The notes under the pieces are model-generated. The model made no database searches, was not told the DNA's origin, and was given only the letters and a program-made list of their open reading frames with translations. A DNA stretch of 64,000 bases. Source: Saccharopolyspora soli. GTDB taxonomy: Bacteria; Actinomycetota; Actinomycetes; Mycobacteriales; Pseudonocardiaceae. Shown piece by piece: positions 1-64,000 of the stretch (the first letter of the stretch is position 1; every line of letters starts with the position of its first letter). The translations under genes were made by a program, and so were the position numbers. Where the stretch lies: positions 1 through 64,000 of the forward strand of contig NZ_JALBWV010000028.1 in NCBI RefSeq assembly GCF_022678645.1. The letters run 5' to 3'.

Positions 1-859
1 ATGATCACTCACGGCCATGCCCGTCCTACTCCACCACCCACGCCAAGATCAGCAACCCCGCCTACCGCCGGAGCCTCTAAGTTGAAACAGGCAAGGAGAG
101 GGCCATCTCCTTGCTCTTGATCGTCCGGTGTGGACCGACAATCTCCTTGCGAAGCGGCGGCGCCGCGTACGACGGTGCCATCGGGGGCACCATGGGCCTC
201 CGGATGCAGCCGCGGAACGAGAAGTTCTTCGGCCTCGTCAACATGGTCGGGTGGCTGCGCCGATGACGCGGCGGGCGCCAGCGCTCGTGCCAGACAGAAT
301 GGCTGGACCGAGACAGACAACGACCCAACTGGCCCCGACGCCCTCGGTCGTCCCGACTGACCTCATGATCGGGAGCGACCGAAACCAGGACCAGGATCTT
401 TCGCCGACGAACGACCGAATCTGCCGAAAGTCCGGTGTTTCGTGCTGGGGCATGATCTGGCCACAAACATGCGGGAGCTGCGTTTACTCCCAACGCCTCG
501 CGGAGATCCTCGACGACGGCATCGGATCGATCCGGCCCGAGATGACTGCGCGCTCTCGCCCGCGCGATGCGCGACGACCACGCGAGACGATGACGCTTGC
601 CTAGCCGTCCTCAACGGATTGAGCGAATATCTGATTCGCGGTCAGGCGGGTTCGCAGACCTCGATCAGAGCAGTGGCGACCAGATGCCTGCCCAGGCCGC
701 TGCCGCTCCAGTGATCAAGAAGTCTTTGTCATTCCCGCTACGCCAGCGGTGTTTTTCGGGGTTGCTCCGTCCGCTTCGAGGAGGCAGGCCCCCGAGCGTG
801 ACCCCGCGCCGAGGTCAGGGCTCAAGCCCTCCGGCGCGGGGTTCAGCAACGGCTGGTCG
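1..859. other. Degenerate region without an intact gene
   Basis: No reading frame here has the codon bias or a family match expected of a gene. A frame open from the left edge to a stop at 78-80 (ending ISNPAYRRSL) could be the tail of a gene cut by the window edge, but I do not recognise it. A short DUF47-like start follows and is listed separately. The rest looks like decayed accessory DNA. Confidence 0.4.
192..266 (+). pseudogene. DUF47 (PhoU-like) N-terminal remnant
   Basis: The frame reads MGLRMQPRNEKFFGLVNMVG before a stop after 24 codons. This resembles the start of DUF47 proteins, PhoU-like helical partners of Pit phosphate transporters, which begin with a short basic strand, then P-R-(D/E)-E-x-F-F and a helix. 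The roughly 180 residues expected afterwards are not readable in any frame. I infer a decayed 5' fragment; the match is short and made by eye. Confidence 0.35.
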
Positions 860-1714
860 TCACAGGCTGGCTGACGACGCGTCCGGGGCGTCGGTGGACC
901 GGCTGACCTCGGCCCACTTGTGGACCTCAGCGATCCCCGCTTCCTCGGCGCTCAGGGCGATTTTCAGAGCGTCGCTGCCGAGGAGAAGCCGCTGCGGGGG
1001 TTCCTGCGCGTCGACGACGTCGATGATCGCCTTGGCCATACGTGCGGGGTCGCCGGGCTCGTTGCCGCTGTAGGCCGCGAAGCGCTCCACCCACGCTCCC
1101 ACAGTCTGCTCGTAGTCGGCTGTGACCTGGCCAGACGGCTTCCCGGCCCCGGCAGCCCAGCCGGTGCGGATGCCGCCCGGCTCCACGATGGTCACCTTGA
1201 TGCCCAGCGGTGCCACCTCGCTCGCCAGGACCTGGGAGAAGCCCTCGACTCCGTATTTCGCGGTCTGGTAGGCGCTGAGCCCAGGGGTGCCTCCCGCACG
1301 GCCGCCGATGGACGAGATCTGCACGAAGTGACCGGAACGCTGACGATGCAGGACGGGCAGCGCCGCCCGCGTCACGTTGATCACCCCGAACAGGTTCGCC
1401 TCGACCTGCGCACGGAAGTCGTCCTCCGGGAAATCCTCGATCGAGCTGCTGGTGGCATAGCCAGCGTTGTTGACCACCACATCGAGGGAACCGAACCGAT
1501 CGACCGCCGCCGTCACCACGTCACGGGCATCCGATGGCGACGTGACGTCCAGTGTCACGGCTTGAAACCGCTCGGCATGTGCCTGCGCCACATCCGCCAA
1601 CGCCTCTGGTCGGCGGGAGGTCGCCACGACCTGATCGCCAGCCCCCAGCGCCGCAACCACCATGGCTCTCCCGAGGCCCTGAGAACCACCAGTGATCAGC
1701 CATGTCCGTGCCAT
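860..1714 (-). CDS. SDR family oxidoreductase
   Basis: A classical short-chain dehydrogenase/reductase of 284 aa, a soluble NAD(P)H-dependent oxidoreductase of unknown substrate. The cofactor motif TGGSQGLG is at residues 8-15, NNAG at 82-85, the catalytic Ser at about 134, and YQTAK (Y149, K153) supplies the catalytic Tyr and Lys. EPGGIRT follows the active site as usual. The length is slightly above the family norm because of a short C-terminal tail. The gene diverges from a TetR regulator and shares a promoter region holding inverted repeats, so repression by that neighbour is likely. The pairing resembles many TetR/SDR detoxification modules. The function class is secure; the substrate is not. 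Confidence 0.9.
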   Translation of the reverse strand: MARTWLITGGSQGLGRAMVVAALGAGDQVVATSRRPEALADVAQAHAERFQAVTLDVTSPSDARDVVTAAVDRFGSLDVVVNNAGYATSSSIEDFPEDDFRAQVEANLFGVINVTRAALPVLHRQRSGHFVQISSIGGRAGGTPGLSAYQTAKYGVEGFSQVLASEVAPLGIKVTIVEPGGIRTGWAAGAGKPSGQVTADYEQTVGAWVERFAAYSGNEPGDPARMAKAIIDVVDAQEPPQRLLLGSDALKIALSAEEAGIAEVHKWAEVSRSTDAPDASSASL

Positions 1715-1774
1715 GACGCACCCTCCTCTTTCTCCTCATGAGTGCCCTCAAGCCGGGCGCTCGGTGTAGAAGCT

Positions 1775-1819
1775 TGTCGTCCAAACACGACAGAAGTGTA
1801 GCAAAAATCTTTCCTGTCG
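1775..1819. promoter_or_regulatory. Putative TetR operator in the SDR/TetR divergent promoter
   Basis: TGTCGT-N6-ACGACA is a perfect inverted repeat (1775-1792). A further half-site-like CTGTCG lies at 1814-1819. Both are between the divergent SDR and TetR genes, where TetR proteins normally bind. Assignment as an operator is inference from symmetry and position. Confidence 0.5.
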
Positions 1820-1862
1820 CCATCCATGTGATGTAAATGACGATCTACGTGCGGCTCGCTGG

Positions 1863-1881
1863 TAGAATCGTTTGCGTCATG
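1863..1881 (+). promoter_or_regulatory. Leaderless promoter -10 of the tetR-type gene
   Basis: TAGAAT (1863-1868) lies ten bases before an ATG with no Shine-Dalgarno sequence. This is the spacing of leaderless actinobacterial transcripts. It supports the ATG at 1879 over an upstream in-frame ATG at 1837, whose extra 14 residues have no family counterpart. Confidence 0.4.
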
Positions 1882-2424
1882 AGAGCTGACGCCGCCCGCA
1901 ACATCACCGCGGTCCTGCGCACCGGAGCCCGACTGCTGGCCGAAGACCCGAGTACCTCGATCGCGGCCATCGCCAGCGAGGCGGGGGTGGACCGGACCAC
2001 CGTTCATCGCCGCTTCGCCACTCGCGAAGCCCTGCTCAGTGCCGTTTTCCAGGCAAAACTCGACTCCTCCGCGCGAGTCCTCGACGAGGCCCGGCTCAGG
2101 GAGGCGCCAGTGGCAGTGGCACTGCACCGCTACGTGGAAGGGAGCATCTCCGTCAGCCGTGAGTGGCCTGTCGACACGCGCCGCATGATGCAGGAAGACC
2201 CCATCGCGAACAGCCGACTCCAGAAGGAGAGTCGGCGACTGGACGACTTCCTCCACCGCGCAGCCGACGAGGGCTACCTACGCCCGGACATACCCCTACC
2301 GTGGGCGAGGGCGGTCCTCGATCAACTGGTGTACAGCATGGCTCACCAATTTCCCGAAATGGAGCCCCCACAGGCAGCGGACCTCGTCGTCGACACGTTC
2401 CTCAACGGCCTCGGCAAACCCTGA
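1879..2424 (+). CDS. TetR/AcrR family transcriptional regulator
   Basis: A 181-aa one-component repressor. The N-terminal HTH spans about residues 8-50 (IAAIASEAGVDRTTVHRRFA, followed by TREALLSAVF), typical of TetR DNA-binding domains. The C-terminal half is the helical ligand-binding and dimerisation domain. It is transcribed away from the SDR gene and probably represses both through the inverted repeats between them. The start is set by the leaderless promoter. The inducer is unknown and may be a substrate of the SDR. Confidence 0.88.
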   Translation: MRADAARNITAVLRTGARLLAEDPSTSIAAIASEAGVDRTTVHRRFATREALLSAVFQAKLDSSARVLDEARLREAPVAVALHRYVEGSISVSREWPVDTRRMMQEDPIANSRLQKESRRLDDFLHRAADEGYLRPDIPLPWARAVLDQLVYSMAHQFPEMEPPQAADLVVDTFLNGLGKP

Positions 2425-2524
2425 CGCTCCTGGTCGAGCGAGCTGGCCTCAAGGAATCGCGGCGATCAGGGCGTTAGCCATCGTGGTCGCAGGCCTGCCG
2501 TTGCTGCCCGCGTTCAGCGGCGCT

Positions 2525-2880
2525 TTAGTACTGCAACGACAGGTTGTGATCTCTTCGTCGGTGGTAGTGGCTGGTTCGGGCTCGTGTCTGGCTGGTTCGT
2601 TGCCATCTCGACCAGTGCAGGATGTGGTCGAGGGTGTGTTGGATGGGGCGGGTGATGCGGTTGAACAGTCGGCGGATTTCGTTGAGTGTTTACGGAATCA
2701 GGTGCTGATCGCCGGTAGGTGATCCCCCTTTTCCGCGTCTTGCCGGAGGAGAAGCAGGAACGCGGCGGCGGTCATGGACAGGGTGATGTGTCGATACCAG
2801 GCGGTGTAGTCGCGAACCTGGTAGTGATCGAGTCCGGTTTCGTTCTTGGCGGCCCCGGGTTCGACGACCTCGACCGTCGG
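2525..2880 (-). pseudogene. IS701-like transposase C-terminal remnant
   Basis: One minus-strand frame reads GAAKNETGLDHYQVR, then an AWYRHITLSM block, which is the conserved C-terminal part of IS701/IS4-type DDE transposases. A second frame continues with TLNEIRRLFNRITRPIQHTL and runs to a natural stop. Joining them needs a frameshift near 2700 and reading through a stop. The catalytic N-terminal two thirds are missing: at the inner end the frame runs into a PatB fragment on the other strand. It is an inactive insertion-sequence scar. Confidence 0.7.
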
Positions 2881-3054
2881 TGGCTGCGCGCCCGCACCGG
2901 GGTGAAGTGGCACGGCGTAGAGGCTGACGTCCTGCCCGCCTGGGTCGCGGACATGGACTACCCCGTCCCTCCGGTCGTCGCCGAGGCGCTGCGCGAGGCG
3001 GTGGACCGTGCCGATCTGGGTTATCCCGACTGGTCCGAGGGCAGCCCGCTGCGC
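2860..3054 (+). pseudogene. MalY/PatB aminotransferase N-terminal remnant
   Basis: About 65 codons match the start of PatB-type cystathionine beta-lyases (PLP fold type I): RTGVKW, then VLPAWVADMDYPVPP and ADLGYPDWSEGSPLR. The lysine-bearing catalytic domain is absent, and the frame becomes unrelated after 3054, where a short frame ending LDGVVKALG looks like the tail of another gene. The fragment abuts the transposase scar, so insertion and deletion by that element is the likely cause. Confidence 0.6.
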
Positions 3055-3190
3055 GGACATCCTGAGCGACATCCTCGACGGTGTCGTCAAGGCCCTGGGG
3101 CCGACTCCGGACCAGTGGGCACCGGCCGCATCGTGATCCAGAGGGTCGTGGATGACCAGGCCTGCTGGACGGCTGTCAGGCGGGCGCAGG

Positions 3191-3589
3191 TCACGACGGG
3201 GTGGCGCGCCGCTCCACCACCTTGTCGGCGATGACTCGCACGACAACACGCTTCGCGGACGGGTCCGGCTCGTGCCAGGGCTGGCCCGCGTACCGGTGGG
3301 ACAGTTCGTCGATGAGGGCGCCGTCGGGGTCGTCGGTGATCGTGACGTGTCCGCGGATCTCCACCCGGTCAAAGGGTGAGGCGGGATCGAAGACACTGAC
3401 GCTGACACGCGGGTCACGCTGGAAGTTGCGGTGCTTGCGGCGTCCTTCGATTGTGGAGAACACCACGTCGTCGCCGTCTGTGCGGCACCACACGGCGGTG
3501 GTCTGCGGGGAGCCGTCGGGGTTGACGGTGGCGACGGTGAGGATGTTGCCACCGTCGAGGAGCTTTCTGGCGTGTTCGGACAGGGACAT
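3191..3589 (-). CDS. PPOX-class pyridoxamine 5'-phosphate oxidase-like protein
   Basis: A 132-aa split beta-barrel flavoprotein of the PPOX/F420-dependent class, common in actinomycetes as single-domain FMN or F420 reductases. The N-terminal signature ILTVATVNPDGSPQTTAVW and the central GRRKHRNFQRDPRVS contact the flavin or deazaflavin in this family. It is the second gene of a probable minus-strand run with the universal stress protein 14 bp upstream and the MFS gene before that. The substrate is unknown; F420 rather than FMN is inferred from the host group. Confidence 0.85.
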   Translation of the reverse strand: MSLSEHARKLLDGGNILTVATVNPDGSPQTTAVWCRTDGDDVVFSTIEGRRKHRNFQRDPRVSVSVFDPASPFDRVEIRGHVTITDDPDGALIDELSHRYAGQPWHEPDPSAKRVVVRVIADKVVERRATPS

Positions 3590-3603
3590 GATGCTGCCTT
3601 TCG

Positions 3604-4044
3604 TCAGGCGGTGGCCGTGCCGGCGTGGACGAGGAGAACGGAGACGGGGGTGCGAGCGACGACGGCCCGGCTGACGCTGTCGTGCAGAACCGCCCCCAGG
3701 CCGGCGTGGTGGCCGGGGCCGAGAACGATGAGGTCACAGCCCAGCCGGTGGGCGTATTGCAGTATGGCGTCGGCCCGAAGCTGCTGCTGACCGGGAAGTA
3801 CCTCTCCCTCTGCGGTGATACCGGCCCGGCGCAGGCGGGCGAGGGCTGCGTCGACAACGTCCTGGGCCTGCTGGTCGTCTTCGAGGTCGACGACGGCGGG
3901 AACGGGGCCGTAGAGGAAGTCGGACGGTTTGATGTGCAGGGCGTGCACCGTCGCAAGGGTGACTTTGGCCAGGGACATCACTGTGTCCACGACCGTGTCG
4001 GTGACCGGTGTGCCGTCGACGGCCACCAGGATGTTCTTGTACAT
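3604..4044 (-). CDS. Universal stress protein (UspA family)
   Basis: A 146-aa single-domain Usp. It starts MYKNILVAVDGTPVTD, the usual first strand and loop. An upstream in-frame extension to 4143 is rejected because Usp domains begin exactly here. The C-terminal nucleotide loop GPGHHAGLGAVLHDSVSRAV departs from the ATP-binding consensus G-x2-G-x9-G-(S/T): the second Gly is His, and Asp replaces the Gly before Ser. ATP binding may therefore be weak or lost. It lies 67 bp downstream of the MFS gene and just before the PPOX gene, suggesting one stress-related operon. Confidence 0.85.
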   Translation of the reverse strand: MYKNILVAVDGTPVTDTVVDTVMSLAKVTLATVHALHIKPSDFLYGPVPAVVDLEDDQQAQDVVDAALARLRRAGITAEGEVLPGQQQLRADAILQYAHRLGCDLIVLGPGHHAGLGAVLHDSVSRAVVARTPVSVLLVHAGTATA

Positions 4045-4111
4045 GGCTGTTCTCCGTATTGGGCTGCGTTCTGGGGTGCGGGGCGCTCGCCGGCTGCGCG
4101 AGGCGTGCCGG

Positions 4112-5362
4112 TCAGATGGTGCTGTGGAGGCGGGTTGCCACATAAAGGGCGCCGAGCGCGGCTGCTACGGCCAAGGTGGAGGTGAAGGCGGTGGTGGCTG
4201 CGGACAGGCCGACGGCGTCGCTGAGGAAGCCGGTGACGACGGGCAGCAGCCCGGCGGGCACGTATCCCCCGACGTTCATCGCGGCGTTGGCTTCCGCCAG
4301 TCGCTCGGCGGGGACGCTTGAGCTGATGAGGGTCAGGCCGCCCAGCTGACCGAGGCCCTGGCCCGCACCAGCCAGGACTGCGGAGACGGCCAGGAGCGGG
4401 GCCGAGGAGATCGACACGGCTGTCACCAGGAAGGCCATGCCCGCCACGATGGAGGCGGCTCCGATGAGCAGGATGGTGCGTACGCGCAGCCGCTGCACGG
4501 CGAACTGGACGGCGGTGGCAGCGGTGAACATGACGAAGGCGGTGGCGCCTGCCACCACGCGGCTGGAGGTGTCGAGGACGTCGGCCAGCAGCGATGGACC
4601 GAGAGAGAGCACGAACGAGGTGGAGGTGATGCCGGGACCGAAGACGGCGATACCCATCATGAGCTGGGTGCGCTGCGCCCCGGGAACCGAGGGCACACGG
4701 ATCCACGAACCACTGCTCGGGGCGCCAGGGCGGGTCAGTGGCATGCGCCACACCACCAGCATGGCCAGGGCCAGCAGGACAATCTCCACGAAGAACACCG
4801 CGACCGTGGGGCCGGGCAGGGTCTGGGAGAGCACTCCGGCCAGGAGCGGGCCGAAACCGGCGCCGAGCACCATGGCGGCCGAGGCCAGCAGGGCCGCGAG
4901 TCTCTTGCGTGCGGGGCCCGCAACGTCGGTGACGGCTGCCATGCCGGCGGAGACGATCGAGCCGACGGCGATGCCGCTGAGCAGCCGGGCGATGGCCAGG
5001 GCCGTGACGGAACCTGCGGTGGCGAACAGCACACTCGCCATCACTCCCAGCGCGAGAGCGGGCAGCAAAACCGGTTTGCGGCCGATGCGATCCGACGTCA
5101 CGCCCGCGACGAGCAGCGCGGCCAGGAGCCCGACGATGTAGAAGGCGAAGATGACCGTCAGGGTGCCCGACGAGAAGCCGAGCTCGTCCTGCCACAGCAC
5201 GTACAGGGGGGTGGCGGTGTTGGACAGGATGAACACGGCCGTCACGGGCCAGGCGGCCAGCCACACGGCGCGCCGGGGCGCGGCGGTGGGAAGGGGACCG
5301 CGTGCGCCGGGCGGCTGCTGCCCAGGCGGTGCGGGTGTGCGGGTGAGGCGCTTGGTGCGCAC
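4112..5362 (-). CDS. MFS transporter (drug efflux type)
   Basis: A 416-aa inner-membrane major facilitator with about 12 hydrophobic helices after a proline-rich cytosolic N-terminus. Motif A, GVTSDRIGRKP, follows the second helix, and RLLSGIAVGSIVSAGMAAVT resembles the fourth-helix region. I chose the GTG preceded by AGGAG at 5 bp; an earlier in-frame GTG (5377) would add five residues. The gene diverges from an ArsR-type regulator, with three operator-like repeats between them, so export is probably induced when the regulator releases DNA. The substrate cannot be read from sequence. Confidence 0.87.
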   Translation of the reverse strand: MRTKRLTRTPAPPGQQPPGARGPLPTAAPRRAVWLAAWPVTAVFILSNTATPLYVLWQDELGFSSGTLTVIFAFYIVGLLAALLVAGVTSDRIGRKPVLLPALALGVMASVLFATAGSVTALAIARLLSGIAVGSIVSAGMAAVTDVAGPARKRLAALLASAAMVLGAGFGPLLAGVLSQTLPGPTVAVFFVEIVLLALAMLVVWRMPLTRPGAPSSGSWIRVPSVPGAQRTQLMMGIAVFGPGITSTSFVLSLGPSLLADVLDTSSRVVAGATAFVMFTAATAVQFAVQRLRVRTILLIGAASIVAGMAFLVTAVSISSAPLLAVSAVLAGAGQGLGQLGGLTLISSSVPAERLAEANAAMNVGGYVPAGLLPVVTGFLSDAVGLSAATTAFTSTLAVAAALGALYVATRLHSTI

Positions 5363-5381
5363 GGATACTCCTGACACTGCT

Positions 5382-5450
5382 GTACGAGAAAAATCGAACC
5401 GTCAGTACGACTAGAGTCGAACATAAAAGGCTGTACGATTCAAGTCGTAC
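5382..5450. promoter_or_regulatory. Three tandem 18-bp operators for the ArsR-type regulator
   Basis: Three copies of GTACGA-N6-TCG(A/T)AC occur at 5382-5399, 5405-5422 and 5433-5450. The third is a perfect palindrome (GTACGATTCAAGTCGTAC); the other two differ at one position. Centres are 23 and 28 bp apart. They fill the gap between the divergent MFS and ArsR genes. Regulation of both by the ArsR protein is inference. Confidence 0.65.
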
Positions 5451-5480
5451 CGATGTGAGACGCCCCTCGAGGTGGTGCAG

Positions 5481-5873
5481 ATGGTCTCCGCGATTACGGC
5501 CGGTCGTTACGCTGGCCCCTTCGCGCCTCCTGTCCCGTTGCCGGAACCGCTGCCGGAGCCGGCTTCGCAGGATCTGCGACTGGAAGTGGTGATGGGAGCG
5601 CTGAGCGATCCGCTGCGCATGGGAATCGTGCAGACGCTGCTGCTGAAGGCCGAGGCATTCGATCACACCTGCGGCTGGTTCGGTCTCGATCGGCCGAAGT
5701 CGTCGCTGACGCATCACTTCCGCGCACTGCGGGAAGCCGGGCTGATCAGGCAGCGCCAGTACGGGCTGGAGCGGCGCAGTCACGTCCGCATCGAGGATCT
5801 TGAGGACCGCTTCCCCGGGCTGCTGGATCTGATCGCCGACTGGCGGCCTGCGGCTGCGGCAAGCCGGGACTAG
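5481..5873 (+). CDS. ArsR-family winged-helix regulator
   Basis: A 130-aa small repressor. After a proline-rich N-terminal tail of about 30 residues, the winged helix reads VVMGALSDPLRMGIVQTLL and continues SSLTHHFRALREAGLIRQR, the recognition helix of ArsR-type proteins. There is no clear metal-binding ELCVCDL motif, so a metal sensor is unlikely. The one CGW cysteine could act in redox or organic ligand sensing. The ATG follows GAGG at about 8 bp; a GTG nine bases upstream is the alternative. It probably controls the divergent MFS transporter through the three repeats upstream. Confidence 0.8.
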   Translation: MVSAITAGRYAGPFAPPVPLPEPLPEPASQDLRLEVVMGALSDPLRMGIVQTLLLKAEAFDHTCGWFGLDRPKSSLTHHFRALREAGLIRQRQYGLERRSHVRIEDLEDRFPGLLDLIADWRPAAAASRD

Positions 5874-5995
5874 GAGTTCTCGGCCTGGAACATCGAGTGC
5901 TGCTTTTCCAGGTCAGCGGTGACGGTGATGAACAGCCCTAGCCGACCAGCGGCGGTGGCGGTGTCCTCGATGCGGTTGCGCAAGCGACCGATGAC
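5870..5995 (-). pseudogene. Dps-like ferritin C-terminal remnant
   Basis: The minus-strand frame ends RLGLFITVTADLEKQHSMFQAENS, which resembles the last helix of Dps-type mini-ferritins (T-x-D-L-x8-L-E-K-q-x-W-M-x-x-A-E-N). The four-helix bundle and the ferroxidase ligands upstream are not present. The stop codon overlaps the ArsR gene's stop. I read this as a 3' fragment left by deletion; the match is short. Confidence 0.45.
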
Positions 5996-6444
5996 CAGGG
6001 CAAAGCTCCACCGGTGCGGACACCGCCTCGGTGTCGCGTGCCCATCCGGCGGCGGGGCGATGCTGAGGACATCGTCGAGCTGGAGGCGGATGAAGCGGGG
6101 AGCGGGACCATACACTCTCCGGTGCGCACGCTTGGCCATCAGGGACAGGTCCATCGGGTCGGCCAGGGCGCCCTGGAGTGCAATCCGTCAGGGATAGCGC
6201 TCGATAAAGCCGCTTAGCGTAGGTGGCTCCAAACCAACCGACGGCTGCTCGGCCTCACCTTGGCTGCCACCGTCGCCTTACTGATCTTCGTGACGATCGC
6301 CTTCTCTGGGGCGCTGAGCAGAAGGCGGTCCCACAGCCCCCGGTGCCGTTGGGGCTGACCCGATGAACCGCCGATTTCGTTGATCTGGTACTTCCCGAGG
6401 AGAGACCACCAGCTGATCGGGGTCCAGCTGTTAGGGCGTGACGG
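5996..6444. other. Intergenic, no gene recognised
   Basis: A plus-strand stretch around 6240-6340 reads LTLAATVALLIFVTIAFSGAL, a single membrane-like segment without a convincing start or continuation. Nothing else in six frames looks coding. It is probably a decayed membrane protein gene. Confidence 0.3.
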
Positions 6445-6711
6445 TCAGCGGGCCTGGTTCTTGCCACGCCGGTGGGTCACGTACGTTCCGAGGCCCAGCC
6501 CGGCTCCGATGAGGAGCAAGAGGACTCCGAGCGCGCCAGCCATGCCAGCACCGATGTCGGCCCCCGCACCCGGGGTGTGGAAAACAGTCAGCCGTATGAC
6601 TGCGACTGCCAGGAGCAGGACCCCCGCCCCGGCCACGATGGAGGCAGCCACAGGGAGAGGTTTGGCGTTAGGAGTCACCGTGTTGCTTACCGTGCGGTTG
6701 TCAGAGTTCAT
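6445..6711 (-). CDS. Small two-helix membrane protein
   Basis: An 88-aa hypothetical protein. After a polar N-terminus (MNSDNRTVSNTV) come two hydrophobic segments, VAASIVAGAGVLLLAVAVI and MAGALGVLLLLIGAGLGLG, then a basic tail RRGKNQAR, so both ends may face the cytosol. The ATG was chosen because it follows a weak AGCGGA; an upstream in-frame ATG adds 11 residues. No family is recognised and the gene is surrounded by decayed DNA. Confidence 0.5.
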   Translation of the reverse strand: MNSDNRTVSNTVTPNAKPLPVAASIVAGAGVLLLAVAVIRLTVFHTPGAGADIGAGMAGALGVLLLLIGAGLGLGTYVTHRRGKNQAR

Positions 6712-7105
6712 CGCGTTCCGCTTCTGCCGCGTGCTAGAAAGCACTCCCTTATCCTTCGTACTGGGTCCACCCGGCGACGCGGACGCCCGTAGTGGTTAGT
6801 TGCCACGTTATCGGAAGCGACTCGCCGTGGGGCAATCGCAGTAGTTGGCGTGGCTAGCGGGTTGGGGGTCAGTCGTTTCGGTCGGCTTCCGGGCAGCGGG
6901 CTGCTGATCACGGATATGACGGTTTTCTCCTTTGCTGGCCAGAGCCTGGGATAAGGGGGGAAGCGCGCGGCGGGGCCAGGCGGAGTTCGCGATGACGTCG
7001 ACGAAGACGATCGAGTAAGGGTCCGTTGCTGGGCTGGTAGACCGGCATCGCGATCGACTGCTCGTCCGACGTGGCCGCCGGTTCGGCTCAGCTTCCACAC
7101 CTTGA
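6712..7105. other. Intergenic, no gene recognised
   Basis: Open frames here are low-complexity or antisense in character. I see no family signature, hairpin or repeat worth naming. Confidence 0.4.
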
Positions 7106-8041
7106 TCAGATTGTTCGGTGCTGGTTGGGTACCGGCGTCGTGGGTCCCGGTGAGGCGGACCCTGTGCCCCATCCAGAGCGATTCCTGTGTTCGGCAGCAG
7201 AGGGATCGGCGTTCCAACTCGCGAGGAGTCTCCAGGCTTCCTGAGACTGTCGGTCCTGTGCCGGGAGGTAGACGAAAAGAGTCTGGTCGTCCTGGCCGGG
7301 CATCGTGAATGCCTGGTAGTCGATGGTCAGGTCACCGACCTGCGGGTGCCGGAGCCTTTTCTGTCCGAAGGTGCGTACCAGCACCTTGTGATCGGCCCAC
7401 CAGCGGCGGAACGACTCGCTCTTCATCGTCAGTTCGCCCACTAACTCGGCCGTACGAGTGTCGTCCGGGTAGCGCCCGGCGTCGAGACGCAGCATGGCGG
7501 TCGCCTCGGCGGCGATGCGTTCCCAGTCGGTGTTGAGTTCGCGGGCGGCCTCGTCGAGGATCATCCACCGGGTCAGGTTCCGCTCCCGGCGGGGCATGGC
7601 GTCGAAGTCCGCGATGAGCACCCTGCACAGGTGGTTGGTCGCCAGTACGTCGGTACGCAGCCCCAGGATGAACGCCGCGTGATCGGTGTAGGAGTCCAGC
7701 AGCCGCCGAAGCCCCGGACGCACCTTCTGCACCGCGGGTGCCTGGCGCCGCGCCGCGGCAGTCCTGTCGCGGGTGAGGTCGAACAGGTGCGACCGTTCCG
7801 ACGTGTCCAGCTGGAGCGCTGAAGCGATCGCGTCCAGCACACTGCCGGAAGGAGTGATCTGCCGACCCTGCTCCAAACGCGTGTAGTAGTCGGTGGACAC
7901 TCCGGCGAGCTGCGCCACCTCTTCGCGACGCAGTCCCGGTACGCGGCGGTAGGCGCCACGCTCGGGCAGACCGACCGACTCAGGGTCGATCCGGGCGCGC
8001 CGACTGCGCAGGAAGTCACTGAGATCGGCGTTGTACGGCAT
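7106..8041 (-). CDS. XRE-family regulator with MmyB-like ligand domain
   Basis: A 311-aa transcription regulator. The N-terminal HTH has the actinobacterial signature R(R)VPGLRREEVAQLAGVSTDYYTRLEQGR at about residues 32-60. Residues 100-275 form the MmyB-like, PAS-related fatty-acid-binding domain, ending in DYQAFTMPGQDDQTLFVYLP near 255. About 25 residues beyond the usual end (RNRSGWGTGSASPG...) look like random extension into intergenic DNA, which suggests the original stop was lost. These regulators usually control an adjacent reductase or dehydrogenase. The neighbour across 249 bp is a DJ-1/PfpI protein on the other strand. Confidence 0.88.
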   Translation of the reverse strand: MPYNADLSDFLRSRRARIDPESVGLPERGAYRRVPGLRREEVAQLAGVSTDYYTRLEQGRQITPSGSVLDAIASALQLDTSERSHLFDLTRDRTAAARRQAPAVQKVRPGLRRLLDSYTDHAAFILGLRTDVLATNHLCRVLIADFDAMPRRERNLTRWMILDEAARELNTDWERIAAEATAMLRLDAGRYPDDTRTAELVGELTMKSESFRRWWADHKVLVRTFGQKRLRHPQVGDLTIDYQAFTMPGQDDQTLFVYLPAQDRQSQEAWRLLASWNADPSAAEHRNRSGWGTGSASPGPTTPVPNQHRTI

Positions 8042-8290
8042 GAGCCCATTCTGCCTCGGGCGGATAGTTCATTTCGGTGAGAGTGGGACTCTGCGTCCTA
8101 GGCATCGGATTCCCTCGCAGTTAAGGGCCAGCCATCGGGCTCTACGGCGGTCGAGACGGTGGTGAAGTGATGAAGGAAGGGCCATTGCTTCCGGGGCAGA
8201 TCCGGGGCGGGCCGTTCCCGGCTCGAGCAGGGAGTGCAGGTGTCCCATGGTGAGCCGGCCTGTGCTCTTTTCACAAAGTGGGAGATTGGT

Positions 8291-8992
8291 ATGACCAGGA
8301 TTCTGATGGTGCTGTCGGGCGCCGATCTGTGGACCGGTGCGGACGGCACGAAAGACCCGAGCGGGTACTGGGCGGAGGAGTTCGCCGTACCGCACCGTCT
8401 GCTGACGGAGGCCGGTTTCACCGTCGACATCGCCGCTCCCGTGGGAGGCCAGCCGACTCCCGACCCCATGAGTCTTCGCCCCGAGGTCGCCGGCCCCGAG
8501 GCACCTGAGTACGCGGCGTACATCGACAAGTACGCCGGGGAACTGGCCGCTCCCCGGACGCTGTCCGATGTCGACACTGCGGATTACGACGCCGTGTTCA
8601 TCCCCGGCGGCCACGGCCCCATGGAGGATCTGGCCCACGACCCCGACCTCGGTCGCATCCTCACCGAGTTCGACGCCGCAGGAAAGATCATCGCGCCGTT
8701 GTGCCACGGCCCCGCCGCACTGCTGACAGCGAATCGACCTGGCGGTGGCTGGCTCTTCCAGGGCAGGAACCTGACCGTCTTCACCAACGAGGAGGAACGC
8801 CTCAACGGCACCGCCGACCACGCCCCATGGCTGGTGGAGAGCGTCCTGCGGGCTCGTGGCGCCGTGGTCCGCTCCGCCGCGAACGCGTGGGAATCCAACG
8901 TCGTCGTCGACGGCAACCTCATCTCGGGACAGAACCCCAACTCCAGCAGGCCCCTCGCCGAGAAGGTCATCACCACACTCAACGCTTCCTGA
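8291..8992 (+). CDS. DJ-1/PfpI family protein (type 1 glutamine amidotransferase-like)
   Basis: A 233-aa cytosolic protein of the Hsp31-like branch of DJ-1/PfpI, associated with glyoxalase or deglycase and stress functions. The nucleophile elbow is APLCHGPAALL with Cys138 followed by His139, and FIPGGHGPMEDL at 103-114 is the conserved loop before it. The ATG at 8291 begins the first beta strand (TRILMVLSGAD) and follows GGAGA at about 6 bp. The divergent MmyB-like gene is a plausible regulator. Confidence 0.85.
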   Translation: MTRILMVLSGADLWTGADGTKDPSGYWAEEFAVPHRLLTEAGFTVDIAAPVGGQPTPDPMSLRPEVAGPEAPEYAAYIDKYAGELAAPRTLSDVDTADYDAVFIPGGHGPMEDLAHDPDLGRILTEFDAAGKIIAPLCHGPAALLTANRPGGGWLFQGRNLTVFTNEEERLNGTADHAPWLVESVLRARGAVVRSAANAWESNVVVDGNLISGQNPNSSRPLAEKVITTLNAS

Positions 8993-9613
8993 CCACTCAC
9001 ACCCAAAGGCGGTCCCGGCCGACACAGGACGGGACCGTCCGGCAGGTCGCGCCGCTGCTGTTCCACGGCGCCCACCAGATGCCCTCACCGGTCGTTTCCG
9101 GAGTGGGATGCCGAGGCGTCGCACTCCGGAAGCTGCTGTGCCACTTCGGAGGGATCAGGCTGAGGTGCCTGGTGCTGTCGGATCCAAGGCGAGCGGACGA
9201 GGGAGCCGGTGCGGAGCGCGGGCGACTGACGAGCGCGCCGGAGACGGCGGGGCCGGGCACCTCAGGCCCACAGGGAGTGCACAGGAGTGCACAACAGCTT
9301 CTCAGCTTCTCAGGCCGAGGATGCCGCGCCGTCTTCAGGCGAATCGAGCACAGCACGGACCGCTCGCGCCGAAGCCGGGTTCCCTCGGCTCTGCCGCCGA
9401 AGCCGTCGATCATGTGCAGATCGGCTGGATTGGCGGCGGCGCGCCGCCATCTGATGCGTATATCTGTCCGGCGGCGGACCGGGGATCCGGAAGGACCACC
9501 AGCCCGAACGGAGGCGACGGCGTTACCCCATAGGCCACGGTGGCGCGCATATTCGCACCCTTGAGAGGTGATGGCCCCTGCGGAGGCAAGTGATTCCAGC
9601 GTGCCGACCCGTA
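8993..9613. other. Intergenic, no gene recognised
   Basis: About 620 bp with only overlapping compositional frames. No conserved motif is readable on either strand. It lies between a DJ-1 gene and a frameshifted nitroreductase, in the decayed part of the window. Confidence 0.4.
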
Positions 9614-10069
9614 TCAACGGCTCCTGGACGGTTGGTGCGTCACGGGTTCCAGAACAAGGACCGGTATGATCCGTTCCGTGTTGCGCTGGTATTCCGCGTA
9701 GTCGGGAAATGCCTCGACCGCACGCTTCCACCATCTTCCCGCTCTTGTCCCGCTGCCTCGTGATCGATGTACTCCCGCCGCTTGGCCCCGTCCTGAAGCT
9801 CCACCCGCGGATTGCTCATGACGTTGTGGTACCAGGCCGGATGCCGGGGCCGCCGCCCTGAGAGGCGACCAGCGCATAGCGCCCCGCGTTCTCCACGCGC
9901 ATCAAAGGGGTCTTGCGTATCTTCCCCGTCTTTTGCCCCGCATCGTCAGGACGACCACGGGACGGCCGACTATCGTGTTTCCCTCGGTACCGTTGCTGCT
10001 CTCGAAGAGCGCAACCTGGTCCCGGGCAATGTCCAGGGCACTGGGTTCGTATTCGCCGTTCAGAGCCAT
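9614..10069 (-). pseudogene. Deazaflavin-dependent (DDN) nitroreductase, frameshifted
   Basis: The frame starting at 10069 gives [19 protein letters not shown] and [20 protein letters not shown], the start of F420-dependent DDN-type nitroreductases. It stops early. The next frame continues [20 protein letters not shown], another [17 protein letters not shown], and another [17 protein letters not shown] to [10 protein letters not shown] and the stop. All segments are in family order, so at least three indels separate the frames. It is a dead gene rather than one sequencing slip. Confidence 0.85.
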
Positions 10070-10397
10070 GTGTTCCTTACCTTCTTGTGTGGGCTGTTTG
10101 AGCCAGTCGTAGGGTTCCGGCCGCCCAGGGGCGCCGGGTATGGCTTTCATGTGTCTCGGATGCCGTCGGGAGCACAGCTCGCGGCGTCGGCGACTTCGCG
10201 GTGAAGTCGTTCTCCGCGAAGTCGGGGGCAGGGGCGGGCTGGACGCTGAACACTCCGCCCGCCTCACGTATGGCGGCGTTCAACGACATGCGACCGTTCG
10301 GGTTCCGCGGGCGAGTTCTCGGTGCCCGCCCGGGCTAGCCGGAGCGGCACGGTGCCAACTGGTTCCCGTACGAGCGCCGCACCCGCCATCCGGCCTG
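10070..10397. other. Intergenic, no gene recognised
   Basis: This spans the upstream side of the DDN pseudogene and the downstream side of the SDR remnant. No gene or strong structure is seen. Confidence 0.4.
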
Positions 10398-10651
10398 CTA
10401 CGGCACCGAGTACCCGCCGTCGATCGGCAGCGCCACGCCCGTGATGAACCCCGCCTTCTCCGAGCAGAGCCAGACCACGGCGTCGGCGATCTCACTCGCG
10501 TTGGCTATCCGTCCCAGGAGGTGGGCAGCGATGATCGACCCGACACCGTGACCAGCGCGCCCTCGGCCGCCAGTGCCAGGGCCGTCGCCCGCCCGATACC
10601 GGATCCGCCTCCGGTGACGAGGGCCGTCTTGCCCGCGAATTGCGGTGACAT
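10398..10651 (-). pseudogene. SDR with internal deletion
   Basis: The 5' part reads MSPQFAGKTALVTGGGSGIG, then RATALALAAEGALVTVSG, a canonical SDR Rossmann start. The 3' part, in another frame, reads GRIANASEIADAVVWLC, then EKAGFITGVALPIDGGYSVP and a stop, the canonical SDR end. The roughly 150 residues between, including the Ser-Tyr-Lys catalytic site, are gone. The gene cannot be functional. Confidence 0.8.
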
Positions 10652-10687
10652 GTCTGTCCTTTCCGTTTTCGTGTCTGCGTGCGGGGG

Positions 10688-10868
10688 TCAGTAGCGGGCG
10701 CTGCTGGCCTGCAGGTGCGGGGGCACCATCGATGGGCGGCCGTCCACAGTGGCTCCGGCGAACTGGATCATCGGCGCGAACATCCTGTTGTTGTCGACCG
10801 GGAAGTTCAGAGTGGGAGAGGACACGTCATCCAGCGCCGCGCGCTGGGCCTCGGTGAGGGTCACGTCC
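10688..10868 (-). pseudogene. Aldo/keto reductase C-terminal remnant
   Basis: The frame TLTEAQRAALDDVSSPTLNF, followed by NNRMFAPMIQFAGATVDGRPS, matches the last 50-60 residues of bacterial aldo/keto reductases, where L-D-x-V-S-x-P-x-x-(N/P)-F precedes the C-terminal loop. The TIM-barrel and catalytic Tyr/Lys/His portion is absent upstream. The next 200 bp up to the TPP gene hold no gene. Confidence 0.6.
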
Positions 10869-11095
10869 AGGCCCGGCCAAGACGCAGAACGCCTCCAAAC
10901 CGCAGCAATCGTCCAGGAGTAGACGCCTGGCTCCGCCGCCTCCCGCCGTCGGCGACCGCCCGCAGCGCCTCTAGGCGTGGACGACCGACAGCACCCGTGC
11001 GGTGTCGACGACCTTGTTCATGGGTTTCCGATCTTCGCGTTCGTGCTTGGCATGCGGTGAGTTCGCCGGTCAACGCCGTGGCCGACCGAGTTCCG

Positions 11096-12712
11096 TTATG
11101 CGGGTAGGCCGATGTCGACGTCTGCGGCGACTTTGAGGTCGATCAGCAGCGGAAGTTCGCCGCGTTGGAGGTGGCCCGTCAGTTGGTCGAGGTCGGCGAG
11201 GTCGGTGACGGTCATCGCGTGTCCGCCGAGCGCGCGTCCGACTTCTTCGAGGCTGGGCCAGTCGATCAAGGAGTGGGCCGGGTCGGCTCCGAATTCGCGG
11301 AGTTTGGTCCATTCCGCGCCGTAGGCGCCGTCGTTGACGATGACGAGTACCAGGGGGAGTCGATATCGCACGGCGGTGCTGAACTCGATCAGTCCCATCA
11401 TGGCGCCGCCGTCGCCGGCGACCGCGACGGTGGTCCGGTCTGGATGCACGGCCGCGGCTCCGACCGCGGTGGCCAGGCCGAGTCCGATCGACCCGAAACT
11501 GGCGGCGTGGGTGAAGTCGCGTGGGTCGGCGACGTGCAGGTACCGCCAGGGTGCGCGGACGAATCGGCCGACGTCGGTGACCATGACGCGCTGGGCCGGG
11601 AGAAGTTCGTCCAGCCGGATCATGGCCGTCCGGACGTCGACGGTGGATTCGGTGCCTGCGTCGGTAAAGTCCGCAGCGGCGGTGTGATCCGCGAGAGCGT
11701 TGGCTAGGCGCTGGGATCGGAATCCGCTCGGCTGGTGGTCCGCGGCGCGCAACTCGGTCATCGATGTCGCCGTGCTGCGGGCGTCACCAATCACGGCGAC
11801 ATCGACCGGTGTGGATCCGCCGAAGGCCCGCGGGTAGGTGTCGACCTGGATCACTGCCTTGCCCGCGAAGGCACTTCCGCCGCCGGTGGTGAACTGGTTG
11901 AGGCTGGCACCGAAGGCGATGACGCAGTCAGCGTCGGCGAGGGTGTTCACGGCGAGCTCATGTGCCACTCCGCCGATCACGCCAAGGTCGAACGGATCGC
12001 CCCGGAACAGGTCGCGTGCGAGCAGGGTGGTGGCTACCGGCGCACCGATGGTTTCCGCGAGCGCGAGAATCTCTGCCCGCGCACCGCCGAGTGCCACGCC
12101 TCGTCCCGCCAGTACCAGCGGACGCCGTGCTGAGGCGAGCACGCCGAGTGCGCGGTCGAGTATGTCCTCGTCCGGTGCCACGGCCTGGGCGGATCGAGCC
12201 TCGAACGCCGTGCGAGTCTCGGTCACGTCGGCCGTGAGCAGATCCGCGGGAACGTCGAGCACCACGGGATTTCGGTTGGCCACAGCGTGCTGAAAGGCGA
12301 TGGCGACGCTGTCGAACACGTCGTTGGGGTTGTGCACCCGTTGGTAGTGAGCGCCGGCGGGTGCGACGAGGGAAGGCAGGTCGATGTGCTGAACGTGCCC
12401 GCGGACCGCCGGGGTGTCGCCGGTGAGGATCACCAGCGGCGTGCGTGATCGGGCCGCCTCCACGATCGCGGTCAGTGCATTGGTCACCGCAGGGCCGTGG
12501 GTGATTGCGACGGAACCGGTACGGTTGCCGATCCGTGCGTACCCCTGCGCCATGAGCACCGCACCGCGCTCGTCGACGGCACCGAGGTAGCGACCGCCTT
12601 GCTCGCGGATGAAATCGGTGATGTACAGCATGTTCGCGTCACCGAGGACGCCGAACAGTGTGTCGACACCGTTGTCTCGCAAGGCTTTCGCCACTGCCTC
12701 ATGTACCTTCAC
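11096..12712 (-). CDS. Thiamine diphosphate-dependent enzyme (acetolactate synthase large-subunit-like)
   Basis: A 538-aa three-domain ThDP enzyme of the AHAS/POX/benzoylformate decarboxylase superfamily. The catalytic Glu48 is in AVDERGAVLMAQGYAR. The ThDP/Mg motif GDGGAMMGLIEFSTAVRY runs from residue 433 and ends at the ND of IVNDGAYG. The middle domain lacks clear FAD-site features. It is the last gene of a five-gene operon and overlaps the FAH gene by 4 bp, with a VOC dioxygenase-like protein upstream. A decarboxylase or carboligase acting on a 2-oxo acid from an aromatic or fatty side chain fits better than branched-chain amino acid synthesis, since no regulatory subunit is near. Confidence 0.85.
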   Translation of the reverse strand: MKVHEAVAKALRDNGVDTLFGVLGDANMLYITDFIREQGGRYLGAVDERGAVLMAQGYARIGNRTGSVAITHGPAVTNALTAIVEAARSRTPLVILTGDTPAVRGHVQHIDLPSLVAPAGAHYQRVHNPNDVFDSVAIAFQHAVANRNPVVLDVPADLLTADVTETRTAFEARSAQAVAPDEDILDRALGVLASARRPLVLAGRGVALGGARAEILALAETIGAPVATTLLARDLFRGDPFDLGVIGGVAHELAVNTLADADCVIAFGASLNQFTTGGGSAFAGKAVIQVDTYPRAFGGSTPVDVAVIGDARSTATSMTELRAADHQPSGFRSQRLANALADHTAAADFTDAGTESTVDVRTAMIRLDELLPAQRVMVTDVGRFVRAPWRYLHVADPRDFTHAASFGSIGLGLATAVGAAAVHPDRTTVAVAGDGGAMMGLIEFSTAVRYRLPLVLVIVNDGAYGAEWTKLREFGADPAHSLIDWPSLEEVGRALGGHAMTVTDLADLDQLTGHLQRGELPLLIDLKVAADVDIGLPA

Positions 12713-13551
12713 CGGGCGGCCTCCACAGTGTTGTGCAGGTGGCCGATGCCCTCGATTTCGATGTCGACGATGTCCTCCGGCCGCAGGTACGCACCGGAAG
12801 CGAGGGCGACCCCGGAGGGCGTGCCGGTCAGGACCACGTCACCGACATCGAGAGGCACCGAGGCGGAAACGGTCTCGATGATCTCGGGTATCGAGAAAAG
12901 CATTTCGCTCGTGCGGCCGTTCTGCCGTAGTTCGCCGTTGACCCGCGTGGTGATCGCGAGATCGAGTGGTTGCTCGAATTCCTCGGCGGTCACCACAGCC
13001 GGGCCCAGTGGCTTGAAGGTGGGAAAGGTCTTCCCGCGAGCGACCGCGCCGGTGTCGCTGATGGCGCCGTCGGTCATCCCCGCCAACTGCACGTCGCGGG
13101 CCGAGACGTCATTGACGATCGTCAACCCTGCGACATGGCGCCACGCGTCCGCAGCACGGATGCCTTTTCCCGGTGTGCCGACCACGATCGCAAGTTCAGC
13201 CTCGTAGTCGACATGCCCCGGTGCTTCGGCCGGTAGCAGTATGGGCGAACGTGGGCCCACCACCATTTCACCCGAGACCGTGATGAACACCACCGATGAC
13301 GGTGTCGGCATCTCTGCTTCGGCGAGGTGATCAAGGTAATTCGCACCAGCGATCACTACCTTGCCGGGGGCGGCCACCGGCGCCAGCAATTCCGCCGAAT
13401 CCGTCGGAATCCGCTCAAGTACCGAGGCAGTGCGGGCGAGACTGAGGTCGTGTGTCAACAGGGCCTCGACGTCGGGGTGAGGGAGATCGAGCAGGAGCAA
13501 CTCGTTCCCCTCACCCCGAGCGAGGCCGCGCGGGGTGCGGTACAGGCGCAT
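12709..13551 (-). CDS. Fumarylacetoacetate hydrolase family protein
   Basis: A 280-aa FAH-superfamily enzyme (C-C hydrolase, isomerase or decarboxylase of 2-oxo acids from ring-cleavage pathways). NYLDHLAEAE at 71-80 and DYEAELAIVVG at 115-125 carry acidic metal ligands, NDVSARDVQ follows at 147-155, and LTGTPSGV is near the C-terminus. The N-terminal 60 residues form the small accessory domain. It is coupled to the TPP gene by a 4-bp overlap and sits 3 bp after the NTF2-like gene. Its partner, an extradiol-type VOC protein in the same operon, suggests it works on a ring-fission product. Confidence 0.9.
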   Translation of the reverse strand: MRLYRTPRGLARGEGNELLLLDLPHPDVEALLTHDLSLARTASVLERIPTDSAELLAPVAAPGKVVIAGANYLDHLAEAEMPTPSSVVFITVSGEMVVGPRSPILLPAEAPGHVDYEAELAIVVGTPGKGIRAADAWRHVAGLTIVNDVSARDVQLAGMTDGAISDTGAVARGKTFPTFKPLGPAVVTAEEFEQPLDLAITTRVNGELRQNGRTSEMLFSIPEIIETVSASVPLDVGDVVLTGTPSGVALASGAYLRPEDIVDIEIEGIGHLHNTVEAAR

Positions 13552-13554
13552 CGG

Positions 13555-14010
13555 TCATTCGCTCCCGGCGAGAATCGTCACCGCGCGGCGGGAAAGGCGC
13601 CACACGCCGTCGCCACCCCGCACGAACCGGTCCTTCAGATGAGTCAGCGCGCGGGCGGCGGGCCCGAGCTTCTGTTCATCGCCCAGATGGAACAACTGCA
13701 GCAGGGTCTCGGTTTCGGCCTCGTCGGGACCGAGCAGACGGAACGAGGGTTCGGCGGAAAAATGCACACGCCTAATTCCGTCGGTCTCTCGTTTCCGCAT
13801 GGCCGCTGCGAGTTCTTCCCCCTTAACCGTGACGTCGCCGATCGTCATTTCGGCGTCGGTGGTGAGCAACTCCACGGTGCGCGAGGCGTGACCGCCGTCG
13901 ACCAGTTGGAAGAATGTCGTGATGACCTCCAGGCAGGCGATCCGCGCCTGTGCCGTGGCCGGGTCCGGCTCCGCGCCGATCAGCCGGGTGGTCTTCGCCG
14001 TGTTCACCAC
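13555..14010 (-). CDS. NTF2-like (SnoaL) family protein
   Basis: A 151-aa cone-shaped alpha+beta barrel protein. The helical start (ARIACLEVITTFFQLVDGGH) is followed by TVELLTTDAEMTIGDVTVKG, the usual NTF2-like beta-hairpin, and strands ending LKDRFVRGGDGVWRLSRR. The family includes small isomerases, dehydratases and ring-hydroxylating beta-subunit relatives; the reaction here is not evident. The start overlaps the VOC gene's end by 7 bp and the FAH gene follows after 3 bp, so it belongs to the aromatic-type operon. Confidence 0.8.
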   Translation of the reverse strand: MVNTAKTTRLIGAEPDPATAQARIACLEVITTFFQLVDGGHASRTVELLTTDAEMTIGDVTVKGEELAAAMRKRETDGIRRVHFSAEPSFRLLGPDEAETETLLQLFHLGDEQKLGPAARALTHLKDRFVRGGDGVWRLSRRAVTILAGSE

Positions 14011-14606
14011 GTCGGCGCCACCAAGTCCGCGGCGTTCTCGCCCGCGCGAAGCCGCTTGAGGAGCGAGTCGGGATCGAACGGGACACCGACAGGATTCTTG
14101 GCGAAGGAATCGGACTCCATGAATTCCACGCCCTCTGCCGCCGTCTCGAAGTTGTCCACCTGGAGTTCGATCTGATTGCCGTCGGGGTCGGCGTAATACA
14201 TCGACGTCGTCGTCCCGTGGTTGATCGTCATCGTTGGGCGGATCGAGTTCTCGCCCAATCGCTCATAGTTCCCGAGCAGGTCCTCGAGCGAGCGGTAGGT
14301 GAACGCGATGTGGGACAACCCGTGCAGCGGCAGGCCGGAAAGGTGCTCCGCCGAGGCGTCCGAAGTTGTCGCCTCGCCCGCACCGACAAGCCCCTCCGAC
14401 TTGCCGGCCAGTTCGGCGGCCATTTTCGCGGCGGCGTCAGGATTGGCCAGTGCGATCCGGTGGTGCTCGTCGTCATAGGTGAGGAATGCGCCGGACGGGT
14501 TTTCATGGACGACGCGAGCGTCAAGGACCTGCACATACCAATCACGCATTTGGGAGACCTGCCGGGTCCACAGGACGACATGCGCCAACTTCACCGGTGA
14601 AGCCAT
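14004..14606 (-). CDS. VOC family protein, type I extradiol dioxygenase-like
   Basis: A 200-aa vicinal-oxygen-chelate protein with two beta-alpha-beta-beta-beta modules. Likely metal ligands are His9 (KLAHVVLWT), His99 (GLSHIAFTYRSLEDLL) and Glu147 (YADPDGNQIELQVDNF), the 2-His-1-Glu pattern of Fe(II) extradiol dioxygenases. It is shorter than two-domain biphenyl-diol dioxygenases (about 290 aa), so it is either a small single-domain dioxygenase or a lyase/isomerase of the same fold. It is the second gene of the operon after DoxX. Ring cleavage is an inference from fold and FAH neighbour. Confidence 0.82.
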   Translation of the reverse strand: MASPVKLAHVVLWTRQVSQMRDWYVQVLDARVVHENPSGAFLTYDDEHHRIALANPDAAAKMAAELAGKSEGLVGAGEATTSDASAEHLSGLPLHGLSHIAFTYRSLEDLLGNYERLGENSIRPTMTINHGTTTSMYYADPDGNQIELQVDNFETAAEGVEFMESDSFAKNPVGVPFDPDSLLKRLRAGENAADLVAPTW

Positions 14607-14637
14607 GATGGCAACCTCGCTGATTCGATAGAATTGT

Positions 14638-14988
14638 TCAGATTGACAGAATTCGAAGGGTCAGAGCGGCCGCACTGAATACGAGCAGCACGGCCGCGGC
14701 CGTAATGTTCCAGTCGTTGATGCGCACGTGTGCGACGATCGCGCCGAGAAAGTAGAGGATCACCCCGACGGCGGCGGCAAGTCCCAGCGGCCACCAGAAC
14801 AGGCCGACGACCAGGCCGACACCACCGGCGATTTCCGCGGCGGCGAGGAGCCAGACCTTGTCGTCGGGAACACTGACCTTGCGCAGTGTCGCCATTTGCG
14901 ATTCCTGACGAGTCAGCTTTCCGCTCGCGGAGAGGAAGAGAATGCCGGCGAGCAACGCCGACACGATTGCGGCGGCAGTGAACATCAC
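14638..14988 (-). CDS. DoxX family membrane protein
   Basis: A 116-aa integral membrane protein with four predicted helices (AAIVSALLAGILFLSASG; LLAAAEIAGGVGLVVGLFW; LAAAVGVILYFLGAIVAHV; ITAAAVLLVFSAAALTLRI). The region after helix 1, SGKLTRQES, matches the DoxX pattern. Family members associate with quinone or sulfur redox and often lead catabolic operons. It is the first gene of the minus-strand operon, facing the HxlR regulator across 111 bp. Confidence 0.85.
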   Translation of the reverse strand: MMFTAAAIVSALLAGILFLSASGKLTRQESQMATLRKVSVPDDKVWLLAAAEIAGGVGLVVGLFWWPLGLAAAVGVILYFLGAIVAHVRINDWNITAAAVLLVFSAAALTLRILSI

Positions 14989-15063
14989 GGTTCCTCGCGT
15001 GTTGCGAGCGGGCTGAGGTGTTTGTGATCGGTCATGACACCAGTCTCGGCGTCCGGGTCGATC

Positions 15064-15102
15064 TTGCCAAACTGCCCATTAGCTACTTACTATTAGTAAG
15101 TG
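15064..15102 (+). promoter_or_regulatory. Leaderless promoter of hxlR-type gene with a palindromic operator
   Basis: TTGCCA (15064-15069) and TACTAT (15088-15093), 18 bp apart, form a good -35/-10 pair, and the GTG start is only 6 bp beyond the -10. ACTTACTATTAGTAAGT (15085-15101) is a perfect 17-bp palindrome covering the -10 and the first bases of the start codon. Binding there would block its own transcription and could control the divergent DoxX operon. Promoter boxes and operator role are inferred. Confidence 0.6.
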
Positions 15103-15465
15103 ACCTCGTCAGCCACCCGCCCCGATGCGGGCACACTCCAACACGACACCAACGCCGATGACTGCCGGGTCATGCAGACCATGCTGGACATCATCGGGCG
15201 GCGCTGGGCCGGCGCGGTTCTGCTGGCCAGCACCCGCGGAGCTCGCCGGTTCGGTGAGTACCGCCGGCTGGTCGTCGGCATCTCGGACCGCCTGTTGTCG
15301 CAACGCCTCAAGCAGTTGGAGTCCCTCGAGCTCATCGAGCGCGAGGTGATACCCACGACCCCGGTCCAGATCGTTTATCGACCCACGCTCGGCGGCGAGG
15401 AATTGATCGCCGCACTACAACCCCTGCTCCGCTGGGGAACCCGGCATCTTTCCCAAGATGCTTGA
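15100..15465 (+). CDS. HxlR family transcriptional regulator
   Basis: A 121-aa winged-helix protein. The HxlR signature is complete: a Cys in the N-terminal region (DDCRVMQTMLDIIGRRWAG), then FGEYRRLVVGISDRLLSQRL, then LESLELIEREVIPTTPVQIV and YRPTLGGEEL. Cys22 is in the position used by YodB/QorR-type members to sense quinones or electrophiles, so redox sensing is possible. It is transcribed away from the DoxX-VOC-NTF2-FAH-TPP operon, its likely target. Confidence 0.9.
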   Translation: MTSSATRPDAGTLQHDTNADDCRVMQTMLDIIGRRWAGAVLLASTRGARRFGEYRRLVVGISDRLLSQRLKQLESLELIEREVIPTTPVQIVYRPTLGGEELIAALQPLLRWGTRHLSQDA

Positions 15466-15636
15466 TACGGAACCGCACGGGGCTACGTAGAGGTCGGGTA
15501 CTTCTCGATCCTCACCGAACAGCCGGTTGTGCGGACACCACACCGTGGGCGGCGTTGCGGTGTGCCCTCGGGTGATATGCGAGGTCCCGGTCCGTCCGTA
15601 GCTTCGGAACACGAGGCGGCTACGGAAGGAGCCATC

Positions 15637-16404
15637 GTGCAGGTCGACGGTGCTGTCGTGGTGGTCAGCGGTGCGGGCTCGGGTCTCGGACTCGCGACCG
15701 CGAGGCGACTGGGTGCGGCTGGCGCTTCGGTCGGCCTGTTCGATCTGGACGCGGAGCTGGCGGACAAAGCCCGGGTCGAGATCGGCGACCGGGCGCTCGC
15801 CGTGCCCGTTGACGTCACCGACGGGACCGCGGTGGAGGCGGCGGTGGTCGAGGTCGTCGACCGGTTCGGGGCGGTGCACATTTGCGTCAACTGTGCCGGC
15901 GTGGCTTCCGCGGCGAAGGTGGTGAGTCGGGGTGTGCCCGCGCAGCTGGACGGGTTCGCGCGGACGGTCGCGATCAACCTGGTCGGCACGTTCAACGTCA
16001 CCCGGGTGGCTGCGGCGGCCATGCTGCGCAATGAGCCAGACGCCGGCGGGGAGCGCGGGGTCATCGTGAACACGGCATCCGACGCGGCGTTCGACGGGCA
16101 AGTGGGGCAGGCCGCGTACAGCGCGAGCAAGGCCGGCGTCGTCGGCATGACGCTGCCTCTGGCGCGCGACCTCGCTGGCAAGGGGGTGCGGGTCAACGCG
16201 GTCGCGCCGGGCCTGTTCGCCACCCGGATGGTCGCCGGGATGCCGGTGGCGGTCCGGGACCGGCTCGTCGACATGATCCTCGAACCGAAGCGGATGGGGG
16301 AGCCGGACGAGTTCGCCGCGCTCGTCGAGCACCTCGTCACCAACCGCTACCTCAACGCCGAGTGCATCCGGCTGGACGCGGGCCAGCGGATGCTGCCGCG
16401 CTGA
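15637..16404 (+). CDS. SDR, 3-hydroxyacyl-CoA dehydrogenase type II-like
   Basis: A 255-aa SDR resembling the HSD10/type II 3-hydroxyacyl-CoA dehydrogenases: GAGSGLG at 12-18, NCAG at 85-88, the Thr-Ala-Ser block with Ser148, and YSASK (Tyr161, Lys165). The C-terminal LVEHLVTNRYLNAECIRLDAG also follows that subgroup. The GTG start follows GGAG at about 5 bp; longer upstream extensions lack the SDR start. It opens the large catabolic cluster with the thiolase 13 bp downstream, consistent with oxidation of a 3-hydroxyacyl-CoA. A short inverted repeat (CACACCG-N12-CGGTGTG, 15539-15564) upstream may be an operator. Confidence 0.85.
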   Translation: MQVDGAVVVVSGAGSGLGLATARRLGAAGASVGLFDLDAELADKARVEIGDRALAVPVDVTDGTAVEAAVVEVVDRFGAVHICVNCAGVASAAKVVSRGVPAQLDGFARTVAINLVGTFNVTRVAAAAMLRNEPDAGGERGVIVNTASDAAFDGQVGQAAYSASKAGVVGMTLPLARDLAGKGVRVNAVAPGLFATRMVAGMPVAVRDRLVDMILEPKRMGEPDEFAALVEHLVTNRYLNAECIRLDAGQRMLPR

Positions 16405-16417
16405 CAAGGAGGTCACC

Positions 16418-17581
16418 ATGGATCTGTACATCTCCGGCGCGGCGGTCACGCCGTTCGGGAAGTTCCCGGGCCGGACGATCCCGGAGCTTGCCACCGAGGC
16501 GGTCGATGCGGCGATCGCGGACGCCGGGTGCGAGCCGGGCGAGATCGGGTTCGCCGCGTTCGGCAACGCCGCCAGTTCGATGATCACCGGGCAGGCCATG
16601 ATCCAGGGACAACTCGCGCTCCTCGACGGGCAGCTCGCGGGCGCGCAGATCGTCAACGTGGAGAACGCCTGCGCCTCCAGCTCGACCGCGGTGCAGCTGG
16701 CGATGATGGCCGTCCGCTCGGGACAGTGCGACACGGCCCTCGCGGTCGGCGCGGAGAAGCTGTCCCATCCGGACAAGACCCGGGCGTTCGCCGCGCTCGG
16801 CGCCGCAGTCGATGTGACCGTGCTGGACCCGGATGCGAGCGAGCGGAACTCCGTGTTCATGAACCTTTACGCGGCCGAGGCTCGCCGGTATCTCGCGGAG
16901 ACCGGTGCGCCCGTGGAGTCGCTGGCGCACGCGGCGGCGACGGTGCGCTTCCACGGCAGTCGCAACCCGAAGGCGCAGTACCGGGAAGCGTATATGCCGG
17001 AGGAGATCCTCGCGTCGCGCATGATCGACGATCCACTCACGCTGCTGATGTGCTCGCCGATCGGCGATGGCGCGGCGGCCGTGGTGGTGACCAACCGTCG
17101 GCCGGCCGCCGACGCGGTGGCGATCCGTGGCGCGGCGCTGCGCTCCGCCCGCAGACAGGAGGGTGGCGGGCTCGTCACCCGGGTCACCGAGCTGGCGTTC
17201 GCCGAGGCCGGGCTCCGACCGTCCGATGTGGACGTGGTGGAGCTGCACGACGCGGCCGCCTCCGCGGCGTTGGTGATCCTGGAGGAGATGGGCATCGTCG
17301 GGCAAGGCGAGGCGTGGAAACTCGCGATGGACGGCCAGCTCCGGTTCGACGGCGCCGTGCCGGTCAACCCGAGCGGTGGGCTGATCAGTCGAGGGCATCC
17401 GGTCGGCGCGACGGGCTGCGCACAGCTCGTCGAGCTGGTCGACCAGCTGCGCGGCCGCTGTGGCGACCGCCAGGTGCCGAACGCGCGGATCGCGGCGGCG
17501 CAGAACGCGGGCGGCGCGGTCACCCTGGACGACCCGTACACGGCCGCGGTGTGCGCGGTGACTGTCCTGGAGCGCCGGTGA
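16418..17581 (+). CDS. Thiolase family protein (SCP2-like)
   Basis: A 387-aa cytosolic thiolase-fold enzyme. The nucleophile is Cys85 in VENACASSSTAVQLA. ELHDAAA replaces the classical NEAFA loop and the GHP motif starts at residue 326 (GGLISRGHPVGATG). The second catalytic Cys (CxG) of classical thiolases is absent: AAQNAGG stands in its place, as in the SCP2/SCPx branch. That branch includes thiolases for branched or steroid side chains and some aldolase-like relatives. Its place between a dehydrogenase and an enoyl-CoA hydratase suggests the final cleavage of a 3-oxoacyl-CoA. The exact substrate is open. Confidence 0.87.
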   Translation: MDLYISGAAVTPFGKFPGRTIPELATEAVDAAIADAGCEPGEIGFAAFGNAASSMITGQAMIQGQLALLDGQLAGAQIVNVENACASSSTAVQLAMMAVRSGQCDTALAVGAEKLSHPDKTRAFAALGAAVDVTVLDPDASERNSVFMNLYAAEARRYLAETGAPVESLAHAAATVRFHGSRNPKAQYREAYMPEEILASRMIDDPLTLLMCSPIGDGAAAVVVTNRRPAADAVAIRGAALRSARRQEGGGLVTRVTELAFAEAGLRPSDVDVVELHDAAASAALVILEEMGIVGQGEAWKLAMDGQLRFDGAVPVNPSGGLISRGHPVGATGCAQLVELVDQLRGRCGDRQVPNARIAAAQNAGGAVTLDDPYTAAVCAVTVLERR

Positions 17582-17663
17582 GCGGGGGCGAGGGAGCCTA
17601 CGCCGTCTGGGCTGACGAGCAGTGCGGCGAGGAACGAGCGAGCAGCGCAGGAGGGAAGGCGGT

Positions 17664-18455
17664 GTGCAAGTGACTGAGTGGAGCGAACAAGCAAACACGA
17701 TGATCACCACCGAGCGCCGCGGCCCGGTCCTTGTCGTCACCCTTGACCGGCCGAAGCGGCGCAACGCGATCACACTCGCCATGGCTGAGCAGGTCGAGGC
17801 GGCGATGAATGAGCTCGACACGGACCCCGAGCTGCGAGTTGGCGTGCTCACCGGCGCCGGCGGCTACTTCTGCGCCGGTCAGGACCTCGCCGAGGCGGCG
17901 GCCGGGACGTTCGCCAAGACGCGGGACCGGAGCTGGTTCGGGCTCGTCGGCCGGGGCCCGGCCAAGCCGCTTGTCGCCGCCGTCGAGGGGTTCGCGCTGG
18001 CCGGCGGGTTCGAGGTGGTGCTTGCCTGCGATCTGGTTGTCGCCGCACGCGACGCACGCTTCGGCATCCCCGAGATCCACAACGGACAGGTCGCAGCTGC
18101 GGGCGGGCTGGTTCGGCTGCCGCTGCGGCTGCCGTACCCGCTGGCCGCCGAGCTGGCGCTGATCGGCGACCCGGTGGACGCCGCCACCCTGCACCGTCAC
18201 GGTCTGGTGAACCGGCTCGCCGAGCCGGGCGCCGCGCTCGACGTCGCTGTCGAGCTGGCCTCGCGCGTCCACGCGAACCCGCCGGTGGCCGTCCGCCACA
18301 CTCTGGAGCTGCTGCGTACCACCGCCGCCATGGCCGAGGCCGCCGGCTGGGCCAACCAGAACGCGCAGCTCAGCGCGTACGCCATGGCCAGCACCCCTGA
18401 GTACGCTGAGGGCGTCGCCGCGTTCCTGGACAAGAGGCCGCCGTCCTGGGCGTGA
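17664..18455 (+). CDS. Enoyl-CoA hydratase/isomerase
   Basis: A 263-aa crotonase-fold enzyme. The first oxyanion loop is FCAGQDL, the second is VEGFALAGGFEVVLACDLV, and both catalytic acid positions are kept (Glu in GGFEV, Glu in GIPEIHNG), so hydratase activity is likely. I chose the GTG 8 bp after AGGAGG; GTG 17670 and ATG 17700 are alternatives. Its stop overlaps a possible start of the PucR-type regulator. The gap to the thiolase is 82 bp and same-strand. It probably hydrates the product of the acyl-CoA dehydrogenase encoded later in the cluster. Confidence 0.87.
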   Translation: MQVTEWSEQANTMITTERRGPVLVVTLDRPKRRNAITLAMAEQVEAAMNELDTDPELRVGVLTGAGGYFCAGQDLAEAAAGTFAKTRDRSWFGLVGRGPAKPLVAAVEGFALAGGFEVVLACDLVVAARDARFGIPEIHNGQVAAAGGLVRLPLRLPYPLAAELALIGDPVDAATLHRHGLVNRLAEPGAALDVAVELASRVHANPPVAVRHTLELLRTTAAMAEAAGWANQNAQLSAYAMASTPEYAEGVAAFLDKRPPSWA

Positions 18456-18478
18456 CCACGGCAGGAACGGAGGTCCCC

Positions 18479-20392
18479 GTGGACGCACTCACCAAGTCGC
18501 TTACCGCGCTGCTCGATGGCCTCGCCAACGACGCGGCGCCCACGGAGTACGACGGCCTCCTTGACGACCTGCTCACCGCGCTGCCCGGCCCGTCGCACCC
18601 GGAGCTTGCGGCCGCCGCGCGAGGCGCGCACCAGGCGGTCGCACACCGGCGGCAGCGGGAGCGGCAGCTGGCCGTCCTCTACGACACCGCGCGGGACCTG
18701 GTGGCGCTGCGCGACGTCGGCGCCACCCTCGGCGCGGTGGTCGAGCGCGCGCACCAGGTGCTGCCCGGCGCGGACGTGACCTACCTGTGCCTGCGCGACC
18801 AGGAGACCGGCGGGTTCTACGTGCTCGCCAGCGTCGGGCTGATCTCCCCCGAGTTCAAGCACGTTAAGGTGCCGCCGGGACGCGGCATGTCCGCCGAGAT
18901 CGAGCGGACCCGCGCGGCGCTGCGGGTCACCCGCTACCTCGATGACTCGGCGATCATGCATGACAGTGGGCTCGACCGGGCGCTCGCCAAGGATGGCTTG
19001 GCCTCGGTTCTCGGCGCACCGCTGATCGCCCGTGACGAGGTGCTCGGCGTGCTGTTCGCGGCGAACCGGCACGAGCGGGCGTTCACGGACGAGGAGACCG
19101 CGCTGATCACCGCGCTGGCCGACTTCGCCGCGCTCGCCATCGACAATGCGCACCTGTTCGCCGACGCCACCGAGTCGCGCCGCACGATTGAGGCCGACAA
19201 CCTCGCGCTGCGCCGATCCGCCGAGTTGCACGACCGGCTGGCTCGCCTGGTGATCCGCGGCGCGGAGGTGGCCGACGTCGCCGACGCGCTCGCCGACGTG
19301 TTCACCGGGCAGTTGCTCCTGTTGGACCGCAACGACTCCCTGCTCGCCTACCGCGGCCTGTCCGCCAGCGCGGACGCCGGGGGGCCGGAAGGCGTGATCG
19401 CCGTTGACTCCGATCTCCTGCGCGACATCGGCGAGAGCAGGCGCACGGGCCGCTGCGTGGTCCGCGACGACGCCGAGCCGCCTCGGCTGGTCTCCGCGGT
19501 CGGCACCGGCAGGACGTTCCTCGGAGCTCTCGTGCTCGCGCGCCCGGCGCCGGTCACCTCGCTGGACGTGCGCAACCTGGAACGCGCGGCACAAATCGTA
19601 GCCTTGCTGACACTGCGACAGGAGGCGATCGTCGAGGCGGAGGAACGTGTTCGCGGCGAGCTGCTGGGGGAGCTGCTGGCCAACCACGCCCCGCCGACCG
19701 AGGCGACCCGGCTGCGGGCCTGCGCCCGGCACTTCGACCTCGCCAGGGCGCAGGTGACGCTCGCCGTCCGGGTCGCGTCCGAGGAGGACGTGCCGAAGGT
19801 ACGGCGGAAGGTCCTGGACCTGGCGCGCACCGAGGAGGGCATCGCGGGCGACTTCGCCGGACTGCTCGCCGTGGTGCTGCCCGCGGAGAGCGCGAAGGAC
19901 GCGGCCGCCCGGCTGCACCAGCGCATCCAGCGCGAGCTGGGCGTCGCGGTGGTGGTGTGCGGGGTGCCGCCCGTCGACCCGCGCACCGGTAGGCTCGCTG
20001 GTTGCTTCGAAACCGCCCGGCGCGGTGTCGCGCTGCTCGAGGCTCTCGGCCGCACCGACGCCCACGCCAGCACAGAGGACCTGATGCTCTACGGCGTCCT
20101 GTTCGACGCGTCGCGCAAGGAGGACCTGGCGCGGTTCCTCGACAGCACGCTCGGCGCGCTGCGGGCGCATGACCGCGACCAGGGGTCGGACCTCGTCGGC
20201 ACGCTCACGGTGTTCTTCGACAGCGGTGGCAACGCGGCGGAGGCGGCACGCCGCATGTTCGTCCACCCCAACACGGTCACGAAGCGACTTGACCGGGTGG
20301 CGAGCTTGCTCGGCGCGGACTGGCAGACCGATCACGAGAACCTCGCCCTGCGTGTGGCGCTTCGCTTGCACCAACTGTCCGAACACGACTGA
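18479..20392 (+). CDS. PucR/CdaR-type regulator with GAF domain
   Basis: A 637-aa DNA-binding regulator. Residues 60-230 form a GAF sensor (LYDTARDLVALRDVGATLGA to FADFAALAIDNAHLF). A central region around 370-480 resembles the PucR linker. The C-terminal HTH_30 reads GGNAAEAARRMFVHPNTVTK, then RLDRVASLLGADW. PucR-type proteins activate nearby catabolic genes in response to their substrate. The GTG has GGAGG 5 bp upstream; a GTG at 18452 overlapping the hydratase stop is the alternative. It lies in the middle of the catabolic cluster, so autoregulation of the whole run is plausible. An imperfect GC-rich hairpin (20411-20432) follows. Confidence 0.88.
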   Translation: MDALTKSLTALLDGLANDAAPTEYDGLLDDLLTALPGPSHPELAAAARGAHQAVAHRRQRERQLAVLYDTARDLVALRDVGATLGAVVERAHQVLPGADVTYLCLRDQETGGFYVLASVGLISPEFKHVKVPPGRGMSAEIERTRAALRVTRYLDDSAIMHDSGLDRALAKDGLASVLGAPLIARDEVLGVLFAANRHERAFTDEETALITALADFAALAIDNAHLFADATESRRTIEADNLALRRSAELHDRLARLVIRGAEVADVADALADVFTGQLLLLDRNDSLLAYRGLSASADAGGPEGVIAVDSDLLRDIGESRRTGRCVVRDDAEPPRLVSAVGTGRTFLGALVLARPAPVTSLDVRNLERAAQIVALLTLRQEAIVEAEERVRGELLGELLANHAPPTEATRLRACARHFDLARAQVTLAVRVASEEDVPKVRRKVLDLARTEEGIAGDFAGLLAVVLPAESAKDAAARLHQRIQRELGVAVVVCGVPPVDPRTGRLAGCFETARRGVALLEALGRTDAHASTEDLMLYGVLFDASRKEDLARFLDSTLGALRAHDRDQGSDLVGTLTVFFDSGGNAAEAARRMFVHPNTVTKRLDRVASLLGADWQTDHENLALRVALRLHQLSEHD

Positions 20393-20539
20393 GCACTGCC
20401 CAGTGGGGATTCCGCCACCGGGCCGGTGCGGACGGTGTCCCGCCAGCACATTCTCCGCAGGTGGCAACGGACCTAGCGTTCTGAGGCAGCACACGGACGC
20501 GGTCGGCGGACCGCGGTCGCCCTCAGAGCGGAGGACGCC

Positions 20540-22600
20540 ATGCCCATGCATGTTGGAATCGACGTTGGTGGCACGTTCACGGACGCCGTGGCGATCACCG
20601 ACGCCGGCGCGGTCCGGGGCAAGTCACTGTCCACAGCGGACGTCACCGGCGGGATCTTCGGCGCCATCGATGTGTTGCGGGAGCGGATGGGACTGTCCGC
20701 GGCGGAGTTCTTCGCGGCCACCGAGCGGTTCGTGCTCGGCAACACCATCGTCACCAACGCGATCGACCAGCTGCGCTTCGCCAAGGTCGGGTTGCTCACC
20801 ACCGCCGGGTTCAAGGACACGCTGCGGATCGCGCGGTCCGCTCGCGGAGAGGAACGCGACCCGCACGACCTCGCGCCCTACCCGTCGGTCGTCGAGCGCC
20901 GGCACACCCGTGAGGTGGCCGAGCGGGTCGACGCGAGCGGCGCGGTCGTGGTGCCACTGGACCTCGGCCAGGTGCGTCGAGACCTCGCGCACCTGGTCGA
21001 GGTCGACGGCGTCGAGGCGGTCGCCGTCTGTCTACTGTGGTCGTTCCGCAACAGCGAGCACGAGCGGGCGATCGGCGCGCAGATCGAGGAACTCTACCCG
21101 AATCTGCCCTACACGCTGTCGTGCGAGTTGACCCCGGTCTACCGAGAGTACGAGCGGATGATCACCACGGTGCTCGACGCTGCGGTGAAACCGATTGTGG
21201 CCAACCACTTCCAGGCGCTCGAGGAGGGGCTGCGGGCTGCGGGACTGCAGGTGCGGCCACAGATCATGCAGGTGCACGGCGGCTTCCTGTCCATTCAGGA
21301 GACCGCGAAGGCGCCGATCAACATGTTCAACTCCGGCCCAGTGGGCGGGGTCGCCGGGGCGCGGCTGCTCGGTGAGCGGATCGACCGCAGCCGCATCCTC
21401 ACGACCGACATGGGCGGCACCAGTCTCGACGCGGCGGCCATCATCGACGGCGAGCTGCGGATCCTGCCGCGCGCCAGGATCGGCGAGTTCCCGACCAGCC
21501 TCACCGCGGTCGACATCGAGTCGATCGGCGCGGGCGGCGGCAGCCTCGGCTGGATCGACGAGCGCGGCCTGCTGCGGGTCGGCCCGCGCAGCGCGGGCTC
21601 CCGGCCTGGTCCGGTCTGCTACGCCCGCGGCGGCACCGAACCGACCGTGACCGACGCGGCCCTTGTGATGCGCCTGATCAACCCGGACTACTACCTCGGC
21701 GGCACGATGACGCTGGACGCCGACCTGGCCCGCAAGGCTGTCGGGGAACGGCTCGGGCAGCGGCTCGGACTGGATGCCGAGGCCGTCGCGCACGGCATGT
21801 ACCGGCTCACCGTGCACCAGATGGCCAACGCCGTCCGCAAGATCACCATCAACCGCGGCCACGACCCGCGCGAGTTCACGATGGTCAGCTTCGGGGGCGC
21901 GATGGGCCTGTTCGCGGCGGCCATCGCGAACGAGGTCGGCGTGTCCGAGGTGGTCGTGCCGGCCAACGCGGCGGTGTTCTCCGCATGGGGCCTCATGCAC
22001 GCCGACGCCGTCTACACCGAGGTACGCACGACGCCGTGGAACTTCCGCCAGTCGACCGAGGTGCTGGCGCGGGCGTTCACCGAGCTGGAGGCCGGCGCAC
22101 GTGCCTGGTTCGCCGACGAGAACATCCCGGAGGACCGACGTGAGCTGATCCGCGAGGCAGACATGAAGTTCGCGGGCCAGATCTTCGAGGTGACCACCCG
22201 TCTGCCGGACGAGCCGCTCACCGATGACGCGAAGGGCGCACTGCGCGACCAGTTCGTCCGGGACTACGAGGCTGAGTTCGGCACCGGCACCGCGTGGACC
22301 GAGAGCGAGGTGCTGCTGATCAACTCGCGGATCCGCGCGGTCGGCCGGTCCGAGTCGCTGAACCTGCGCGGCGACCACGTGCTCACCAGGCCGGCGGAGC
22401 ACCTGCGGTACGAGCGCCAGATCATCGATCCCGCCGACGGCAAGCCGCAGACCGTCACTGTCTACCGCGGGTTTGCCGCGATCGGGTCCGCGTTGGGACC
22501 TTGCCTCCTCGAAGAGATCGACACCACCGTCTACGTGCCGGCCGGCGCCACCGCCGAGCTGAACGAGCACGGCGACGTCCTGATCACCCTGTCCCGCTGA
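20540..22600 (+). CDS. Hydantoinase/oxoprolinase family protein, HyuA-like (ketone carboxylase beta-type)
   Basis: A 686-aa ASKHA-fold ATPase subunit. The N-terminal phosphate loop is GIDVGGTFTDAV at residues 6-17 and the second nucleotide loop is TTDMGGTSLDAA near 295. IESIGAGGGSLGWID and SAGSRPGPVCYARGGTEPTVTDA are diagnostic of HyuA/AcxA/ApcA proteins. Relatives use ATP to phosphorylate a cyclic amide or, in acetone and acetophenone carboxylases, a ketone or bicarbonate. The length fits those carboxylase and 5-oxoprolinase subunits. It is 19 bp before the HyuB homologue. The acyl-CoA ligase, alcohol dehydrogenase and thiolase around it favour ketone carboxylation over hydantoin hydrolysis. 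Confidence 0.88.
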   Translation: MPMHVGIDVGGTFTDAVAITDAGAVRGKSLSTADVTGGIFGAIDVLRERMGLSAAEFFAATERFVLGNTIVTNAIDQLRFAKVGLLTTAGFKDTLRIARSARGEERDPHDLAPYPSVVERRHTREVAERVDASGAVVVPLDLGQVRRDLAHLVEVDGVEAVAVCLLWSFRNSEHERAIGAQIEELYPNLPYTLSCELTPVYREYERMITTVLDAAVKPIVANHFQALEEGLRAAGLQVRPQIMQVHGGFLSIQETAKAPINMFNSGPVGGVAGARLLGERIDRSRILTTDMGGTSLDAAAIIDGELRILPRARIGEFPTSLTAVDIESIGAGGGSLGWIDERGLLRVGPRSAGSRPGPVCYARGGTEPTVTDAALVMRLINPDYYLGGTMTLDADLARKAVGERLGQRLGLDAEAVAHGMYRLTVHQMANAVRKITINRGHDPREFTMVSFGGAMGLFAAAIANEVGVSEVVVPANAAVFSAWGLMHADAVYTEVRTTPWNFRQSTEVLARAFTELEAGARAWFADENIPEDRRELIREADMKFAGQIFEVTTRLPDEPLTDDAKGALRDQFVRDYEAEFGTGTAWTESEVLLINSRIRAVGRSESLNLRGDHVLTRPAEHLRYERQIIDPADGKPQTVTVYRGFAAIGSALGPCLLEEIDTTVYVPAGATAELNEHGDVLITLSR

Positions 22601-22619
22601 CCGTAGGGAGCTGACACCG

Positions 22620-24794
22620 ATGTCGCTGGAAGAACTCCGCAACGACTACGACCCGGTCACGCTCGAGGTGATCAGAATGCGCCTCGACAACATCGTCGAG
22701 GAGATGGGCATCGCGATGATCCGCTCGTCTGGCTCGCCGGTGATCACCGAGGCGCGGGACTACAACACCGCCCTGTTCGACGCGACCGGCCGCATCTACT
22801 CCTACTCGGACGCCGTGCAGCTGCACATCGGCTCTGGCGGGGTCGCGGTGCGCAACCTGCTCGCCACCGTCGACGCCGGCGAGCTCCAGCCCGGGGACGC
22901 GTTCATCAGCAACGACCCGCACACATCCGGGTCGAGCCACCCACCGGACACCACGGTCATCTCGCCGATCTTCCTGGGCGAGCGGCTGATCGGGTTCGCG
23001 CAGTCGCAGGCGCACCTAGTGGACGTCGGCGGCATGGCGCCGGGCGGGTTCGCGCCCGCCGCTACCGACTGCTTCGGCGAGGCGCTGCGCCTTCCCCCTG
23101 GCGTGAAGATCTTCGAGCGTGGTGAGCCGGTTGAGTCGGTGCGCAGGCTCATCGGCAACAACGTGCGCACCCCGGTGCTGTACTGGAACGACGTGCGCAG
23201 CATGGTCGCCAGCAACAACACCGGCATCCGCAGGCTCGTGGAGACCATCGAGGAGTTCGGCGCCGAGACGTTCGCCGACTACACCGCGCTGAGCTTCGAG
23301 CTGGCCGAGCACGTGCTGCGGGGCCGGATCCGCGACATCCCGGACGGCACCTACGCGTCCGAGGAATGGGTCGAGGGCAACGGGCACGACGACGCGCTCT
23401 ACCGCGTGTACTGCGCGATGACCGTTGCCGGTGACCGGATCACCTTCGACTTCACCGGGTCCAGCCCGCAGACCGACGGGTTTGTCAACTGCAGCTACGG
23501 CGCGCTGGTGGGCAGCCTCGCGAGCGCGGTCGTGCCGATCCTCGGCTGGGACGTGCCGTTCAACGAGGGCGTGATGACCGCGTTCACGATCCTCGCTGAT
23601 GAGGGCAGCATCGTGAACCCGGTGGTGCCGGCGCCCATCAGCAACGGCCACCTCACGGCCGGCGTGCGCGCCACTCGGCTCGTCACCCGGCTGCTGAACC
23701 AGGCCTGCGTGAAGAGCACGAACGATATGGTGCGGCAGCGGTGTCAGGGGGAGTGGGGCGACTCGTGGACCGGCGGCATCTCGTCGGGCACCCGCGCGGA
23801 CACCGGCGAGTTCTTCGTCTGGTTCAACATGGACGGCGGCGGCATGGGGACCGGTGCGCAGCTGGTTCGTGACGGGCACGACGCGGCGGGCCTGCTCACA
23901 CAGGTGGGCAACATGCTGCCGGACGTCGAGATGAACGAGATGCTCTACCCGACGCTGTACCTGTGGAAGCGGCTCGCCACCGACTCGAGCGGGCACGGCG
24001 CGGGCCGCGGTGGCATGGGGCTGGAGTACGCGTGGGTGCCGTGGGGTGCCGACGAGGCCACCGAGACGTTGTTCTGCCCGACCGCGGCCGTGCCGCCGTG
24101 GGGGTTCGCCGGCGGGCTGCCGGCTGGCGGCAGCGGGTTCGAGTTCTGGCGGGACAGCAACGTTCGCACGCTGATGGCCGATGGGCGCTACCCGCACCGG
24201 GACGCGATCGAAGCGGGCGCGATCGAGCTCCAGGACGTCAACGCGCAGGGACTTCGACTCGGGGTGGGTGACGTGTTCCACTCGTGGCTCGGCGGCGGTG
24301 GCGGCATCGGCGACCCGCTGCTGCGTGACCCGCGTGCTGTCGTGGCGGACGTGGTGGACGAGTTCGTCTCGGCCGACCAGGCCCGGGACGTGTACGGCGT
24401 CGTGCTCGACGGGGACGGGTTCGACGCCGAGGCGACAGCTGCGCTGCGTGACCGGATCCGGCTGACCCGCCTGGCGGCGGCCGGTTCGCCCGCCGATACC
24501 GTGCCGACGCTGCTGCAGTCCGATGTGGACCTTCTGGAGCGCAGGTGGGTGCCCGTCCGAGGCTGCGGTACCGACTGCTGGACGTGCCCGGTCTGCGCCG
24601 GCTCGCTCGGCAACGGCGACGATTGGCTTGCGGGTGCGGTGACTACCACGCAGGTGGCGAGCGAACGCCTCGCCGAATTCGGTGTGCGGGTGCGCGAACG
24701 CGTCGGCGCGGCCGAGCAGGTCCTCCTCGACGAGTCGCTGTGCCCGCACTGCGGCACCCTGCTCGACGCGCGCGTGCACGTCGCTCAGTCCTGA
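22620..24794 (+). CDS. Hydantoinase B/oxoprolinase family protein with cysteine-rich C-terminal tail
   Basis: A 724-aa HyuB-type subunit, partner of the preceding HyuA. The start YDPVTLEVIRMRLDNIVEEM, ISNDPHTSGSSHPPDTTVIS, and GHLTAGVRATRLV then GGGGGIGDPLLRDP near the end are family hallmarks. HyuB proteins usually stop about 20-60 residues after that Gly-rich segment. Here about 150 more residues follow, including CGTDCWTCPVCAGSLG (C-x3-C-x2-C-x2-C) and LCPHCGTLLDA, a probable zinc-binding module. Acetone and acetophenone carboxylases have a separate small zinc-binding subunit; a fusion of that role here is my inference. No separate small subunit gene is seen nearby. Confidence 0.88.
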   Translation: MSLEELRNDYDPVTLEVIRMRLDNIVEEMGIAMIRSSGSPVITEARDYNTALFDATGRIYSYSDAVQLHIGSGGVAVRNLLATVDAGELQPGDAFISNDPHTSGSSHPPDTTVISPIFLGERLIGFAQSQAHLVDVGGMAPGGFAPAATDCFGEALRLPPGVKIFERGEPVESVRRLIGNNVRTPVLYWNDVRSMVASNNTGIRRLVETIEEFGAETFADYTALSFELAEHVLRGRIRDIPDGTYASEEWVEGNGHDDALYRVYCAMTVAGDRITFDFTGSSPQTDGFVNCSYGALVGSLASAVVPILGWDVPFNEGVMTAFTILADEGSIVNPVVPAPISNGHLTAGVRATRLVTRLLNQACVKSTNDMVRQRCQGEWGDSWTGGISSGTRADTGEFFVWFNMDGGGMGTGAQLVRDGHDAAGLLTQVGNMLPDVEMNEMLYPTLYLWKRLATDSSGHGAGRGGMGLEYAWVPWGADEATETLFCPTAAVPPWGFAGGLPAGGSGFEFWRDSNVRTLMADGRYPHRDAIEAGAIELQDVNAQGLRLGVGDVFHSWLGGGGGIGDPLLRDPRAVVADVVDEFVSADQARDVYGVVLDGDGFDAEATAALRDRIRLTRLAAAGSPADTVPTLLQSDVDLLERRWVPVRGCGTDCWTCPVCAGSLGNGDDWLAGAVTTTQVASERLAEFGVRVRERVGAAEQVLLDESLCPHCGTLLDARVHVAQS

Positions 24795-24814
24795 GTAGAT
24801 GGTCGGAGGACTTC

Positions 24815-26383
24815 ATGATCGGCAATGCGGTGGCCGCCTCGGCGACCACGACCCACAACGAGCTGGTGCTTGCCGCACTGCGACGTTGGCCGGACCGGAG
24901 CGCGTTCGTGTACGGCGAGGTCACCTACACCTACGCGGAGTCGGCGGATCTGATCGCCCGCATGATGGCGGTGCTGGCCGCCCGGGGGATCGGTCCCGGC
25001 ACGGCGCTGGGCGTGCTCGCACCGAACCGTCCGGAGGCATGGCTCGTGTCGGTGGCCGCTCAGCTGCTCGGCGGGCATTCCGTCGGCATGCACGCCAGGG
25101 CGTCGTTCGACGACCACCTCTTCGAGTGTGTGGACGCCGACGTCCGGGTGCTCGTGGTGGACCCGACCTTCGCCGATGACGCCGGGCGACTGGCTGCGGC
25201 CGGCGTGTCCACCCTGCTGAGCATCGGGCCGGGTGAGTTCGCGCCGGACATCCTCGCCTTGGCGGCCGCCGAATCGCCCCGCCCACTCGATGCGTCCGAT
25301 GTGGACGGCGAGCACTGGGCGGAGATCCTTTACACCGGCGGCACCACGGGGCGGTCCAAGGGTGTTATCCAGAGCCAGCGCGCGCGGGCGGCGATCACCC
25401 TCGCGGCGCCGCTGGCCTACGAGCTGCCGCTCGCGCCGGTGTATCTGGCCGCTGCGCCGATCACCCATGCCGCAGCGCACTTCCTCGTCCCGACACTGCT
25501 GCGCGGCGGGACCGTGGTGCTGCTGGACGGGTTCCGGCCGGAGGAGTTCGTCGAGACCGTCCGCCGCACCCGCGCCAACTTCTCGTTCCTGGTGCCCACG
25601 ATGATCTACAAGCTGCTCGACCACGGGCAGGCCGCGTCGATCGAGATGCCGACGCTGGAGCGGATCATCTACGGCGCCTCGCCGATGTCACCGAGCAGGT
25701 TGATCGAGGGTCACGACCGGCTCGGGCCGGTGTTCACCCAGATCTACGGGCAGACCGAGACACTCGCTCTCGGCACCGCGCTGCTGTCTGCCGAGCACGA
25801 CCTGTCCGACCAGACCCGGCTGATGTCGTGCGGACGCGCGGTGCCCGGCACCCGGATCGCGTTGCTCGGTGAGGACAACCGGCCGGTGGCCCGCGGCGAG
25901 GTCGGCGAGATCGCGATCCGCAGCCCAGGCGTCATGCTCGGATACCACCACCAGCCCGAGCTCACCGCCGAGACGCTCGCCGACGGGTGGCTGCACACCG
26001 GCGACATGGGCCGCGAGGACGACGCCGGCTTCTACACCATCGTCGATCGCAAGAAGGACTTCATCATCTCCGGCGGGTTCAACGTCTACACCCGCGAGAT
26101 CGAGGACGTCCTGTGCGCCGACCCGGCCGTGGCGGCGGCCGCGGTCATCGGCATCCCCGACCCGGTGTGGGGCGAGGCGGTGAAGGCGGTCGTGGTGCCC
26201 GTGCCGGGCGCCACTGTGGACATCGCGAATCTGGTCAAGCTGGTGCGTGACGCGAAGGGCGGCGTGCACACGCCGAAGTCGGTGGACGTCGTCGCCGAAC
26301 TGCCGCTGACCCCGGTCGGCAAGCCGGACAAGAAGGCGCTGCGCGCCGCCTACTGGGCTGACCAGCAGCGCGCCGTGAGCTGA
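24815..26383 (+). CDS. AMP-dependent acyl-CoA synthetase/ligase
   Basis: A 522-aa ANL-superfamily ligase that activates a carboxylate with ATP and CoA. The P-loop is ILYTGGTTGRSKGVI, the A5 motif IYGQTET, A7 HTGDMG, A8 KDFIISGGFNVYTREIEDVL, and the catalytic Lys is in LTPVGKPDKKALR. GGAGG lies 6 bp before the ATG, 20 bp after the HyuB stop. Directly after a carboxylase-like pair, it would convert a 3-oxo acid to its CoA thioester, as benzoylacetate CoA ligase does in acetophenone degradation. The substrate is inferred from order only. Confidence 0.9.
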   Translation: MIGNAVAASATTTHNELVLAALRRWPDRSAFVYGEVTYTYAESADLIARMMAVLAARGIGPGTALGVLAPNRPEAWLVSVAAQLLGGHSVGMHARASFDDHLFECVDADVRVLVVDPTFADDAGRLAAAGVSTLLSIGPGEFAPDILALAAAESPRPLDASDVDGEHWAEILYTGGTTGRSKGVIQSQRARAAITLAAPLAYELPLAPVYLAAAPITHAAAHFLVPTLLRGGTVVLLDGFRPEEFVETVRRTRANFSFLVPTMIYKLLDHGQAASIEMPTLERIIYGASPMSPSRLIEGHDRLGPVFTQIYGQTETLALGTALLSAEHDLSDQTRLMSCGRAVPGTRIALLGEDNRPVARGEVGEIAIRSPGVMLGYHHQPELTAETLADGWLHTGDMGREDDAGFYTIVDRKKDFIISGGFNVYTREIEDVLCADPAVAAAAVIGIPDPVWGEAVKAVVVPVPGATVDIANLVKLVRDAKGGVHTPKSVDVVAELPLTPVGKPDKKALRAAYWADQQRAVS

Positions 26384-26410
26384 TCCCCGACTCGTTGAGA
26401 GGAGTCCGCC

Positions 26411-27535
26411 GTGCGGATTCGTGCCGCCGTGCTCCGGCAGTCGCCGATTTCCGGCCCGTATGCGACGACCACACCACTGTCCATTGAGGATCTTTGGCTC
26501 GACGATCCCGGCCCTGGTGAGGTACTCGTGCGCGTCGACGCGGCGGGCCTGTGCCACTCGGACCTGTCCGTCGTGGACGGCAACCGGCCGCGCCCGCTGC
26601 CGATGGCGCTCGGCCACGAGGCGGCGGGCACCGTGCTCGAGGTCGGGGTCGGTGTCTACGACGTGCGGCCCGGCGACCGGGTGGTGCTCGTGTACGTGCC
26701 GAGCTGCGGAGTCTGCCGCTACTGCGGATCCGGCCGGCCCGCGCTGTGCCCGGCGGCGGCCACGGCGAACGGGTGCGGCGCCCTGATCCGCGGTGGCTCC
26801 CGGTTGCGGGACGCCACCGGCGCCGACGTGCGTCACCACCTCGGTGTGTCCGGGTTCGCCACCCACTCCGTGGTGGACCGCAACTCCCTGGTGGTGATCG
26901 GTGCGGACGTGCCGGCAGACGTGGCGGCACTGTTTGGCTGCGCCATGCTCACCGGGTTCGGCGCGGTCGTACACACCGCCGCGGTGCGCCCGGGTGACTC
27001 GGTCGCGGTGTTCGGGCTCGGCGGTGTCGGGCAGGCGGCGGTGATGGCCGCTGTGGCGGCCGGCGCCTACCCCGTGGTCGCCGTGGATCCAGTGGGGGAC
27101 AAGCAGAAGCTCGCGCTGGACCTCGGTGCGAGCCACGTCGGCCCGCCCGACGTGGCCGCGTCGCTGGTGAAGGAGGCCAGCCCCGGCGGGGTCGACTGGG
27201 CGTTCGAGGTTGTCGGCTCTGCCGCCGTGCTCGAGTCCGCCTACGCGGTGACCGGTCGAGGCGGCACGGCCGTCGCCGTCGGACTCCCGCACCCCGACAC
27301 GCGGGTTTCGCTGCCGGTGCTGGACATCGTCGCCGGCAACCGCGGCATCCTCGGCTCCTACATGGGTTCCGCGCAACCTCAGCTCGACATTCCCGCCATG
27401 ATCGCGTTGTGGCGCGCCGGCCGATTGCCGGTGGACCGGCTCAAGAGCACGGAGCTGCCGTTGTCGGACATCAACTCCGCGCTCGACGCGCTCGCCGGCG
27501 GCGCGGCGGTCCGGCAGATAGTGGTGCCCACGTGA
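26411..27535 (+). CDS. Zinc-dependent alcohol dehydrogenase (MDR family)
   Basis: A 374-aa medium-chain dehydrogenase. Catalytic zinc ligands are in GLCHSDLSVVDG (Cys) and ALGHEAAG (His). The structural zinc loop is CGVCRYCGSGRPALC, four cysteines as in class III-like ADHs. The Rossmann motif GLGGVGQAA precedes VVAVDPVGDKQKLALDLGA, where the Asp after the second strand suggests NAD rather than NADP. The ATG-less start is a GTG with GAGAGGAG upstream. In this cluster it could oxidise a secondary alcohol to the ketone used by the HyuA/HyuB pair. It overlaps the thioesterase gene by 4 bp. Confidence 0.9.
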   Translation: MRIRAAVLRQSPISGPYATTTPLSIEDLWLDDPGPGEVLVRVDAAGLCHSDLSVVDGNRPRPLPMALGHEAAGTVLEVGVGVYDVRPGDRVVLVYVPSCGVCRYCGSGRPALCPAAATANGCGALIRGGSRLRDATGADVRHHLGVSGFATHSVVDRNSLVVIGADVPADVAALFGCAMLTGFGAVVHTAAVRPGDSVAVFGLGGVGQAAVMAAVAAGAYPVVAVDPVGDKQKLALDLGASHVGPPDVAASLVKEASPGGVDWAFEVVGSAAVLESAYAVTGRGGTAVAVGLPHPDTRVSLPVLDIVAGNRGILGSYMGSAQPQLDIPAMIALWRAGRLPVDRLKSTELPLSDINSALDALAGGAAVRQIVVPT

Positions 27536-27948
27536 ATACTCTCGCCCGTGCCGACTTCCCCGTGCTGCGGCCCCAACAGACCCGCTGGAGCGACAACGAC
27601 GTGTACGGGCACGTCAACAACGCCGCCTACTACCTATGGTTCGACAGCACGGTCAACGGCTGGCTGATGGACACGACCGGCGTGGACATCCGCATGCTGC
27701 CGGCCATCGGCGTCGTGGTGGAGACCTCGTGCCGGTTCGTGCATGAAGTCACATTCCCGGACCGGCTCGACATCGGGCTGGCGCTGGAGCACCGCGGCCG
27801 CACCAGCGTCCGCTACCGGCTCGGCGTGTTCCGCGATGACCTGCTGTGCGCGCACGGCCAGTTCGTTCACGTGTACGTCGACCCGGCCACCCGCCGCCCG
27901 ACGCAGATCCCTGACCTGATCGGCAAGGCCCTGGACACGTTGGCATAG
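27532..27948 (+). CDS. Acyl-CoA thioesterase (4HBT hotdog fold)
   Basis: A 138-aa hotdog-fold protein. The active-site signature WSDNDVYGHVNNAAYYLWFD contains the catalytic Asp of 4-hydroxybenzoyl-CoA-thioesterase-type enzymes. It would hydrolyse an acyl-CoA, perhaps relieving CoA trapping in the pathway or releasing the product. The GTG start shares GTGA with the stop of the alcohol dehydrogenase, so translation is probably coupled. The acyl-CoA dehydrogenase gene follows after 14 bp. Confidence 0.85.
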   Translation: MNTLARADFPVLRPQQTRWSDNDVYGHVNNAAYYLWFDSTVNGWLMDTTGVDIRMLPAIGVVVETSCRFVHEVTFPDRLDIGLALEHRGRTSVRYRLGVFRDDLLCAHGQFVHVYVDPATRRPTQIPDLIGKALDTLA

Positions 27949-27962
27949 AACGGAGCTCGCCC

Positions 27963-29111
27963 ATGCCTGCCATCCGCCTACTTCCCGACCAGACCGCCGA
28001 GGACCTCCTGGAGATGGTCCGTGACCTGTGCCGAGCCGAGCTCGCCCCGCGGGCCGCGGCCGCCGAAGCTGGCGGGGAGTTCCCGCGTGACATGTTCCGG
28101 CTGCTCGGCAAGCAGGGCATCCTCTCGCTGCCGTACGAGGAACGCTACGGCGGCGGCGGGCTGCCCGACGAGGTCACGCTGCAGGTGGTCGAGGAGATCG
28201 CCACCGCCTGGGCCACCGTGGGCGTCGGCCTGACCGTGCAGTGGGCCAGCTGTCATCCACTGTGGAAGCACGGGACCGACGCCCAGCGCGACCGGTGGCT
28301 TGGCAACATGATCGGCGGCGATCTGCTCGGCGGCTACTGTCTGTCCGAACCGGACGCCGGCTCCGACGCGGGATCGCTGCGCACGCGGGCGGCGCGCGAC
28401 GGCGACTCCTACGTCATTACCGGCACCAAGGCGTGGATCACCCACGGCGGCGTCGCGGACTTCTACGCGGTGATGGCGCGAACCTCGGACGACGGGTCCC
28501 GCGGCATCTCGTGTTTCCTCGTGCCCGGCGACGCGGAGGGACTCACTGCGGGTCCGCCGGAGACCAAGATGGGGCTCACCGGCTCGCGCACCACGCAGCT
28601 GCGGTTCGAGGGTGTGCGGGTCCCGGTCGACCAAAGGATCGACGCCGAGGGTCGTGGCCTTCCCATGGCCCTCGAAGCACTCAACACCGGTCGGCTGTGC
28701 ATCGCCGCGTGCGCCACCGGTCTCGCGCAGGCGGCACTCGACTGCGCGGTGTCATATGCGCGACAGCGAGAGCAGTTCGGCCAGCCGATCATCAACTTCC
28801 AGGGCGTGTCGTTCCTGCTCGCCGACATGTCGGCCGCCGTCGAGAGCGCGCGGGCGACCTATGTGGACGCCGCGCGGCGCAAGGACCGCAGGCTGCCGTT
28901 CACCCGGGAGGCCGCGATCGCGAAGCTCGTCACGAGCGACCTCGCGATGAAGGTGACCACCGACGCGGTGCAGGTGCTCGGCGGCGTCGGCTACACACGC
29001 GAGTTCCCCGCCGAGCGGTACATGCGCGAGGCCAAGATCATGCAGATCTTCGAGGGCACCAACCAGATCCAGCGGCTCGTGATCGGCCGCGACCTCGCGG
29101 CAGGAAGTTGA
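27963..29111 (+). CDS. Acyl-CoA dehydrogenase
   Basis: A 382-aa FAD-dependent acyl-CoA dehydrogenase. The central strands include GGYCLSEPDAGSDAGSLRTRA and YVITGTKAWITHGG. The C-terminal domain holds QVLGGVGYTREFPAERYMREAK and the catalytic Glu364 in IFEGTNQIQRLVIGR. It introduces the 2,3 double bond of an acyl-CoA, feeding the hydratase and SDR at the start of the cluster. The gene ends 5 bp before the LLM oxidoreductase. Chain-length preference is not readable. Confidence 0.92.
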   Translation: MPAIRLLPDQTAEDLLEMVRDLCRAELAPRAAAAEAGGEFPRDMFRLLGKQGILSLPYEERYGGGGLPDEVTLQVVEEIATAWATVGVGLTVQWASCHPLWKHGTDAQRDRWLGNMIGGDLLGGYCLSEPDAGSDAGSLRTRAARDGDSYVITGTKAWITHGGVADFYAVMARTSDDGSRGISCFLVPGDAEGLTAGPPETKMGLTGSRTTQLRFEGVRVPVDQRIDAEGRGLPMALEALNTGRLCIAACATGLAQAALDCAVSYARQREQFGQPIINFQGVSFLLADMSAAVESARATYVDAARRKDRRLPFTREAAIAKLVTSDLAMKVTTDAVQVLGGVGYTREFPAERYMREAKIMQIFEGTNQIQRLVIGRDLAAGS

Positions 29112-29116
29112 GCGGG

Positions 29117-30064
29117 ATGCGTTGGGGCATCAGCATTCCGTACCCGGACCTCGGGCTCGCCGAGCAGGCCGACCGGTACGCCGAGCTGGCCGAGGCCGGC
29201 TACACCGACTTCTGGACCCTGGAAGCGAGCGGATGGGACGCGTTCACCCCGCTCACAATGGTCGCGACGCGACTCCCGACCGTCCACATCGGAACAGCGA
29301 TCGTGCCGGTGTTCAGCCGCGGCGCGGCGGTGCTCGCGCAGTCCGCGGCCGCGATGGCCGAGCTTGCCGGGGACCGGTTCACGCTCGGACTCGGCTCGTC
29401 GACCAGCGTGATCATGCGGAACTGGAACGGTGTGCCGTTCACCGAGCCGTTCAAACGCACCCGGGACACCGTCCGATTCCTCCGCAGCGCCCTCGCCGGC
29501 GAGCGGGTCAACCACTCCTACGACACGTTCGCCGTGCGCGGTTTCCGGCTCGACCGGCCGCCTGCGGTGGTGCCGAGGATCCTGCTCGCGGCGTTGCGGC
29601 CTGGCATGCTGCGAATGGCCGGCCGTGAGGGTGACGGCGCGATTCTGAGCTGGCTGTCCGCCGACGACGTCCCCACAGTCACCGCACACGTCGGCGCCGA
29701 CCGGATGGTGGCCGCGCGGATCTTCGTCGCACCGTCGGTGGACACCGAGGCGGTGCACGCCGCGGCTCGACGGGTTATGGCTGGCTACCTCACCGCGCCG
29801 GTGTACCGAGCATTCCACGAGGGGCTTGGCCGTGGCGAGGCGCTGGCCGAGCTATGGTCGCGTTGGGACAGTGGGGACCGGAAGGGTGCTGCCGCCGCGA
29901 TCCCGGACAAAGTGGTGGACGAGCTGGTGGTCAACGGCAGCCCGGACGAGTGTGTCGAGGGGATCCAGCGCTACGTGGCGAACGGGGTGGACGTGCCGAT
30001 CATCCTGCCACTGCCGGTCGGTATGACTACCCACGACGCCGCGCTCCGGCTGGCGCCCCGATGA
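29117..30064 (+). CDS. LLM class (luciferase-like) oxidoreductase
   Basis: A 315-aa TIM-barrel flavin or F420 enzyme. The start MRWGISIPYPDLGLAEQADR, then AELAEAGYTDFWTLEASGWD, and the middle RFTLGLGSSTSVIMRNWNGV, then EPFKRTRDTVRFLRSAL, follow F420-dependent LLM proteins. A longer in-frame opening upstream overlaps the acyl-CoA dehydrogenase out of frame and is spurious. As the last gene of the cluster it may oxidise or reduce a pathway intermediate, or act as a monooxygenase on the ketone. F420 use is inferred from family and host. Confidence 0.87.
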   Translation: MRWGISIPYPDLGLAEQADRYAELAEAGYTDFWTLEASGWDAFTPLTMVATRLPTVHIGTAIVPVFSRGAAVLAQSAAAMAELAGDRFTLGLGSSTSVIMRNWNGVPFTEPFKRTRDTVRFLRSALAGERVNHSYDTFAVRGFRLDRPPAVVPRILLAALRPGMLRMAGREGDGAILSWLSADDVPTVTAHVGADRMVAARIFVAPSVDTEAVHAAARRVMAGYLTAPVYRAFHEGLGRGEALAELWSRWDSGDRKGAAAAIPDKVVDELVVNGSPDECVEGIQRYVANGVDVPIILPLPVGMTTHDAALRLAPR

Positions 30065-30241
30065 ACCGCATGCTCGTCGCCGTTGTTACCAGGGATCGGC
30101 TATCGTGCCGTCTGTGTTCAAGCCGAATTGAACGAGGGTCTCGGCCTCACTTTTGTTTCCGCTCCTCGTGAAATATTTGGATAGAACCGCAATCGCGATA
30201 TCGGCATTTTCCATTTACTTTCCTAAAGTCTGATCCTACCT

Positions 30242-30278
30242 ATTTCGAGCATTTCTGGACCCCGTAGTGCTTCGAAAT
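30242..30278. terminator. Imperfect hairpin after the catabolic cluster
   Basis: ATTTCGAGCA and TGCTTCGAAAT pair with one bulged base around a loop of about 16 nt, in an AT-rich stretch 180 bp after the last gene. There is no U-run, so a terminator role is tentative. It could equally mark the edge of inserted DNA. Confidence 0.25.
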
Positions 30279-30289
30279 GGCTTCACTCA

Positions 30290-30636
30290 CTGTCGCCCGA
30301 TCTAGCCGGTCAGGTCGCGCTAGTGGTCACCAGCCCACCGTATGGGCCATCCACCCACGGGCAGGTCAACGTCGTCCCCGGTGGCGGGGTGCACAAGTAC
30401 CACCACCTCTACGTCAACACCCTCGACCGCGGCAACCTCGCCAACATCGGCCACCACCGACTCCTCTCCGGCTTCACCAAAATCTTCGCCGCCACCACAA
30501 GGTTCCTGCGGCCCGGCGGGCACCTCGCGATCACCCTGCGCCCCTGGCGCGAACACGCCGAACTGATCGACCTGCCCTCCCAAATCGCCGCATGCGGCCG
30601 GCAGGCCGGGCTCATCCCCGTCGAGCGCTGCGTAGA
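30290..30636 (+). pseudogene. TRM11-like DNA/RNA methyltransferase remnant
   Basis: The frame contains the catalytic motif VVTSPPYGPSTHGQV, then a conserved block with YHHLYVNTLDRGN and FLRPGGHLAITLRPWREHAE, then GLIPVERC. This is the C-terminal half of an S-adenosylmethionine methyltransferase of the TRM11/DNA-methylase type. The SAM-binding N-terminal half is missing, and the frame breaks where an integrase remnant begins. It resembles the methyltransferase-fold genes near 40-42 kb but keeps the TSPPYG motif they lack, so it probably comes from a related older element. Confidence 0.7.
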
Positions 30637-30637
30637 T

Positions 30638-31373
30638 CACCTGGGCGACCTACGACTCCCACATCCGCAATCACATCCTGCCCCGCTGGTCTGGCACCGC
30701 CCTGGGAGACATTCAGCGGATCGCGGTCAAGGGCTGGGTGAACAAGAAACTCCGCCCGACCATGGCAGACAAGAGCGCCCAGGACATCCTCGTGCTGTTC
30801 TCGATGATCCTCGGCGAAGCCGTGGACGAGGGATTGATCGGCGCGAACCCGTGTCGGAAACTGCGCATCAGCTTCGACCCCGACTTCGGCACACTGCACG
30901 AAGTGCGGGGGCGGCTGGAACTCGGGCAGCCGAAGACTCCGGCTAGTGTCCGAACGGTGCACCTGCCGCCGTTCCTGGCCGAGGAACTCCGGGCACACCG
31001 GGAACGCAACCCGGATGCGCGGTTTGTGTTCACCGGGGCAGGCGGTGGGCTGTACCGGCGGTCCAACTTCCGCCGCCGGATCTGGCTGCCTGCTTTGGCC
31101 GGGGACGAGAAGAAGAGGTGGTCACCGATCAACCAAGACTTGCACTTCCATGACCTGCGTCACACGCACGAGACGTGGCTGATCGAGGATCATGTGCCGC
31201 GCATCATGCGGCTGGTGCGGCTCGGGCACAAGCGCAAGGACGTCGACGACATCTACTCGCACGTCATGGACCAGATGATCGAGGACACGCTGAAGGCCCT
31301 GCAGCAGCGGTGGGAGCAGGATGGCGGGTGGACGTGGCAGGAAAACACCGCTGTGGGGCGGGAAGCGGCATGA
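30638..31373 (+). pseudogene. Tyrosine recombinase remnant lacking N-terminus and catalytic Arg I
   Basis: The readable protein runs from TYDSHIRNHILPRWSG, through the core-binding domain, to DLHFHDLRHTHETWL, VRLGHKRKDVDDIYSHVMDQ and a natural stop. HxxR, GH and the nucleophile Tyr are present. Between NPCRKLRISFD and PDFGTLHEVRGRLELG the usual 30-40 residues with TGxRxxEL, which hold the first catalytic Arg, are deleted. The N-terminal arm-binding domain is replaced by the methyltransferase remnant. The protein cannot recombine DNA. Confidence 0.8.
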
Positions 31374-31644
31374 ACTCTTCGGATTGGGGGTTGTGGTCAG
31401 CAGACCGTGCTCCCAATTTGCTCCCAGACGATCCGTGCCGTACGTGTGACGGCTTGCCGCACAGTCGACCTCGACCCGACTGGCGCTGACCCCGAAGAGT
31501 CGCCCGATCATGGCCAGGGTTTGTCGCGACCGGCACGACTGTCCTCGCGTCGTGCGGGCTGCGGTTTTACGGCCTGTGTTTTCCAGGCGCGCGATGATCA
31601 CTCGTTCGTAGCTTCATGGCGCTGGCCGGTGCTGGTAAGCACTA

Positions 31645-32211
31645 GTGGTAGGTCGCTACCGCGAGGCCAAAGCCCCGCATACAGGAGGGTTGGCGCTGGT
31701 GTGCTTTTGGAAGCGAAGAGCTCGTCGAGGGAAAGACTCGTCCAACCAGTCGTGCCCCGCTCCTCACAGTTCATCTGACCCTCCAGCGAAGGTCAGTCCC
31801 GAAAATAAGCGAGTTTCGGACACGAACTTCTATCCAGATACGTGGGACCTGGTTGACCGCGTGGCGGGTATCGCTTATGTCAAGCTCCAGTGTCACCAGG
31901 AGACCTGGCGCGCTCTTGTCGACGGGGTGGTCGCGGTTGACCAGCTTCCGTCAAGGGACGCTGCTGTTTACTGTGACGGGGTCAATGCTCAAATGGTTGA
32001 AGTCGAGCTTTCGGGAATCAAGTTAATGTCCATTCTTCGCATTACTGCAAGTGATCGAATTATTGAGAGCTTCAAGCCTGGTTCTGCGAATGCTGTATCC
32101 ATTGCGATCCGCTTGCGCAAGGAGATCGTAAGAATATTGGCCAAGATTTCACCAGCTGAAAGCTTGCGAGAAAGAGTGGAGCTTCCGCCTATCGTCCTTG
32201 ACGACAGGTAA
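31645..32211 (+). CDS. Hypothetical protein, lower GC than neighbours
   Basis: The open frame gives up to 188 aa. The last 125 residues (from about FYPDTWDLVDRVAGIAYVKL to LPPIVLDDR) look like a folded alpha/beta protein, with helices such as AVSIAIRLRKEIVRILAKI. The first 60 residues are compositionally odd and the true start is probably later; no good ribosome site was found. GC content and codon choice (more A/T third positions) differ from the chromosome, suggesting recent acquisition. It lies alone between an integrase remnant and a terminator-like hairpin. The 270 bp before it hold no gene. No family is recognised. Confidence 0.4.
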   Translation: MVGRYREAKAPHTGGLALVCFWKRRARRGKDSSNQSCPAPHSSSDPPAKVSPENKRVSDTNFYPDTWDLVDRVAGIAYVKLQCHQETWRALVDGVVAVDQLPSRDAAVYCDGVNAQMVEVELSGIKLMSILRITASDRIIESFKPGSANAVSIAIRLRKEIVRILAKISPAESLRERVELPPIVLDDR

Positions 32212-32299
32212 TAAAGGACAGGGGCGGCCCGCCTGTCACGTTGCTCCGGTTATGGCCGCTACGGCGATCTGAGGACGCTTCGAGAGGGCTATCTCAGCA

Positions 32300-32335
32300 G
32301 AACCGGGCCCCGACGTCGAGGCCCGGTTCTTTGCT
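32300..32335. terminator. Rho-independent-type terminator
   Basis: GAACCGGGCC and GGCCCGGTTC form a perfect 10-bp stem around a 10-nt loop, followed by TTTGCT. It lies 88 bp after the hypothetical gene and at the 3' side of the convergent creatininase pseudogene, so it could serve either strand. Confidence 0.6.
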
Positions 32336-32343
32336 CTATTGTC

Positions 32344-32930
32344 TCAGCCCCTCAACATCGCGAGATGTGCCTGAAAGCTCCCAGTGAGGCTATCGAGGAT
32401 CGCCGCGCCTTTCACTGCGCTCGCAAGGGATGGCTGTCCGATAACCCCGGTCGGCGTGTAACCCGCCATGCCGAGCGTCAAGAGGTCGGGCCGTCGGGGG
32501 GCCTCGTGGTCGGCGCGTTGCCATCCCTCGCGGACGAGATCCGGTGTGGCGTGCAGGAAGATGCTCGTTTCGAGTTCCTCACCGTGCATGTCATCGTGTC
32601 CGCTGCTCTCGCAACCTGCGTCGACACGTGCCTTGTTCATGGATTCTCTATCCGGGTAGAGCGACATTCGACGTTCGGCAACGTTCGCTTCTTGCACCAC
32701 ATTGGACAGAACGTAGTTGCCGCCGTGACCAGAAACGAGAACCAGTTTCTGATTCCCGCGCGCTCCAAGGAAGCCGCCACGTCCGTGACGATCGAGTAGA
32801 GGGTCTTGGCAGAGATGCTCACAGAGCCAGCGAGCAGCTTTTCGTGTTCGTGTGAGCAGCTGATCGTGATGGGAGGCAGGCGAAAGAGTCCGTAGGCGTC
32901 GGCAAGCAACTTCCCGGCCCACCGGCCCAG
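32344..32930 (-). pseudogene. Creatininase family protein, frameshifted and 5'-truncated
   Basis: The upstream frame reads LLADAYGLFRLPPITISCSH, then EHEKLLAGSVSISAKTLYSI. The downstream frame continues KLVLVSGHGGNYVLSNVVQE and DMHGEELETSIFLHATPDLV to the stop. Creatininase-type amidohydrolases have exactly this order, with the HGGN and E residues binding metal. A one-base indel near 32750 breaks the frame, and the usual first 40-50 residues (GSFEQHGPHLP) are not readable. The excisionase gene starts just beyond on the other strand, so the 5' end may have been cut by element insertion. A few relatives act in mycofactocin maturation. Confidence 0.75.
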
Positions 32931-32987
32931 GAGAGGCGCCACCGACACCACCAAGAAGGTCACCGACCGTAGCCCGAAGGGGATCTT

Positions 32988-33296
32988 GTGAGTACCGAAC
33001 AAGCCAACCTCGTTGCGCTGTTGACTGCCCTGACCAAAGCGTTGTCGGCCAGTGAAGCCACGCCGCCAGCGACGCCTTCTCAACCGGAGATCACCGAGGC
33101 TGGTGGTCCGGTGCTGATCTCGATCCCCGAGGCAGCCCGCTTGTTGGGACTCAGTCGCGCCTCGGCCTACCGCTATGCGGCAGCCGGGAAACTGCCCGTC
33201 AAGCGGTTCGGTCGGCGCGTGTACGTCATCCGTGCCCGGCTCGCCGATGTCGTGGTTCCCGACTCGGATGTCTCCCTGGAGGTTGACGCTGCATGA
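32988..33296 (+). CDS. Excisionase-like helix-turn-helix protein (AlpA/Xis type)
   Basis: A 102-aa DNA-binding protein. The C-terminal half is an Xis/MerR-like winged HTH: ISIPEAARLLGLSRASAYRY, then AAAGKLPVKRFGRRVYVIRA. The N-terminal 40 residues are a polar linker. Its ATGA overlap with the integrase downstream shows coupled expression. Such proteins set the direction of recombination by bending att DNA. The start is a GTG (reading STEQANLVAL...) with AAGGGGA upstream. Confidence 0.85.
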   Translation: MSTEQANLVALLTALTKALSASEATPPATPSQPEITEAGGPVLISIPEAARLLGLSRASAYRYAAAGKLPVKRFGRRVYVIRARLADVVVPDSDVSLEVDAA

Positions 33297-34654
33297 GTCC
33301 GAGCCGGAAGAAGAACAAGCGAAAGACCGTTCCCGGCAGCGTGTTTCAGCGCGGCAGGAAGTGGGCCTACTCGTTTTATGGTCCGCCGGACGTGTTGACG
33401 GGGGTGAAGCCGAAGATCCGGCAGAGCGGATTCGAGACGTGGGATGAGGCATGGGACGCCATGCTGGAAGCGCAGGCTGCTCTCGCTGCCGAGATCTACG
33501 TCAAGCCGTCTCGGCAGACGGTGACGGCGTTCTTCGAGTCGTGGTTCCCCTATGTTCGCACGACCACGGAAGCGACGACTGCGGCGAACTACGAGAACCT
33601 CGCCCGCTTCTACGTGCTGCCCATCATCGGAAAGCGACCCCTGCAGGACATCACACCGTCTGTGATCGCTGCCCTCTACGAGCACCTGCTCACCAAGGCG
33701 CGAATCGGCAAGCGCGATACGAACTGGGGGATGTACCAACTATGGAAATCCGCCCAAGAGCGTGGCGAGGAAATCGGCACTCGTCAGCTCGCCGAAAAGG
33801 TCGGCGTGACGCATAAAGGCGCATACAAAGCCGTGCGCCGATACCGAGTGGGCCGTATTCCAGCCGAACCGACAGCGGGCTACGCGCCCAAGACTGTGCA
33901 GAGCGTTCACATTATGCTCGGTTCCGCATTCAGTACGGCGAAAGGATGGAAATGCATCGGAGCTGACCCAATGGACAATGTGAAAGCACCCTCTCTCATC
34001 CACCGGCCGCACAAAACGTGGACCACTGACCAGATGGCTCGCTTTCTCGAAGTGGCGCGGGCTGATCGGCTCTACGGGCTGTGGGTGCTGGTGGCCTCCA
34101 CCGGCATGCGGCGGTCCGAACTGTGCGGGCTGACCCGTGACGGGCTGGACCTCGACGCGTCCGAAGGGGCGACGGTGCGCATGAACGTGACCAGCGTGGT
34201 CGCGGGCGGCAAGGTCGTCGCCGGGGGAGGCAAGAGCAAGAAGAGTCGGCGGCCGGTCGCCCTCGACCGCTACACGACCGCAGTGCTACGGGAGCACATG
34301 GATCGCCTCGACACCGAGCGCGAAGCGTTCGGCAGGGACTACCAGGACAACGGCCTGGTGTTCTGCTGGGAAGACGGCTCGCGGATCTACCCGGACACCA
34401 TCACCGAGAAGTTCAACGCGCTCGTCGATTGCGCTGGTCTACCGCTGATCACCCTCCACGGCGTGCGGCACAGCTACGCCACGATCGCGCTGCGGTCCGG
34501 CGTGCATCCGAAGATCGTCAGCAGTCGGCTCGGGCACTCCACGGCGGCCTTCACGTTGGACACCTACTCCGAAGACGTACCCGACCTCGACCGAGACGCC
34601 GCCGAAGACATCGGTGGGCTATTCCTACCCCGCGCCGAGGACGAGACGGAATAG
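33293..34654 (+). CDS. Tyrosine recombinase/integrase with internal HTH insertion
   Basis: A 453-aa phage-type integrase. The N-terminal arm-binding domain begins GSVFQRGRKWAYSFYGP. The catalytic residues are Arg in STGMRRSELCGL, His/Arg in LHGVRHSYATIAL, GH in SSRLGHSTAAF and the nucleophile Tyr in LDTYSED. Between the core-binding and catalytic domains (about residues 145-200) is an extra segment, GTRQLAEKVGVTHKGAYKAV, that reads as a second small HTH; its DNA is less GC-rich than the rest. The gene ends 120 bp from the 3' end of tRNA-Val(CAC), the likely attachment target. No downstream element beyond this tRNA uses it. Confidence 0.92.
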   Translation: MSPSRKKNKRKTVPGSVFQRGRKWAYSFYGPPDVLTGVKPKIRQSGFETWDEAWDAMLEAQAALAAEIYVKPSRQTVTAFFESWFPYVRTTTEATTAANYENLARFYVLPIIGKRPLQDITPSVIAALYEHLLTKARIGKRDTNWGMYQLWKSAQERGEEIGTRQLAEKVGVTHKGAYKAVRRYRVGRIPAEPTAGYAPKTVQSVHIMLGSAFSTAKGWKCIGADPMDNVKAPSLIHRPHKTWTTDQMARFLEVARADRLYGLWVLVASTGMRRSELCGLTRDGLDLDASEGATVRMNVTSVVAGGKVVAGGGKSKKSRRPVALDRYTTAVLREHMDRLDTEREAFGRDYQDNGLVFCWEDGSRIYPDTITEKFNALVDCAGLPLITLHGVRHSYATIALRSGVHPKIVSSRLGHSTAAFTLDTYSEDVPDLDRDAAEDIGGLFLPRAEDETE

Positions 34655-34668
34655 GCGCGATCCGGGCC

Positions 34669-34692
34669 TTTTAGGCACCATTTTAGGCACCA
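34669..34692 (+). repeat. Tandem direct repeat of 12 bp after the integrase
   Basis: TTTTAGGCACCA occurs twice head to tail, 15 bp after the integrase stop. Short direct repeats between an integrase and its tRNA target often are arm-type binding sites; that role is inferred. Confidence 0.5.
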
Positions 34693-34730
34693 CATCGGAG
34701 AATTCTGGGCACCGCGCGCTGTCCTAAATA

Positions 34731-34769
34731 GCCTTGTGCCCCTGTCCATGCTGGTCAGGGGCACAAGGC
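34731..34769 (-). terminator. Strong hairpin immediately 3' of tRNA-Val(CAC)
   Basis: GCCTTGTGCCCCTG and CAGGGGCACAAGGC form a perfect 14-bp stem with an 11-nt loop, starting 5 bp beyond the tRNA 3' end. It probably terminates the tRNA transcript; there is no long U-run. It also lies inside the region where the attachment site is expected. Confidence 0.55.
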
Positions 34770-34774
34770 AAGAG

Positions 34775-34846
34775 TGGGCGATACTGGGATCGAACCAGTG
34801 ACCTCTTCGGTGTGAACGAAGCGCTCTCCCGCTGAGCTAATCGCCC
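34775..34846 (-). tRNA. tRNA-Val (CAC)
   Basis: The minus strand folds as a complete cloverleaf: acceptor GGGCGAT/ATCGCCC, D arm with AGCTCAGCGGGAGAGC, anticodon loop TTCACAC (CAC, valine), and T arm CACTGGTTCGATCCCAGT. The discriminator is A and no CCA is encoded. It is the likely integration target of the element on its left. Confidence 0.95.
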
Positions 34847-34903
34847 TTGTTTTGTTGTGCTGCCGCCGTTCCCGGCGGCGAGAAGAACGATACACGGTCG
34901 TTT

Positions 34904-35494
34904 TCAGCGGCCGAACAGGGGGGAGGCCAGCCAGGTCCAGTGCAGGCCGAGCCAGCCGCCGACGGTGTGGAACAGGCCCAGCATCCACAGGGTGGCGAGC
35001 ACGACCACGCAGGTGGCACCCATCACGACGAGCTTGGTGGCGAGGTGCTGGCGGCCGAGCCAGCGGATCCAGCGGTGGTAGTGCCGTTTGGCGAAGGTGT
35101 TGACCCGGTGCGCCCAGTGGAACTCGGTGGCGAGGATGCCGAGCCCGGCGAAGACGACCAGCCAGCCGGGGCCGGGGTAGGGGATCATCAGGAGCCCGGC
35201 GATCAGCACCAGGGTGCCGAAGACGCCGAGCACGATCCGGTAGGTGGTGTTCAGGCCGGGCTTGCTGCGGATGCGCTCGCGGCGGGCGCGCAGCCGCGCA
35301 CGCAGCGCGTGCAGGCGGGGATGCCGGGGCGCTCGGCGGTCGTCGACGGTGGGCTCCGTGCTGGGGTGCCGGGATCCCGACTCGGCTGTGTTACTCAGGG
35401 CTGTCCACCTGCCGGTTGCGAACGTTCGTCGGTGTCGGGCACTCGGCTGGCCGTGCCGCCGACGGTGTCCGATGTGGGTCAGAATACGGGTCAT
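34904..35494 (-). CDS. TIGR02611/PGPGW family membrane protein
   Basis: A protein of 196 aa with a basic N-terminal half (RLRARRERIRSKPGLNTTYR) followed by membrane helices. The signature PYPGPGWLVVFAGLGILATE defines the TIGR02611/PGPGW family, actinobacterial membrane proteins of unknown function. Two further helices follow (VVMGATCVVVLATLWMLGLF). A GTG nine codons earlier is an alternative start; the first 60 residues are poorly conserved in character and the true start may even be later. The gene belongs to the core chromosome segment and diverges from ssgB. Confidence 0.8.
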   Translation of the reverse strand: MTRILTHIGHRRRHGQPSARHRRTFATGRWTALSNTAESGSRHPSTEPTVDDRRAPRHPRLHALRARLRARRERIRSKPGLNTTYRIVLGVFGTLVLIAGLLMIPYPGPGWLVVFAGLGILATEFHWAHRVNTFAKRHYHRWIRWLGRQHLATKLVVMGATCVVVLATLWMLGLFHTVGGWLGLHWTWLASPLFGR

Positions 35495-36263
35495 GTCCGG
35501 ATCGGTCGTGCCGTGGGCCACAGCGGTCGGTCCGCCGAGTTGTCAAGAGGACAGTTGGCCGGAGTTGGGCGCCTGCCAGCTCGGGAATGTGACTGGGATC
35601 ATTGGTCGTTATGTGCCACGCCGGGTCTTTCAGCCCTGTCGACGTTCTTCGATCCTGGTCACACTGTGACGCCACTCTCAAAGCGGCGTTCGGGCATACG
35701 CGTAGTCGGTAACGGAAGCCGCGCGAGCCGTTAGCCCGATATGGGGAACTGTCGTGGTAAGCGTCTCATCGTCGGGTCGCGATGCGAGAATTCCGCAGGG
35801 TCCGATCGCCTATTCTTGAGCGGACGTCAGGCGAGTTCGACGAAGCGGAAAACTCGGTGGTCAACTGGGGCGCGGCGGCGGGTTTCGCAGGGCGAGGGCG
35901 ACGGATCGAAGATCGGGTGCGAGCACGATTCACTCGGTTACGGAAAGTAGCGAGGTTTGGTCACCGGATAGGTGCCGGTCCTGCGATCCGACGTCCTCTG
36001 TCAGGTCGTTCGCAGCGGATCTTCCTCCGGTGTGAACCACGGATCTGGTCCGTCTCGCAATGCGGCGGCCAGTCCGGGCTCACCTCCGAAACCGGAGCCA
36101 ACTGGACACGCTGCGCACTCGCCTGGTTGCCCAGCGAAGTGGGGCCTGCCCCGTACGGGTGATCTATGTGGGACTTGCGGGCATGCGGGCCTGGAAAGGC
36201 GTCACAACTGTGGTGCTCGGTCGATAAGCGGACCGGGAGGGAGAGAGCAGGAAGGGGAGGACA
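35495..36263. other. Long intergenic region upstream of ssgB
   Basis: About 770 bp between divergent PGPGW and ssgB genes. Short open frames on both strands have no family features. The length fits a complex developmental promoter region for ssgB, but I cannot assign promoter boxes or operators with confidence. Confidence 0.4.
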
Positions 36264-36689
36264 ATGCGTAACGATCATGTGACACTGCGTTCGACAGCCG
36301 TGTTCGATCTGCTGGCTCCGCAGGCGCCTGCCGTGCCGGTCCAGGTCGAGCTGCGTTACGACACCCGGGACCCGTACGCCGTGGTGGCTGCGTTCCGTAC
36401 AGGCCGCGCGGGCTGGGTCGAGTGGGTGTTCGCCCGCGATCTGCTCGCCGACGGACTGATCGCGCACGCCGGCGAGGGCGACGTGACGATCCGCCCGGCC
36501 GTCGACGACCCGGAGGTCGTCGCGATCGAACTCAGCTCGCCATCGGGCCACGCGGTGTTCGAGGCGTCGGCGCAGGAGCTGGCCGACTTCCTCGACCGCA
36601 CGTACGACGTGGTGGTGCCGGGCAACGAGAACCTGTGGGTCGACGTGGACGAGGCGCTGACCAGGCTGCTGCCGCACGATCTGGGCTGA
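36264..36689 (+). CDS. ssgB: SsgB, SsgA-like sporulation and cell-division activator
   Basis: A 141-aa SsgA-like protein (SALP). The start RNDHVTLRSTAVFDLLAPQA, then VPVQVELRYDTRDPYAVVAAF, and the middle GWVEWVFARDLLADGLIAHA, then GEGDVTIRPAVDDPE, match SsgB closely. In sporulating actinomycetes SsgB recruits FtsZ to septum sites. Length and motifs are intact. GGGAGG lies 6 bp before the ATG. It is followed by the Gly-Cys-Val tRNA cluster, so this small segment is core chromosome between two integration sites. Confidence 0.9.
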   Translation: MRNDHVTLRSTAVFDLLAPQAPAVPVQVELRYDTRDPYAVVAAFRTGRAGWVEWVFARDLLADGLIAHAGEGDVTIRPAVDDPEVVAIELSSPSGHAVFEASAQELADFLDRTYDVVVPGNENLWVDVDEALTRLLPHDLG

Positions 36690-36828
36690 TCAGGGAAAAC
36701 CCGGCTCGGCGCGGATCGTGCCGAGTGGCCGGGACCCCCCTTTGATCGTGATCTCGGACGTGGTCTAGAGTTCACTGTGCAACGCGGCGGACGGGCCCGG
36801 CAGCCCCGGGCTTCGATGTCGCAGGCAG

Positions 36829-36901
36829 GCGGACGTAGCGCAGTTGGTAGCGCATCACCTTGCCAAGGTGAGGGTCGCGGGTTCGAGTCCCGTCGTCCGC
36901 T
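36829..36901 (+). tRNA. tRNA-Gly (GCC)
   Basis: Cloverleaf with acceptor GCGGACG/CGTCCGC, anticodon loop TTGCCAA (GCC, glycine), and T loop GGGTTCGAGTCCC. Discriminator T; no CCA encoded. First of three clustered tRNA genes. Confidence 0.95.
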
Positions 36902-36948
36902 CTGGATTCTCTGGCGGTCCAGCCGGCTTCGGTGTGGATGCGGAGTCC

Positions 36949-37020
36949 GGCGGAGTGGCCGAGTGGCTTAGGCAAGGGCCTGCAAAGCCCTGTACGCGGG
37001 TTCGATTCCCGCCTCCGCCT
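36949..37020 (+). tRNA. tRNA-Cys (GCA)
   Basis: Cloverleaf with acceptor GGCGGAG/CTCCGCC, anticodon loop CTGCAAA (GCA, cysteine) and T arm CGGGTTCGATTCCCG. Discriminator T. It ends one base before tRNA-Val(GAC). Confidence 0.95.
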
Positions 37021-37021
37021 C

Positions 37022-37096
37022 GCGCGATTAGCTCAGTGGGAGAGCGCTACCTTGACACGGTAGAGGTCACTGGTTCAATCCCAGTATCGCGCACCA
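37022..37096 (+). tRNA. tRNA-Val (GAC)
   Basis: Cloverleaf with acceptor GCGCGAT/ATCGCGC, anticodon loop TTGACAC (GAC, valine), T arm CACTGGTTCAATCCCAGT, discriminator A and an encoded CCA. The integrase of the right-hand element ends 50 bp beyond it, so its 3' end is the probable attachment site. The encoded CCA, absent from the neighbouring tRNAs, may come from the element. Confidence 0.95.
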
Positions 37097-37107
37097 AATC
37101 TTGGTGC
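37091..37107. repeat. Inverted repeat straddling the tRNA-Val CCA end
   Basis: GCACCAA-ATC-TTGGTGC is a perfect 7-bp inverted repeat with a 3-bp spacer covering the CCA end. Its symmetry and position suggest the recombination core of attL. A second copy should occur at the right end of the element, outside this window. Confidence 0.4.
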
Positions 37108-37146
37108 AGGCCAGCGGCTTTGTTACCTCGTGGGGTGGGTTTGCTG

Positions 37147-38505
37147 TCAGCTTGCGAATGGCGATGAAATGGCGATGTGATCTTGAACGGGCTCGCTACC
37201 GCCGGTTTCTAGGGTGTTCCGCAGGCGCGGGAACCACATCATGAGTTGGGCACGCTCGGCGGCCGTCAATGCTCTCAGGGAGGCCGCCCATCGGGCTTCC
37301 AGGACGTCGAGGATGTGTTGTTCCATCTCCGGCGTCACGTGGTCGTAGACCCGGGCGATGCCCTTCATCTTCTGGCCGAGCCGGGCACGGCGTGCCACCT
37401 CCGACACCCCGTCCTCGGTCAGCCACGTGCTGTGAGTGTGTCGTCCTTCGTGGAAGGTGAACCACATCAGCACTGCCGGGACGTGATCCTCAGCCTGCGG
37501 GTCGTCCGGCTCGATGCCGTCCCAAGCTGGGCGCCAGTGGCGCTGACGGAAGTTCGACCTCCGCAGGAGGTTCCCGTCGCGAGTGCAGAAGATGAACGGG
37601 TGGCGGTGGGAGTCCAGCAGCGTTTCGTAGAGCACGGCGATGCTCGGGGGTAGTAGGACGTCCCTGGACCCGGCAGGGGTCTTCGTCCTTCCTTTCTTCT
37701 TTCCCTTGCCTGGTCGTGAGGTCTTCCGCTGCACGGGATTCGGGCCGCCGTCGGCGAAGACGCCGCCGGGACCGACGCGACGGCCCCCTTTGAACAGCTT
37801 CCCTCCGATCTCCTTCAACGGAAGATCGATGCGGATCGCCTGGCGCTCGCGGTTGTACTCGTGCCGCTGCTGGCCGGCCAGCTCGCTCCAGCGTCCTCCG
37901 GTGTAGGCGTCCATCACGGCGAGGACGAATCCCGCCGGGCCGACCGAGAGGTACAGCCGCATGGCCGCACGCAGAACCTGTACTGGCGTGGCGACGAGGC
38001 GGTCCGGGGCGAACTCGCCGGAGGTGACCCGGATACCTGAGCACGGGTTGGCCGGGATGCACTGGTCGCGGGCGGCCATGTTGAGGAACGTCGAGAACGT
38101 GGCGAACACCGACGACACCGTGGACTCGGCGTAGTCTTCGTGCAGCTCGGAGACCCACTTCTCGATCTCCAGGTAGCTGTTGAAGATCCCGATCATCGGC
38201 CACCCGGACCACTGCGGCAGCAGGTGGTTGTTCAGATGGGACTTGTACTTCGCCAGCGTCGTCGGTTCCAGGCGAGGACCGATGGAGTCCAGCAGCTCCG
38301 AGGCGAAGTCCCCGAACGGGATGTTGCCCTTGCGGGGGTCGATCCACATGTGTCGGCGGATCAGGGCTTCCTGTTCGTTTCCCCAATCCTCGGCGGCCTT
38401 TTCGGATGTAAAGCCGGACTTGCTGCCCCAGGTTCCATCGGGACGCTTGTACCGGGCACGCCAGCCATCACCCTGGGCATCGCCCAGTCGTTGACCGTAG
38501 GCCAT
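37147..38505 (-). CDS. Tyrosine recombinase/integrase of the right-hand element
   Basis: A 452-aa integrase. The N-terminus GWRARYKRPDGTWGSKSGF is the arm-binding fold. Catalytic residues are Arg in AYTGGRWSELAGQ, His/Arg in FHEGRHTHSTWL and Tyr in ARVYDHVTPEM. The usual LGH is RLGQK, so the histidine that assists catalysis is Gln. A lysine-rich insertion (KGKKKGRTKTPAGSRD) lies before the HxxR block. The ATG follows AAGGAAG at about 7 bp; a GTG two codons earlier is possible. Its end faces tRNA-Val(GAC) and the Xis-like gene is 87 bp upstream, the standard layout of an integrative element. Confidence 0.92.
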   Translation of the reverse strand: MAYGQRLGDAQGDGWRARYKRPDGTWGSKSGFTSEKAAEDWGNEQEALIRRHMWIDPRKGNIPFGDFASELLDSIGPRLEPTTLAKYKSHLNNHLLPQWSGWPMIGIFNSYLEIEKWVSELHEDYAESTVSSVFATFSTFLNMAARDQCIPANPCSGIRVTSGEFAPDRLVATPVQVLRAAMRLYLSVGPAGFVLAVMDAYTGGRWSELAGQQRHEYNRERQAIRIDLPLKEIGGKLFKGGRRVGPGGVFADGGPNPVQRKTSRPGKGKKKGRTKTPAGSRDVLLPPSIAVLYETLLDSHRHPFIFCTRDGNLLRRSNFRQRHWRPAWDGIEPDDPQAEDHVPAVLMWFTFHEGRHTHSTWLTEDGVSEVARRARLGQKMKGIARVYDHVTPEMEQHILDVLEARWAASLRALTAAERAQLMMWFPRLRNTLETGGSEPVQDHIAISSPFAS

Positions 38506-38592
38506 GACCACTTCCTTCCTTGCTCTTGTTCTCTTTGCGAAGCCGCCCCGGCTGGTGCCGGGGCGGACATTTGTGTGGGCACGGTGCCCGGG

Positions 38593-38931
38593 TCAGGCCG
38601 CCCGGAAGCCTCTCCGTTGAGGCATGGGAGTTTTCCCGGCGAGCCTGACGATTTCTGCGGCGTCGTCGCGGCTGAAGCGGTAGTGCTTGCCGAACCTGCG
38701 GTGCGGGATGAGCCCGGCTGCTGCCTGCTCCTTCAATGTGCGTGGCGAAAGCCGCAGGAGGTCTCCGAGCTGTTCGGCGGTGAGCAAAGCATCGGAGTCG
38801 TGCGGAGCGTGTTCGGCCAGCGTGCGGACGGCGTCGGCCAATTCACGAGCTGCCGAGGCAAGTTCGGCTGCTGCCGAGAGCGTGTCGGCATCCGCAGCAG
38901 CGGCATCGGTGAGCGGATCGTGGGTGCTCAT
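38593..38931 (-). CDS. Excisionase-like HTH protein
   Basis: A 112-aa protein. Residues 50-100 form the HTH_17/Xis domain: LLTAEQLGDLLRLSPRTLKE, then AAAGLIPHRRFGKHYRFSRD. The first 45 residues are Ala-rich and probably a helical dimerisation segment. The start ATG overlaps the stop of the small upstream ORF (ATGA), and the integrase gene follows. It likely controls excision. Confidence 0.85.
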   Translation of the reverse strand: MSTHDPLTDAAAADADTLSAAAELASAARELADAVRTLAEHAPHDSDALLTAEQLGDLLRLSPRTLKEQAAAGLIPHRRFGKHYRFSRDDAAEIVRLAGKTPMPQRRGFRAA

Positions 38932-39056
38932 GCAGCACCCCCCTCAACCCCGTCACGGGCGCCTTCGACCAGGCTTCGGAGGGCTGCGTTGAGCTGCCTT
39001 TCCGTCGACCATGCGGAGTGCCGGGAGTGATCGCTCGGCTGAGGAGTACGACTCAT
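38928..39056 (-). CDS. Small ORF coupled to the excisionase
   Basis: A 42-aa polar peptide (MSRTPQPSDHSRHSAWSTER...). The ATG has GTGAGGA 6 bp upstream and the stop overlaps the excisionase start by 4 bp, which is the main evidence that it is translated. No family is recognised; it may only serve translational coupling. Confidence 0.45.
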   Translation of the reverse strand: MSRTPQPSDHSRHSAWSTERQLNAALRSLVEGARDGVEGGAA

Positions 39057-39265
39057 TTCGTCCTCACCTCGTGTGATCGTCGGCTGGTCGCACATGCAAG
39101 AAACTGCCGGGGCGCCCCAGACCCGCGGCAACATCGCGGCGGGAAGCGTAACGCCGGCGGACGGGATCGGGCCGTGACTGCCGTGTCACGCACCGATGCA
39201 CGGCGTTTCGGTCACGCCGTCGTGCTGGAGGAAAGCCCGCGTTGCCAGCGGCGCCGAACTGGTTC

Positions 39266-40342
39266 TTACGCAACGTTGGCTCCTGGATTTGTTTCGTTGG
39301 TGACCTCGATGCGCCTGCTCTGGTGCCGAAGTCGCCGCAGGAAGATGTCGTGATAGTCCGCCCGCAGGTCGATTCCCTGGAAAGACCGGCACAATTGTCG
39401 GGCGGCGAGGCCGGTGGTTCCTGCTCCGGAGAAGAGATCGAGGACGCGGCCGTTTTCAGGGCAGCCGACCGCGATACAACGCTGCGGAAGGTCGATCGGA
39501 AACGGAGCGCAGTGCGCGTCCGGCAGCGGTCGTGTGGATATCGACCAGACGTCGCCGACGTTCTTCCCGGTTCGCCTCGGGTGCCACGGGGACTGGACCG
39601 TGTGCGGCTTTTTTCCTCCGTGGTGGTTCTTCCGATGCTCCGGACGGTTCTGCGACAATGGTTCGAGCGCGTGGGCTGCGTCGAAGTAGTAGTCCGGCTG
39701 CTTGGCCAAGAGGAAAACCATCTCGTAGCGCGAGGAAAACCGATCCGATGCCGGGTCCGGTATGCCGTTGGGCTTGTGCCAGACCATCGCGTTACGAATG
39801 ATCCACCCGTCTTGTTGCAAAGCGAGAGCAACCCGCCACGGAATGCCCAGGAGACTTTTGTGTCGAACGACCGATGGTGCCTCTTCGGTTGTTATTTTGC
39901 GCGTGCTTCCTGTGCCGCTGTTGTGGTAGCTGAAACCGTCGCGGAGATTGAGCCAATACGTTCCCCGTGGTGTCAGCAGGCGCCAGACTTCCGCGCTCAC
40001 CTCCCGTAGGCGATCAACGTAGTCATCGATCGCCGGCTCCAGGCCGTATTGCCGATCGTGTGCAAGAGCGCCGCACTTCCTGCAGCGCTTGTTCGCGTCC
40101 GAACGAAGCCACGAGGAAGTACGTTTCTTAGTGGTCCGGCGCTGATGGGGTGTGGTCCCCAAAGTGTGTCGGCACTCCGGGTTCCCGCCGATCCAGACCG
40201 CGGTTCCGTAGTCGCGCAATCCCCAGTGAGGTGGTGAGGTAATGACGCAATCCACCGAAGCGCTGGGAAAGGATTCCATAACCTGAAGTGCGTCGCCGAC
40301 ATGCAATTCGATCGTCTCGTCACGATAGTAGAGACTGTTCAC
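39266..40342 (-). CDS. Site-specific DNA methyltransferase (beta-type order)
   Basis: A 358-aa amino-methyltransferase for adenine-N6 or cytosine-N4. Motif IV CVITSPPHWGLRDYG is near residue 35 and motif I VLDLFSGAGTTGLAARQL near 310, the IV-before-I order of beta-class enzymes. A CRKCGALAHDRQYGLEP zinc-like block lies in between, then LTPRGTYWLNLRDGF and FSSRYEMVFLLAKQPDYYFD. The GTG start is preceded by GGAGG at 6 bp. No restriction endonuclease is adjacent, so it is a solitary methyltransferase, perhaps protecting the element from host restriction during transfer. Confidence 0.9.
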   Translation of the reverse strand: MNSLYYRDETIELHVGDALQVMESFPSASVDCVITSPPHWGLRDYGTAVWIGGNPECRHTLGTTPHQRRTTKKRTSSWLRSDANKRCRKCGALAHDRQYGLEPAIDDYVDRLREVSAEVWRLLTPRGTYWLNLRDGFSYHNSGTGSTRKITTEEAPSVVRHKSLLGIPWRVALALQQDGWIIRNAMVWHKPNGIPDPASDRFSSRYEMVFLLAKQPDYYFDAAHALEPLSQNRPEHRKNHHGGKKPHTVQSPWHPRRTGKNVGDVWSISTRPLPDAHCAPFPIDLPQRCIAVGCPENGRVLDLFSGAGTTGLAARQLCRSFQGIDLRADYHDIFLRRLRHQSRRIEVTNETNPGANVA

Positions 40343-41152
40343 GCGACACCTCCCTGCGGAGTTTCCACGCGATGCGCGGCTGGGGGTAGGTGGAAAACAA
40401 GCACGTCTATATGGGCTGAGAGCGCGGTGCGACGGCCGTGAATGTCGGTGCTTTCCGGGAAGTCTCCCGCGTGGCTGACGATTCTCGCGTGTACCCGGTT
40501 TCCCCGAATGAGCGCGGTCAAGGCGATGATGTGGTCTGCGGGGACGAGACCGATCGCGTCGGCGGCGTCGTGGATCTTGCCGGGCAGGTCGAGCAGCCGG
40601 CCGTGACGGCGCTAGGGCCGGCAGGCGATCAGGATGTGGCCGCGCGTCCAGGTCCTCATACAGCCCGACCAGCACCCGGCTGGGGTCGCTGCTCGGCGCG
40701 TGGCGAAGCCCCGTGAGCACGAGGTCGACGACCCCGGGGAGCTCGGCGGCGACGCTGTCCAGCAGGGTCGCGGTGCCGACCGGCTCGGCCAGGTGGGCGA
40801 GGTTGGTTTCCAAGGCGGATTCCCACCGTGGCTGGGTGGGCAGGCCGAGTGCGTCCCGGCCCGCCCGGAGGGCTTCGGCGAGCACGAGGCCCGGTCCGGG
40901 GTTGGGGTCGCAGACGGTGTCGCCGGGGGCGGTGTAGGTGGTGATGATCCGCCGCGCGACCGCGTGGGTCAGTGCGGTGTCGCCGCGGGTGGCCCCGAGG
41001 TGCCGGTCCGCGACCTGCCGGGCGGGGGTGGTGCTGCCGGTGTCCCAGACGCTGCCGGGGCGCAGGGCGGTCCTAGGAATGGTGGACCTCCAGAAGCGGG
41101 GACGAGTGGCGGAACACGGAGGCGGTGGTGAGGATGCGGCGGTGGCCGCCAA
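40339..41152 (-). pseudogene. TRM11-like methyltransferase-fold gene, frameshifted
   Basis: The first frame reads RIITTYTAPGDTVCDPNPGP, then GLVLAEALRAGRDALGL, a SAM-binding region, and VDLVLTGLRHAPSSDPSRVL. It breaks after LYEDLDA. The next frame continues GHILIACRP, a TAG stop where Trp is expected, then RRHGRLLDLPGKIHDAADAI and HIDVLVFHLPPAAHRVE. One indel and one nonsense change separate them. Even intact, the NPPY-type catalytic motif would be TGLRHAP. The 5' end overlaps the preceding gene. The start is uncertain. Confidence 0.6.
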
Positions 41153-41921
41153 GGGAGATCTCCCAGCGGCTCTGCCGGGTCGCCGGTCGAGGAACGGGCG
41201 AGGGGTGGTGGGCGAGGATCAGTCGGTTGATCAAGATCAATCCGGCCGATGCCGCAGCCCGCGACAACCGCCCCAAATGAGTGGCCCGCGACCTATGCTG
41301 ATCGCTACTGTGCGTGAGTACGACGACGGTGCCGGCGGGTGTCAGAGCGGGCGCCCAGTCAGCCATCGCGAACGGGTCTGCAGGGTGGTCGGACCAGCCC
41401 GCGATGATCAACGTGAAGCCGTCTGAACCCGGACCGGAGGGCTCGCCGCGGTCCTGATAGTTGGTCGGGTTCGCGACCCACTTGACCGGGTCGCCGGACT
41501 GATGTCCGAGTCCGGACCCGGACACCGAGGTGCTGGGCGGACCCCCGCCCGCCGCGGCGGACTCGTGATCGAGGTGAGACCGGTAGTCGGGTGCGGTGGT
41601 CGCGCTGCGGCCGAGTCGGAGGACGGACTCGACGAGCCGGTCCCGACGCGTCCGGCTCGCACCCGTCGCGGGGGTCTCGGTGTCGGCGAGCATGATGCGG
41701 TCGCCGGGCGCGGTGTAGGTGGTCGTGATCAATGAGACCGCGGCGGTGATGATCTCGTCCGCGTCCGCTGCAGGGTCGACGGGACACAACCGCACCGTCG
41801 CCGACATCGACGGGCTGGTGGGTTCACGGTGTGGTTCGCGGACCGGCCCCGGGCGGGGGTTCGGCACGTGGCTGTCGGGGGTGGTAGGAGGTGGTACCTC
41901 CGGGATGGGGAGGGCAGGCAT
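41073..41921 (-). CDS. Methyltransferase-fold protein without a catalytic NPPY motif
   Basis: A 282-aa protein paralogous in layout to the pseudogene downstream. AAVSLITTTYTAPGDRIMLA matches that gene's SAM-region strand, but the following Gly-rich loop is lost (DTETPATGAS). LIIAGWSDHPADPF stands where TSPPY would be, and LTPAGTVVVLTHSSDQHRSR corresponds to LRPGGHLAITLRPWREHAE of active relatives. The N-terminal 35 residues are proline-rich and the start may be internal. It is first in a minus-strand run leading through the DNA methyltransferase to the integrase. A regulatory or DNA-binding role is possible. Confidence 0.6.
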   Translation of the reverse strand: MPALPIPEVPPPTTPDSHVPNPRPGPVREPHREPTSPSMSATVRLCPVDPAADADEIITAAVSLITTTYTAPGDRIMLADTETPATGASRTRRDRLVESVLRLGRSATTAPDYRSHLDHESAAAGGGPPSTSVSGSGLGHQSGDPVKWVANPTNYQDRGEPSGPGSDGFTLIIAGWSDHPADPFAMADWAPALTPAGTVVVLTHSSDQHRSRATHLGRLSRAAASAGLILINRLILAHHPSPVPRPATRQSRWEISLGGHRRILTTASVFRHSSPLLEVHHS

Positions 41922-42076
41922 CGCGTGCTCCGGTGATCGGTCGGCCTTGCGAAGGACACCCCTGAAGTCCGCGAAAACGGCCCTGATTCGCCACCGGCAT
42001 CCCAGAAATTTTGTCGCTCGTCCTTAATCGGAATGTTTACCCAGCGTCACTGGCTTCTTCGGTGTTATCGGTCGCG

Positions 42077-42338
42077 TGTCGATCTTGAGGTGGGCCTCGG
42101 AAGATCGACAGCCGCTTAGGTGGGTTCGGCGCTGGCAGAGCCTGCGGTGGGTCTGTTCAAGATCTCTCCGGACATTTCTCAAGATCCTTTTTCTTGTTCC
42201 GTCCCTCCGTCAAGTCGAGGTGACAGCAACGGAACAGCTTCTGACTAACGCCGCAGCGAACAGGCTTGCTGTTCGCCTGGTACGCGATCTTCAAGTCGGT
42301 CAAAAGATGATCTTCTTGTTTCGGAACAAGAAGATCAT
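42077..42338. repeat. Cluster of seven AAGATC/GATCTT motifs in a divergent intergenic region
   Basis: AAGATC or its complement occurs at 42081, 42101, 42159, 42181, 42286, 42309 and 42331. The first two form TGTCGATCTT-N14-AAGATCGACA, a perfect 10-bp inverted repeat; the last two form the hairpin listed next. The 512-bp gap (41922-42433) between divergent genes is AT-richer than its surroundings and holds no ORF. Such clusters are typical of operators, iterons or transfer origins; which applies here is unknown. Confidence 0.6.
42307..42338. repeat. Perfect 14-bp hairpin ahead of the conjugation operon
   Basis: ATGATCTTCTTGTT and AACAAGAAGATCAT pair perfectly around a TCGG loop, then TTTTAG follows. 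The AT-rich stem stands out in this genome. It sits 95 bp before the first conjugation-region gene. It could terminate a small upstream transcript or be a protein-binding site such as a transfer or replication origin. Confidence 0.6.
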
Positions 42339-42433
42339 TTTAGTTTCGTCTTAGTGCACAACCGTGCGCTGCGCTGTATTGCGCGTGGCTCTCTCGGCGG
42401 CGTCATTGACCGCCGTTCGAGAGGAGCCGAGCA

Positions 42434-43327
42434 ATGGCTCACCCATCCCACTGCGAGCACGAAGAGTGGCCGGGCAACCCGCTGGATGCCGCCCGAGTGG
42501 CGTTCGGGTGGCTGACCGCGGGAGATCACCCGGTGGCCGTGGACGGCCGCCTGTTCGACCACCTTCCGAACCGGGTCATCCCGGTCGACGAACTCCGGGA
42601 CCTGCTGCTGGACCAGCGCTGCCCCCGCCGGGTGTGGGACCAGGTGTGGGCTCACGTGATCAGCCGTGCCCGCATCGAAGGCGGTACGTGGACGATCGCC
42701 GCGGTCGGGTTGGCGCTGCCGATGCTGACTTCCCTGGCGGTCCGGCTGACCGAGCGCTACGCCGACGACCCCAGCGACATCCACGCCGAAGTGCTGCGCG
42801 GGTTCCTCGACGCGCTGCACACCGTGGATCTCGCCGGGGGGCGGATCACGGTCCGGCTGCGGTGGGCTGCCTACCGCGCCGGGCATCGGGCCTTGCTGGA
42901 CGCCATGGACGGGCCGACCCCGAAGCCGCCGGGGTTCCACTCCTGCGAACCCAAGCCGCCGTCCGGGCATCCGGACTTGGTCCTGGCGCGGGCTGTCGAG
43001 GCCGGGGTCTTGACCAGGACCGAGGCCGAGCTGATCGGTGCGACCCGGCTGGAAGGCATCGCGCTGGCCGACTGGCCCCGCCCGCCGGGGCTGACCTACA
43101 AGACCCTCGCGAAGCATCGGCGCAAGGCCGAGAACCGACTCGCCGCGTGGCTGGCCGAGTCCGACACCAGCCCCGACGACGGCGATCCCACAGGGACTGC
43201 GGCCACGAGCAGGCAAGCCTCCCACGAGGTAACTAACGACCCGAGTCGGTCACGCACGGTAGCGAAAAAAGTCGGGGGCGACCCGGCGAATCAGCCCCCG
43301 AATTCCGGACTTCAGGGACGCGGGTGA
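42434..43327 (+). CDS. Hypothetical helical protein with sigma-like C-terminal HTH
   Basis: A 297-aa soluble protein that starts the plus-strand conjugation block. The central RLTERYADDPSDIHAEVLRG, then FLDALHTVDLAGGRITVRLR and WAAYRAGHRALLDAMD, resembles the regulator proteins of actinobacterial conjugative elements. GVLTRTEAELIGATRLEGIA then TYKTLAKHRRKAENRLAAWL looks like a sigma region-4 HTH. The last 45 residues are disordered. A role in transcription of the transfer genes is inferred. The motif-rich region and hairpin directly upstream may be its target. Confidence 0.55.
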   Translation: MAHPSHCEHEEWPGNPLDAARVAFGWLTAGDHPVAVDGRLFDHLPNRVIPVDELRDLLLDQRCPRRVWDQVWAHVISRARIEGGTWTIAAVGLALPMLTSLAVRLTERYADDPSDIHAEVLRGFLDALHTVDLAGGRITVRLRWAAYRAGHRALLDAMDGPTPKPPGFHSCEPKPPSGHPDLVLARAVEAGVLTRTEAELIGATRLEGIALADWPRPPGLTYKTLAKHRRKAENRLAAWLAESDTSPDDGDPTGTAATSRQASHEVTNDPSRSRTVAKKVGGDPANQPPNSGLQGRG

Positions 43328-43385
43328 GTCCTCCCCACTTCGCGGAACCCGCTGTCGTTGTCACTCGATCTCTGGAGGTCTTCTG

Positions 43386-43754
43386 ATGCGTTTGCCTGTC
43401 ACGCATCGTCTCGCCCGTCGTAGCGGCCCGCGGCTGTTGCTGGTCGCCGAACTCGTCGTCGTCGGCCTCGTGGTGACGGCGGCCTCTGCGCCTGCCGAAA
43501 CCAGCCATGTGCTCGCACAGGCGCAAGACATCAACACCGTTTTGACCAACGCGCGCAATTGGCTCATGGGGATCCTCGCCCTGTTGGCCACGGTGTTTTT
43601 GACGATCGGCGGTGTCCGGTACGTCATGGCCAACGGGGATCCCGGCGAGATCGAGAAGGCGAAGCAGTCGTTCAAGTCCGCGGGGCTCGGCTATGCCCTC
43701 GCAGCGCTCGCGCCGCTGATTGTGACCATCCTGCGCGGCATCGTGGGGGCGTGA
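43386..43754 (+). CDS. VirB2/TrbC-type pilin-like membrane protein
   Basis: A 122-aa protein with a cleavable-type signal (LLLVAELVVVGLVVTAASAP, then AET) and two further hydrophobic segments, NWLMGILALLATVFLTIGGV and ALAALAPLIVTILRGIVGA, separated by a charged loop with MANGDPGEIEKAKQSFKSAG. This is the organisation of TrbC/VirB2 pilins and of their Gram-positive T4SS counterparts. It precedes the VirB6-like gene by 4 bp. Confidence 0.75.
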   Translation: MRLPVTHRLARRSGPRLLLVAELVVVGLVVTAASAPAETSHVLAQAQDINTVLTNARNWLMGILALLATVFLTIGGVRYVMANGDPGEIEKAKQSFKSAGLGYALAALAPLIVTILRGIVGA

Positions 43755-43758
43755 TCAC

Positions 43759-44790
43759 ATGCCAGCCACCGCGTTTCCCACCCTGGGGGCGGGCCATCGG
43801 CTGGGTCGCGTGTGTACTGCTGTGGCCGCTTTGCTCGTGCTCGTCGTAGCGGCAGGGCTGGCGTCCGTGGGCGCGGCAGGCGCTCAACCCACCCCGCCAC
43901 CGTCAGGCGAACCGCTGCCGGTGCCCTCGGACCCCGCCTGTGCCCCCGATCAGCCGCAGATCCCTGGGTGCCTCCCACCACCGGTCCCCCCAAGCGGCAC
44001 CGGCGAACCGGGACCACCGCCGAATCTGACACCCCCTCCTGAGCCCGCTGCGCCGGAGGATTCGGGGGGTTCCTGGATTACGGAGATGTTGACCGGGTGG
44101 ATTCACGATTTCTTCGCCGACGTCGCCCGCACAGCGCTCAATGGCGTGCTGGGAATGCTGGCCGATTCCCTGCTGGCTACCCCGCAGTTCGATCAGCTTC
44201 CCGTTATGGGCCAATTGTGGGGAAGTTCCCGCACCATCATGATCGCCGCGTATGCGTTGATCACCACGATTGCCGGGATCGTGGCCATGGCCTATCACAC
44301 GGTGCAGACACGGAGTTCCCTCAAGGAAATTCTGCCGCGGCTGGTGGTCGGGTTCGTTGCCGCGAACCTGTCGCTGTTTCTGGGTGGGAAAGCGATTGAG
44401 TTCGCCAACGCACTGTCTCGTGCGTTTCTGGGTGATCAAACAGGGATGGATGAGGCGTCCCGCGTGTTTGTGGAGACGTTGCTGGGCAAGGCGCCCGGCG
44501 ACGATTCGACGGCTTATGGCGAGTTGTATGTCGTTTTCACCATGTTGGCGCTGGTGGTCATGATTATCGCGGTGCTGCTGACCTACGTGGTCCGGATTGC
44601 GTTGACCGTGATCCTGCTCGCTTCCGCCCCGCTGGTGTTGATGTGTCATGCCCTGCCGCAGACCGAGTCCCTTGCGTTGTGGTGGTGGAAAGCCTTTGGT
44701 GCGGTTCTCGCTGTCCAGGTCGCGCAATCGTTGACGTTTATCGCCGCGCTGAAGATCTTCTATCTCCCCGGCGGAATCACCCTCTTCTAA
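43759..44790 (+). CDS. TrbL/VirB6-like T4SS membrane channel protein
   Basis: A 343-aa polytopic membrane protein. A signal-like helix is followed by about 70 proline-rich extracellular residues, then an amphipathic region (ITEMLTGWIHDFFADVARTA) and at least five helices, including LPVMGQLWGSSRTIMIAAYA, TIAGIVAMAYHTVQTRSSLK and FTMLALVVMIIAVLLTYVVR, then ALTVILLASAPLVLMCHALP. The last is characteristic of TrbL/VirB6 proteins. It would form part of the conjugation channel in the membrane. Its partners are the pilin-like gene before it and PrgI/VirB4 after it. Confidence 0.8.
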   Translation: MPATAFPTLGAGHRLGRVCTAVAALLVLVVAAGLASVGAAGAQPTPPPSGEPLPVPSDPACAPDQPQIPGCLPPPVPPSGTGEPGPPPNLTPPPEPAAPEDSGGSWITEMLTGWIHDFFADVARTALNGVLGMLADSLLATPQFDQLPVMGQLWGSSRTIMIAAYALITTIAGIVAMAYHTVQTRSSLKEILPRLVVGFVAANLSLFLGGKAIEFANALSRAFLGDQTGMDEASRVFVETLLGKAPGDDSTAYGELYVVFTMLALVVMIIAVLLTYVVRIALTVILLASAPLVLMCHALPQTESLALWWWKAFGAVLAVQVAQSLTFIAALKIFYLPGGITLF

Positions 44791-44818
44791 CCCACCCCGC
44801 TTCTCAAGGGGAGGCTTG

Positions 44819-45727
44819 ATGACTGCGTTTCTGACCGCGCTCGCACTGTGCTACATCCTCGTGAAAATCCCGTTTTGGATCCTCGGCGCCATCCGCGGAG
44901 GCGGCGGCAGGTCCTTCATCGGATCCCTGATTCGGGCGTTCATCGCCTACAAAACGTTCGGACTGATCCGCGGACGCCTCGGACGGCCCGCTGGAGGAAG
45001 CCGCCCGCCGAAGACCGTGGACCCGGACACGTCACCGACAAGCACCGCCGGTGGCCAATACATGCTGCCGCTAAAAGTCACCAGGGTACGGAAACCAACC
45101 GAACAGCAACCAACGTCGCGAGCGTCCTCGCGTTCTCGTCCCACCGGGCAGGGGAAGCAGTGGGAGCTTCCCATGGATGGCGAGTGGCCGGAAAACAAAC
45201 CGAAGCTCGGTCGGGACGGGCAATACCGGCTCCCGCTGAATGTCCAGCGGCACCCCAAGCCGAAACCAGCCCCAGAACCACTCCCGCAGCGGACGTCGTC
45301 GACGGGCGGGCGTGGCCGGCAGAGGACATTCCCGCTCGATGGCCAATGGCCGGAGAACAAGCCACTACTGGGCCGGGACGGACAGTACCGGCTGCCGATC
45401 GAGGCGCGGCGCGTGCGGCGACCCGCACCGCCCCCGCCGCCACCGAAACCCCGCCCAGCGACACGCGGACAACAGCTGGAACTGCCCGCCGACGGCGAAT
45501 GGCCCGAGAACAAGCCCCGCCTGGGTCGGGACGGGCAGTACCAGCTTCTGCTGAACGTGCAGCGCACGCGAAAACCCGCTCGCAGCCAGCCCCCAACACC
45601 GCCACCGCCGCCTCCACCACCACTGCGGCGGCGGGGACCACGGCCACGGCAACAGGAGTTGCCCCTGAACCTGCCGAAACTCCACCCGCCCCGCCCCAAC
45701 ACCCGCCGAGGAGGAGGTGAGCGTTGA
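44819..45727 (+). CDS. Membrane-anchored proline-rich protein with three 30-residue repeats
   Basis: A 302-aa protein unlike known T4SS subunits. Residues 1-25 form a membrane helix (TAFLTALALCYILVKIPFWI) and a basic segment follows. Three copies of a unit reading (E)LP-x-DG-(E/Q)-WPENKP-x-LGRDGQY-x-LP lie at about 114-144, 168-199 and 219-249, with partial copies at 79-90 (GQYMLPLKV) and 279-286 (QELPLNLPK). Linkers are rich in Pro and Arg. The stop overlaps the PrgI ATG by one base. The repeats may bind another channel protein, DNA or the cell wall; this is not known. Confidence 0.7.
   Translation: MTAFLTALALCYILVKIPFWILGAIRGGGGRSFIGSLIRAFIAYKTFGLIRGRLGRPAGGSRPPKTVDPDTSPTSTAGGQYMLPLKVTRVRKPTEQQPTSRASSRSRPTGQGKQWELPMDGEWPENKPKLGRDGQYRLPLNVQRHPKPKPAPEPLPQRTSSTGGRGRQRTFPLDGQWPENKPLLGRDGQYRLPIEARRVRRPAPPPPPPKPRPATRGQQLELPADGEWPENKPRLGRDGQYQLLLNVQRTRKPARSQPPTPPPPPPPPLRRRGPRPRQQELPLNLPKLHPPRPNTRRGGGER
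45158..45565 (+). repeat. Three coding repeats of about 155 bp
   Basis: Units start near 45158, 45320 and 45473. Each encodes the WPENKP...LGRDGQY core of about 30 residues plus a variable Pro/Arg linker. The DNA copies diverge more than the protein, so the repeat is old and kept by selection on the protein. Confidence 0.7.
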
Positions 45728-46764
45728 TGAGCGTCCGGATTCCCGCTGACGTCGATCGTGAGGATCGGATTCTGGCGGGCTTCACCGCCCGCCAGGTCGC
45801 GGTGATGGCAGTAACCGGCCTGTTGCTTTACGCAGGGTGGCAGGCCACCCGCGCCGTGATCCCGACGGTGGCGTATGTGTTTGTCGCGGTCCCGATCGCC
45901 GTCGCGGCCACGGCCTTGGTGGTGGTGCGCCGGGACGGGGTGACGCTGGATCGGCTGCTGCTGGCCGCGGTGCGGCAGCGCCTGCAACCCCGGCGCCGCG
46001 TCGCTTCCGGCCACCAGCCCGCGGCGGTTCCGGAGTGGCTGGCCGGCATCGCCCACGGGCACGAGCCTGTGGCCGCGGGTGGGCTTGACCTGCCCGCCCG
46101 GGGAATCTCCGAAGCGGGCATTGTCGATCTCGGTTCCGACGGCGTGGCACTAGTCGCGGCATGTTCGACGGTGAACTTCGCGCTGCGCACCCCAGCCGAA
46201 CAGCAAGCGCTGACCGCGGCGTTCGGCCGGTATCTGCATAGCCTGGCCGGGAGCGTGCAGATCCTCATCCGCGCCCAACGCCTGGACCTCTCCGGCCAGA
46301 TCACGGAACTACGTGAGCGTGCGACGGGGTTGCCGCACCCGGCGCTGGAGTCCGCCGCGCTGGACCACGCCGACTACCTCGTCCAGCTCGCCCAGCAGAC
46401 CGACCTCCTACGGCGCCACATCCTCCTGGTCGTCCGCGAACCCGTGCGCCACGGGCCGCAGGACTCGCTGACCCGACCCCGCCGCTTCCGCCGCTCCTGC
46501 GACGGTGAGCAGCCGTCGGACGGGGCACGCCGCGCGGCGGCCTCCCGGCTGCTGCGGCGGATGAGCGAGGCCACTGAACTCCTCTCGCCCGCGGGCATCA
46601 CGGTCACCCCGCTGGATGCCGCCCAGGCCACCGCGGTGCTGTCCACCGCCACCAACCCCGACAGCCCCCTGCCGCCCTCGGTCGAGCTGGCCGGCGCGGG
46701 CGAGGTCATCACCACCCCCGCCGGCTCGGACTGGGACCCCGATACCGAGGAGGACTTCTCGTGA
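45727..46764 (+). CDS. PrgI family T4SS protein (VirB3-like with extra soluble domain)
   Basis: A 345-aa protein. The N-terminus MSVRIPADVDREDRILAGFT is the PrgI signature, followed by two membrane helices (QVAVMAVTGLLLYAGWQATR; AYVFVAVPIAVAATALVVV). PrgI proteins stand in for VirB3 in Gram-positive systems. About 230 soluble residues follow, with YLHSLAGSVQILIRAQRLDL resembling the N-terminal part of VirB4-type proteins. It overlaps the VirB4 gene by 4 bp, as expected for interacting channel subunits. Confidence 0.82.
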   Translation: MSVRIPADVDREDRILAGFTARQVAVMAVTGLLLYAGWQATRAVIPTVAYVFVAVPIAVAATALVVVRRDGVTLDRLLLAAVRQRLQPRRRVASGHQPAAVPEWLAGIAHGHEPVAAGGLDLPARGISEAGIVDLGSDGVALVAACSTVNFALRTPAEQQALTAAFGRYLHSLAGSVQILIRAQRLDLSGQITELRERATGLPHPALESAALDHADYLVQLAQQTDLLRRHILLVVREPVRHGPQDSLTRPRRFRRSCDGEQPSDGARRAAASRLLRRMSEATELLSPAGITVTPLDAAQATAVLSTATNPDSPLPPSVELAGAGEVITTPAGSDWDPDTEEDFS

Positions 46765-48599
46765 TCACCACCAAGCGTCGACAACCACCCGCGGCGGCGG
46801 GTGTCTTCGCGCCGGAGGCCATCGAGGTGCACCCGCGCCACCTGCAGATCGGCGGCGACTGGATCGCCTCCTTCGCCGTCACCGGCTACCCCCGCGAGGT
46901 CCATCCCGGCTGGCTGCAACCGCTGCTGACCTACCCCGGCAGGCTGGATGTGTCGCTGCACATCGAACCCATCGACCCGCGCATCGCGGCCGACCGGTTG
47001 CGTAAGCAGCTCGGCAAACTCGAATCCGGCCGACGACACACCGCCGCCCACGGCGGGTTGCACGACCCGGAGGTGGAGGCGGCCACCGAGGACGCATACG
47101 ACCTCTCCGACCGACTCGCCCGCGGCGAAGGCCGCCTCTTCCGCCTCGGCCTCTACCTGACCGTGCACGCGTCATCGGAACAGGAACTCGTCGAGGAGAT
47201 CAGCGCGCTGCGCGCCCTGACCGCGTCCTTGTTGATGGACGCCAAGCCCACCACCTACCGGTCCTTGCAAGGGTGGATCACCGCCTTGCCGATGGGCCTG
47301 GACCCAATCCAGATGACCCGCACGTTCGACACCGCCGCACTGTCCGCGGCGTTTCCGTTCACCAGCCCGGACCTGCCGCCGCCGGATGTCACCTCCGCCG
47401 CCACGGCCGCCGGGGTGCTCTACGGCTACAACCTCGGCTCCCCAGGCTTGGTGCACTGGGACCGGTTCGCCTGCGCCAACTACAACTCCGTCCTCCTCGG
47501 CCACAGCGGCTCCGGCAAGTCCTACCTCGTCAAGCTGGAAGCACTCCGCAGCCTGTACCGGGACGTGGAGATCGCGATCATCGATCCGGAAGACGAGTAC
47601 GCCCGCCTGGCCGCCGCCGTCGGCGGCACCTACTTCCCCCTCGGCGTCGAGGGCATCCACCTCAACCCCCTCGATCTGCCGATCCACACCCGCCCCGACG
47701 GGCGCCGCAGCGCACCCGCCGACGCTCTCACCCGCCGCAGCCTGTTCCTCCACACCCTCCTGTCAGTCCTATTCGGACAAACACTGACCGCGGACGAACG
47801 GGCCGTCCTGGATCAGGCCGTCACCACCACCTACCAGCACGCCGGAATCACTCACGACGCCCGCACCTGGACCCGGCCCGCACCGCTGCTCTCCGACCTA
47901 CGCACCGTGCTCGCCGACCTTGGCGACGACACCGCTCGCGGACTCGCCAGCCGGTTGCAGCCGTTCACCGACGGTGCCTTCCGCGGGCTGTTCGACGGCC
48001 CCACCACCGCACCACCCGAGGGACACCTGCTGGTGTTCTCCCTGCGGAACCTGCCCGACGAACTCAAACCCGCCGGCACCCTGCTCACCCTCGACACCGT
48101 GTGGCGACAGGTGACCAACCCCGCCACCCGACGCCCCCGGCTCTGCGTGGTCGACGAAGCCTGGCTGCTCATGCAACAACCCGCCGGCGCCGAATTCCTG
48201 TGGCGCATGGCCAAATCCGCCCGCAAACACTGGACCGGACTCACCGTCGCCACCCAAGACGTCGGCGACGTCCTCGGCACGGATCTCGGCAAAGCGATCA
48301 TCAGCAACGCGGCGACCCAGCTCTTGCTCAGACAGGCACCGCAGGCGATCGATGACATCGTCCGCACCTTCGCCCTCTCCGAAGGCGAACGGCAGTTCCT
48401 GCTGTCGGCCGGGACGGGCCAGGGCTTGCTGTCGACGGGGACTCAGCGGGTCGCCCTGCAGGCCATCGCCTCCGACACCGAACACCAGCTGATCACCACT
48501 GACCCCGCCGAGCTGGCATCCCTGTCCTCCGAATACACCAACGAGACAGACGAATTCGCCGACATCGACAGCCCCCACGACCTGCTACTCGACGAGTGA
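46761..48599 (+). CDS. VirB4-family T4SS ATPase
   Basis: A 612-aa cytoplasmic ATPase that powers channel assembly and transfer. Walker A is LLGHSGSGKSYLVKLEALRS at about 245-265, and Walker B is LCVVDEAWLLMQQP near 462. The downstream KHWTGLTVATQDVGDVLGTD and ISNAATQLLLRQAPQAIDDI are the TraC/VirB4 C-terminal blocks. The N-terminal domain includes HPRHLQIGGDWIASFAVTGY. It is translationally coupled to PrgI. The gene is intact, so the secretion system could be active. Confidence 0.93.
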   Translation: MITTKRRQPPAAAGVFAPEAIEVHPRHLQIGGDWIASFAVTGYPREVHPGWLQPLLTYPGRLDVSLHIEPIDPRIAADRLRKQLGKLESGRRHTAAHGGLHDPEVEAATEDAYDLSDRLARGEGRLFRLGLYLTVHASSEQELVEEISALRALTASLLMDAKPTTYRSLQGWITALPMGLDPIQMTRTFDTAALSAAFPFTSPDLPPPDVTSAATAAGVLYGYNLGSPGLVHWDRFACANYNSVLLGHSGSGKSYLVKLEALRSLYRDVEIAIIDPEDEYARLAAAVGGTYFPLGVEGIHLNPLDLPIHTRPDGRRSAPADALTRRSLFLHTLLSVLFGQTLTADERAVLDQAVTTTYQHAGITHDARTWTRPAPLLSDLRTVLADLGDDTARGLASRLQPFTDGAFRGLFDGPTTAPPEGHLLVFSLRNLPDELKPAGTLLTLDTVWRQVTNPATRRPRLCVVDEAWLLMQQPAGAEFLWRMAKSARKHWTGLTVATQDVGDVLGTDLGKAIISNAATQLLLRQAPQAIDDIVRTFALSEGERQFLLSAGTGQGLLSTGTQRVALQAIASDTEHQLITTDPAELASLSSEYTNETDEFADIDSPHDLLLDE

Positions 48600-48621
48600 G
48601 CGAACAAGGAGGAACGCCCTC

Positions 48622-49008
48622 ATGTCGTCACTGCATGCCACGACCGTTGTCGATCAGGACGTGTTCGGCTCGTTCGTGGGCGACCTCATCCACGACGTCC
48701 TCGCCGTCGCCGCACTCGCAGCGGGAGTGATCGCGGCCCTCGGGCTTGCCTGTGCGGTCATCGTGATCTTCGGATACCTCATCGGCGCCGCAGTCGTCCT
48801 CGGCGTACGCACGCTCCCAACGTGGGCGCAACACATCCGTCACCGGCATGAGGCCAAGCACAGCCAGCCCGTCACCGTTGACGCCGACGGGGCCGAGGTC
48901 ATCAATCTGGACCGCTACCGCCAAGGCCGCCAGCAACGACTCGCCGGCAGCGCCGGCGCCGAGTCCGCCAACACAAACCAACACCACCTCGACGACGACC
49001 CGGCGTAG
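48622..49008 (+). CDS. Small membrane protein of the conjugation operon
   Basis: A 128-aa protein. One long hydrophobic region, VLAVAALAAGVIAALGLACAV, is followed by IVIFGYLIGAAVVLGVRTLP, giving two helices. A charged C-terminal tail follows, with VINLDRYRQGRQQRL and an Asp-rich end. No family is recognised. GGAGG precedes the ATG. Its position just after VirB4 suggests an accessory channel role. Confidence 0.6.
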   Translation: MSSLHATTVVDQDVFGSFVGDLIHDVLAVAALAAGVIAALGLACAVIVIFGYLIGAAVVLGVRTLPTWAQHIRHRHEAKHSQPVTVDADGAEVINLDRYRQGRQQRLAGSAGAESANTNQHHLDDDPA

Positions 49009-49101
49009 CCACAAGGAGCGAAACGCTTCCGCCTTTCGAAGATCCACAGTGGACCTTATTTTCAGATTCCGAATTTATTGTTATTGATCCGGAGGACACG
49101 T

Positions 49102-49929
49102 ATGTCTTCATCTGCTCGTCTACCTTCGGACGCTCCATCCATGAAGCGCCCGCGCCGGCTGTTGACCCAGAACAGGGAAATGCGCGCGATCGGCGTACAC
49201 AACTGGTCCCTGCCCGCCTGGGCCGGACGTCTGCCCGATGGCCGCACCTACAACACGTGCCCCTCGGCCGGGATCTGCCGCCACGTGTGCTACGCCCGCC
49301 ACGGAACGTATACCTGGCCAGCGGTCCGCGCCAAGCACATGTCGAACCTGCGGTTCGTCCTCGACGACCTACCCGGGTGGGAACAGGCCATGCTCACCGA
49401 GCTGGCCGCACCGAAATTCCGCGGTAGCTGGGTCAGAATCCACGACTCAGGCGACTTTTTCAACACCGCCTACCTGGGGTCCTGGCTGCGCATCATGCGG
49501 GCCCGTCCAGACACCACTTTCTACGCCTACACCAAGGAAGTTCGGCGTTTCAAGACGGTCGTGGAACCGGACCCTCCAGAGAACTTCCTGTGGGTCTACA
49601 GCTACGGCGGGACGCAGGATGCGCTGCTGGACCCCGCGGTGGATCGAGTGGCCGACGTCTTTCCGGACGCCGACGCCATCCACGAGGCGGGCTGGTCATC
49701 CCAGGAAGCCTCAGACCTGCTCGCGGTACTCGGCCCCCACCTCGTCGGCATTCCGGCGAACAACATCCCACACTTCGTGAAAAAGCTGGCTGGACGCCGG
49801 TTTTCGGAGTGGCAGGCCGAAGTCGACGCACACCGCCGTACTCGCGGAGACGCGGCAGTTCGTGCGATCACCACCGCCCCGTCGGCTCGCCGTCGCAACG
49901 GTCCGACACCCGACGAACACGCCGCTTGA
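49102..49929 (+). CDS. GP88-like protein (phage gene product 88 family)
   Basis: A 275-aa soluble protein. The cysteine block TYNTCPSAGICRHVCYARHG then TYTWPAVRAKHMSNLRFVLD, and VRIHDSGDFFNTAYLGSWLR then FYAYTKEVRRFK, match the GP88 family found in actinobacteriophages and conjugative elements, whose activity is unknown. The three close cysteines suggest a metal or Fe-S site. GGAGG is 8 bp before the ATG. It lies between VirB4 and the coupling-protein gene, so it is maintained inside the transfer operon. Confidence 0.7.
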   Translation: MSSSARLPSDAPSMKRPRRLLTQNREMRAIGVHNWSLPAWAGRLPDGRTYNTCPSAGICRHVCYARHGTYTWPAVRAKHMSNLRFVLDDLPGWEQAMLTELAAPKFRGSWVRIHDSGDFFNTAYLGSWLRIMRARPDTTFYAYTKEVRRFKTVVEPDPPENFLWVYSYGGTQDALLDPAVDRVADVFPDADAIHEAGWSSQEASDLLAVLGPHLVGIPANNIPHFVKKLAGRRFSEWQAEVDAHRRTRGDAAVRAITTAPSARRRNGPTPDEHAA

Positions 49930-49976
49930 TCGCATCGAGCCCTACTTCTCCTCCTGACAGGAAGGAGATTTCCCTC

Positions 49977-52472
49977 ATGGGTTTAACAAATCCATCCGTA
50001 GTAGACAGTCCACTGGGGAGTTTGCTGACCGATCCGTGGGGCGCGATTCAGGCGGTGCTGGACCAGGTGTGGTCGTGGCTGCAGACCTGGGGGCTGATCG
50101 CGGTCCCCGCGACCGTGCTCGTGGCGACCGGGCTAGGGCTGCTGCGGCGGTGGTGGTTCCTGCGTTGCCAGGATGCGCTCCACGAGCAATCGCGAGTGAT
50201 CACCGTCCTGGCGCCTCCCACGGTTGATGCCGACGGTGCCGAGGCGGTGTGGTCGAACCTGGTCGGGCTTGTCCGGCCGATGCTGCAGCGCCTGACCACC
50301 GGGCAACCCCATCTGGCCTGGGAGTATGTGTTCGGCCACGACGGGGTGCAACTCCGGCTGTGGGTGCCGGGCGCGGTGCCCCCGGGCATGGTGGAGCGCG
50401 CCATCGAAGCCGCCTGGCCCGGAGCACACACCCGCACCTGCCTGGCCGACCCGCCGGTGCCCGCGGCCCCGGCCGAGGGGCGCCGGCAATTGGTCACCGG
50501 CGGCACGCTGCGCCTGGCTCGGTCGGAAGCGTTGCCGATCCGCTCCGACTTCGACGCCGACCCGATCCGTGCCCTGTTGGGCGCTCCCGTGGGGCTCGGC
50601 GTGCACGACACCGCGTGCGTGCAGGTCCTGGCGCGTCCGGTCACCGGGCGTCGGGTCAAGCAGGCTCGTCGGGCCGCCCGCCACCTCCATGCCGGGCGCT
50701 CCACCCACCTGGCGGGCCGGCTGCTCGACCTGCTCACGCCAGGCCCCTCGGGCACCAAGACATCAGGCAGCCAGCCGAAGCTGGACCCGCAGACATCGTT
50801 GGAGTTCCAAGCGCAAAACCGCGCCATCGTCGGCAAACAGCGCGGGGCGCAGTGGGAAACGCTGATCCGGTACGCGGTGGCCACGACGGTGCCGATCGAC
50901 ACCCCGGGCGAGCAGGTGGCGCGGGTGCGTGATCAGGTGCGGGGCCGCGCCCACGCGATCGCGAGCGCGTTCTCCGGTTTCACCGAGCACAACCACTACC
51001 GCCGCCGACGGCTGCGCAACCCGGTGACCGTCCTGGCCCGGCGGCGCCTGCGGCGGGGCGACCTGCTGTCGGTGCCAGAACTGGCGGCCGTCGCCCACCT
51101 GCCCACCGACGAGGCGCTACCGGGCTTAGCCCGCGCCGGAGCACGGGCGGTCCCGCCCCCGCCGAACACACCCACCGAGGGCGCGCTGATCCGCCCAGTC
51201 GGGGTCTCCGACACCGGCCACGCCCGCCCGGTGGGTCTGCAGGTCTCCGACGCCCGGCACCACCTGCACGTCCTCGGCGCCACCGGGTCGGGCAAGTCGA
51301 CGATGCTGGCGCGGATGATCCTCGCCGACGCCGAGCACGGGCGCGGGGCGGTGGTTATCGACCCCAAGGGCGATCTGATCACCGACATCCTGCAGCGGCT
51401 TCCCGAACACGCCGCCGACAAGGTGGTGCTCTTCGACGCTGACTCCCGCGGACCGACCCCGTGCCTGAACCCTCTAGAGGGGCCGAAGGAATCCGCGGTC
51501 GACAACTTGGTCTCGGTGTTTTCCCGGGTGTTCGCCTCGGCCTGGGGGCCACGCACCGAGGACATCCTCCGCGCCGCCTGTCTGACCCTGCGGGCCGCCT
51601 CGGACACCCCCACGCTGGCCACCCTGCCGCAACTGCTCACCGACCCGGCCACGCGGGCGCGGCACCGGGACCGGGTGTCCGACGACCCGACACTGCGGGG
51701 GTTCTGGGACTGGTACGACCAGCTCTCGGACGCGGCCCGCGCCCAGGCCACGGCGCCGCTGTTGAACAAGCTCCGCGCGTTCTTGTTGCGGCCCTTCGTG
51801 GTCAAGGCCATCGCCGCCGGACCCTCCACAGTGGATCTAGGTGAAGCGCTGAATGGCGGGCTATGCCTGGTACGCATCCCGAAGGGACGCCTCGGGGAAG
51901 ACACCACGCGGCTGCTGGGATCGCTGATCGTGGCGCGGGTGTGGCAGGAGACGACCGCTCGCGCCGCAGTTGCCCAGCGCGAACGCCGCGATGCTGGACT
52001 GTACGTCGACGAGGCGCACAACTTCCTCAATTTGCCGTATGCGATGGAGGACATGCTTGCCGAAGCTCGCGGCTACCGGCTGTCGATGACCCTGGCGCAC
52101 CAGCACTTGGGGCAACTTCCCAAGGACCTCAAAGAAGGCATCTCCACCAACGCCCGCAGCAAAGTGTTCTTCACCGCCAGTCCTGAAGATGCCCGCGAAC
52201 TGGCCCGCCACACCGCACCGCGAGTGTCGGACCACGACCTCGCCCACCTCGGCGTGTACCACGCTGCCGCGCGACTGGTCGTCGGCGGCGAGGAGACCCA
52301 GCCGTTCACGGTGACGACCCAACCACTCCCGTCGGCCATTCCCGGGCGGTCCAAGGCCGTGCGCAAAGCCGCCGCAGCCCACGCCCGCCCATTGAAGTCC
52401 GGAGCCGAAGACACCGGAGACCAGTCCGGAACCACTGGCACAGACCCACGCCGCGCACGCCCCGCGGCCTGA
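49977..52472 (+). CDS. VirD4/TraD-like coupling ATPase (HerA/DUF87 type)
   Basis: An 831-aa membrane-anchored ATPase that would deliver DNA to the channel. One helix near residues 38-56 (LIAVPATVLVATGLGLLRRW) anchors it. Walker A HVLGATGSGKSTMLARMIL is near 434, VVIDPKGDLITDILQ follows, and Walker B GLYVDEAHNFLNLP is near 674. LSMTLAHQHLGQLPKDLKEG, then ISTNARSKVFFTASPEDARE, are T4CP blocks. A long region between the helix and the ATPase is of unknown fold. The ATG follows GGAAGGAG. The longer open frame upstream overlaps the GP88 gene and is spurious. Confidence 0.9.
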   Translation: MGLTNPSVVDSPLGSLLTDPWGAIQAVLDQVWSWLQTWGLIAVPATVLVATGLGLLRRWWFLRCQDALHEQSRVITVLAPPTVDADGAEAVWSNLVGLVRPMLQRLTTGQPHLAWEYVFGHDGVQLRLWVPGAVPPGMVERAIEAAWPGAHTRTCLADPPVPAAPAEGRRQLVTGGTLRLARSEALPIRSDFDADPIRALLGAPVGLGVHDTACVQVLARPVTGRRVKQARRAARHLHAGRSTHLAGRLLDLLTPGPSGTKTSGSQPKLDPQTSLEFQAQNRAIVGKQRGAQWETLIRYAVATTVPIDTPGEQVARVRDQVRGRAHAIASAFSGFTEHNHYRRRRLRNPVTVLARRRLRRGDLLSVPELAAVAHLPTDEALPGLARAGARAVPPPPNTPTEGALIRPVGVSDTGHARPVGLQVSDARHHLHVLGATGSGKSTMLARMILADAEHGRGAVVIDPKGDLITDILQRLPEHAADKVVLFDADSRGPTPCLNPLEGPKESAVDNLVSVFSRVFASAWGPRTEDILRAACLTLRAASDTPTLATLPQLLTDPATRARHRDRVSDDPTLRGFWDWYDQLSDAARAQATAPLLNKLRAFLLRPFVVKAIAAGPSTVDLGEALNGGLCLVRIPKGRLGEDTTRLLGSLIVARVWQETTARAAVAQRERRDAGLYVDEAHNFLNLPYAMEDMLAEARGYRLSMTLAHQHLGQLPKDLKEGISTNARSKVFFTASPEDARELARHTAPRVSDHDLAHLGVYHAAARLVVGGEETQPFTVTTQPLPSAIPGRSKAVRKAAAAHARPLKSGAEDTGDQSGTTGTDPRRARPAA

Positions 52473-52552
52473 ACCCTGAGCTCCAGGGCGGTCCTCCCAA
52501 CACCGGGAGGGCCGCCCTCGGTTATGCCCGCATCCCCCGAGGAGGGACGATC

Positions 52553-53587
52553 GTGTTCGCTCATCACCAGCAACGCGACCTGCGCGCACCGATGCCGGAA
52601 CGGCCCAGCCTGCGCTGGGCGGCCTCCGCCGAGCATCAAGCCCAGGTCGCCGCCCATCTCACCACCCGCGACCGCTGGCTAGCCCGCGTCCTGGCCGAAC
52701 ACCGGGTGCTGACCACCCCGCAGATCGCCACGATCGCCTTCGGCTCCCGCCGCTCAGCCAACCACCGCCTACAGCGCCTCTACACCTGGCGCGTGCTGAA
52801 CCGCTTCCAGCCCTACATCGGCCGCGGCCGAGCCCCCATGTGCTACGTCCTGGACACCACCGGCGCCCACCTGCTCGCCCACGAAGACGGCATCGACCCC
52901 AAAGACCTGAAGTTCCGCCCCGAACGCTCGGTCGGCATCGCCTACTCCCTGCGGCTGGCCCACCTCATGGGCGTCAACACCTTCTTCACCGCGCTGCTGG
53001 CGGATGCACTCACCGACACCACTCAGGATCGGGCCGTCACCGCCTGGTGGTCGGAAACCCGCTGCACTCGGCACTTCGGTGACCACGTCCGCCCCGACGG
53101 CTACGGACGCTGGCACGAGGACGGTCGGGAGATCGAATGGTTCCTCGAATGGGACACGGGCAGCTACCAGCTCAGCCGATTCGTGGCCAAACTGCCCGGC
53201 TACACCAGCCTCGCCACCACGACCCGCATCGTCACACCGCTACTGGCGGTCTTCGCCACCCCGGCCCGGGAAGCGCACGCGCGACGGCACCTCGCCGAGC
53301 ACCTGCGCACGGATCCCCGGCGGCACGAGCTACCGATCGCCACCACCACCGCCGAACACCTCCGCACCGCAGGAAGCCCCGCCGACGAGGTGTGGCTTCC
53401 CCTCCACCACGCCGAAGCCGGCCGTAGACGACTGATCGACCTGCTGTCGGCCTGGCCCCACCTCACAGCACCAACCAGCTCCGCAGAAGCCACCGGTGCC
53501 GATCCAAGCCCAGTACCGCGCTTGAGCCCTCCAGCACCGATGCCGCCCTGGCAGGCCAACGAACTGACCTGGAACCCGATGAGGTGA
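52553..53587 (+). CDS. Replication-relaxation family protein
   Basis: A 344-aa protein. The N-terminal winged helix (RDRWLARVLAEHRVLTTPQI, then ATIAFGSRRSANHRLQRLYT) is followed by LNRFQPYIGRGRAPMCYVLD and REIEWFLEWDTGSYQLSRFV. The E-x-D...K pattern is that of the replication-relaxation family, distantly related to plasmid relaxases or replication initiators. The last 50 residues are proline-rich. No other relaxase is visible on the element, so this protein is the best candidate for nicking or initiating transfer. That role is inferred. Confidence 0.8.
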   Translation: MFAHHQQRDLRAPMPERPSLRWAASAEHQAQVAAHLTTRDRWLARVLAEHRVLTTPQIATIAFGSRRSANHRLQRLYTWRVLNRFQPYIGRGRAPMCYVLDTTGAHLLAHEDGIDPKDLKFRPERSVGIAYSLRLAHLMGVNTFFTALLADALTDTTQDRAVTAWWSETRCTRHFGDHVRPDGYGRWHEDGREIEWFLEWDTGSYQLSRFVAKLPGYTSLATTTRIVTPLLAVFATPAREAHARRHLAEHLRTDPRRHELPIATTTAEHLRTAGSPADEVWLPLHHAEAGRRRLIDLLSAWPHLTAPTSSAEATGADPSPVPRLSPPAPMPPWQANELTWNPMR

Positions 53588-53623
53588 TCAAACCTGTCCG
53601 CTATCACCAAGACCGTCCTGAGC

Positions 53624-54556
53624 GTGTTGGCCGGGTTCGCCGTCCTCATTGTGTTCGTCACCGCCGCAATCGCTGGCGTCGTCTCCGCGATGTTCGGTGG
53701 CAGCCATACGGCGAATTGCACTCCGACAGGGGTCAGCCCCACCGGCGTATCGGGCTTCGGCCCCGACCAGATCGCCAACGCCGCCATCATCGTCGCGGTC
53801 GGCAAACACATGACCATCCCGGAACGCGGCTGGATCATCGCTCTCGCCACCGCGATCCAGGAATCCGGACTCCGCAACCTCGATCACGGAGACCGCGACA
53901 GCCTCGGGCTGTTCCAGCAACGCCCCTCCCAAGGCTGGGGCAGCGCGGAGGACATCATGAACCCCACCTACAGCGCCACCCAGTTCTACCGACACCTGCT
54001 CGCCGTGCCCGGATGGCAGCAGATGAGCATCAACGACGCCGCTCAAGCGGTCCAACGATCCGGATTCCCCCACGCCTACGCCCGCCACGAACCCGCCGCC
54101 CAGCAACTCCTCGCCACCGTCCACGGATCCACCTGTGCGCCTACCGGAACATGGACGATCCCCGTTGCCGGGCAATGCACTTCCGGCTTCGGACCACGAG
54201 GCAGCGAGTTCCACCGAGGACAAGACATCGCCGCACCCATCGGAACCCCGATCGTCGCCGCAAGTAGTGGCACCGTCATCGACTCCGGACCTGCCACCGG
54301 ATATGGACTCTGGGTGAGGATTCGACACGCCGACGGCGTGATCACCACCTACGGACACAACGACCACAACCACGTTCATATAGGACAGACTGTTCAAACA
54401 GGACAAGTGATCGCGGAAGTCGGCAACCGCGGGGAATCCACCGGGCCACACCTGCACTTCCAGATCGAAATCAGCGGCCAGCCAACCGATCCGACCGCGT
54501 TCTACCGACAGCGGTCGGCCCCACCCCTATGCGATCAGCGTCTTCCCCGAAAGTGA
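53624..54556 (+). CDS. Bifunctional cell-wall hydrolase: transglycosylase-like plus M23 peptidase
   Basis: A 310-aa exported or membrane-anchored enzyme. An N-terminal helix (AGFAVLIVFVTAAIAGVVSA) leads to a VirB1-like lytic domain, IIALATAIQESGLRNLDHGD, with a candidate catalytic Glu and SLGLFQQRPSQGWG. The C-terminal M23 domain has FHRGQDIAAP (His/Asp zinc ligands) and GPHLHFQIE (HxH). It would open the peptidoglycan for the conjugation machine. The start is a GTG directly before the helix; no better start exists after the preceding stop. Confidence 0.88.
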   Translation: MLAGFAVLIVFVTAAIAGVVSAMFGGSHTANCTPTGVSPTGVSGFGPDQIANAAIIVAVGKHMTIPERGWIIALATAIQESGLRNLDHGDRDSLGLFQQRPSQGWGSAEDIMNPTYSATQFYRHLLAVPGWQQMSINDAAQAVQRSGFPHAYARHEPAAQQLLATVHGSTCAPTGTWTIPVAGQCTSGFGPRGSEFHRGQDIAAPIGTPIVAASSGTVIDSGPATGYGLWVRIRHADGVITTYGHNDHNHVHIGQTVQTGQVIAEVGNRGESTGPHLHFQIEISGQPTDPTAFYRQRSAPPLCDQRLPRK

Positions 54557-54688
54557 CTCGCGAATCGGGTGATCGCCCATTCTTGCGCGATCACACCCGA
54601 TTCTTCACTTCCCGGTCACGCGAACCCACCGTCAAATCCACCCGTCTCCCTGGCACATTTCCCGAGCAACCACGCAGGTGGTGCTGGT

Positions 54689-54979
54689 CTACGAATCGGA
54701 GGCGCTGCCGTCCTCCAGAAGCTTGTACACATTGCTGCGCTGCATACCGACCTCCTTGGAGATCGTCAGTCGGGGAATTTTGGCTGCGTCCGCGGCCAGC
54801 ACCGCGTCCTTGCGCTCCTCGCGGGCTTCCCGCTGCTGGGCGAGCAGGTCGTTGACCTTGTCCTCGATCCGGGCTTGCTCCTCGCGAGCCTCTTTCAGTT
54901 CGGTCTTGATGCGTTCGAGCTTGGCTCGGGCCGAGCGCAGTTGAAGGACCTCATCGGGCGTTCCGTCCGGTTGGGTCAC
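54689..54979 (-). CDS. Coiled-coil protein with small HTH-like C-terminus
   Basis: A 96-aa protein. Residues 15-65 form a coiled coil (LRSARAKLERIKTELKEARE, then EQARIEDKVNDLLAQQREAR). The end KIPRLTISKEVGMQRSNVYK resembles the recognition part of an HTH. The GTG has GGAGG 7 bp upstream; a longer frame has no family support. It is convergent with the cell-wall hydrolase gene and last of the minus-strand block. It may be a regulator of that block. Confidence 0.65.
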   Translation of the reverse strand: MTQPDGTPDEVLQLRSARAKLERIKTELKEAREEQARIEDKVNDLLAQQREAREERKDAVLAADAAKIPRLTISKEVGMQRSNVYKLLEDGSASDS

Positions 54980-55180
54980 GTCGACGCCTCCGTGTGCTGT
55001 GATCGCTCCTGGTGAGCGACACCGTGCCGCTGTGGTCTGTCTACCACGCATGTCTATCACGCTCCTGTGTAGGACGTTCGTGCCAAGGGGATTGGCGTTG
55101 GTGCGTGGTCGAGCGGGTGACCATGTGGAGGCGTTGATGTTCGTGGGGCAGTTGGTAGTTGTCACGGCCCCCACGACGGA

Positions 55181-55972
55181 TCAAGGCTGGTAGTAGTCGC
55201 CCATCCAGGCGCGACGCCCGACCTGCGCGAGAGCTGCTTTGCGTTGGCGCCAGTCGGGCATCCACAGGCTCATCTGGCGTTGCCAGGCTGGTCCGTGGTG
55301 ACGACCGGCGGGGCGGGTGGCGTGGGCGAGTTCGTGGACGAGCACGTACTCGATCAGTTCTTGTGGGAGTCCGAACACCGGCCAGTGGAGGCTGACGAGG
55401 TGTTTGGTCGGGCTGTAGGAGCCCCAGCGGCGACGGCCGAGGCTGCGCACCTCGTACCGCAAGCCCTGGATGTTGGCATGGTGTTCGTACTGTTCGCCAT
55501 GCTCCCTGGCCCACGCCATGCCGCGGTCGCAGTACAGCGCGATCACGGCGTTGCACATGGCGTCGAGCCGGTCGCGCCGGACGCACAGGAACTCGTCAGT
55601 ACCCAGCACGTGGGGAAGACGTTCGATGCGTGTCGGCGGGCCGTCGTCGGTGAGATGCAGCCGGTAGGACCTGCCGAGGAGATAGAAGCCTTCGCCGTTG
55701 ACGAACGTCTTGACCGCGAAGTCCGGAGCGAGCCGCCGAGCCTCGGGGATCTTCTGCGCCAGCCAGCCCCAATGGTGGCGGATGACGTCCGCGACCCGTT
55801 CCGGGGTGGCGTGGGGCGGTACCAGTACCTTCACCGGTTCGCCGGGCGTGAGTTGCAGCCCGACCGTGCTGCGCCGTGGCCGGATCTCCACCCGCAGGTC
55901 CCAGCCGGGCGGGAGACCGAGCGCGGCCACCGCTTCCTCGATGTCCGCGGCCAGCTCGGTGTGCTCGGTCAT
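55181..55972 (-). CDS. YgjP-like zinc metallopeptidase (DUF45)
   Basis: A 263-aa soluble protein. The zinc motif is LVHELAHATRPAGRHHGPAW with His213, Glu214, His217 and a third His at 225 or 226. RRRWGSYSPTKHLVSLHWPV precedes it, the hallmark of the YgjP/DUF45 SprT-like family. Relatives act on nucleic-acid or damaged-protein complexes, or are found near restriction genes. Its start overlaps the DprA-like gene by 4 bp, so the two are co-translated. Function on the element is unknown. Confidence 0.87.
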   Translation of the reverse strand: MTEHTELAADIEEAVAALGLPPGWDLRVEIRPRRSTVGLQLTPGEPVKVLVPPHATPERVADVIRHHWGWLAQKIPEARRLAPDFAVKTFVNGEGFYLLGRSYRLHLTDDGPPTRIERLPHVLGTDEFLCVRRDRLDAMCNAVIALYCDRGMAWAREHGEQYEHHANIQGLRYEVRSLGRRRWGSYSPTKHLVSLHWPVFGLPQELIEYVLVHELAHATRPAGRHHGPAWQRQMSLWMPDWRQRKAALAQVGRRAWMGDYYQP

Positions 55973-56841
55973 CGGATGCCCTCCTGGGAGATGATGTGAT
56001 CGGCTGCGGCGATGGGGGTGGCCACGCCGGTCCGCAACAGGTCGATCACGCCAGCAGAGGTGGCGGAGGTGATCGGTCCGGGCACGCCGTAGACGTGCCG
56101 ACCCAAGATTGCGGCGGTGTGCGCGATCGGGAGAGCGCCGCTGCGCCTGGCGGCTTCCACGACGACGGTGGCCACTCCGAGGGCGGCCAGCAGCCGACCC
56201 CGGGCCGCGAAGCGTGCGCGGGCAGGTTTCGTGCCGAGTGGGTACTCGCTGATCAGCAGGCCGCTGTGGGCGACCGATTCCAGCAACCACGCATGGCCTT
56301 GCGGGTAGGCGATATCGGCGCCGCAGGCTAGCACCGCGATCGGGGGCGCGGAGCCGAGCAGCGCGCCACGGTGGGCCGCGCCGTCGACGCCGTAGGCGCC
56401 GCTGGCCACAACGGTGACGTCGGCTGCGGCGAGGTCCGTGCCGAGCGTGGTGGCGACGTGCTCGCCGTAGCTGGTCGCGGCGCGGGCGCCCACCACCGAC
56501 ACCGCCGCGCGGGTGCTTGTCACGAGGTTGGCGGTGCCGCGAACCCACAGCCCCAGGGGTGCGCCGAGGCCCTGTTCGGTCAGGCCCTGGAGGGCGCCGT
56601 GTGGCCAGTCGGGATCTTCCGGGGTCAAAAGCCGGTAGCGGCCGGAGTCGATCGCAGCCAGGTCCTCGTCGATCTGGGGCTCGGGATCGCGGATCTCGTG
56701 CAGGACCGACTGCGGTGCGGCCTGCGTCTGGATGCGCTCGACCGCGTCCACGGGGCCGTGTGCGGCCACGAAGGCGTCGACGGCAGGGGCTGGCGGTTCG
56801 GTGGCCCGCAGCAGAAATGCGCGAGCAGCAAGAGAATTCAT
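55969..56841 (-). CDS. DprA/Smf-like DNA-processing protein
   Basis: A 290-aa Rossmann-fold single-strand DNA-binding protein. AVSVVGARAATSYGEHVATTL, in parts, then VVASGAYGVDGAAHRGALLG, IAVLACGADIAYPQGHAWLL, SEYPLGTKPARARFAARGRL and VVEAARRSGALPIAHTAAIL follow DprA order. In natural transformation DprA loads RecA on incoming single strands. On a conjugative element it could protect or process transferred DNA. The second ATG is used because AGGAG precedes it. It is coupled to the YgjP-like gene. Confidence 0.88.
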   Translation of the reverse strand: MNSLAARAFLLRATEPPAPAVDAFVAAHGPVDAVERIQTQAAPQSVLHEIRDPEPQIDEDLAAIDSGRYRLLTPEDPDWPHGALQGLTEQGLGAPLGLWVRGTANLVTSTRAAVSVVGARAATSYGEHVATTLGTDLAAADVTVVASGAYGVDGAAHRGALLGSAPPIAVLACGADIAYPQGHAWLLESVAHSGLLISEYPLGTKPARARFAARGRLLAALGVATVVVEAARRSGALPIAHTAAILGRHVYGVPGPITSATSAGVIDLLRTGVATPIAAADHIISQEGIR

Positions 56842-56981
56842 GGTAAGCGCTCCTGTCATGATGCGAAAAGCGGGCCGCGCCGACCGGAGAACCGTGTCGA
56901 AGCGGCCCGCACAGGGAAGGAGGGAGAAAGACGCGTACCGAGTGGTGCGTTTACTCGGTGCAGTTGATTGGTTCAGGTCGT

Positions 56982-57746
56982 TTAGCCGCGCTCTTGGCCT
57001 TCGATGACGGTTTGCTGCACGACGGCGATGGCCGTGTCGACGCGGCGTTCCAACCGAGCCAGCGCCACATCGGTGTGGTCGGCCCAGGCGTCGGCGAAAC
57101 TGTCGAGCTCCTTATCCAATGCCTGGGCAGGCGCGGCCGTGTAAAACTCCTCCTGCGTGGGATAGATCCCGTCGCAGCGCCTGCGGAGCCAGAGCCGTCG
57201 GTGGATATCTCGATCACCATCGCGGACCGGTGCTCCGGAGATCTCCTCGTTCTTCGTCAGGGGGATGTCGACGAGCTGGCTGACTTCGGTCAGCGCGGTG
57301 TGGACGGTGCGGTGTCCCCCGAGCAGGACGTTGTCCAGGGAGCGGATCGCGTTGGCTGGCGCGTAGTAAAGTCGGCAGACGCGGTAGATGGCCCACGGCA
57401 TCGTCTTCATCCGGGCGACGGCGAGGGTGATGGGCTCGGTTACCTGGTCACTGTGCAGTCGCGTGATCAGTGACTTGCCCGGCCCGAACAGGCCCGATCG
57501 AGGATTGAGCGCCAGACACACGTACTCGTCGATGATGTGCTGTGCCGCTTCGGTTGGCAGCGCGGCGAACCGCGCGAGTTGCTCCGGCCAGCCGGATTTG
57601 TTGCCAGCGTAGGGACAGTGTCGGCAGCAACTTTTCGACCATGCCACGCCGAGTTTGCGGTACAGGTAGTCGAGGCAGTCCTGTCGACTCCACCCCCATT
57701 CGTAGATCGGGTACGTCGGGATGCATTGCCCGCCCATGGAGGGCAT
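56982..57746 (-). CDS. PAPS-reductase-like protein lacking the PP-loop half
   Basis: A 254-aa protein if started at the first Met inside the conserved region. CIPTYPIYEWGWSRQDCLDY, then LYRKLGVAWSKSCCRHCPYA, matches the second half of phage- and element-type phosphoadenosine phosphosulfate reductase-like proteins. The SGGKDS-type ATP loop of about 150 upstream residues is absent; another gene occupies that DNA in a different frame. The CC-x2-C cluster could hold a metal. The rest is helical with a charged tail. It is probably a truncated gene, although the frame remains open. Confidence 0.5.
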   Translation of the reverse strand: MPSMGGQCIPTYPIYEWGWSRQDCLDYLYRKLGVAWSKSCCRHCPYAGNKSGWPEQLARFAALPTEAAQHIIDEYVCLALNPRSGLFGPGKSLITRLHSDQVTEPITLAVARMKTMPWAIYRVCRLYYAPANAIRSLDNVLLGGHRTVHTALTEVSQLVDIPLTKNEEISGAPVRDGDRDIHRRLWLRRRCDGIYPTQEEFYTAAPAQALDKELDSFADAWADHTDVALARLERRVDTAIAVVQQTVIEGQERG

Positions 57747-57780
57747 CGCGCCGATGTACGTAGCTGGTTTGACGGAGTGG

Positions 57781-58149
57781 TCAGGAGTGGAAATGTCGCC
57801 GGATGGCGTGATCGACGGCGTTGGTGATCGTGTCGCCATTGGTCTGCGCGCTCGCGTGCTGGTAGAGCGGCCAGGACCAGACGCAGTCGCGGCCGTCGCA
57901 GTAGATGCGGACGTGTCCATCGTCGTTTTCCTGGAGTACCAAGGGAAGGCGGTGCCGCCGGGGCGCGCTGCCCGATAAGGTCAGGCGTGAGCCGTCCTGA
58001 AAACCCACGTCGACCCCGCGCTCGGCGAGGTGCTGTACGACGTGGCTGACGAGGTCTTGCGCGTTGACCTTGCCGACGGCCGAGCCGGGTCGGGCGGGAT
58101 CTTCGAGGTAGTTGTAAACCAGGTCTTCCAGCGTTTCGACCAGAAGCAT
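57781..58149 (-). CDS. Hypothetical protein of the element
   Basis: A 122-aa small alpha+beta protein: an N-terminal helix (LVETLEDLVYNYLEDPARPG), then DLVSHVVQHLAERGVDVGFQ and strands ending DDGHVRIYCDGRDCVWSWPL. No family is recognised. It is the same strand as its neighbours, 44 bp after the next upstream gene, and its end abuts the truncated PAPS-reductase-like gene. Confidence 0.65.
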   Translation of the reverse strand: MLLVETLEDLVYNYLEDPARPGSAVGKVNAQDLVSHVVQHLAERGVDVGFQDGSRLTLSGSAPRRHRLPLVLQENDDGHVRIYCDGRDCVWSWPLYQHASAQTNGDTITNAVDHAIRRHFHS

Positions 58150-58193
58150 CGGTTGAGCCCTTTCGTAAGAACCGGTTGCCTGACGGGGAGCGA

Positions 58194-59009
58194 TTAGCCC
58201 CAGTTGCGGTGTTCGCGGTTCCACTTGGCTTCGACCTTGGGCGCCAGTTCGGCGCGCAGGTCGTCCACGGTCCGGCTGTGTTTGGCGGCAAGCGCGGCCA
58301 GGATGAGCTGCGCATCCTCGTGGTACTCGGCGATGGTGTCGCGGTGAAATGCCACGTTGCGCTTGGTAAGGAGCCGGGCGTAGGACAACGCGTCGATGTA
58401 GGAGCGCCGCGCAGTGAACTCGGTCTGGATCTGCCCGTACTGCTTGGTGCGCAAGGGGGTTCCGTCCGGTGCGGTGATCGCCTTCGCGGCTTTGGCCTTC
58501 GCGCGTTCGCCCTTCTCCGCTTCCCGCGCGAGTTGCTCGGGTGTCTTGATCTGGCTGGGCCGGTTGCGGACGTCGACCGGCGAGCTGGGGTAGCACTCGG
58601 TGCACGCGGCCTTGCCGGCCTGCTCGACGATCTCGGTCTCGTCGTGCCCAGAGAGCTGGGTGAGCCAGGCGAACCGGGTGGACGGGAAGCAGGTGCGGCA
58701 GGCGGTGGTGCGGTGCACGTGGCCACCGGTGTTGAGGACCAGCCAGGCGCGGGTCCAGCCGCCCCGACGCTCGAACTCCGCATCGAGGGGACGCGCGGCG
58801 GCCTCGCACTCGGTGATGGTCTGGCGGGCCTGCTCGATCCGGGGCCGCAACTCGGTCGCGTACTCGTCCATGCCGTCGTTCACCAGACGCTGGACGCGGG
58901 CAGTGAGCCCGTTGACGGTGTCGGTGGCCTTGGCATGCTCAATACCGAGCCGGGCGAGCTCTTCGTCAATCTCGGACGGGGTTGCGGTCGTGGGGTTGTC
59001 GATGGGCAT
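58194..59009 (-). CDS. Hypothetical coiled-coil protein with two CxxC pairs
   Basis: A 271-aa protein. The first 80 residues form a helical hairpin (EIDEELARLGIEHAKATDTV...). The centre carries TTACRTCFPSTRFAWLTQLS and AACTECYPSSP, two CxxC pairs that could form a zinc ribbon, with a GGHVHRTTAC strand ahead. The C-terminal half is Ala/Lys-rich helix. This layout is common to phage and conjugative-element proteins of unknown function in actinomycetes. It lies 5 bp after the gene upstream, so it is in the same transcript. Confidence 0.75.
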   Translation of the reverse strand: MPIDNPTTATPSEIDEELARLGIEHAKATDTVNGLTARVQRLVNDGMDEYATELRPRIEQARQTITECEAAARPLDAEFERRGGWTRAWLVLNTGGHVHRTTACRTCFPSTRFAWLTQLSGHDETEIVEQAGKAACTECYPSSPVDVRNRPSQIKTPEQLAREAEKGERAKAKAAKAITAPDGTPLRTKQYGQIQTEFTARRSYIDALSYARLLTKRNVAFHRDTIAEYHEDAQLILAALAAKHSRTVDDLRAELAPKVEAKWNREHRNWG

Positions 59010-59014
59010 GGTGT

Positions 59015-59572
59015 TCACCTCGGAAGAGGTTCGGGCCAGGTCGTGTCGGCCAGGCGGGGGCGTGGGAAGGCGTCGCCGCTGCGCCAAGCGCGGACGGCGG
59101 GGGCGAATTCGCTGGTGACCGCGCGGTCGAGGTCGCGGAGGTCGATCGTGGGCCGGCCGTTGCGGCGGGCGTCGGCCCACAGGTCGAGGACCTTGGTGAG
59201 GCTGTCGGCCAGCAGCGCGGTCAGGGCGGTGGGCGGGTAGTCCTCGGCGACCGCGGCCAGCAGGCCGGCCATCTCGGTCAACGGCATACCGGGGGTGGTG
59301 TAGTGGTCGAGCTGGTGGACCGGCAGCGTGACCACGTGCTCGGGTCCGGGCTGGGCGCCGGCCAGGGTGACCGTGCCGAGCTGGACAGCGGCGCCGAGTT
59401 GGAAGACGTAGACCCAGAAGCCCATGCGGTTGGTCGCGCGGGTGAGCGACTGGCGCGGCAGGTGGCGGTCCCGTGCCACGTCGTGCGCCTTGGCGCGGTT
59501 CGCGGGCACGGTGAGCACGTCGTCCAGGCGCGCCCGTGACAGGTCGAGGCGGTCGTAGAACTTCACGAACAC
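59015..59572 (-). CDS. Hypothetical protein of the element
   Basis: A 185-aa soluble protein (VKFYDRLDLSRARLDDVLTV..., GFWVYVFQLGAAVQLGTVTL, PTIDLRDLDRAVTSEFAPAV). I chose the GTG at the start of a plausible fold; another GTG two codons later is equally possible. No family is recognised. It is tightly packed between same-strand genes. Confidence 0.6.
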   Translation of the reverse strand: MFVKFYDRLDLSRARLDDVLTVPANRAKAHDVARDRHLPRQSLTRATNRMGFWVYVFQLGAAVQLGTVTLAGAQPGPEHVVTLPVHQLDHYTTPGMPLTEMAGLLAAVAEDYPPTALTALLADSLTKVLDLWADARRNGRPTIDLRDLDRAVTSEFAPAVRAWRSGDAFPRPRLADTTWPEPLPR

Positions 59573-59603
59573 GAGGGACTGCTTTCCTTGTGATGACGCG
59601 GTT

Positions 59604-60194
59604 TCACGCGCGGATCTGGGCGAGCGTGCGGGGTGGCAGGGCGGAGGTGGTCCAGCCGTAGAGGTCGAAGACCTGGCGGGCGTGGGTGCGGCAGTAGAGG
59701 TCGAAGGCGCCACCCTGGCCAGCGTGGGTGGCGCGGCGGTGGCAGTAGCGCGGGGGCCGGCCGTTGCCGAACCCGGTTTGCCAGGTACACACCCGCAGCC
59801 GGTGGACGCGGATGACGAGGCCAGGGCCGCCGTTGGCTCCGGTCCAGCGGCCTCCGTCGACGTCGGTGGCGTGCCAGACGTAGCGGGTCCACATCCCGCC
59901 GGACGGGGTGTAGGTGCGCCGGCCGACCTGGTGAGCGTCGGCGGGGTCGATCGTGGCCAGGTGCCCGCCGGGCCAGGTGGTCAGCGCGTCGCCGGCCGAG
60001 GACACGTAGGCGACGAAGGTGTTCGCGCGGGGCATGGCCTCGCGTTCGCGTTCGTTCGAGCACGGGTAGCAGCTCGTGGCGCCGGTGGTCGGGTCGATCG
60101 CGCGGCCGGTGCCGATCCCGCTGGGGTCCGGGGTGGGCGGGTGGCCGCAGTCGAGAACGTCCGCGACAGGGGCGGTGGAGGAGGTGGTGGTCAT
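59604..60194 (-). CDS. Hypothetical cysteine/histidine-containing protein
   Basis: A 196-aa protein. DVLDCGHPPTPDPSGIGTGR then GATSCYPCSNERERE gives a CxH...CxxC zinc-ribbon pattern at about residues 14-48. A later YCHRRATHAGQGGAFDLYCR holds further Cys/His. The middle FVAYVSSAGDALTTWPGGHL is a beta-rich domain seen in element proteins. The function is unknown; the pattern suggests nucleic-acid binding. Confidence 0.7.
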   Translation of the reverse strand: MTTTSSTAPVADVLDCGHPPTPDPSGIGTGRAIDPTTGATSCYPCSNEREREAMPRANTFVAYVSSAGDALTTWPGGHLATIDPADAHQVGRRTYTPSGGMWTRYVWHATDVDGGRWTGANGGPGLVIRVHRLRVCTWQTGFGNGRPPRYCHRRATHAGQGGAFDLYCRTHARQVFDLYGWTTSALPPRTLAQIRA

Positions 60195-60292
60195 GGCGGT
60201 ATCGGTCCCTTCGGGCCGGAGGTGAGCGGAATCGGCAAGGCACAGGCCGGCCGTTCGGCCACCGGAGGAGTGGTCCGAACGGCCGGAGGTGA

Positions 60293-60876
60293 TCAAGGAA
60301 GGCGTCCGAACGTGGCCAGTAGCCGGGCGAACTCGGCCACCCGGTCGTGCGGGACGCGGACGGTGAACACTGAGTCGGACGCGCCGGGCCGCACACAGAC
60401 GCGTCCGTGGACTCCTGCGTCGACCGTGCCGAAGTGGAAGTCGGTGTCCTGGTCTTGGTGCTGTACGCCCAGGTGTGCCGCGGCGGTCGCGGCGAGTTGC
60501 TGGCGGGCGGCGGCGATGCCGTCGCTGGCGTGCTTGTCGTCCCAGGCCGCTTGCAGCGCGGCCTCATAGTTCGGCAGCAGCCGGCGCCAGATCTCGTGGG
60601 CGATGACGTCGGACGGTTTGCGCTGGTCTACGGTGATCTTGTGGTCCCGGTCGTGGTCCTGCGGGACGTGGTTGCGCAGGAAGCCGAGGTGACCGGTGAT
60701 GATCAATCGGCTCTGGTCGGTCTTGCGGCCGGTGGTGGTGCCGTCGAACAGGTCGAGGACCTGATCGTTCGGTCCGGCGAGATGGGCTTCCGAGCCGTCG
60801 GCGGCCTGCCGGTGTAGGCGCGCCACCCCGTGCCGAGGTGCTCGGCGACGGTGTGCGCGAGGTCGAGGGTGGTCAT
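60293..60876 (-). pseudogene. Hypothetical protein gene with apparent frameshift
   Basis: The ATG frame begins MTTLDLAHTVAEHLGTGWRA, then loses sense. The frame that continues is RLHRQAADGSEAHLAGPNDQ, then VLDLFDG, LIITGHLGFLRNHVPQDHDR, and runs to SVFTVRVPHDRVAEFARLLA. The two join near 60815 with a single indel. A GTG start inside the second frame could give a shortened protein of about 175 aa. It is either a recent frameshift or a sequence error. Confidence 0.5.
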
Positions 60877-61010
60877 GGGGTTCTCCGGTGGGTTGCTGGT
60901 CGACGGCCAGCCCGAGCCGAGCCGGCCGACCTGGTGGTGAGCCGCGGCGGTAACCGGGGCCGGCCGACTGTCGATGGACGGGTCGGCCGGCGGGTGCGAA
61001 GGGGCTGAGG

Positions 61011-61886
61011 TCAGCGGCAGTGGCCGGTGATCTGGACCAGGTGGGCCATGTCGACCACAGGCCCGGCCCAGTAGCGGACGTGGGCCGGTTCGTTGCCGAT
61101 TCCCCAGACGTAGAGCCGGAAATCGGGGTCAGCCGGGCAGGCCCACACGGAGCGCTTACCGGGCCCGTCGGGCGCGGGGGCGCCGCGTTCGTCGCACCGA
61201 TCATCGACGACCAGGCCCCCACCCCAGGACGACCGCAGGTGCACGAACACTCGGACGTACGCGGCATCGAACGGCACGGCGTGGGCCTTCTGCTGGGCCG
61301 CGACCCATTCGGACAGTGCGTCCGCGGACAACGGCCGGCGGGAGGTGATCACGGCGCGCACGGCGTCGACGTCGGTGAGCCGGCCGTGGTCGCTGCTGTC
61401 CGCGTAGGCCAGTGCACACGGCCCGGTGAACCACAACGTGACCCACTGCGGGCCCCGGTGCCAGCCGCGCGCATAGCCCCGCTGCTCGGACAACTCGGTG
61501 GTCGGGATCGGCGGCAACACGCCGTCCAGGCCCCGGTCCGGTCGGGGCGTCCACCCGTGTGCGCGGAGATCATCGTCAATGGTCGGGTAGATCATGTCAG
61601 TGGTCCTGGCGCCGGAGTAGCCGCGTGCCGCGCGGCTCAAGGTGTCCGCCAAGCCGTTCATGCGACCGGTAACGTTGCGCAAGCCCTGCACCGGCATCGG
61701 GTGCGAGCTCAGCGCGTCGTCGTGCAGGTCGGCAACCTGGCAGCGGAGTTCCTCCGCGAGCCTGGCCAGGCTGGTGAGGCTCGCGGCCTGCACGCGGTTC
61801 ACCGTCTCCAGGGAATCGGCCCGTGCGCGTTCCCGTTCGAGCTCCGCGCGCAGCGCGTCCAGCGTGGTCGAGTGGTCGGTGGTCAT
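61011..61886 (-). CDS. Hypothetical protein with N-terminal coiled coil
   Basis: A 291-aa protein. Residues 1-55 are coiled coil (LDALRAELERERARADSLET, then VNRVQAASLTSLARLAEELR). The remaining globular part has WVTLWFTGPCALAYADSSDH and VRVFVHLRSSWGGGLVVDDR. No family is recognised. GAGCACCACG precedes the ATG without a strong ribosome site. It is part of the minus-strand block of unknown genes. Confidence 0.65.
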   Translation of the reverse strand: MTTDHSTTLDALRAELERERARADSLETVNRVQAASLTSLARLAEELRCQVADLHDDALSSHPMPVQGLRNVTGRMNGLADTLSRAARGYSGARTTDMIYPTIDDDLRAHGWTPRPDRGLDGVLPPIPTTELSEQRGYARGWHRGPQWVTLWFTGPCALAYADSSDHGRLTDVDAVRAVITSRRPLSADALSEWVAAQQKAHAVPFDAAYVRVFVHLRSSWGGGLVVDDRCDERGAPAPDGPGKRSVWACPADPDFRLYVWGIGNEPAHVRYWAGPVVDMAHLVQITGHCR

Positions 61887-61946
61887 CGTGGTGCTCGCTT
61901 TCGTCGGGTGGATGGCGTGAATGTGCGGAGGTGCTGGGAAAGGGGG

Positions 61947-62507
61947 TCACTGTTCGGCGAGCACGCGGTCGAGCTGATCAAGGAAGTAGTCGACGTTCGT
62001 GTTCGGGCGCATCGCGTCGCCGGACGGCATCCAGTCAAAGTCGTCGACGTAGCCGGCGGGGTCGAAGGTGTCGACGTAGTCGGTGTGGTCGCATGCGCAG
62101 CAGTCCGGCGCGGTCACCGGGTACAACTGGCTTCCGACGTTCAGGCACGCGGTGGCCAGTGCGCCCTCGCGGAACGTGGGCGCGGTGTAGGTGGCGATCG
62201 CGGTGACCACACGGGCGGCCGGGAATCGGGAGAACAATTCGGCGAGCACGTCGTAGTGGGCATGCCAGCACGCGGAAATCGTGCGACGCCTGCCGTTCGG
62301 GCCGGTGCCCTTGCCGAACGCGGAGGCGCTTCCCTTGGCGCCGCAACCCGCTGTGTCGGTGGCGCGGAGGGTGAACCTCGCGCGGGGGCCGGCGCGGTTG
62401 CTGCGATCCTCGCCCGTACGCACGGTGATGTTTCCGTCATAGAGCGCGCTCGACACGTCGCGTACGACGTGGTGAATATCGGTGAGGGACACGCCGTACA
62501 CGAACAT
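61947..62507 (-). CDS. Hypothetical protein of the element
   Basis: A 186-aa protein starting MFVYGVSLTDIHHVVRDVSS, then ALYDGNITVR, followed by TISACWHAHYDVLAELFSRF and ARVVTAIATYTAPTFREGAL. PDCCACDHTDYVDTFDP contains clustered cysteines. No family is recognised. AAAGGAG lies 5 bp before the ATG, supporting translation. Confidence 0.7.
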   Translation of the reverse strand: MFVYGVSLTDIHHVVRDVSSALYDGNITVRTGEDRSNRAGPRARFTLRATDTAGCGAKGSASAFGKGTGPNGRRRTISACWHAHYDVLAELFSRFPAARVVTAIATYTAPTFREGALATACLNVGSQLYPVTAPDCCACDHTDYVDTFDPAGYVDDFDWMPSGDAMRPNTNVDYFLDQLDRVLAEQ

Positions 62508-62695
62508 GGTGAACTCCTTTGCTCATTCGAGAAACGGTGATGACGTGCGCGCGGATGACTCGAACAATCCACAACGGACAGAGAACTGTTGCAACCATTG
62601 CGCGCGATGAAAGCCGCGCGGCGCCCGCCATGAACGGGCGCCGAGACACGCGGCTCACCGTCGGTGACATGTCCGGGCAAGACGGACTGTTGTTG

Positions 62696-63004
62696 CTAGA
62701 CCCAGGAATCGACGCGGGCGACCGTGGCGCCGCATCTCTTGGCGACGTACTCCGCAGCGTCCGCCAGGTCAGAAAATCGGTAGCGGTAGGCGGACAAGGG
62801 CACCGGACCAGTCGCGCCGTCGGTGGATTCGATCCGCCAGCGTCCGCGCGGTGCGCGTTCGCAGGCGACGAACGCGCATCCGTCACGCGTGAACGCGACT
62901 GCGCTATCGGCGTCTTGTTCGCCGTAGGTGTCGTCGGTCATGACGTAGCCGTTCTGGGCGTACTGAAAGTGGAGCTCTACGACGTTGTCCGTGTCGGTGG
63001 ACAT
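62696..63004 (-). CDS. Small hypothetical acidic protein
   Basis: A 102-aa acidic protein (VVELHFQYAQNGYVMTDDTY, GRWRIESTDGATGPVPLSAY, DAAEYVAKRCGATVARVDSW). GGGAG precedes the ATG. No family is recognised. Small acidic proteins on mobile elements can be anti-restriction or DNA-mimic factors, but nothing here proves it. Confidence 0.65.
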   Translation of the reverse strand: MSTDTDNVVELHFQYAQNGYVMTDDTYGEQDADSAVAFTRDGCAFVACERAPRGRWRIESTDGATGPVPLSAYRYRFSDLADAAEYVAKRCGATVARVDSWV

Positions 63005-63053
63005 GTGGTCTCCCTTGGCGTTGGCCGGTGGATGTGGCGAATGTGCGCGGGTT

Positions 63054-63353
63054 TCAGGCCCAGCGCGGTGGGAATTCCTCGCGAAGTCCGTCAAAGGTCC
63101 ACGCGCCGAAGATGCGGAAGTGCCCACAAACCACGCGCACGTGTGCACGCGGGACACAACCGCTCGGCTTGAACGTGGTGTGTTCGCCACGTCGATAGGC
63201 ACCCCGAGTAGCAGTGACCAACACGGCGATTTCGCCGCACGGGGTGTACCCGGTCACCTTGGCGGGTACGAGTCCGGAGAAACTGTCCAGGAAGATAAGA
63301 TCACCGATCCGAATCACGGTCATTCGAATCGAATCGCGTTGCGTGTCAGTCAT
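63054..63353 (-). CDS. Small hypothetical protein, SH3-like beta fold
   Basis: A 99-aa protein. IRIGDLIFLDSFSGLVPAKV then TGYTPCGEIAVLVTATRGAY suggests a small beta barrel like a KOW/SH3 or hinted antirestriction type domain. An internal ATG (residue 11) could be the start. No family is recognised. It is in line with neighbouring minus-strand genes. Confidence 0.55.
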   Translation of the reverse strand: MTDTQRDSIRMTVIRIGDLIFLDSFSGLVPAKVTGYTPCGEIAVLVTATRGAYRRGEHTTFKPSGCVPRAHVRVVCGHFRIFGAWTFDGLREEFPPRWA

Positions 63354-63375
63354 CGTGAGACCTCACTCAGCGTGG

Positions 63376-64000
63376 CTAGGCGGCCGACTGGTAGCCCGTA
63401 CCGGGGCACGTGGCCAGATCGGGCAGGTAGACGGTTCTGAAGTCGTTCCACGCGCGTTCGGAATTCGCGCGGGCCCGGTTACGTCCCCGGTCCAGCCGGT
63501 TGGGACCGCGCCGTTGCTCGGATTCCTGGTTGAGCCGTTGACGGACCAACCAGGTCATGGCCTGAACCTGGTGCGCCGAGACCCGCTCCCCCGCGCGTGC
63601 GGAGATCAGCTCCGCGGCACGGCGGTACAGGTTCACCACGTGGTCGTACTGCCGACGGGAAATCGATCCATCCTTGCGGCGAAATCCGTCGACCGGCGCG
63701 GAGTCGTACTCCTCGGAGGTGAGCCCGCGACCGTGCGCCACCGACAGCGCGTGCCGATCGATCACCACGCGCGGGTCATCCGGATCTTGATCTCCGCAGA
63801 ACTCGATCAGGTGGGCAAAGTCGCGGATCTTGGGACCGTTGAGGATGTCCTCATACCGCTCACCGGCGAGCAACCGGTCAGCAGCGCGTTTCTGCCCGGT
63901 CGTGGCGAACATTCCGGAACCGGGCCCGCCGATTCCCTTGCCCTCGCGCAGTACGCGAGCGGCGTTGTGAACGTTGCCGATCCATCCTTGCTGAGGTGAG
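63376..64000 (-). CDS. Hypothetical element protein, runs off the window
   Basis: The frame is open to the right edge, so the N-terminus lies outside. The visible 207 residues include WIGNVHNAARVLREGKGIGG, then GPGSGMFATTGQKRAADRLL, IRDFAHLIEFCGDQDPDDPR and ISRRQYDHVVNLYRRAAELI. This matches in style a conserved protein of actinobacterial phages and conjugative elements whose function is unknown. An internal ATG at 63912 would give 178 aa, but the conserved-looking sequence continues upstream of it. Confidence 0.65.
   Translation of the reverse strand, partial: SPQQGWIGNVHNAARVLREGKGIGGPGSGMFATTGQKRAADRLLAGERYEDILNGPKIRDFAHLIEFCGDQDPDDPRVVIDRHALSVAHGRGLTSEEYDSAPVDGFRRKDGSISRRQYDHVVNLYRRAAELISARAGERVSAHQVQAMTWLVRQRLNQESEQRRGPNRLDRGRNRARANSERAWNDFRTVYLPDLATCPGTGYQSAA

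Follow-up and report, generated by a model that had tools for sequence, protein, structure and literature searches.

A gamma-fused HyuA/HyuB pair in a Saccharopolyspora soli operon, a candidate biotin-free ketone carboxylase coupled to CoA-dependent catabolism

The window (the whole stretch of 64,000 nucleotides of Saccharopolyspora soli DNA analysed here) carries a same-strand operon built around a HyuA/HyuB pair (Table 1; start codons are our choice). An eleven-gene cluster had been described here in an earlier note, and all eleven genes were found at positions 15637–30064 on the forward strand. Adjacent genes overlap by 4 bases at two junctions and are otherwise 5–82 bases apart, save for 147 bases upstream of HyuA, a gap in which a second promoter is possible. 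Among solved structures, the best-ranking relatives of the short-chain dehydrogenase (SDR) are 3-hydroxyacyl-CoA dehydrogenases (E 6.3e-74), and the top relative of the thiolase is a benzoylsuccinyl-CoA thiolase subunit (E 4.2e-55). The alcohol dehydrogenase (ADH) belongs to a zinc family whose membership leaves the substrate unfixed. Family scans of the eleven genes returned none for nitrogen handling (aminotransferase, amidase, carbamoylase or other), and neither an alpha' nor an epsilon gene is among them.

Table 1. Genes of the operon and features within HyuB, in window coordinates.
Feature	Position	Strand	Family match or detail
HSD10-like SDR (3-hydroxyacyl-CoA dehydrogenase type 2)	15637..16404	+	PF00106
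SCP2-like thiolase	16418..17581	+	PF22691/PF00108
Enoyl-CoA hydratase (ECH, crotonase family)	17664..18455	+	PF00378; NF006100 294.1 bits, above cut-off 282
PucR-type regulator with GAF domain	18452..20392	+	PF13556, PF01590
HyuA, ATP-binding (ASKHA kinase) alpha subunit	20540..22600	+	PF01968/PF05378
HyuB, metal-site beta subunit with fused gamma domain, 724 aa	22620..24794	+	PF02538
HyuB carboxylase-length segment, residues 463-560	24006..24299	+	97 residues
HyuB fused gamma (zinc) domain, residues 648-724	24561..24791	+	Cys656, Cys659, Cys708, Cys711
AMP-forming acyl-CoA ligase (FadD8-like)	24815..26383	+	PF00501; NF004838 462.8 bits, under cut-off 875
Zinc alcohol dehydrogenase (ADH), class I/III-like	26411..27535	+	PF08240/PF00107, solved relatives
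4HBT thioesterase	27532..27948	+	PF13279
Acyl-CoA dehydrogenase (ACAD)	27963..29111	+	PF00441/PF02770/PF02771
LLM class F420-dependent oxidoreductase	29117..30064	+	TIGR03841 282.7 bits, above cut-off 213.65; PF00296

The surroundings were surveyed by eye. Genes that resemble those for a thiamine-diphosphate enzyme, a fumarylacetoacetate hydrolase-like protein, a VOC-family protein and DoxX lie on the reverse strand at 11096–14988, possibly forming another catabolic operon. On the other side, integrase-like genes occur near tRNA-Val (34774–34846) and near a tRNA-Gly/Cys/Val group at 36829–37096 (regions 30738–34846 and 36829–54556), and genes resembling a conjugative element follow. The operon may adjoin an integration hot spot.

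Both proteins of the central pair belong to the hydantoinase/ketone carboxylase superfamily, as judged from PF01968, PF05378 and PF02538 and from the fold of HyuB. The ATP motifs of HyuA are intact (DVGGTFTDA, DMGGTSLDA, GSRPGP), and HyuB keeps its four metal-site residues. The HyuA segment AERVDASG resembles the R/KERiDsxG-type fingerprint of the alpha subunit of acetophenone carboxylase (Apc); similar segments occur in the gamma-less relatives L138, L142 and L143.

The last ~80 residues of HyuB correspond to the zinc (gamma) subunit of acetone carboxylase (Acx) and Apc, fused here to the beta subunit. In profile comparison this tail matched Apc gamma (E 1e-8) and Acx gamma (E 1.5e-8), and the top five Foldseek matches against the PDB were Acx/Apc gamma chains. 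PF08882 scored above its cut-off in the HyuB relatives P0014, P0016, P0111 and P0114 in a check of ten relatives, of which the latter three were chosen because they were already listed with this family. The tail holds a gamma-type site of four cysteines, predicted to bind zinc, and both CxxC pairs were kept in each of the 16 HyuB rows that scored best in the protein search, that of the window among them. Across the 41 HyuB rows of the tail comparison (which includes the same-genus copies L038–L044), most HyuBs of the clade nearest the window (L054–L088) retain the gamma region and have lost at least one of the zinc cysteines. Gamma-fused tails were seen in haloarchaea as well as in Actinobacteria, Pseudomonadota and Bacillota, most of them under a hydantoinase annotation; nearly all source names of the listed HyuB relatives are a hydantoinase of some kind, with one "acetophenone carboxylase delta subunit". 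Hydantoinases are reported to be without gamma (PMC5214803), and the literature searched yielded no assayed gamma-fused enzyme. The fusion is a feature that the earlier note had not named, and it supports the carboxylase idea.

A second difference lies within the beta subunit. Between the conserved positions Arg463 and Gly560, HyuB has 97 residues in a single alignment, within the range of gamma-bearing or gamma-associated HyuBs (89–110 in 34 rows, including Apc with 106 and Acx with 110) and beyond that of gamma-less ones (73–81 in 29 rows, including 80 in the caprolactamase subunit CapB and 77 in N-methylhydantoinase). PMC5214803 gives Acx beta as ca. 720 aa, about 50 longer than Apc and 150 longer than hydantoinase (Hyd); the 724 aa of HyuB include the fused gamma, and it is by this inner segment that its beta part is longer than that of Hyd. 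Because gamma wraps around beta in Apc, the fusion and the longer segment may not be independent signatures.

We assessed the position of the pair in unrooted trees of 44 HyuA and 41 HyuB rows, the latter carrying long-branch warnings. The near clade was represented by 13 hand-picked rows including the window, with the same-genus copies L038–L044 left aside; IaaCE lay outside the sampling, and in the beta tree Acx was represented solely by the source genome's own Acx-like row. The clade of these 13 rows received support of 100/100 (HyuA) and 100/99 (HyuB). In both trees it fell outside the hydrolase group, which comprises CapAB, N-methylhydantoinase and five paralogues from the same genome (98/94 alpha, 100/99 beta), and also outside Acx and Apc, so that membership in either carboxylase group was not borne out. 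A split supported at 100/98 in both trees separates Acx, Apc and the other gamma-fused proteins from the hydrolases, and the window clade falls on the hydrolase side together with two gamma-fused members, L116 and L118. The earlier note had proposed a phylogenetic comparison with the hydantoinases, and its outcome was mixed: the window clade stands apart from the hydrolase group, yet on the hydrolases' side of this split. The best direct scores were likewise to hydrolases (N-methylhydantoinase and caprolactamase). In the unrooted trees the pattern fits a single loss or a single gain of gamma, apart from one gamma-less HyuB, L115_17051, that lies close to the window clade.

The gene set proved to be largely conserved in one other genome. 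Nocardioides sp. 21Sc5-5 carries ten of the eleven operon genes in one run at 52–77% identity, with a PucR gene (39% identical) on the opposite strand, and given this recurrence the association of these genes is beyond chance. Within Saccharopolyspora, HyuB was found at E <= 1e-120 in 5 of 22 genomes, namely the source genome and four others at 63–65% identity. The eleven-gene set was not found in the 20 kb examined around each of these four loci (L038, L039, L040 and L043), where only PucR, HyuA, HyuB and ECH matched, together with a 28% identical ADH in L039. The source genome itself has seven HyuB genes: the operon copy, five gamma-less copies, and one beside an unfused Acx-type gamma. This last belongs to a separate Acx-like alpha/beta set on another contig (C162, L110), whose gamma gene matches PF08882 at 141.7 bits.

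CoA-activating genes were common beside gamma-fused HyuBs. Counting genes up to 5 kb from HyuB, we found a CoA ligase or CoA transferase III at 34 of 35 near-clade loci, at 8 of 15 other gamma-fused loci and at 0 of 26 gamma-less rows, the last drawn from homology searches, many from one genus and not independent; one further gamma-less HyuB has a CoA gene nearby, being situated inside a gamma-fused locus. Outside the near clade the association gave a Fisher p of 0.0004, and p = 0.06 under hard thinning with hand-set group counts. These counts set aside the same-genus copies L038–L044, the contig-end loci L084 and L086, which contribute no HyuB row, and L110–L113, where gamma is a separate gene (a CoA transferase does lie close by in L111, one of these four); the gamma-fused status of L119 is uncertain, its gamma match and HyuB lying in different open frames. 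A haloarchaeal Natrinema plasmid has, in a row, CaiB, HyuA, a gamma-fused HyuB (39% identity), a CoA ligase, a 2,3-butanediol dehydrogenase (encoded on the opposite strand) and an ACAD. Compared with those of the window, its ligase shows only 26% identity and its ADH only 30%, and the same combination therefore seems to have been assembled from different enzymes.

Other neighbourhoods differ in content. Two haloarchaeal plasmids (L147, L149) have a gamma-fused HyuB near an AMP-binding protein and beta-oxidation-type genes. Distant gamma-fused HyuAB pairs (L045, L048–L051) lie near, variously, FAD-binding monooxygenase-like, CoA ligase, arylmalonate decarboxylase-family and glyoxalase-family proteins (family assignments verified for L048 and L049 only), a pathway different from that of the window. 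Gene clustering also placed a degradative HMG-CoA reductase in 26 of 56 loci and an HMG-CoA lyase in 19 of 56, all in the near clade, and both assignments were checked in L070 (6551–15280; 412.3 bits against a cut-off of 259.95 and 370.1 against 246, respectively). The common near-clade set consists of PucR, HMG-CoA reductase, HMG-CoA lyase, HyuA, gamma-fused HyuB, CoA transferase III and ECH, and the same set is annotated on a Rhodococcus plasmid. In L146, a HyuAB relative likewise stands beside HMG-CoA reductase, HMG-CoA lyase, CoA transferase III and ECH. One guess is that HyuAB in such loci would carry out a carboxylation yielding a 3-methylglutaconate-like acid.

Among characterised systems, one close match is Apc (ApcABCDE) of Aromatoleum aromaticum with its benzoylacetate-CoA ligase (Bal), which shares an ASKHA alpha, a metal-site beta and a zinc gamma. 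There, bal forms one operon with apcABCDE (PMC4729919); here, the CoA ligase gene directly follows the carboxylase genes. The Apc–Bal sequence of alcohol, ketone, beta-keto acid, CoA ester and thiolysis (PMC4729919, PMC5214803) is the order that we propose for the operon. The operon differs from Apc in having no alpha' and epsilon genes, in the fusion of gamma to beta, and in falling outside the Apc group. In the number of subunit types (one alpha, one beta, one gamma) and in its longer beta segment (97 residues against 110), the system is like AcxABC; however, acxC is a separate gene downstream of acxAB, whereas here gamma is fused and the next gene is the CoA ligase. The window alpha also has the GxxPGP motif, unlike the solved Xanthobacter alpha subunit. 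With CapAB, N-methylhydantoinase and IaaCE the pair shares the HyuA/HyuB fold; the first two also give its best direct scores and lie on its side of the 100/98 split, but differ in their shorter beta segments. The group is reported to have no gamma (PMC5214803).

We consider that the operon probably encodes an ATP-dependent, biotin-free carboxylation of a ketone by an enzyme with a fused beta-gamma subunit, followed by CoA-based breakdown. The zinc ADH would oxidise a secondary alcohol to the ketone. HyuA, as a single ASKHA-type kinase subunit, would activate the ketone enol and bicarbonate; given that the operon has no alpha' gene, we infer a cycle with one kinase, as in Acx. Carboxylation to a beta-keto acid would then occur at the metal site of HyuB, in an enzyme of two chain kinds. 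The CoA ligase would convert the beta-keto acid to its CoA ester, the SCP2-like thiolase would cleave this ester, and the ACAD, ECH and HSD10-like SDR would finish the leftover acyl chain by beta-oxidation; the SDR and ACAD might, at a guess, be suited to an acyl residue that is branched or longer. The scheme of the earlier note, in which an ATP-dependent carboxylase supplies a CoA ligase and then thiolysis, gains support from the fused gamma, the carboxylase-length segment and the ligase directly downstream.

The pair could instead be an ATP-dependent lactam or imide hydrolase acting within a CoA pathway, like IaaCE or caprolactamase, with gamma an ancestral remnant. The tree position beside the hydrolases, the top direct scores and the loss of zinc cysteines in most of the near clade are all in keeping with this, but the absence of nitrogen-handling genes from the eleven, the carboxylase-length beta segment, the gamma domain that hydantoinases reportedly lack (PMC5214803) and the intact CxxC pairs of the 16 best HyuB rows lead us to regard it as unlikely. 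Two further points bear on this comparison. The earlier note had argued that hydantoin enzymes would not need the CoA genes, which is contradicted by IaaCE, a hydantoinase-type lactamase whose predicted substrate in the metabolism of indoleacetate is a CoA ester (PMC5214803; see also PMC8453981). Moreover, even caprolactamase needs bicarbonate (PMC8453981), and bicarbonate dependence alone would therefore not be decisive for carboxylation, while fixed carbon would be.

If HyuAB is a biotin-independent carboxylase, its substrate might be a C–H acid other than a ketone, for example an unsaturated acid or its CoA ester. The HMG-CoA-linked set of the near clade, which would accept a 3-methylglutaconate-like acid, is suggestive of such a substrate; however, the window operon is without HMG-CoA genes and a CoA transferase, and its CoA ligase, thiolase and ADH fit a beta-keto acid, making this reading rather improbable for the present locus. 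Least credible, with very little to commend it, is that an ordinary hydantoinase or oxoprolinase merely happens to be located among beta-oxidation genes. The names given to its relatives would suggest as much, but the ten-gene conservation in Nocardioides, the presence of gamma, and the placement of five separate gamma-less HyuBs of the same genome in the hydrolase group all argue otherwise.

In the literature searched, the assayed carboxylases of this family are acetone and acetophenone carboxylase only. HyuA with gamma-fused HyuB could represent an additional lineage of biotin-free carboxylases driven by ATP, separate from both Acx and Apc, that feeds CoA-based ketone catabolism and, in its common actinobacterial form, a biotin-free route into HMG-CoA, a proposal that we put forward tentatively and at somewhat less than even confidence. 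If true, the two-gene, fused-gamma version would provide a simpler system for the ATP-driven carboxylation of an inert ketone. The gamma tail and longer beta segment would together offer a simple sequence test for separating likely carboxylases from hydrolases among proteins annotated as hydantoinase B, and the position of these proteins in the trees, between carboxylation and hydrolysis, bears on how one reaction became the other.
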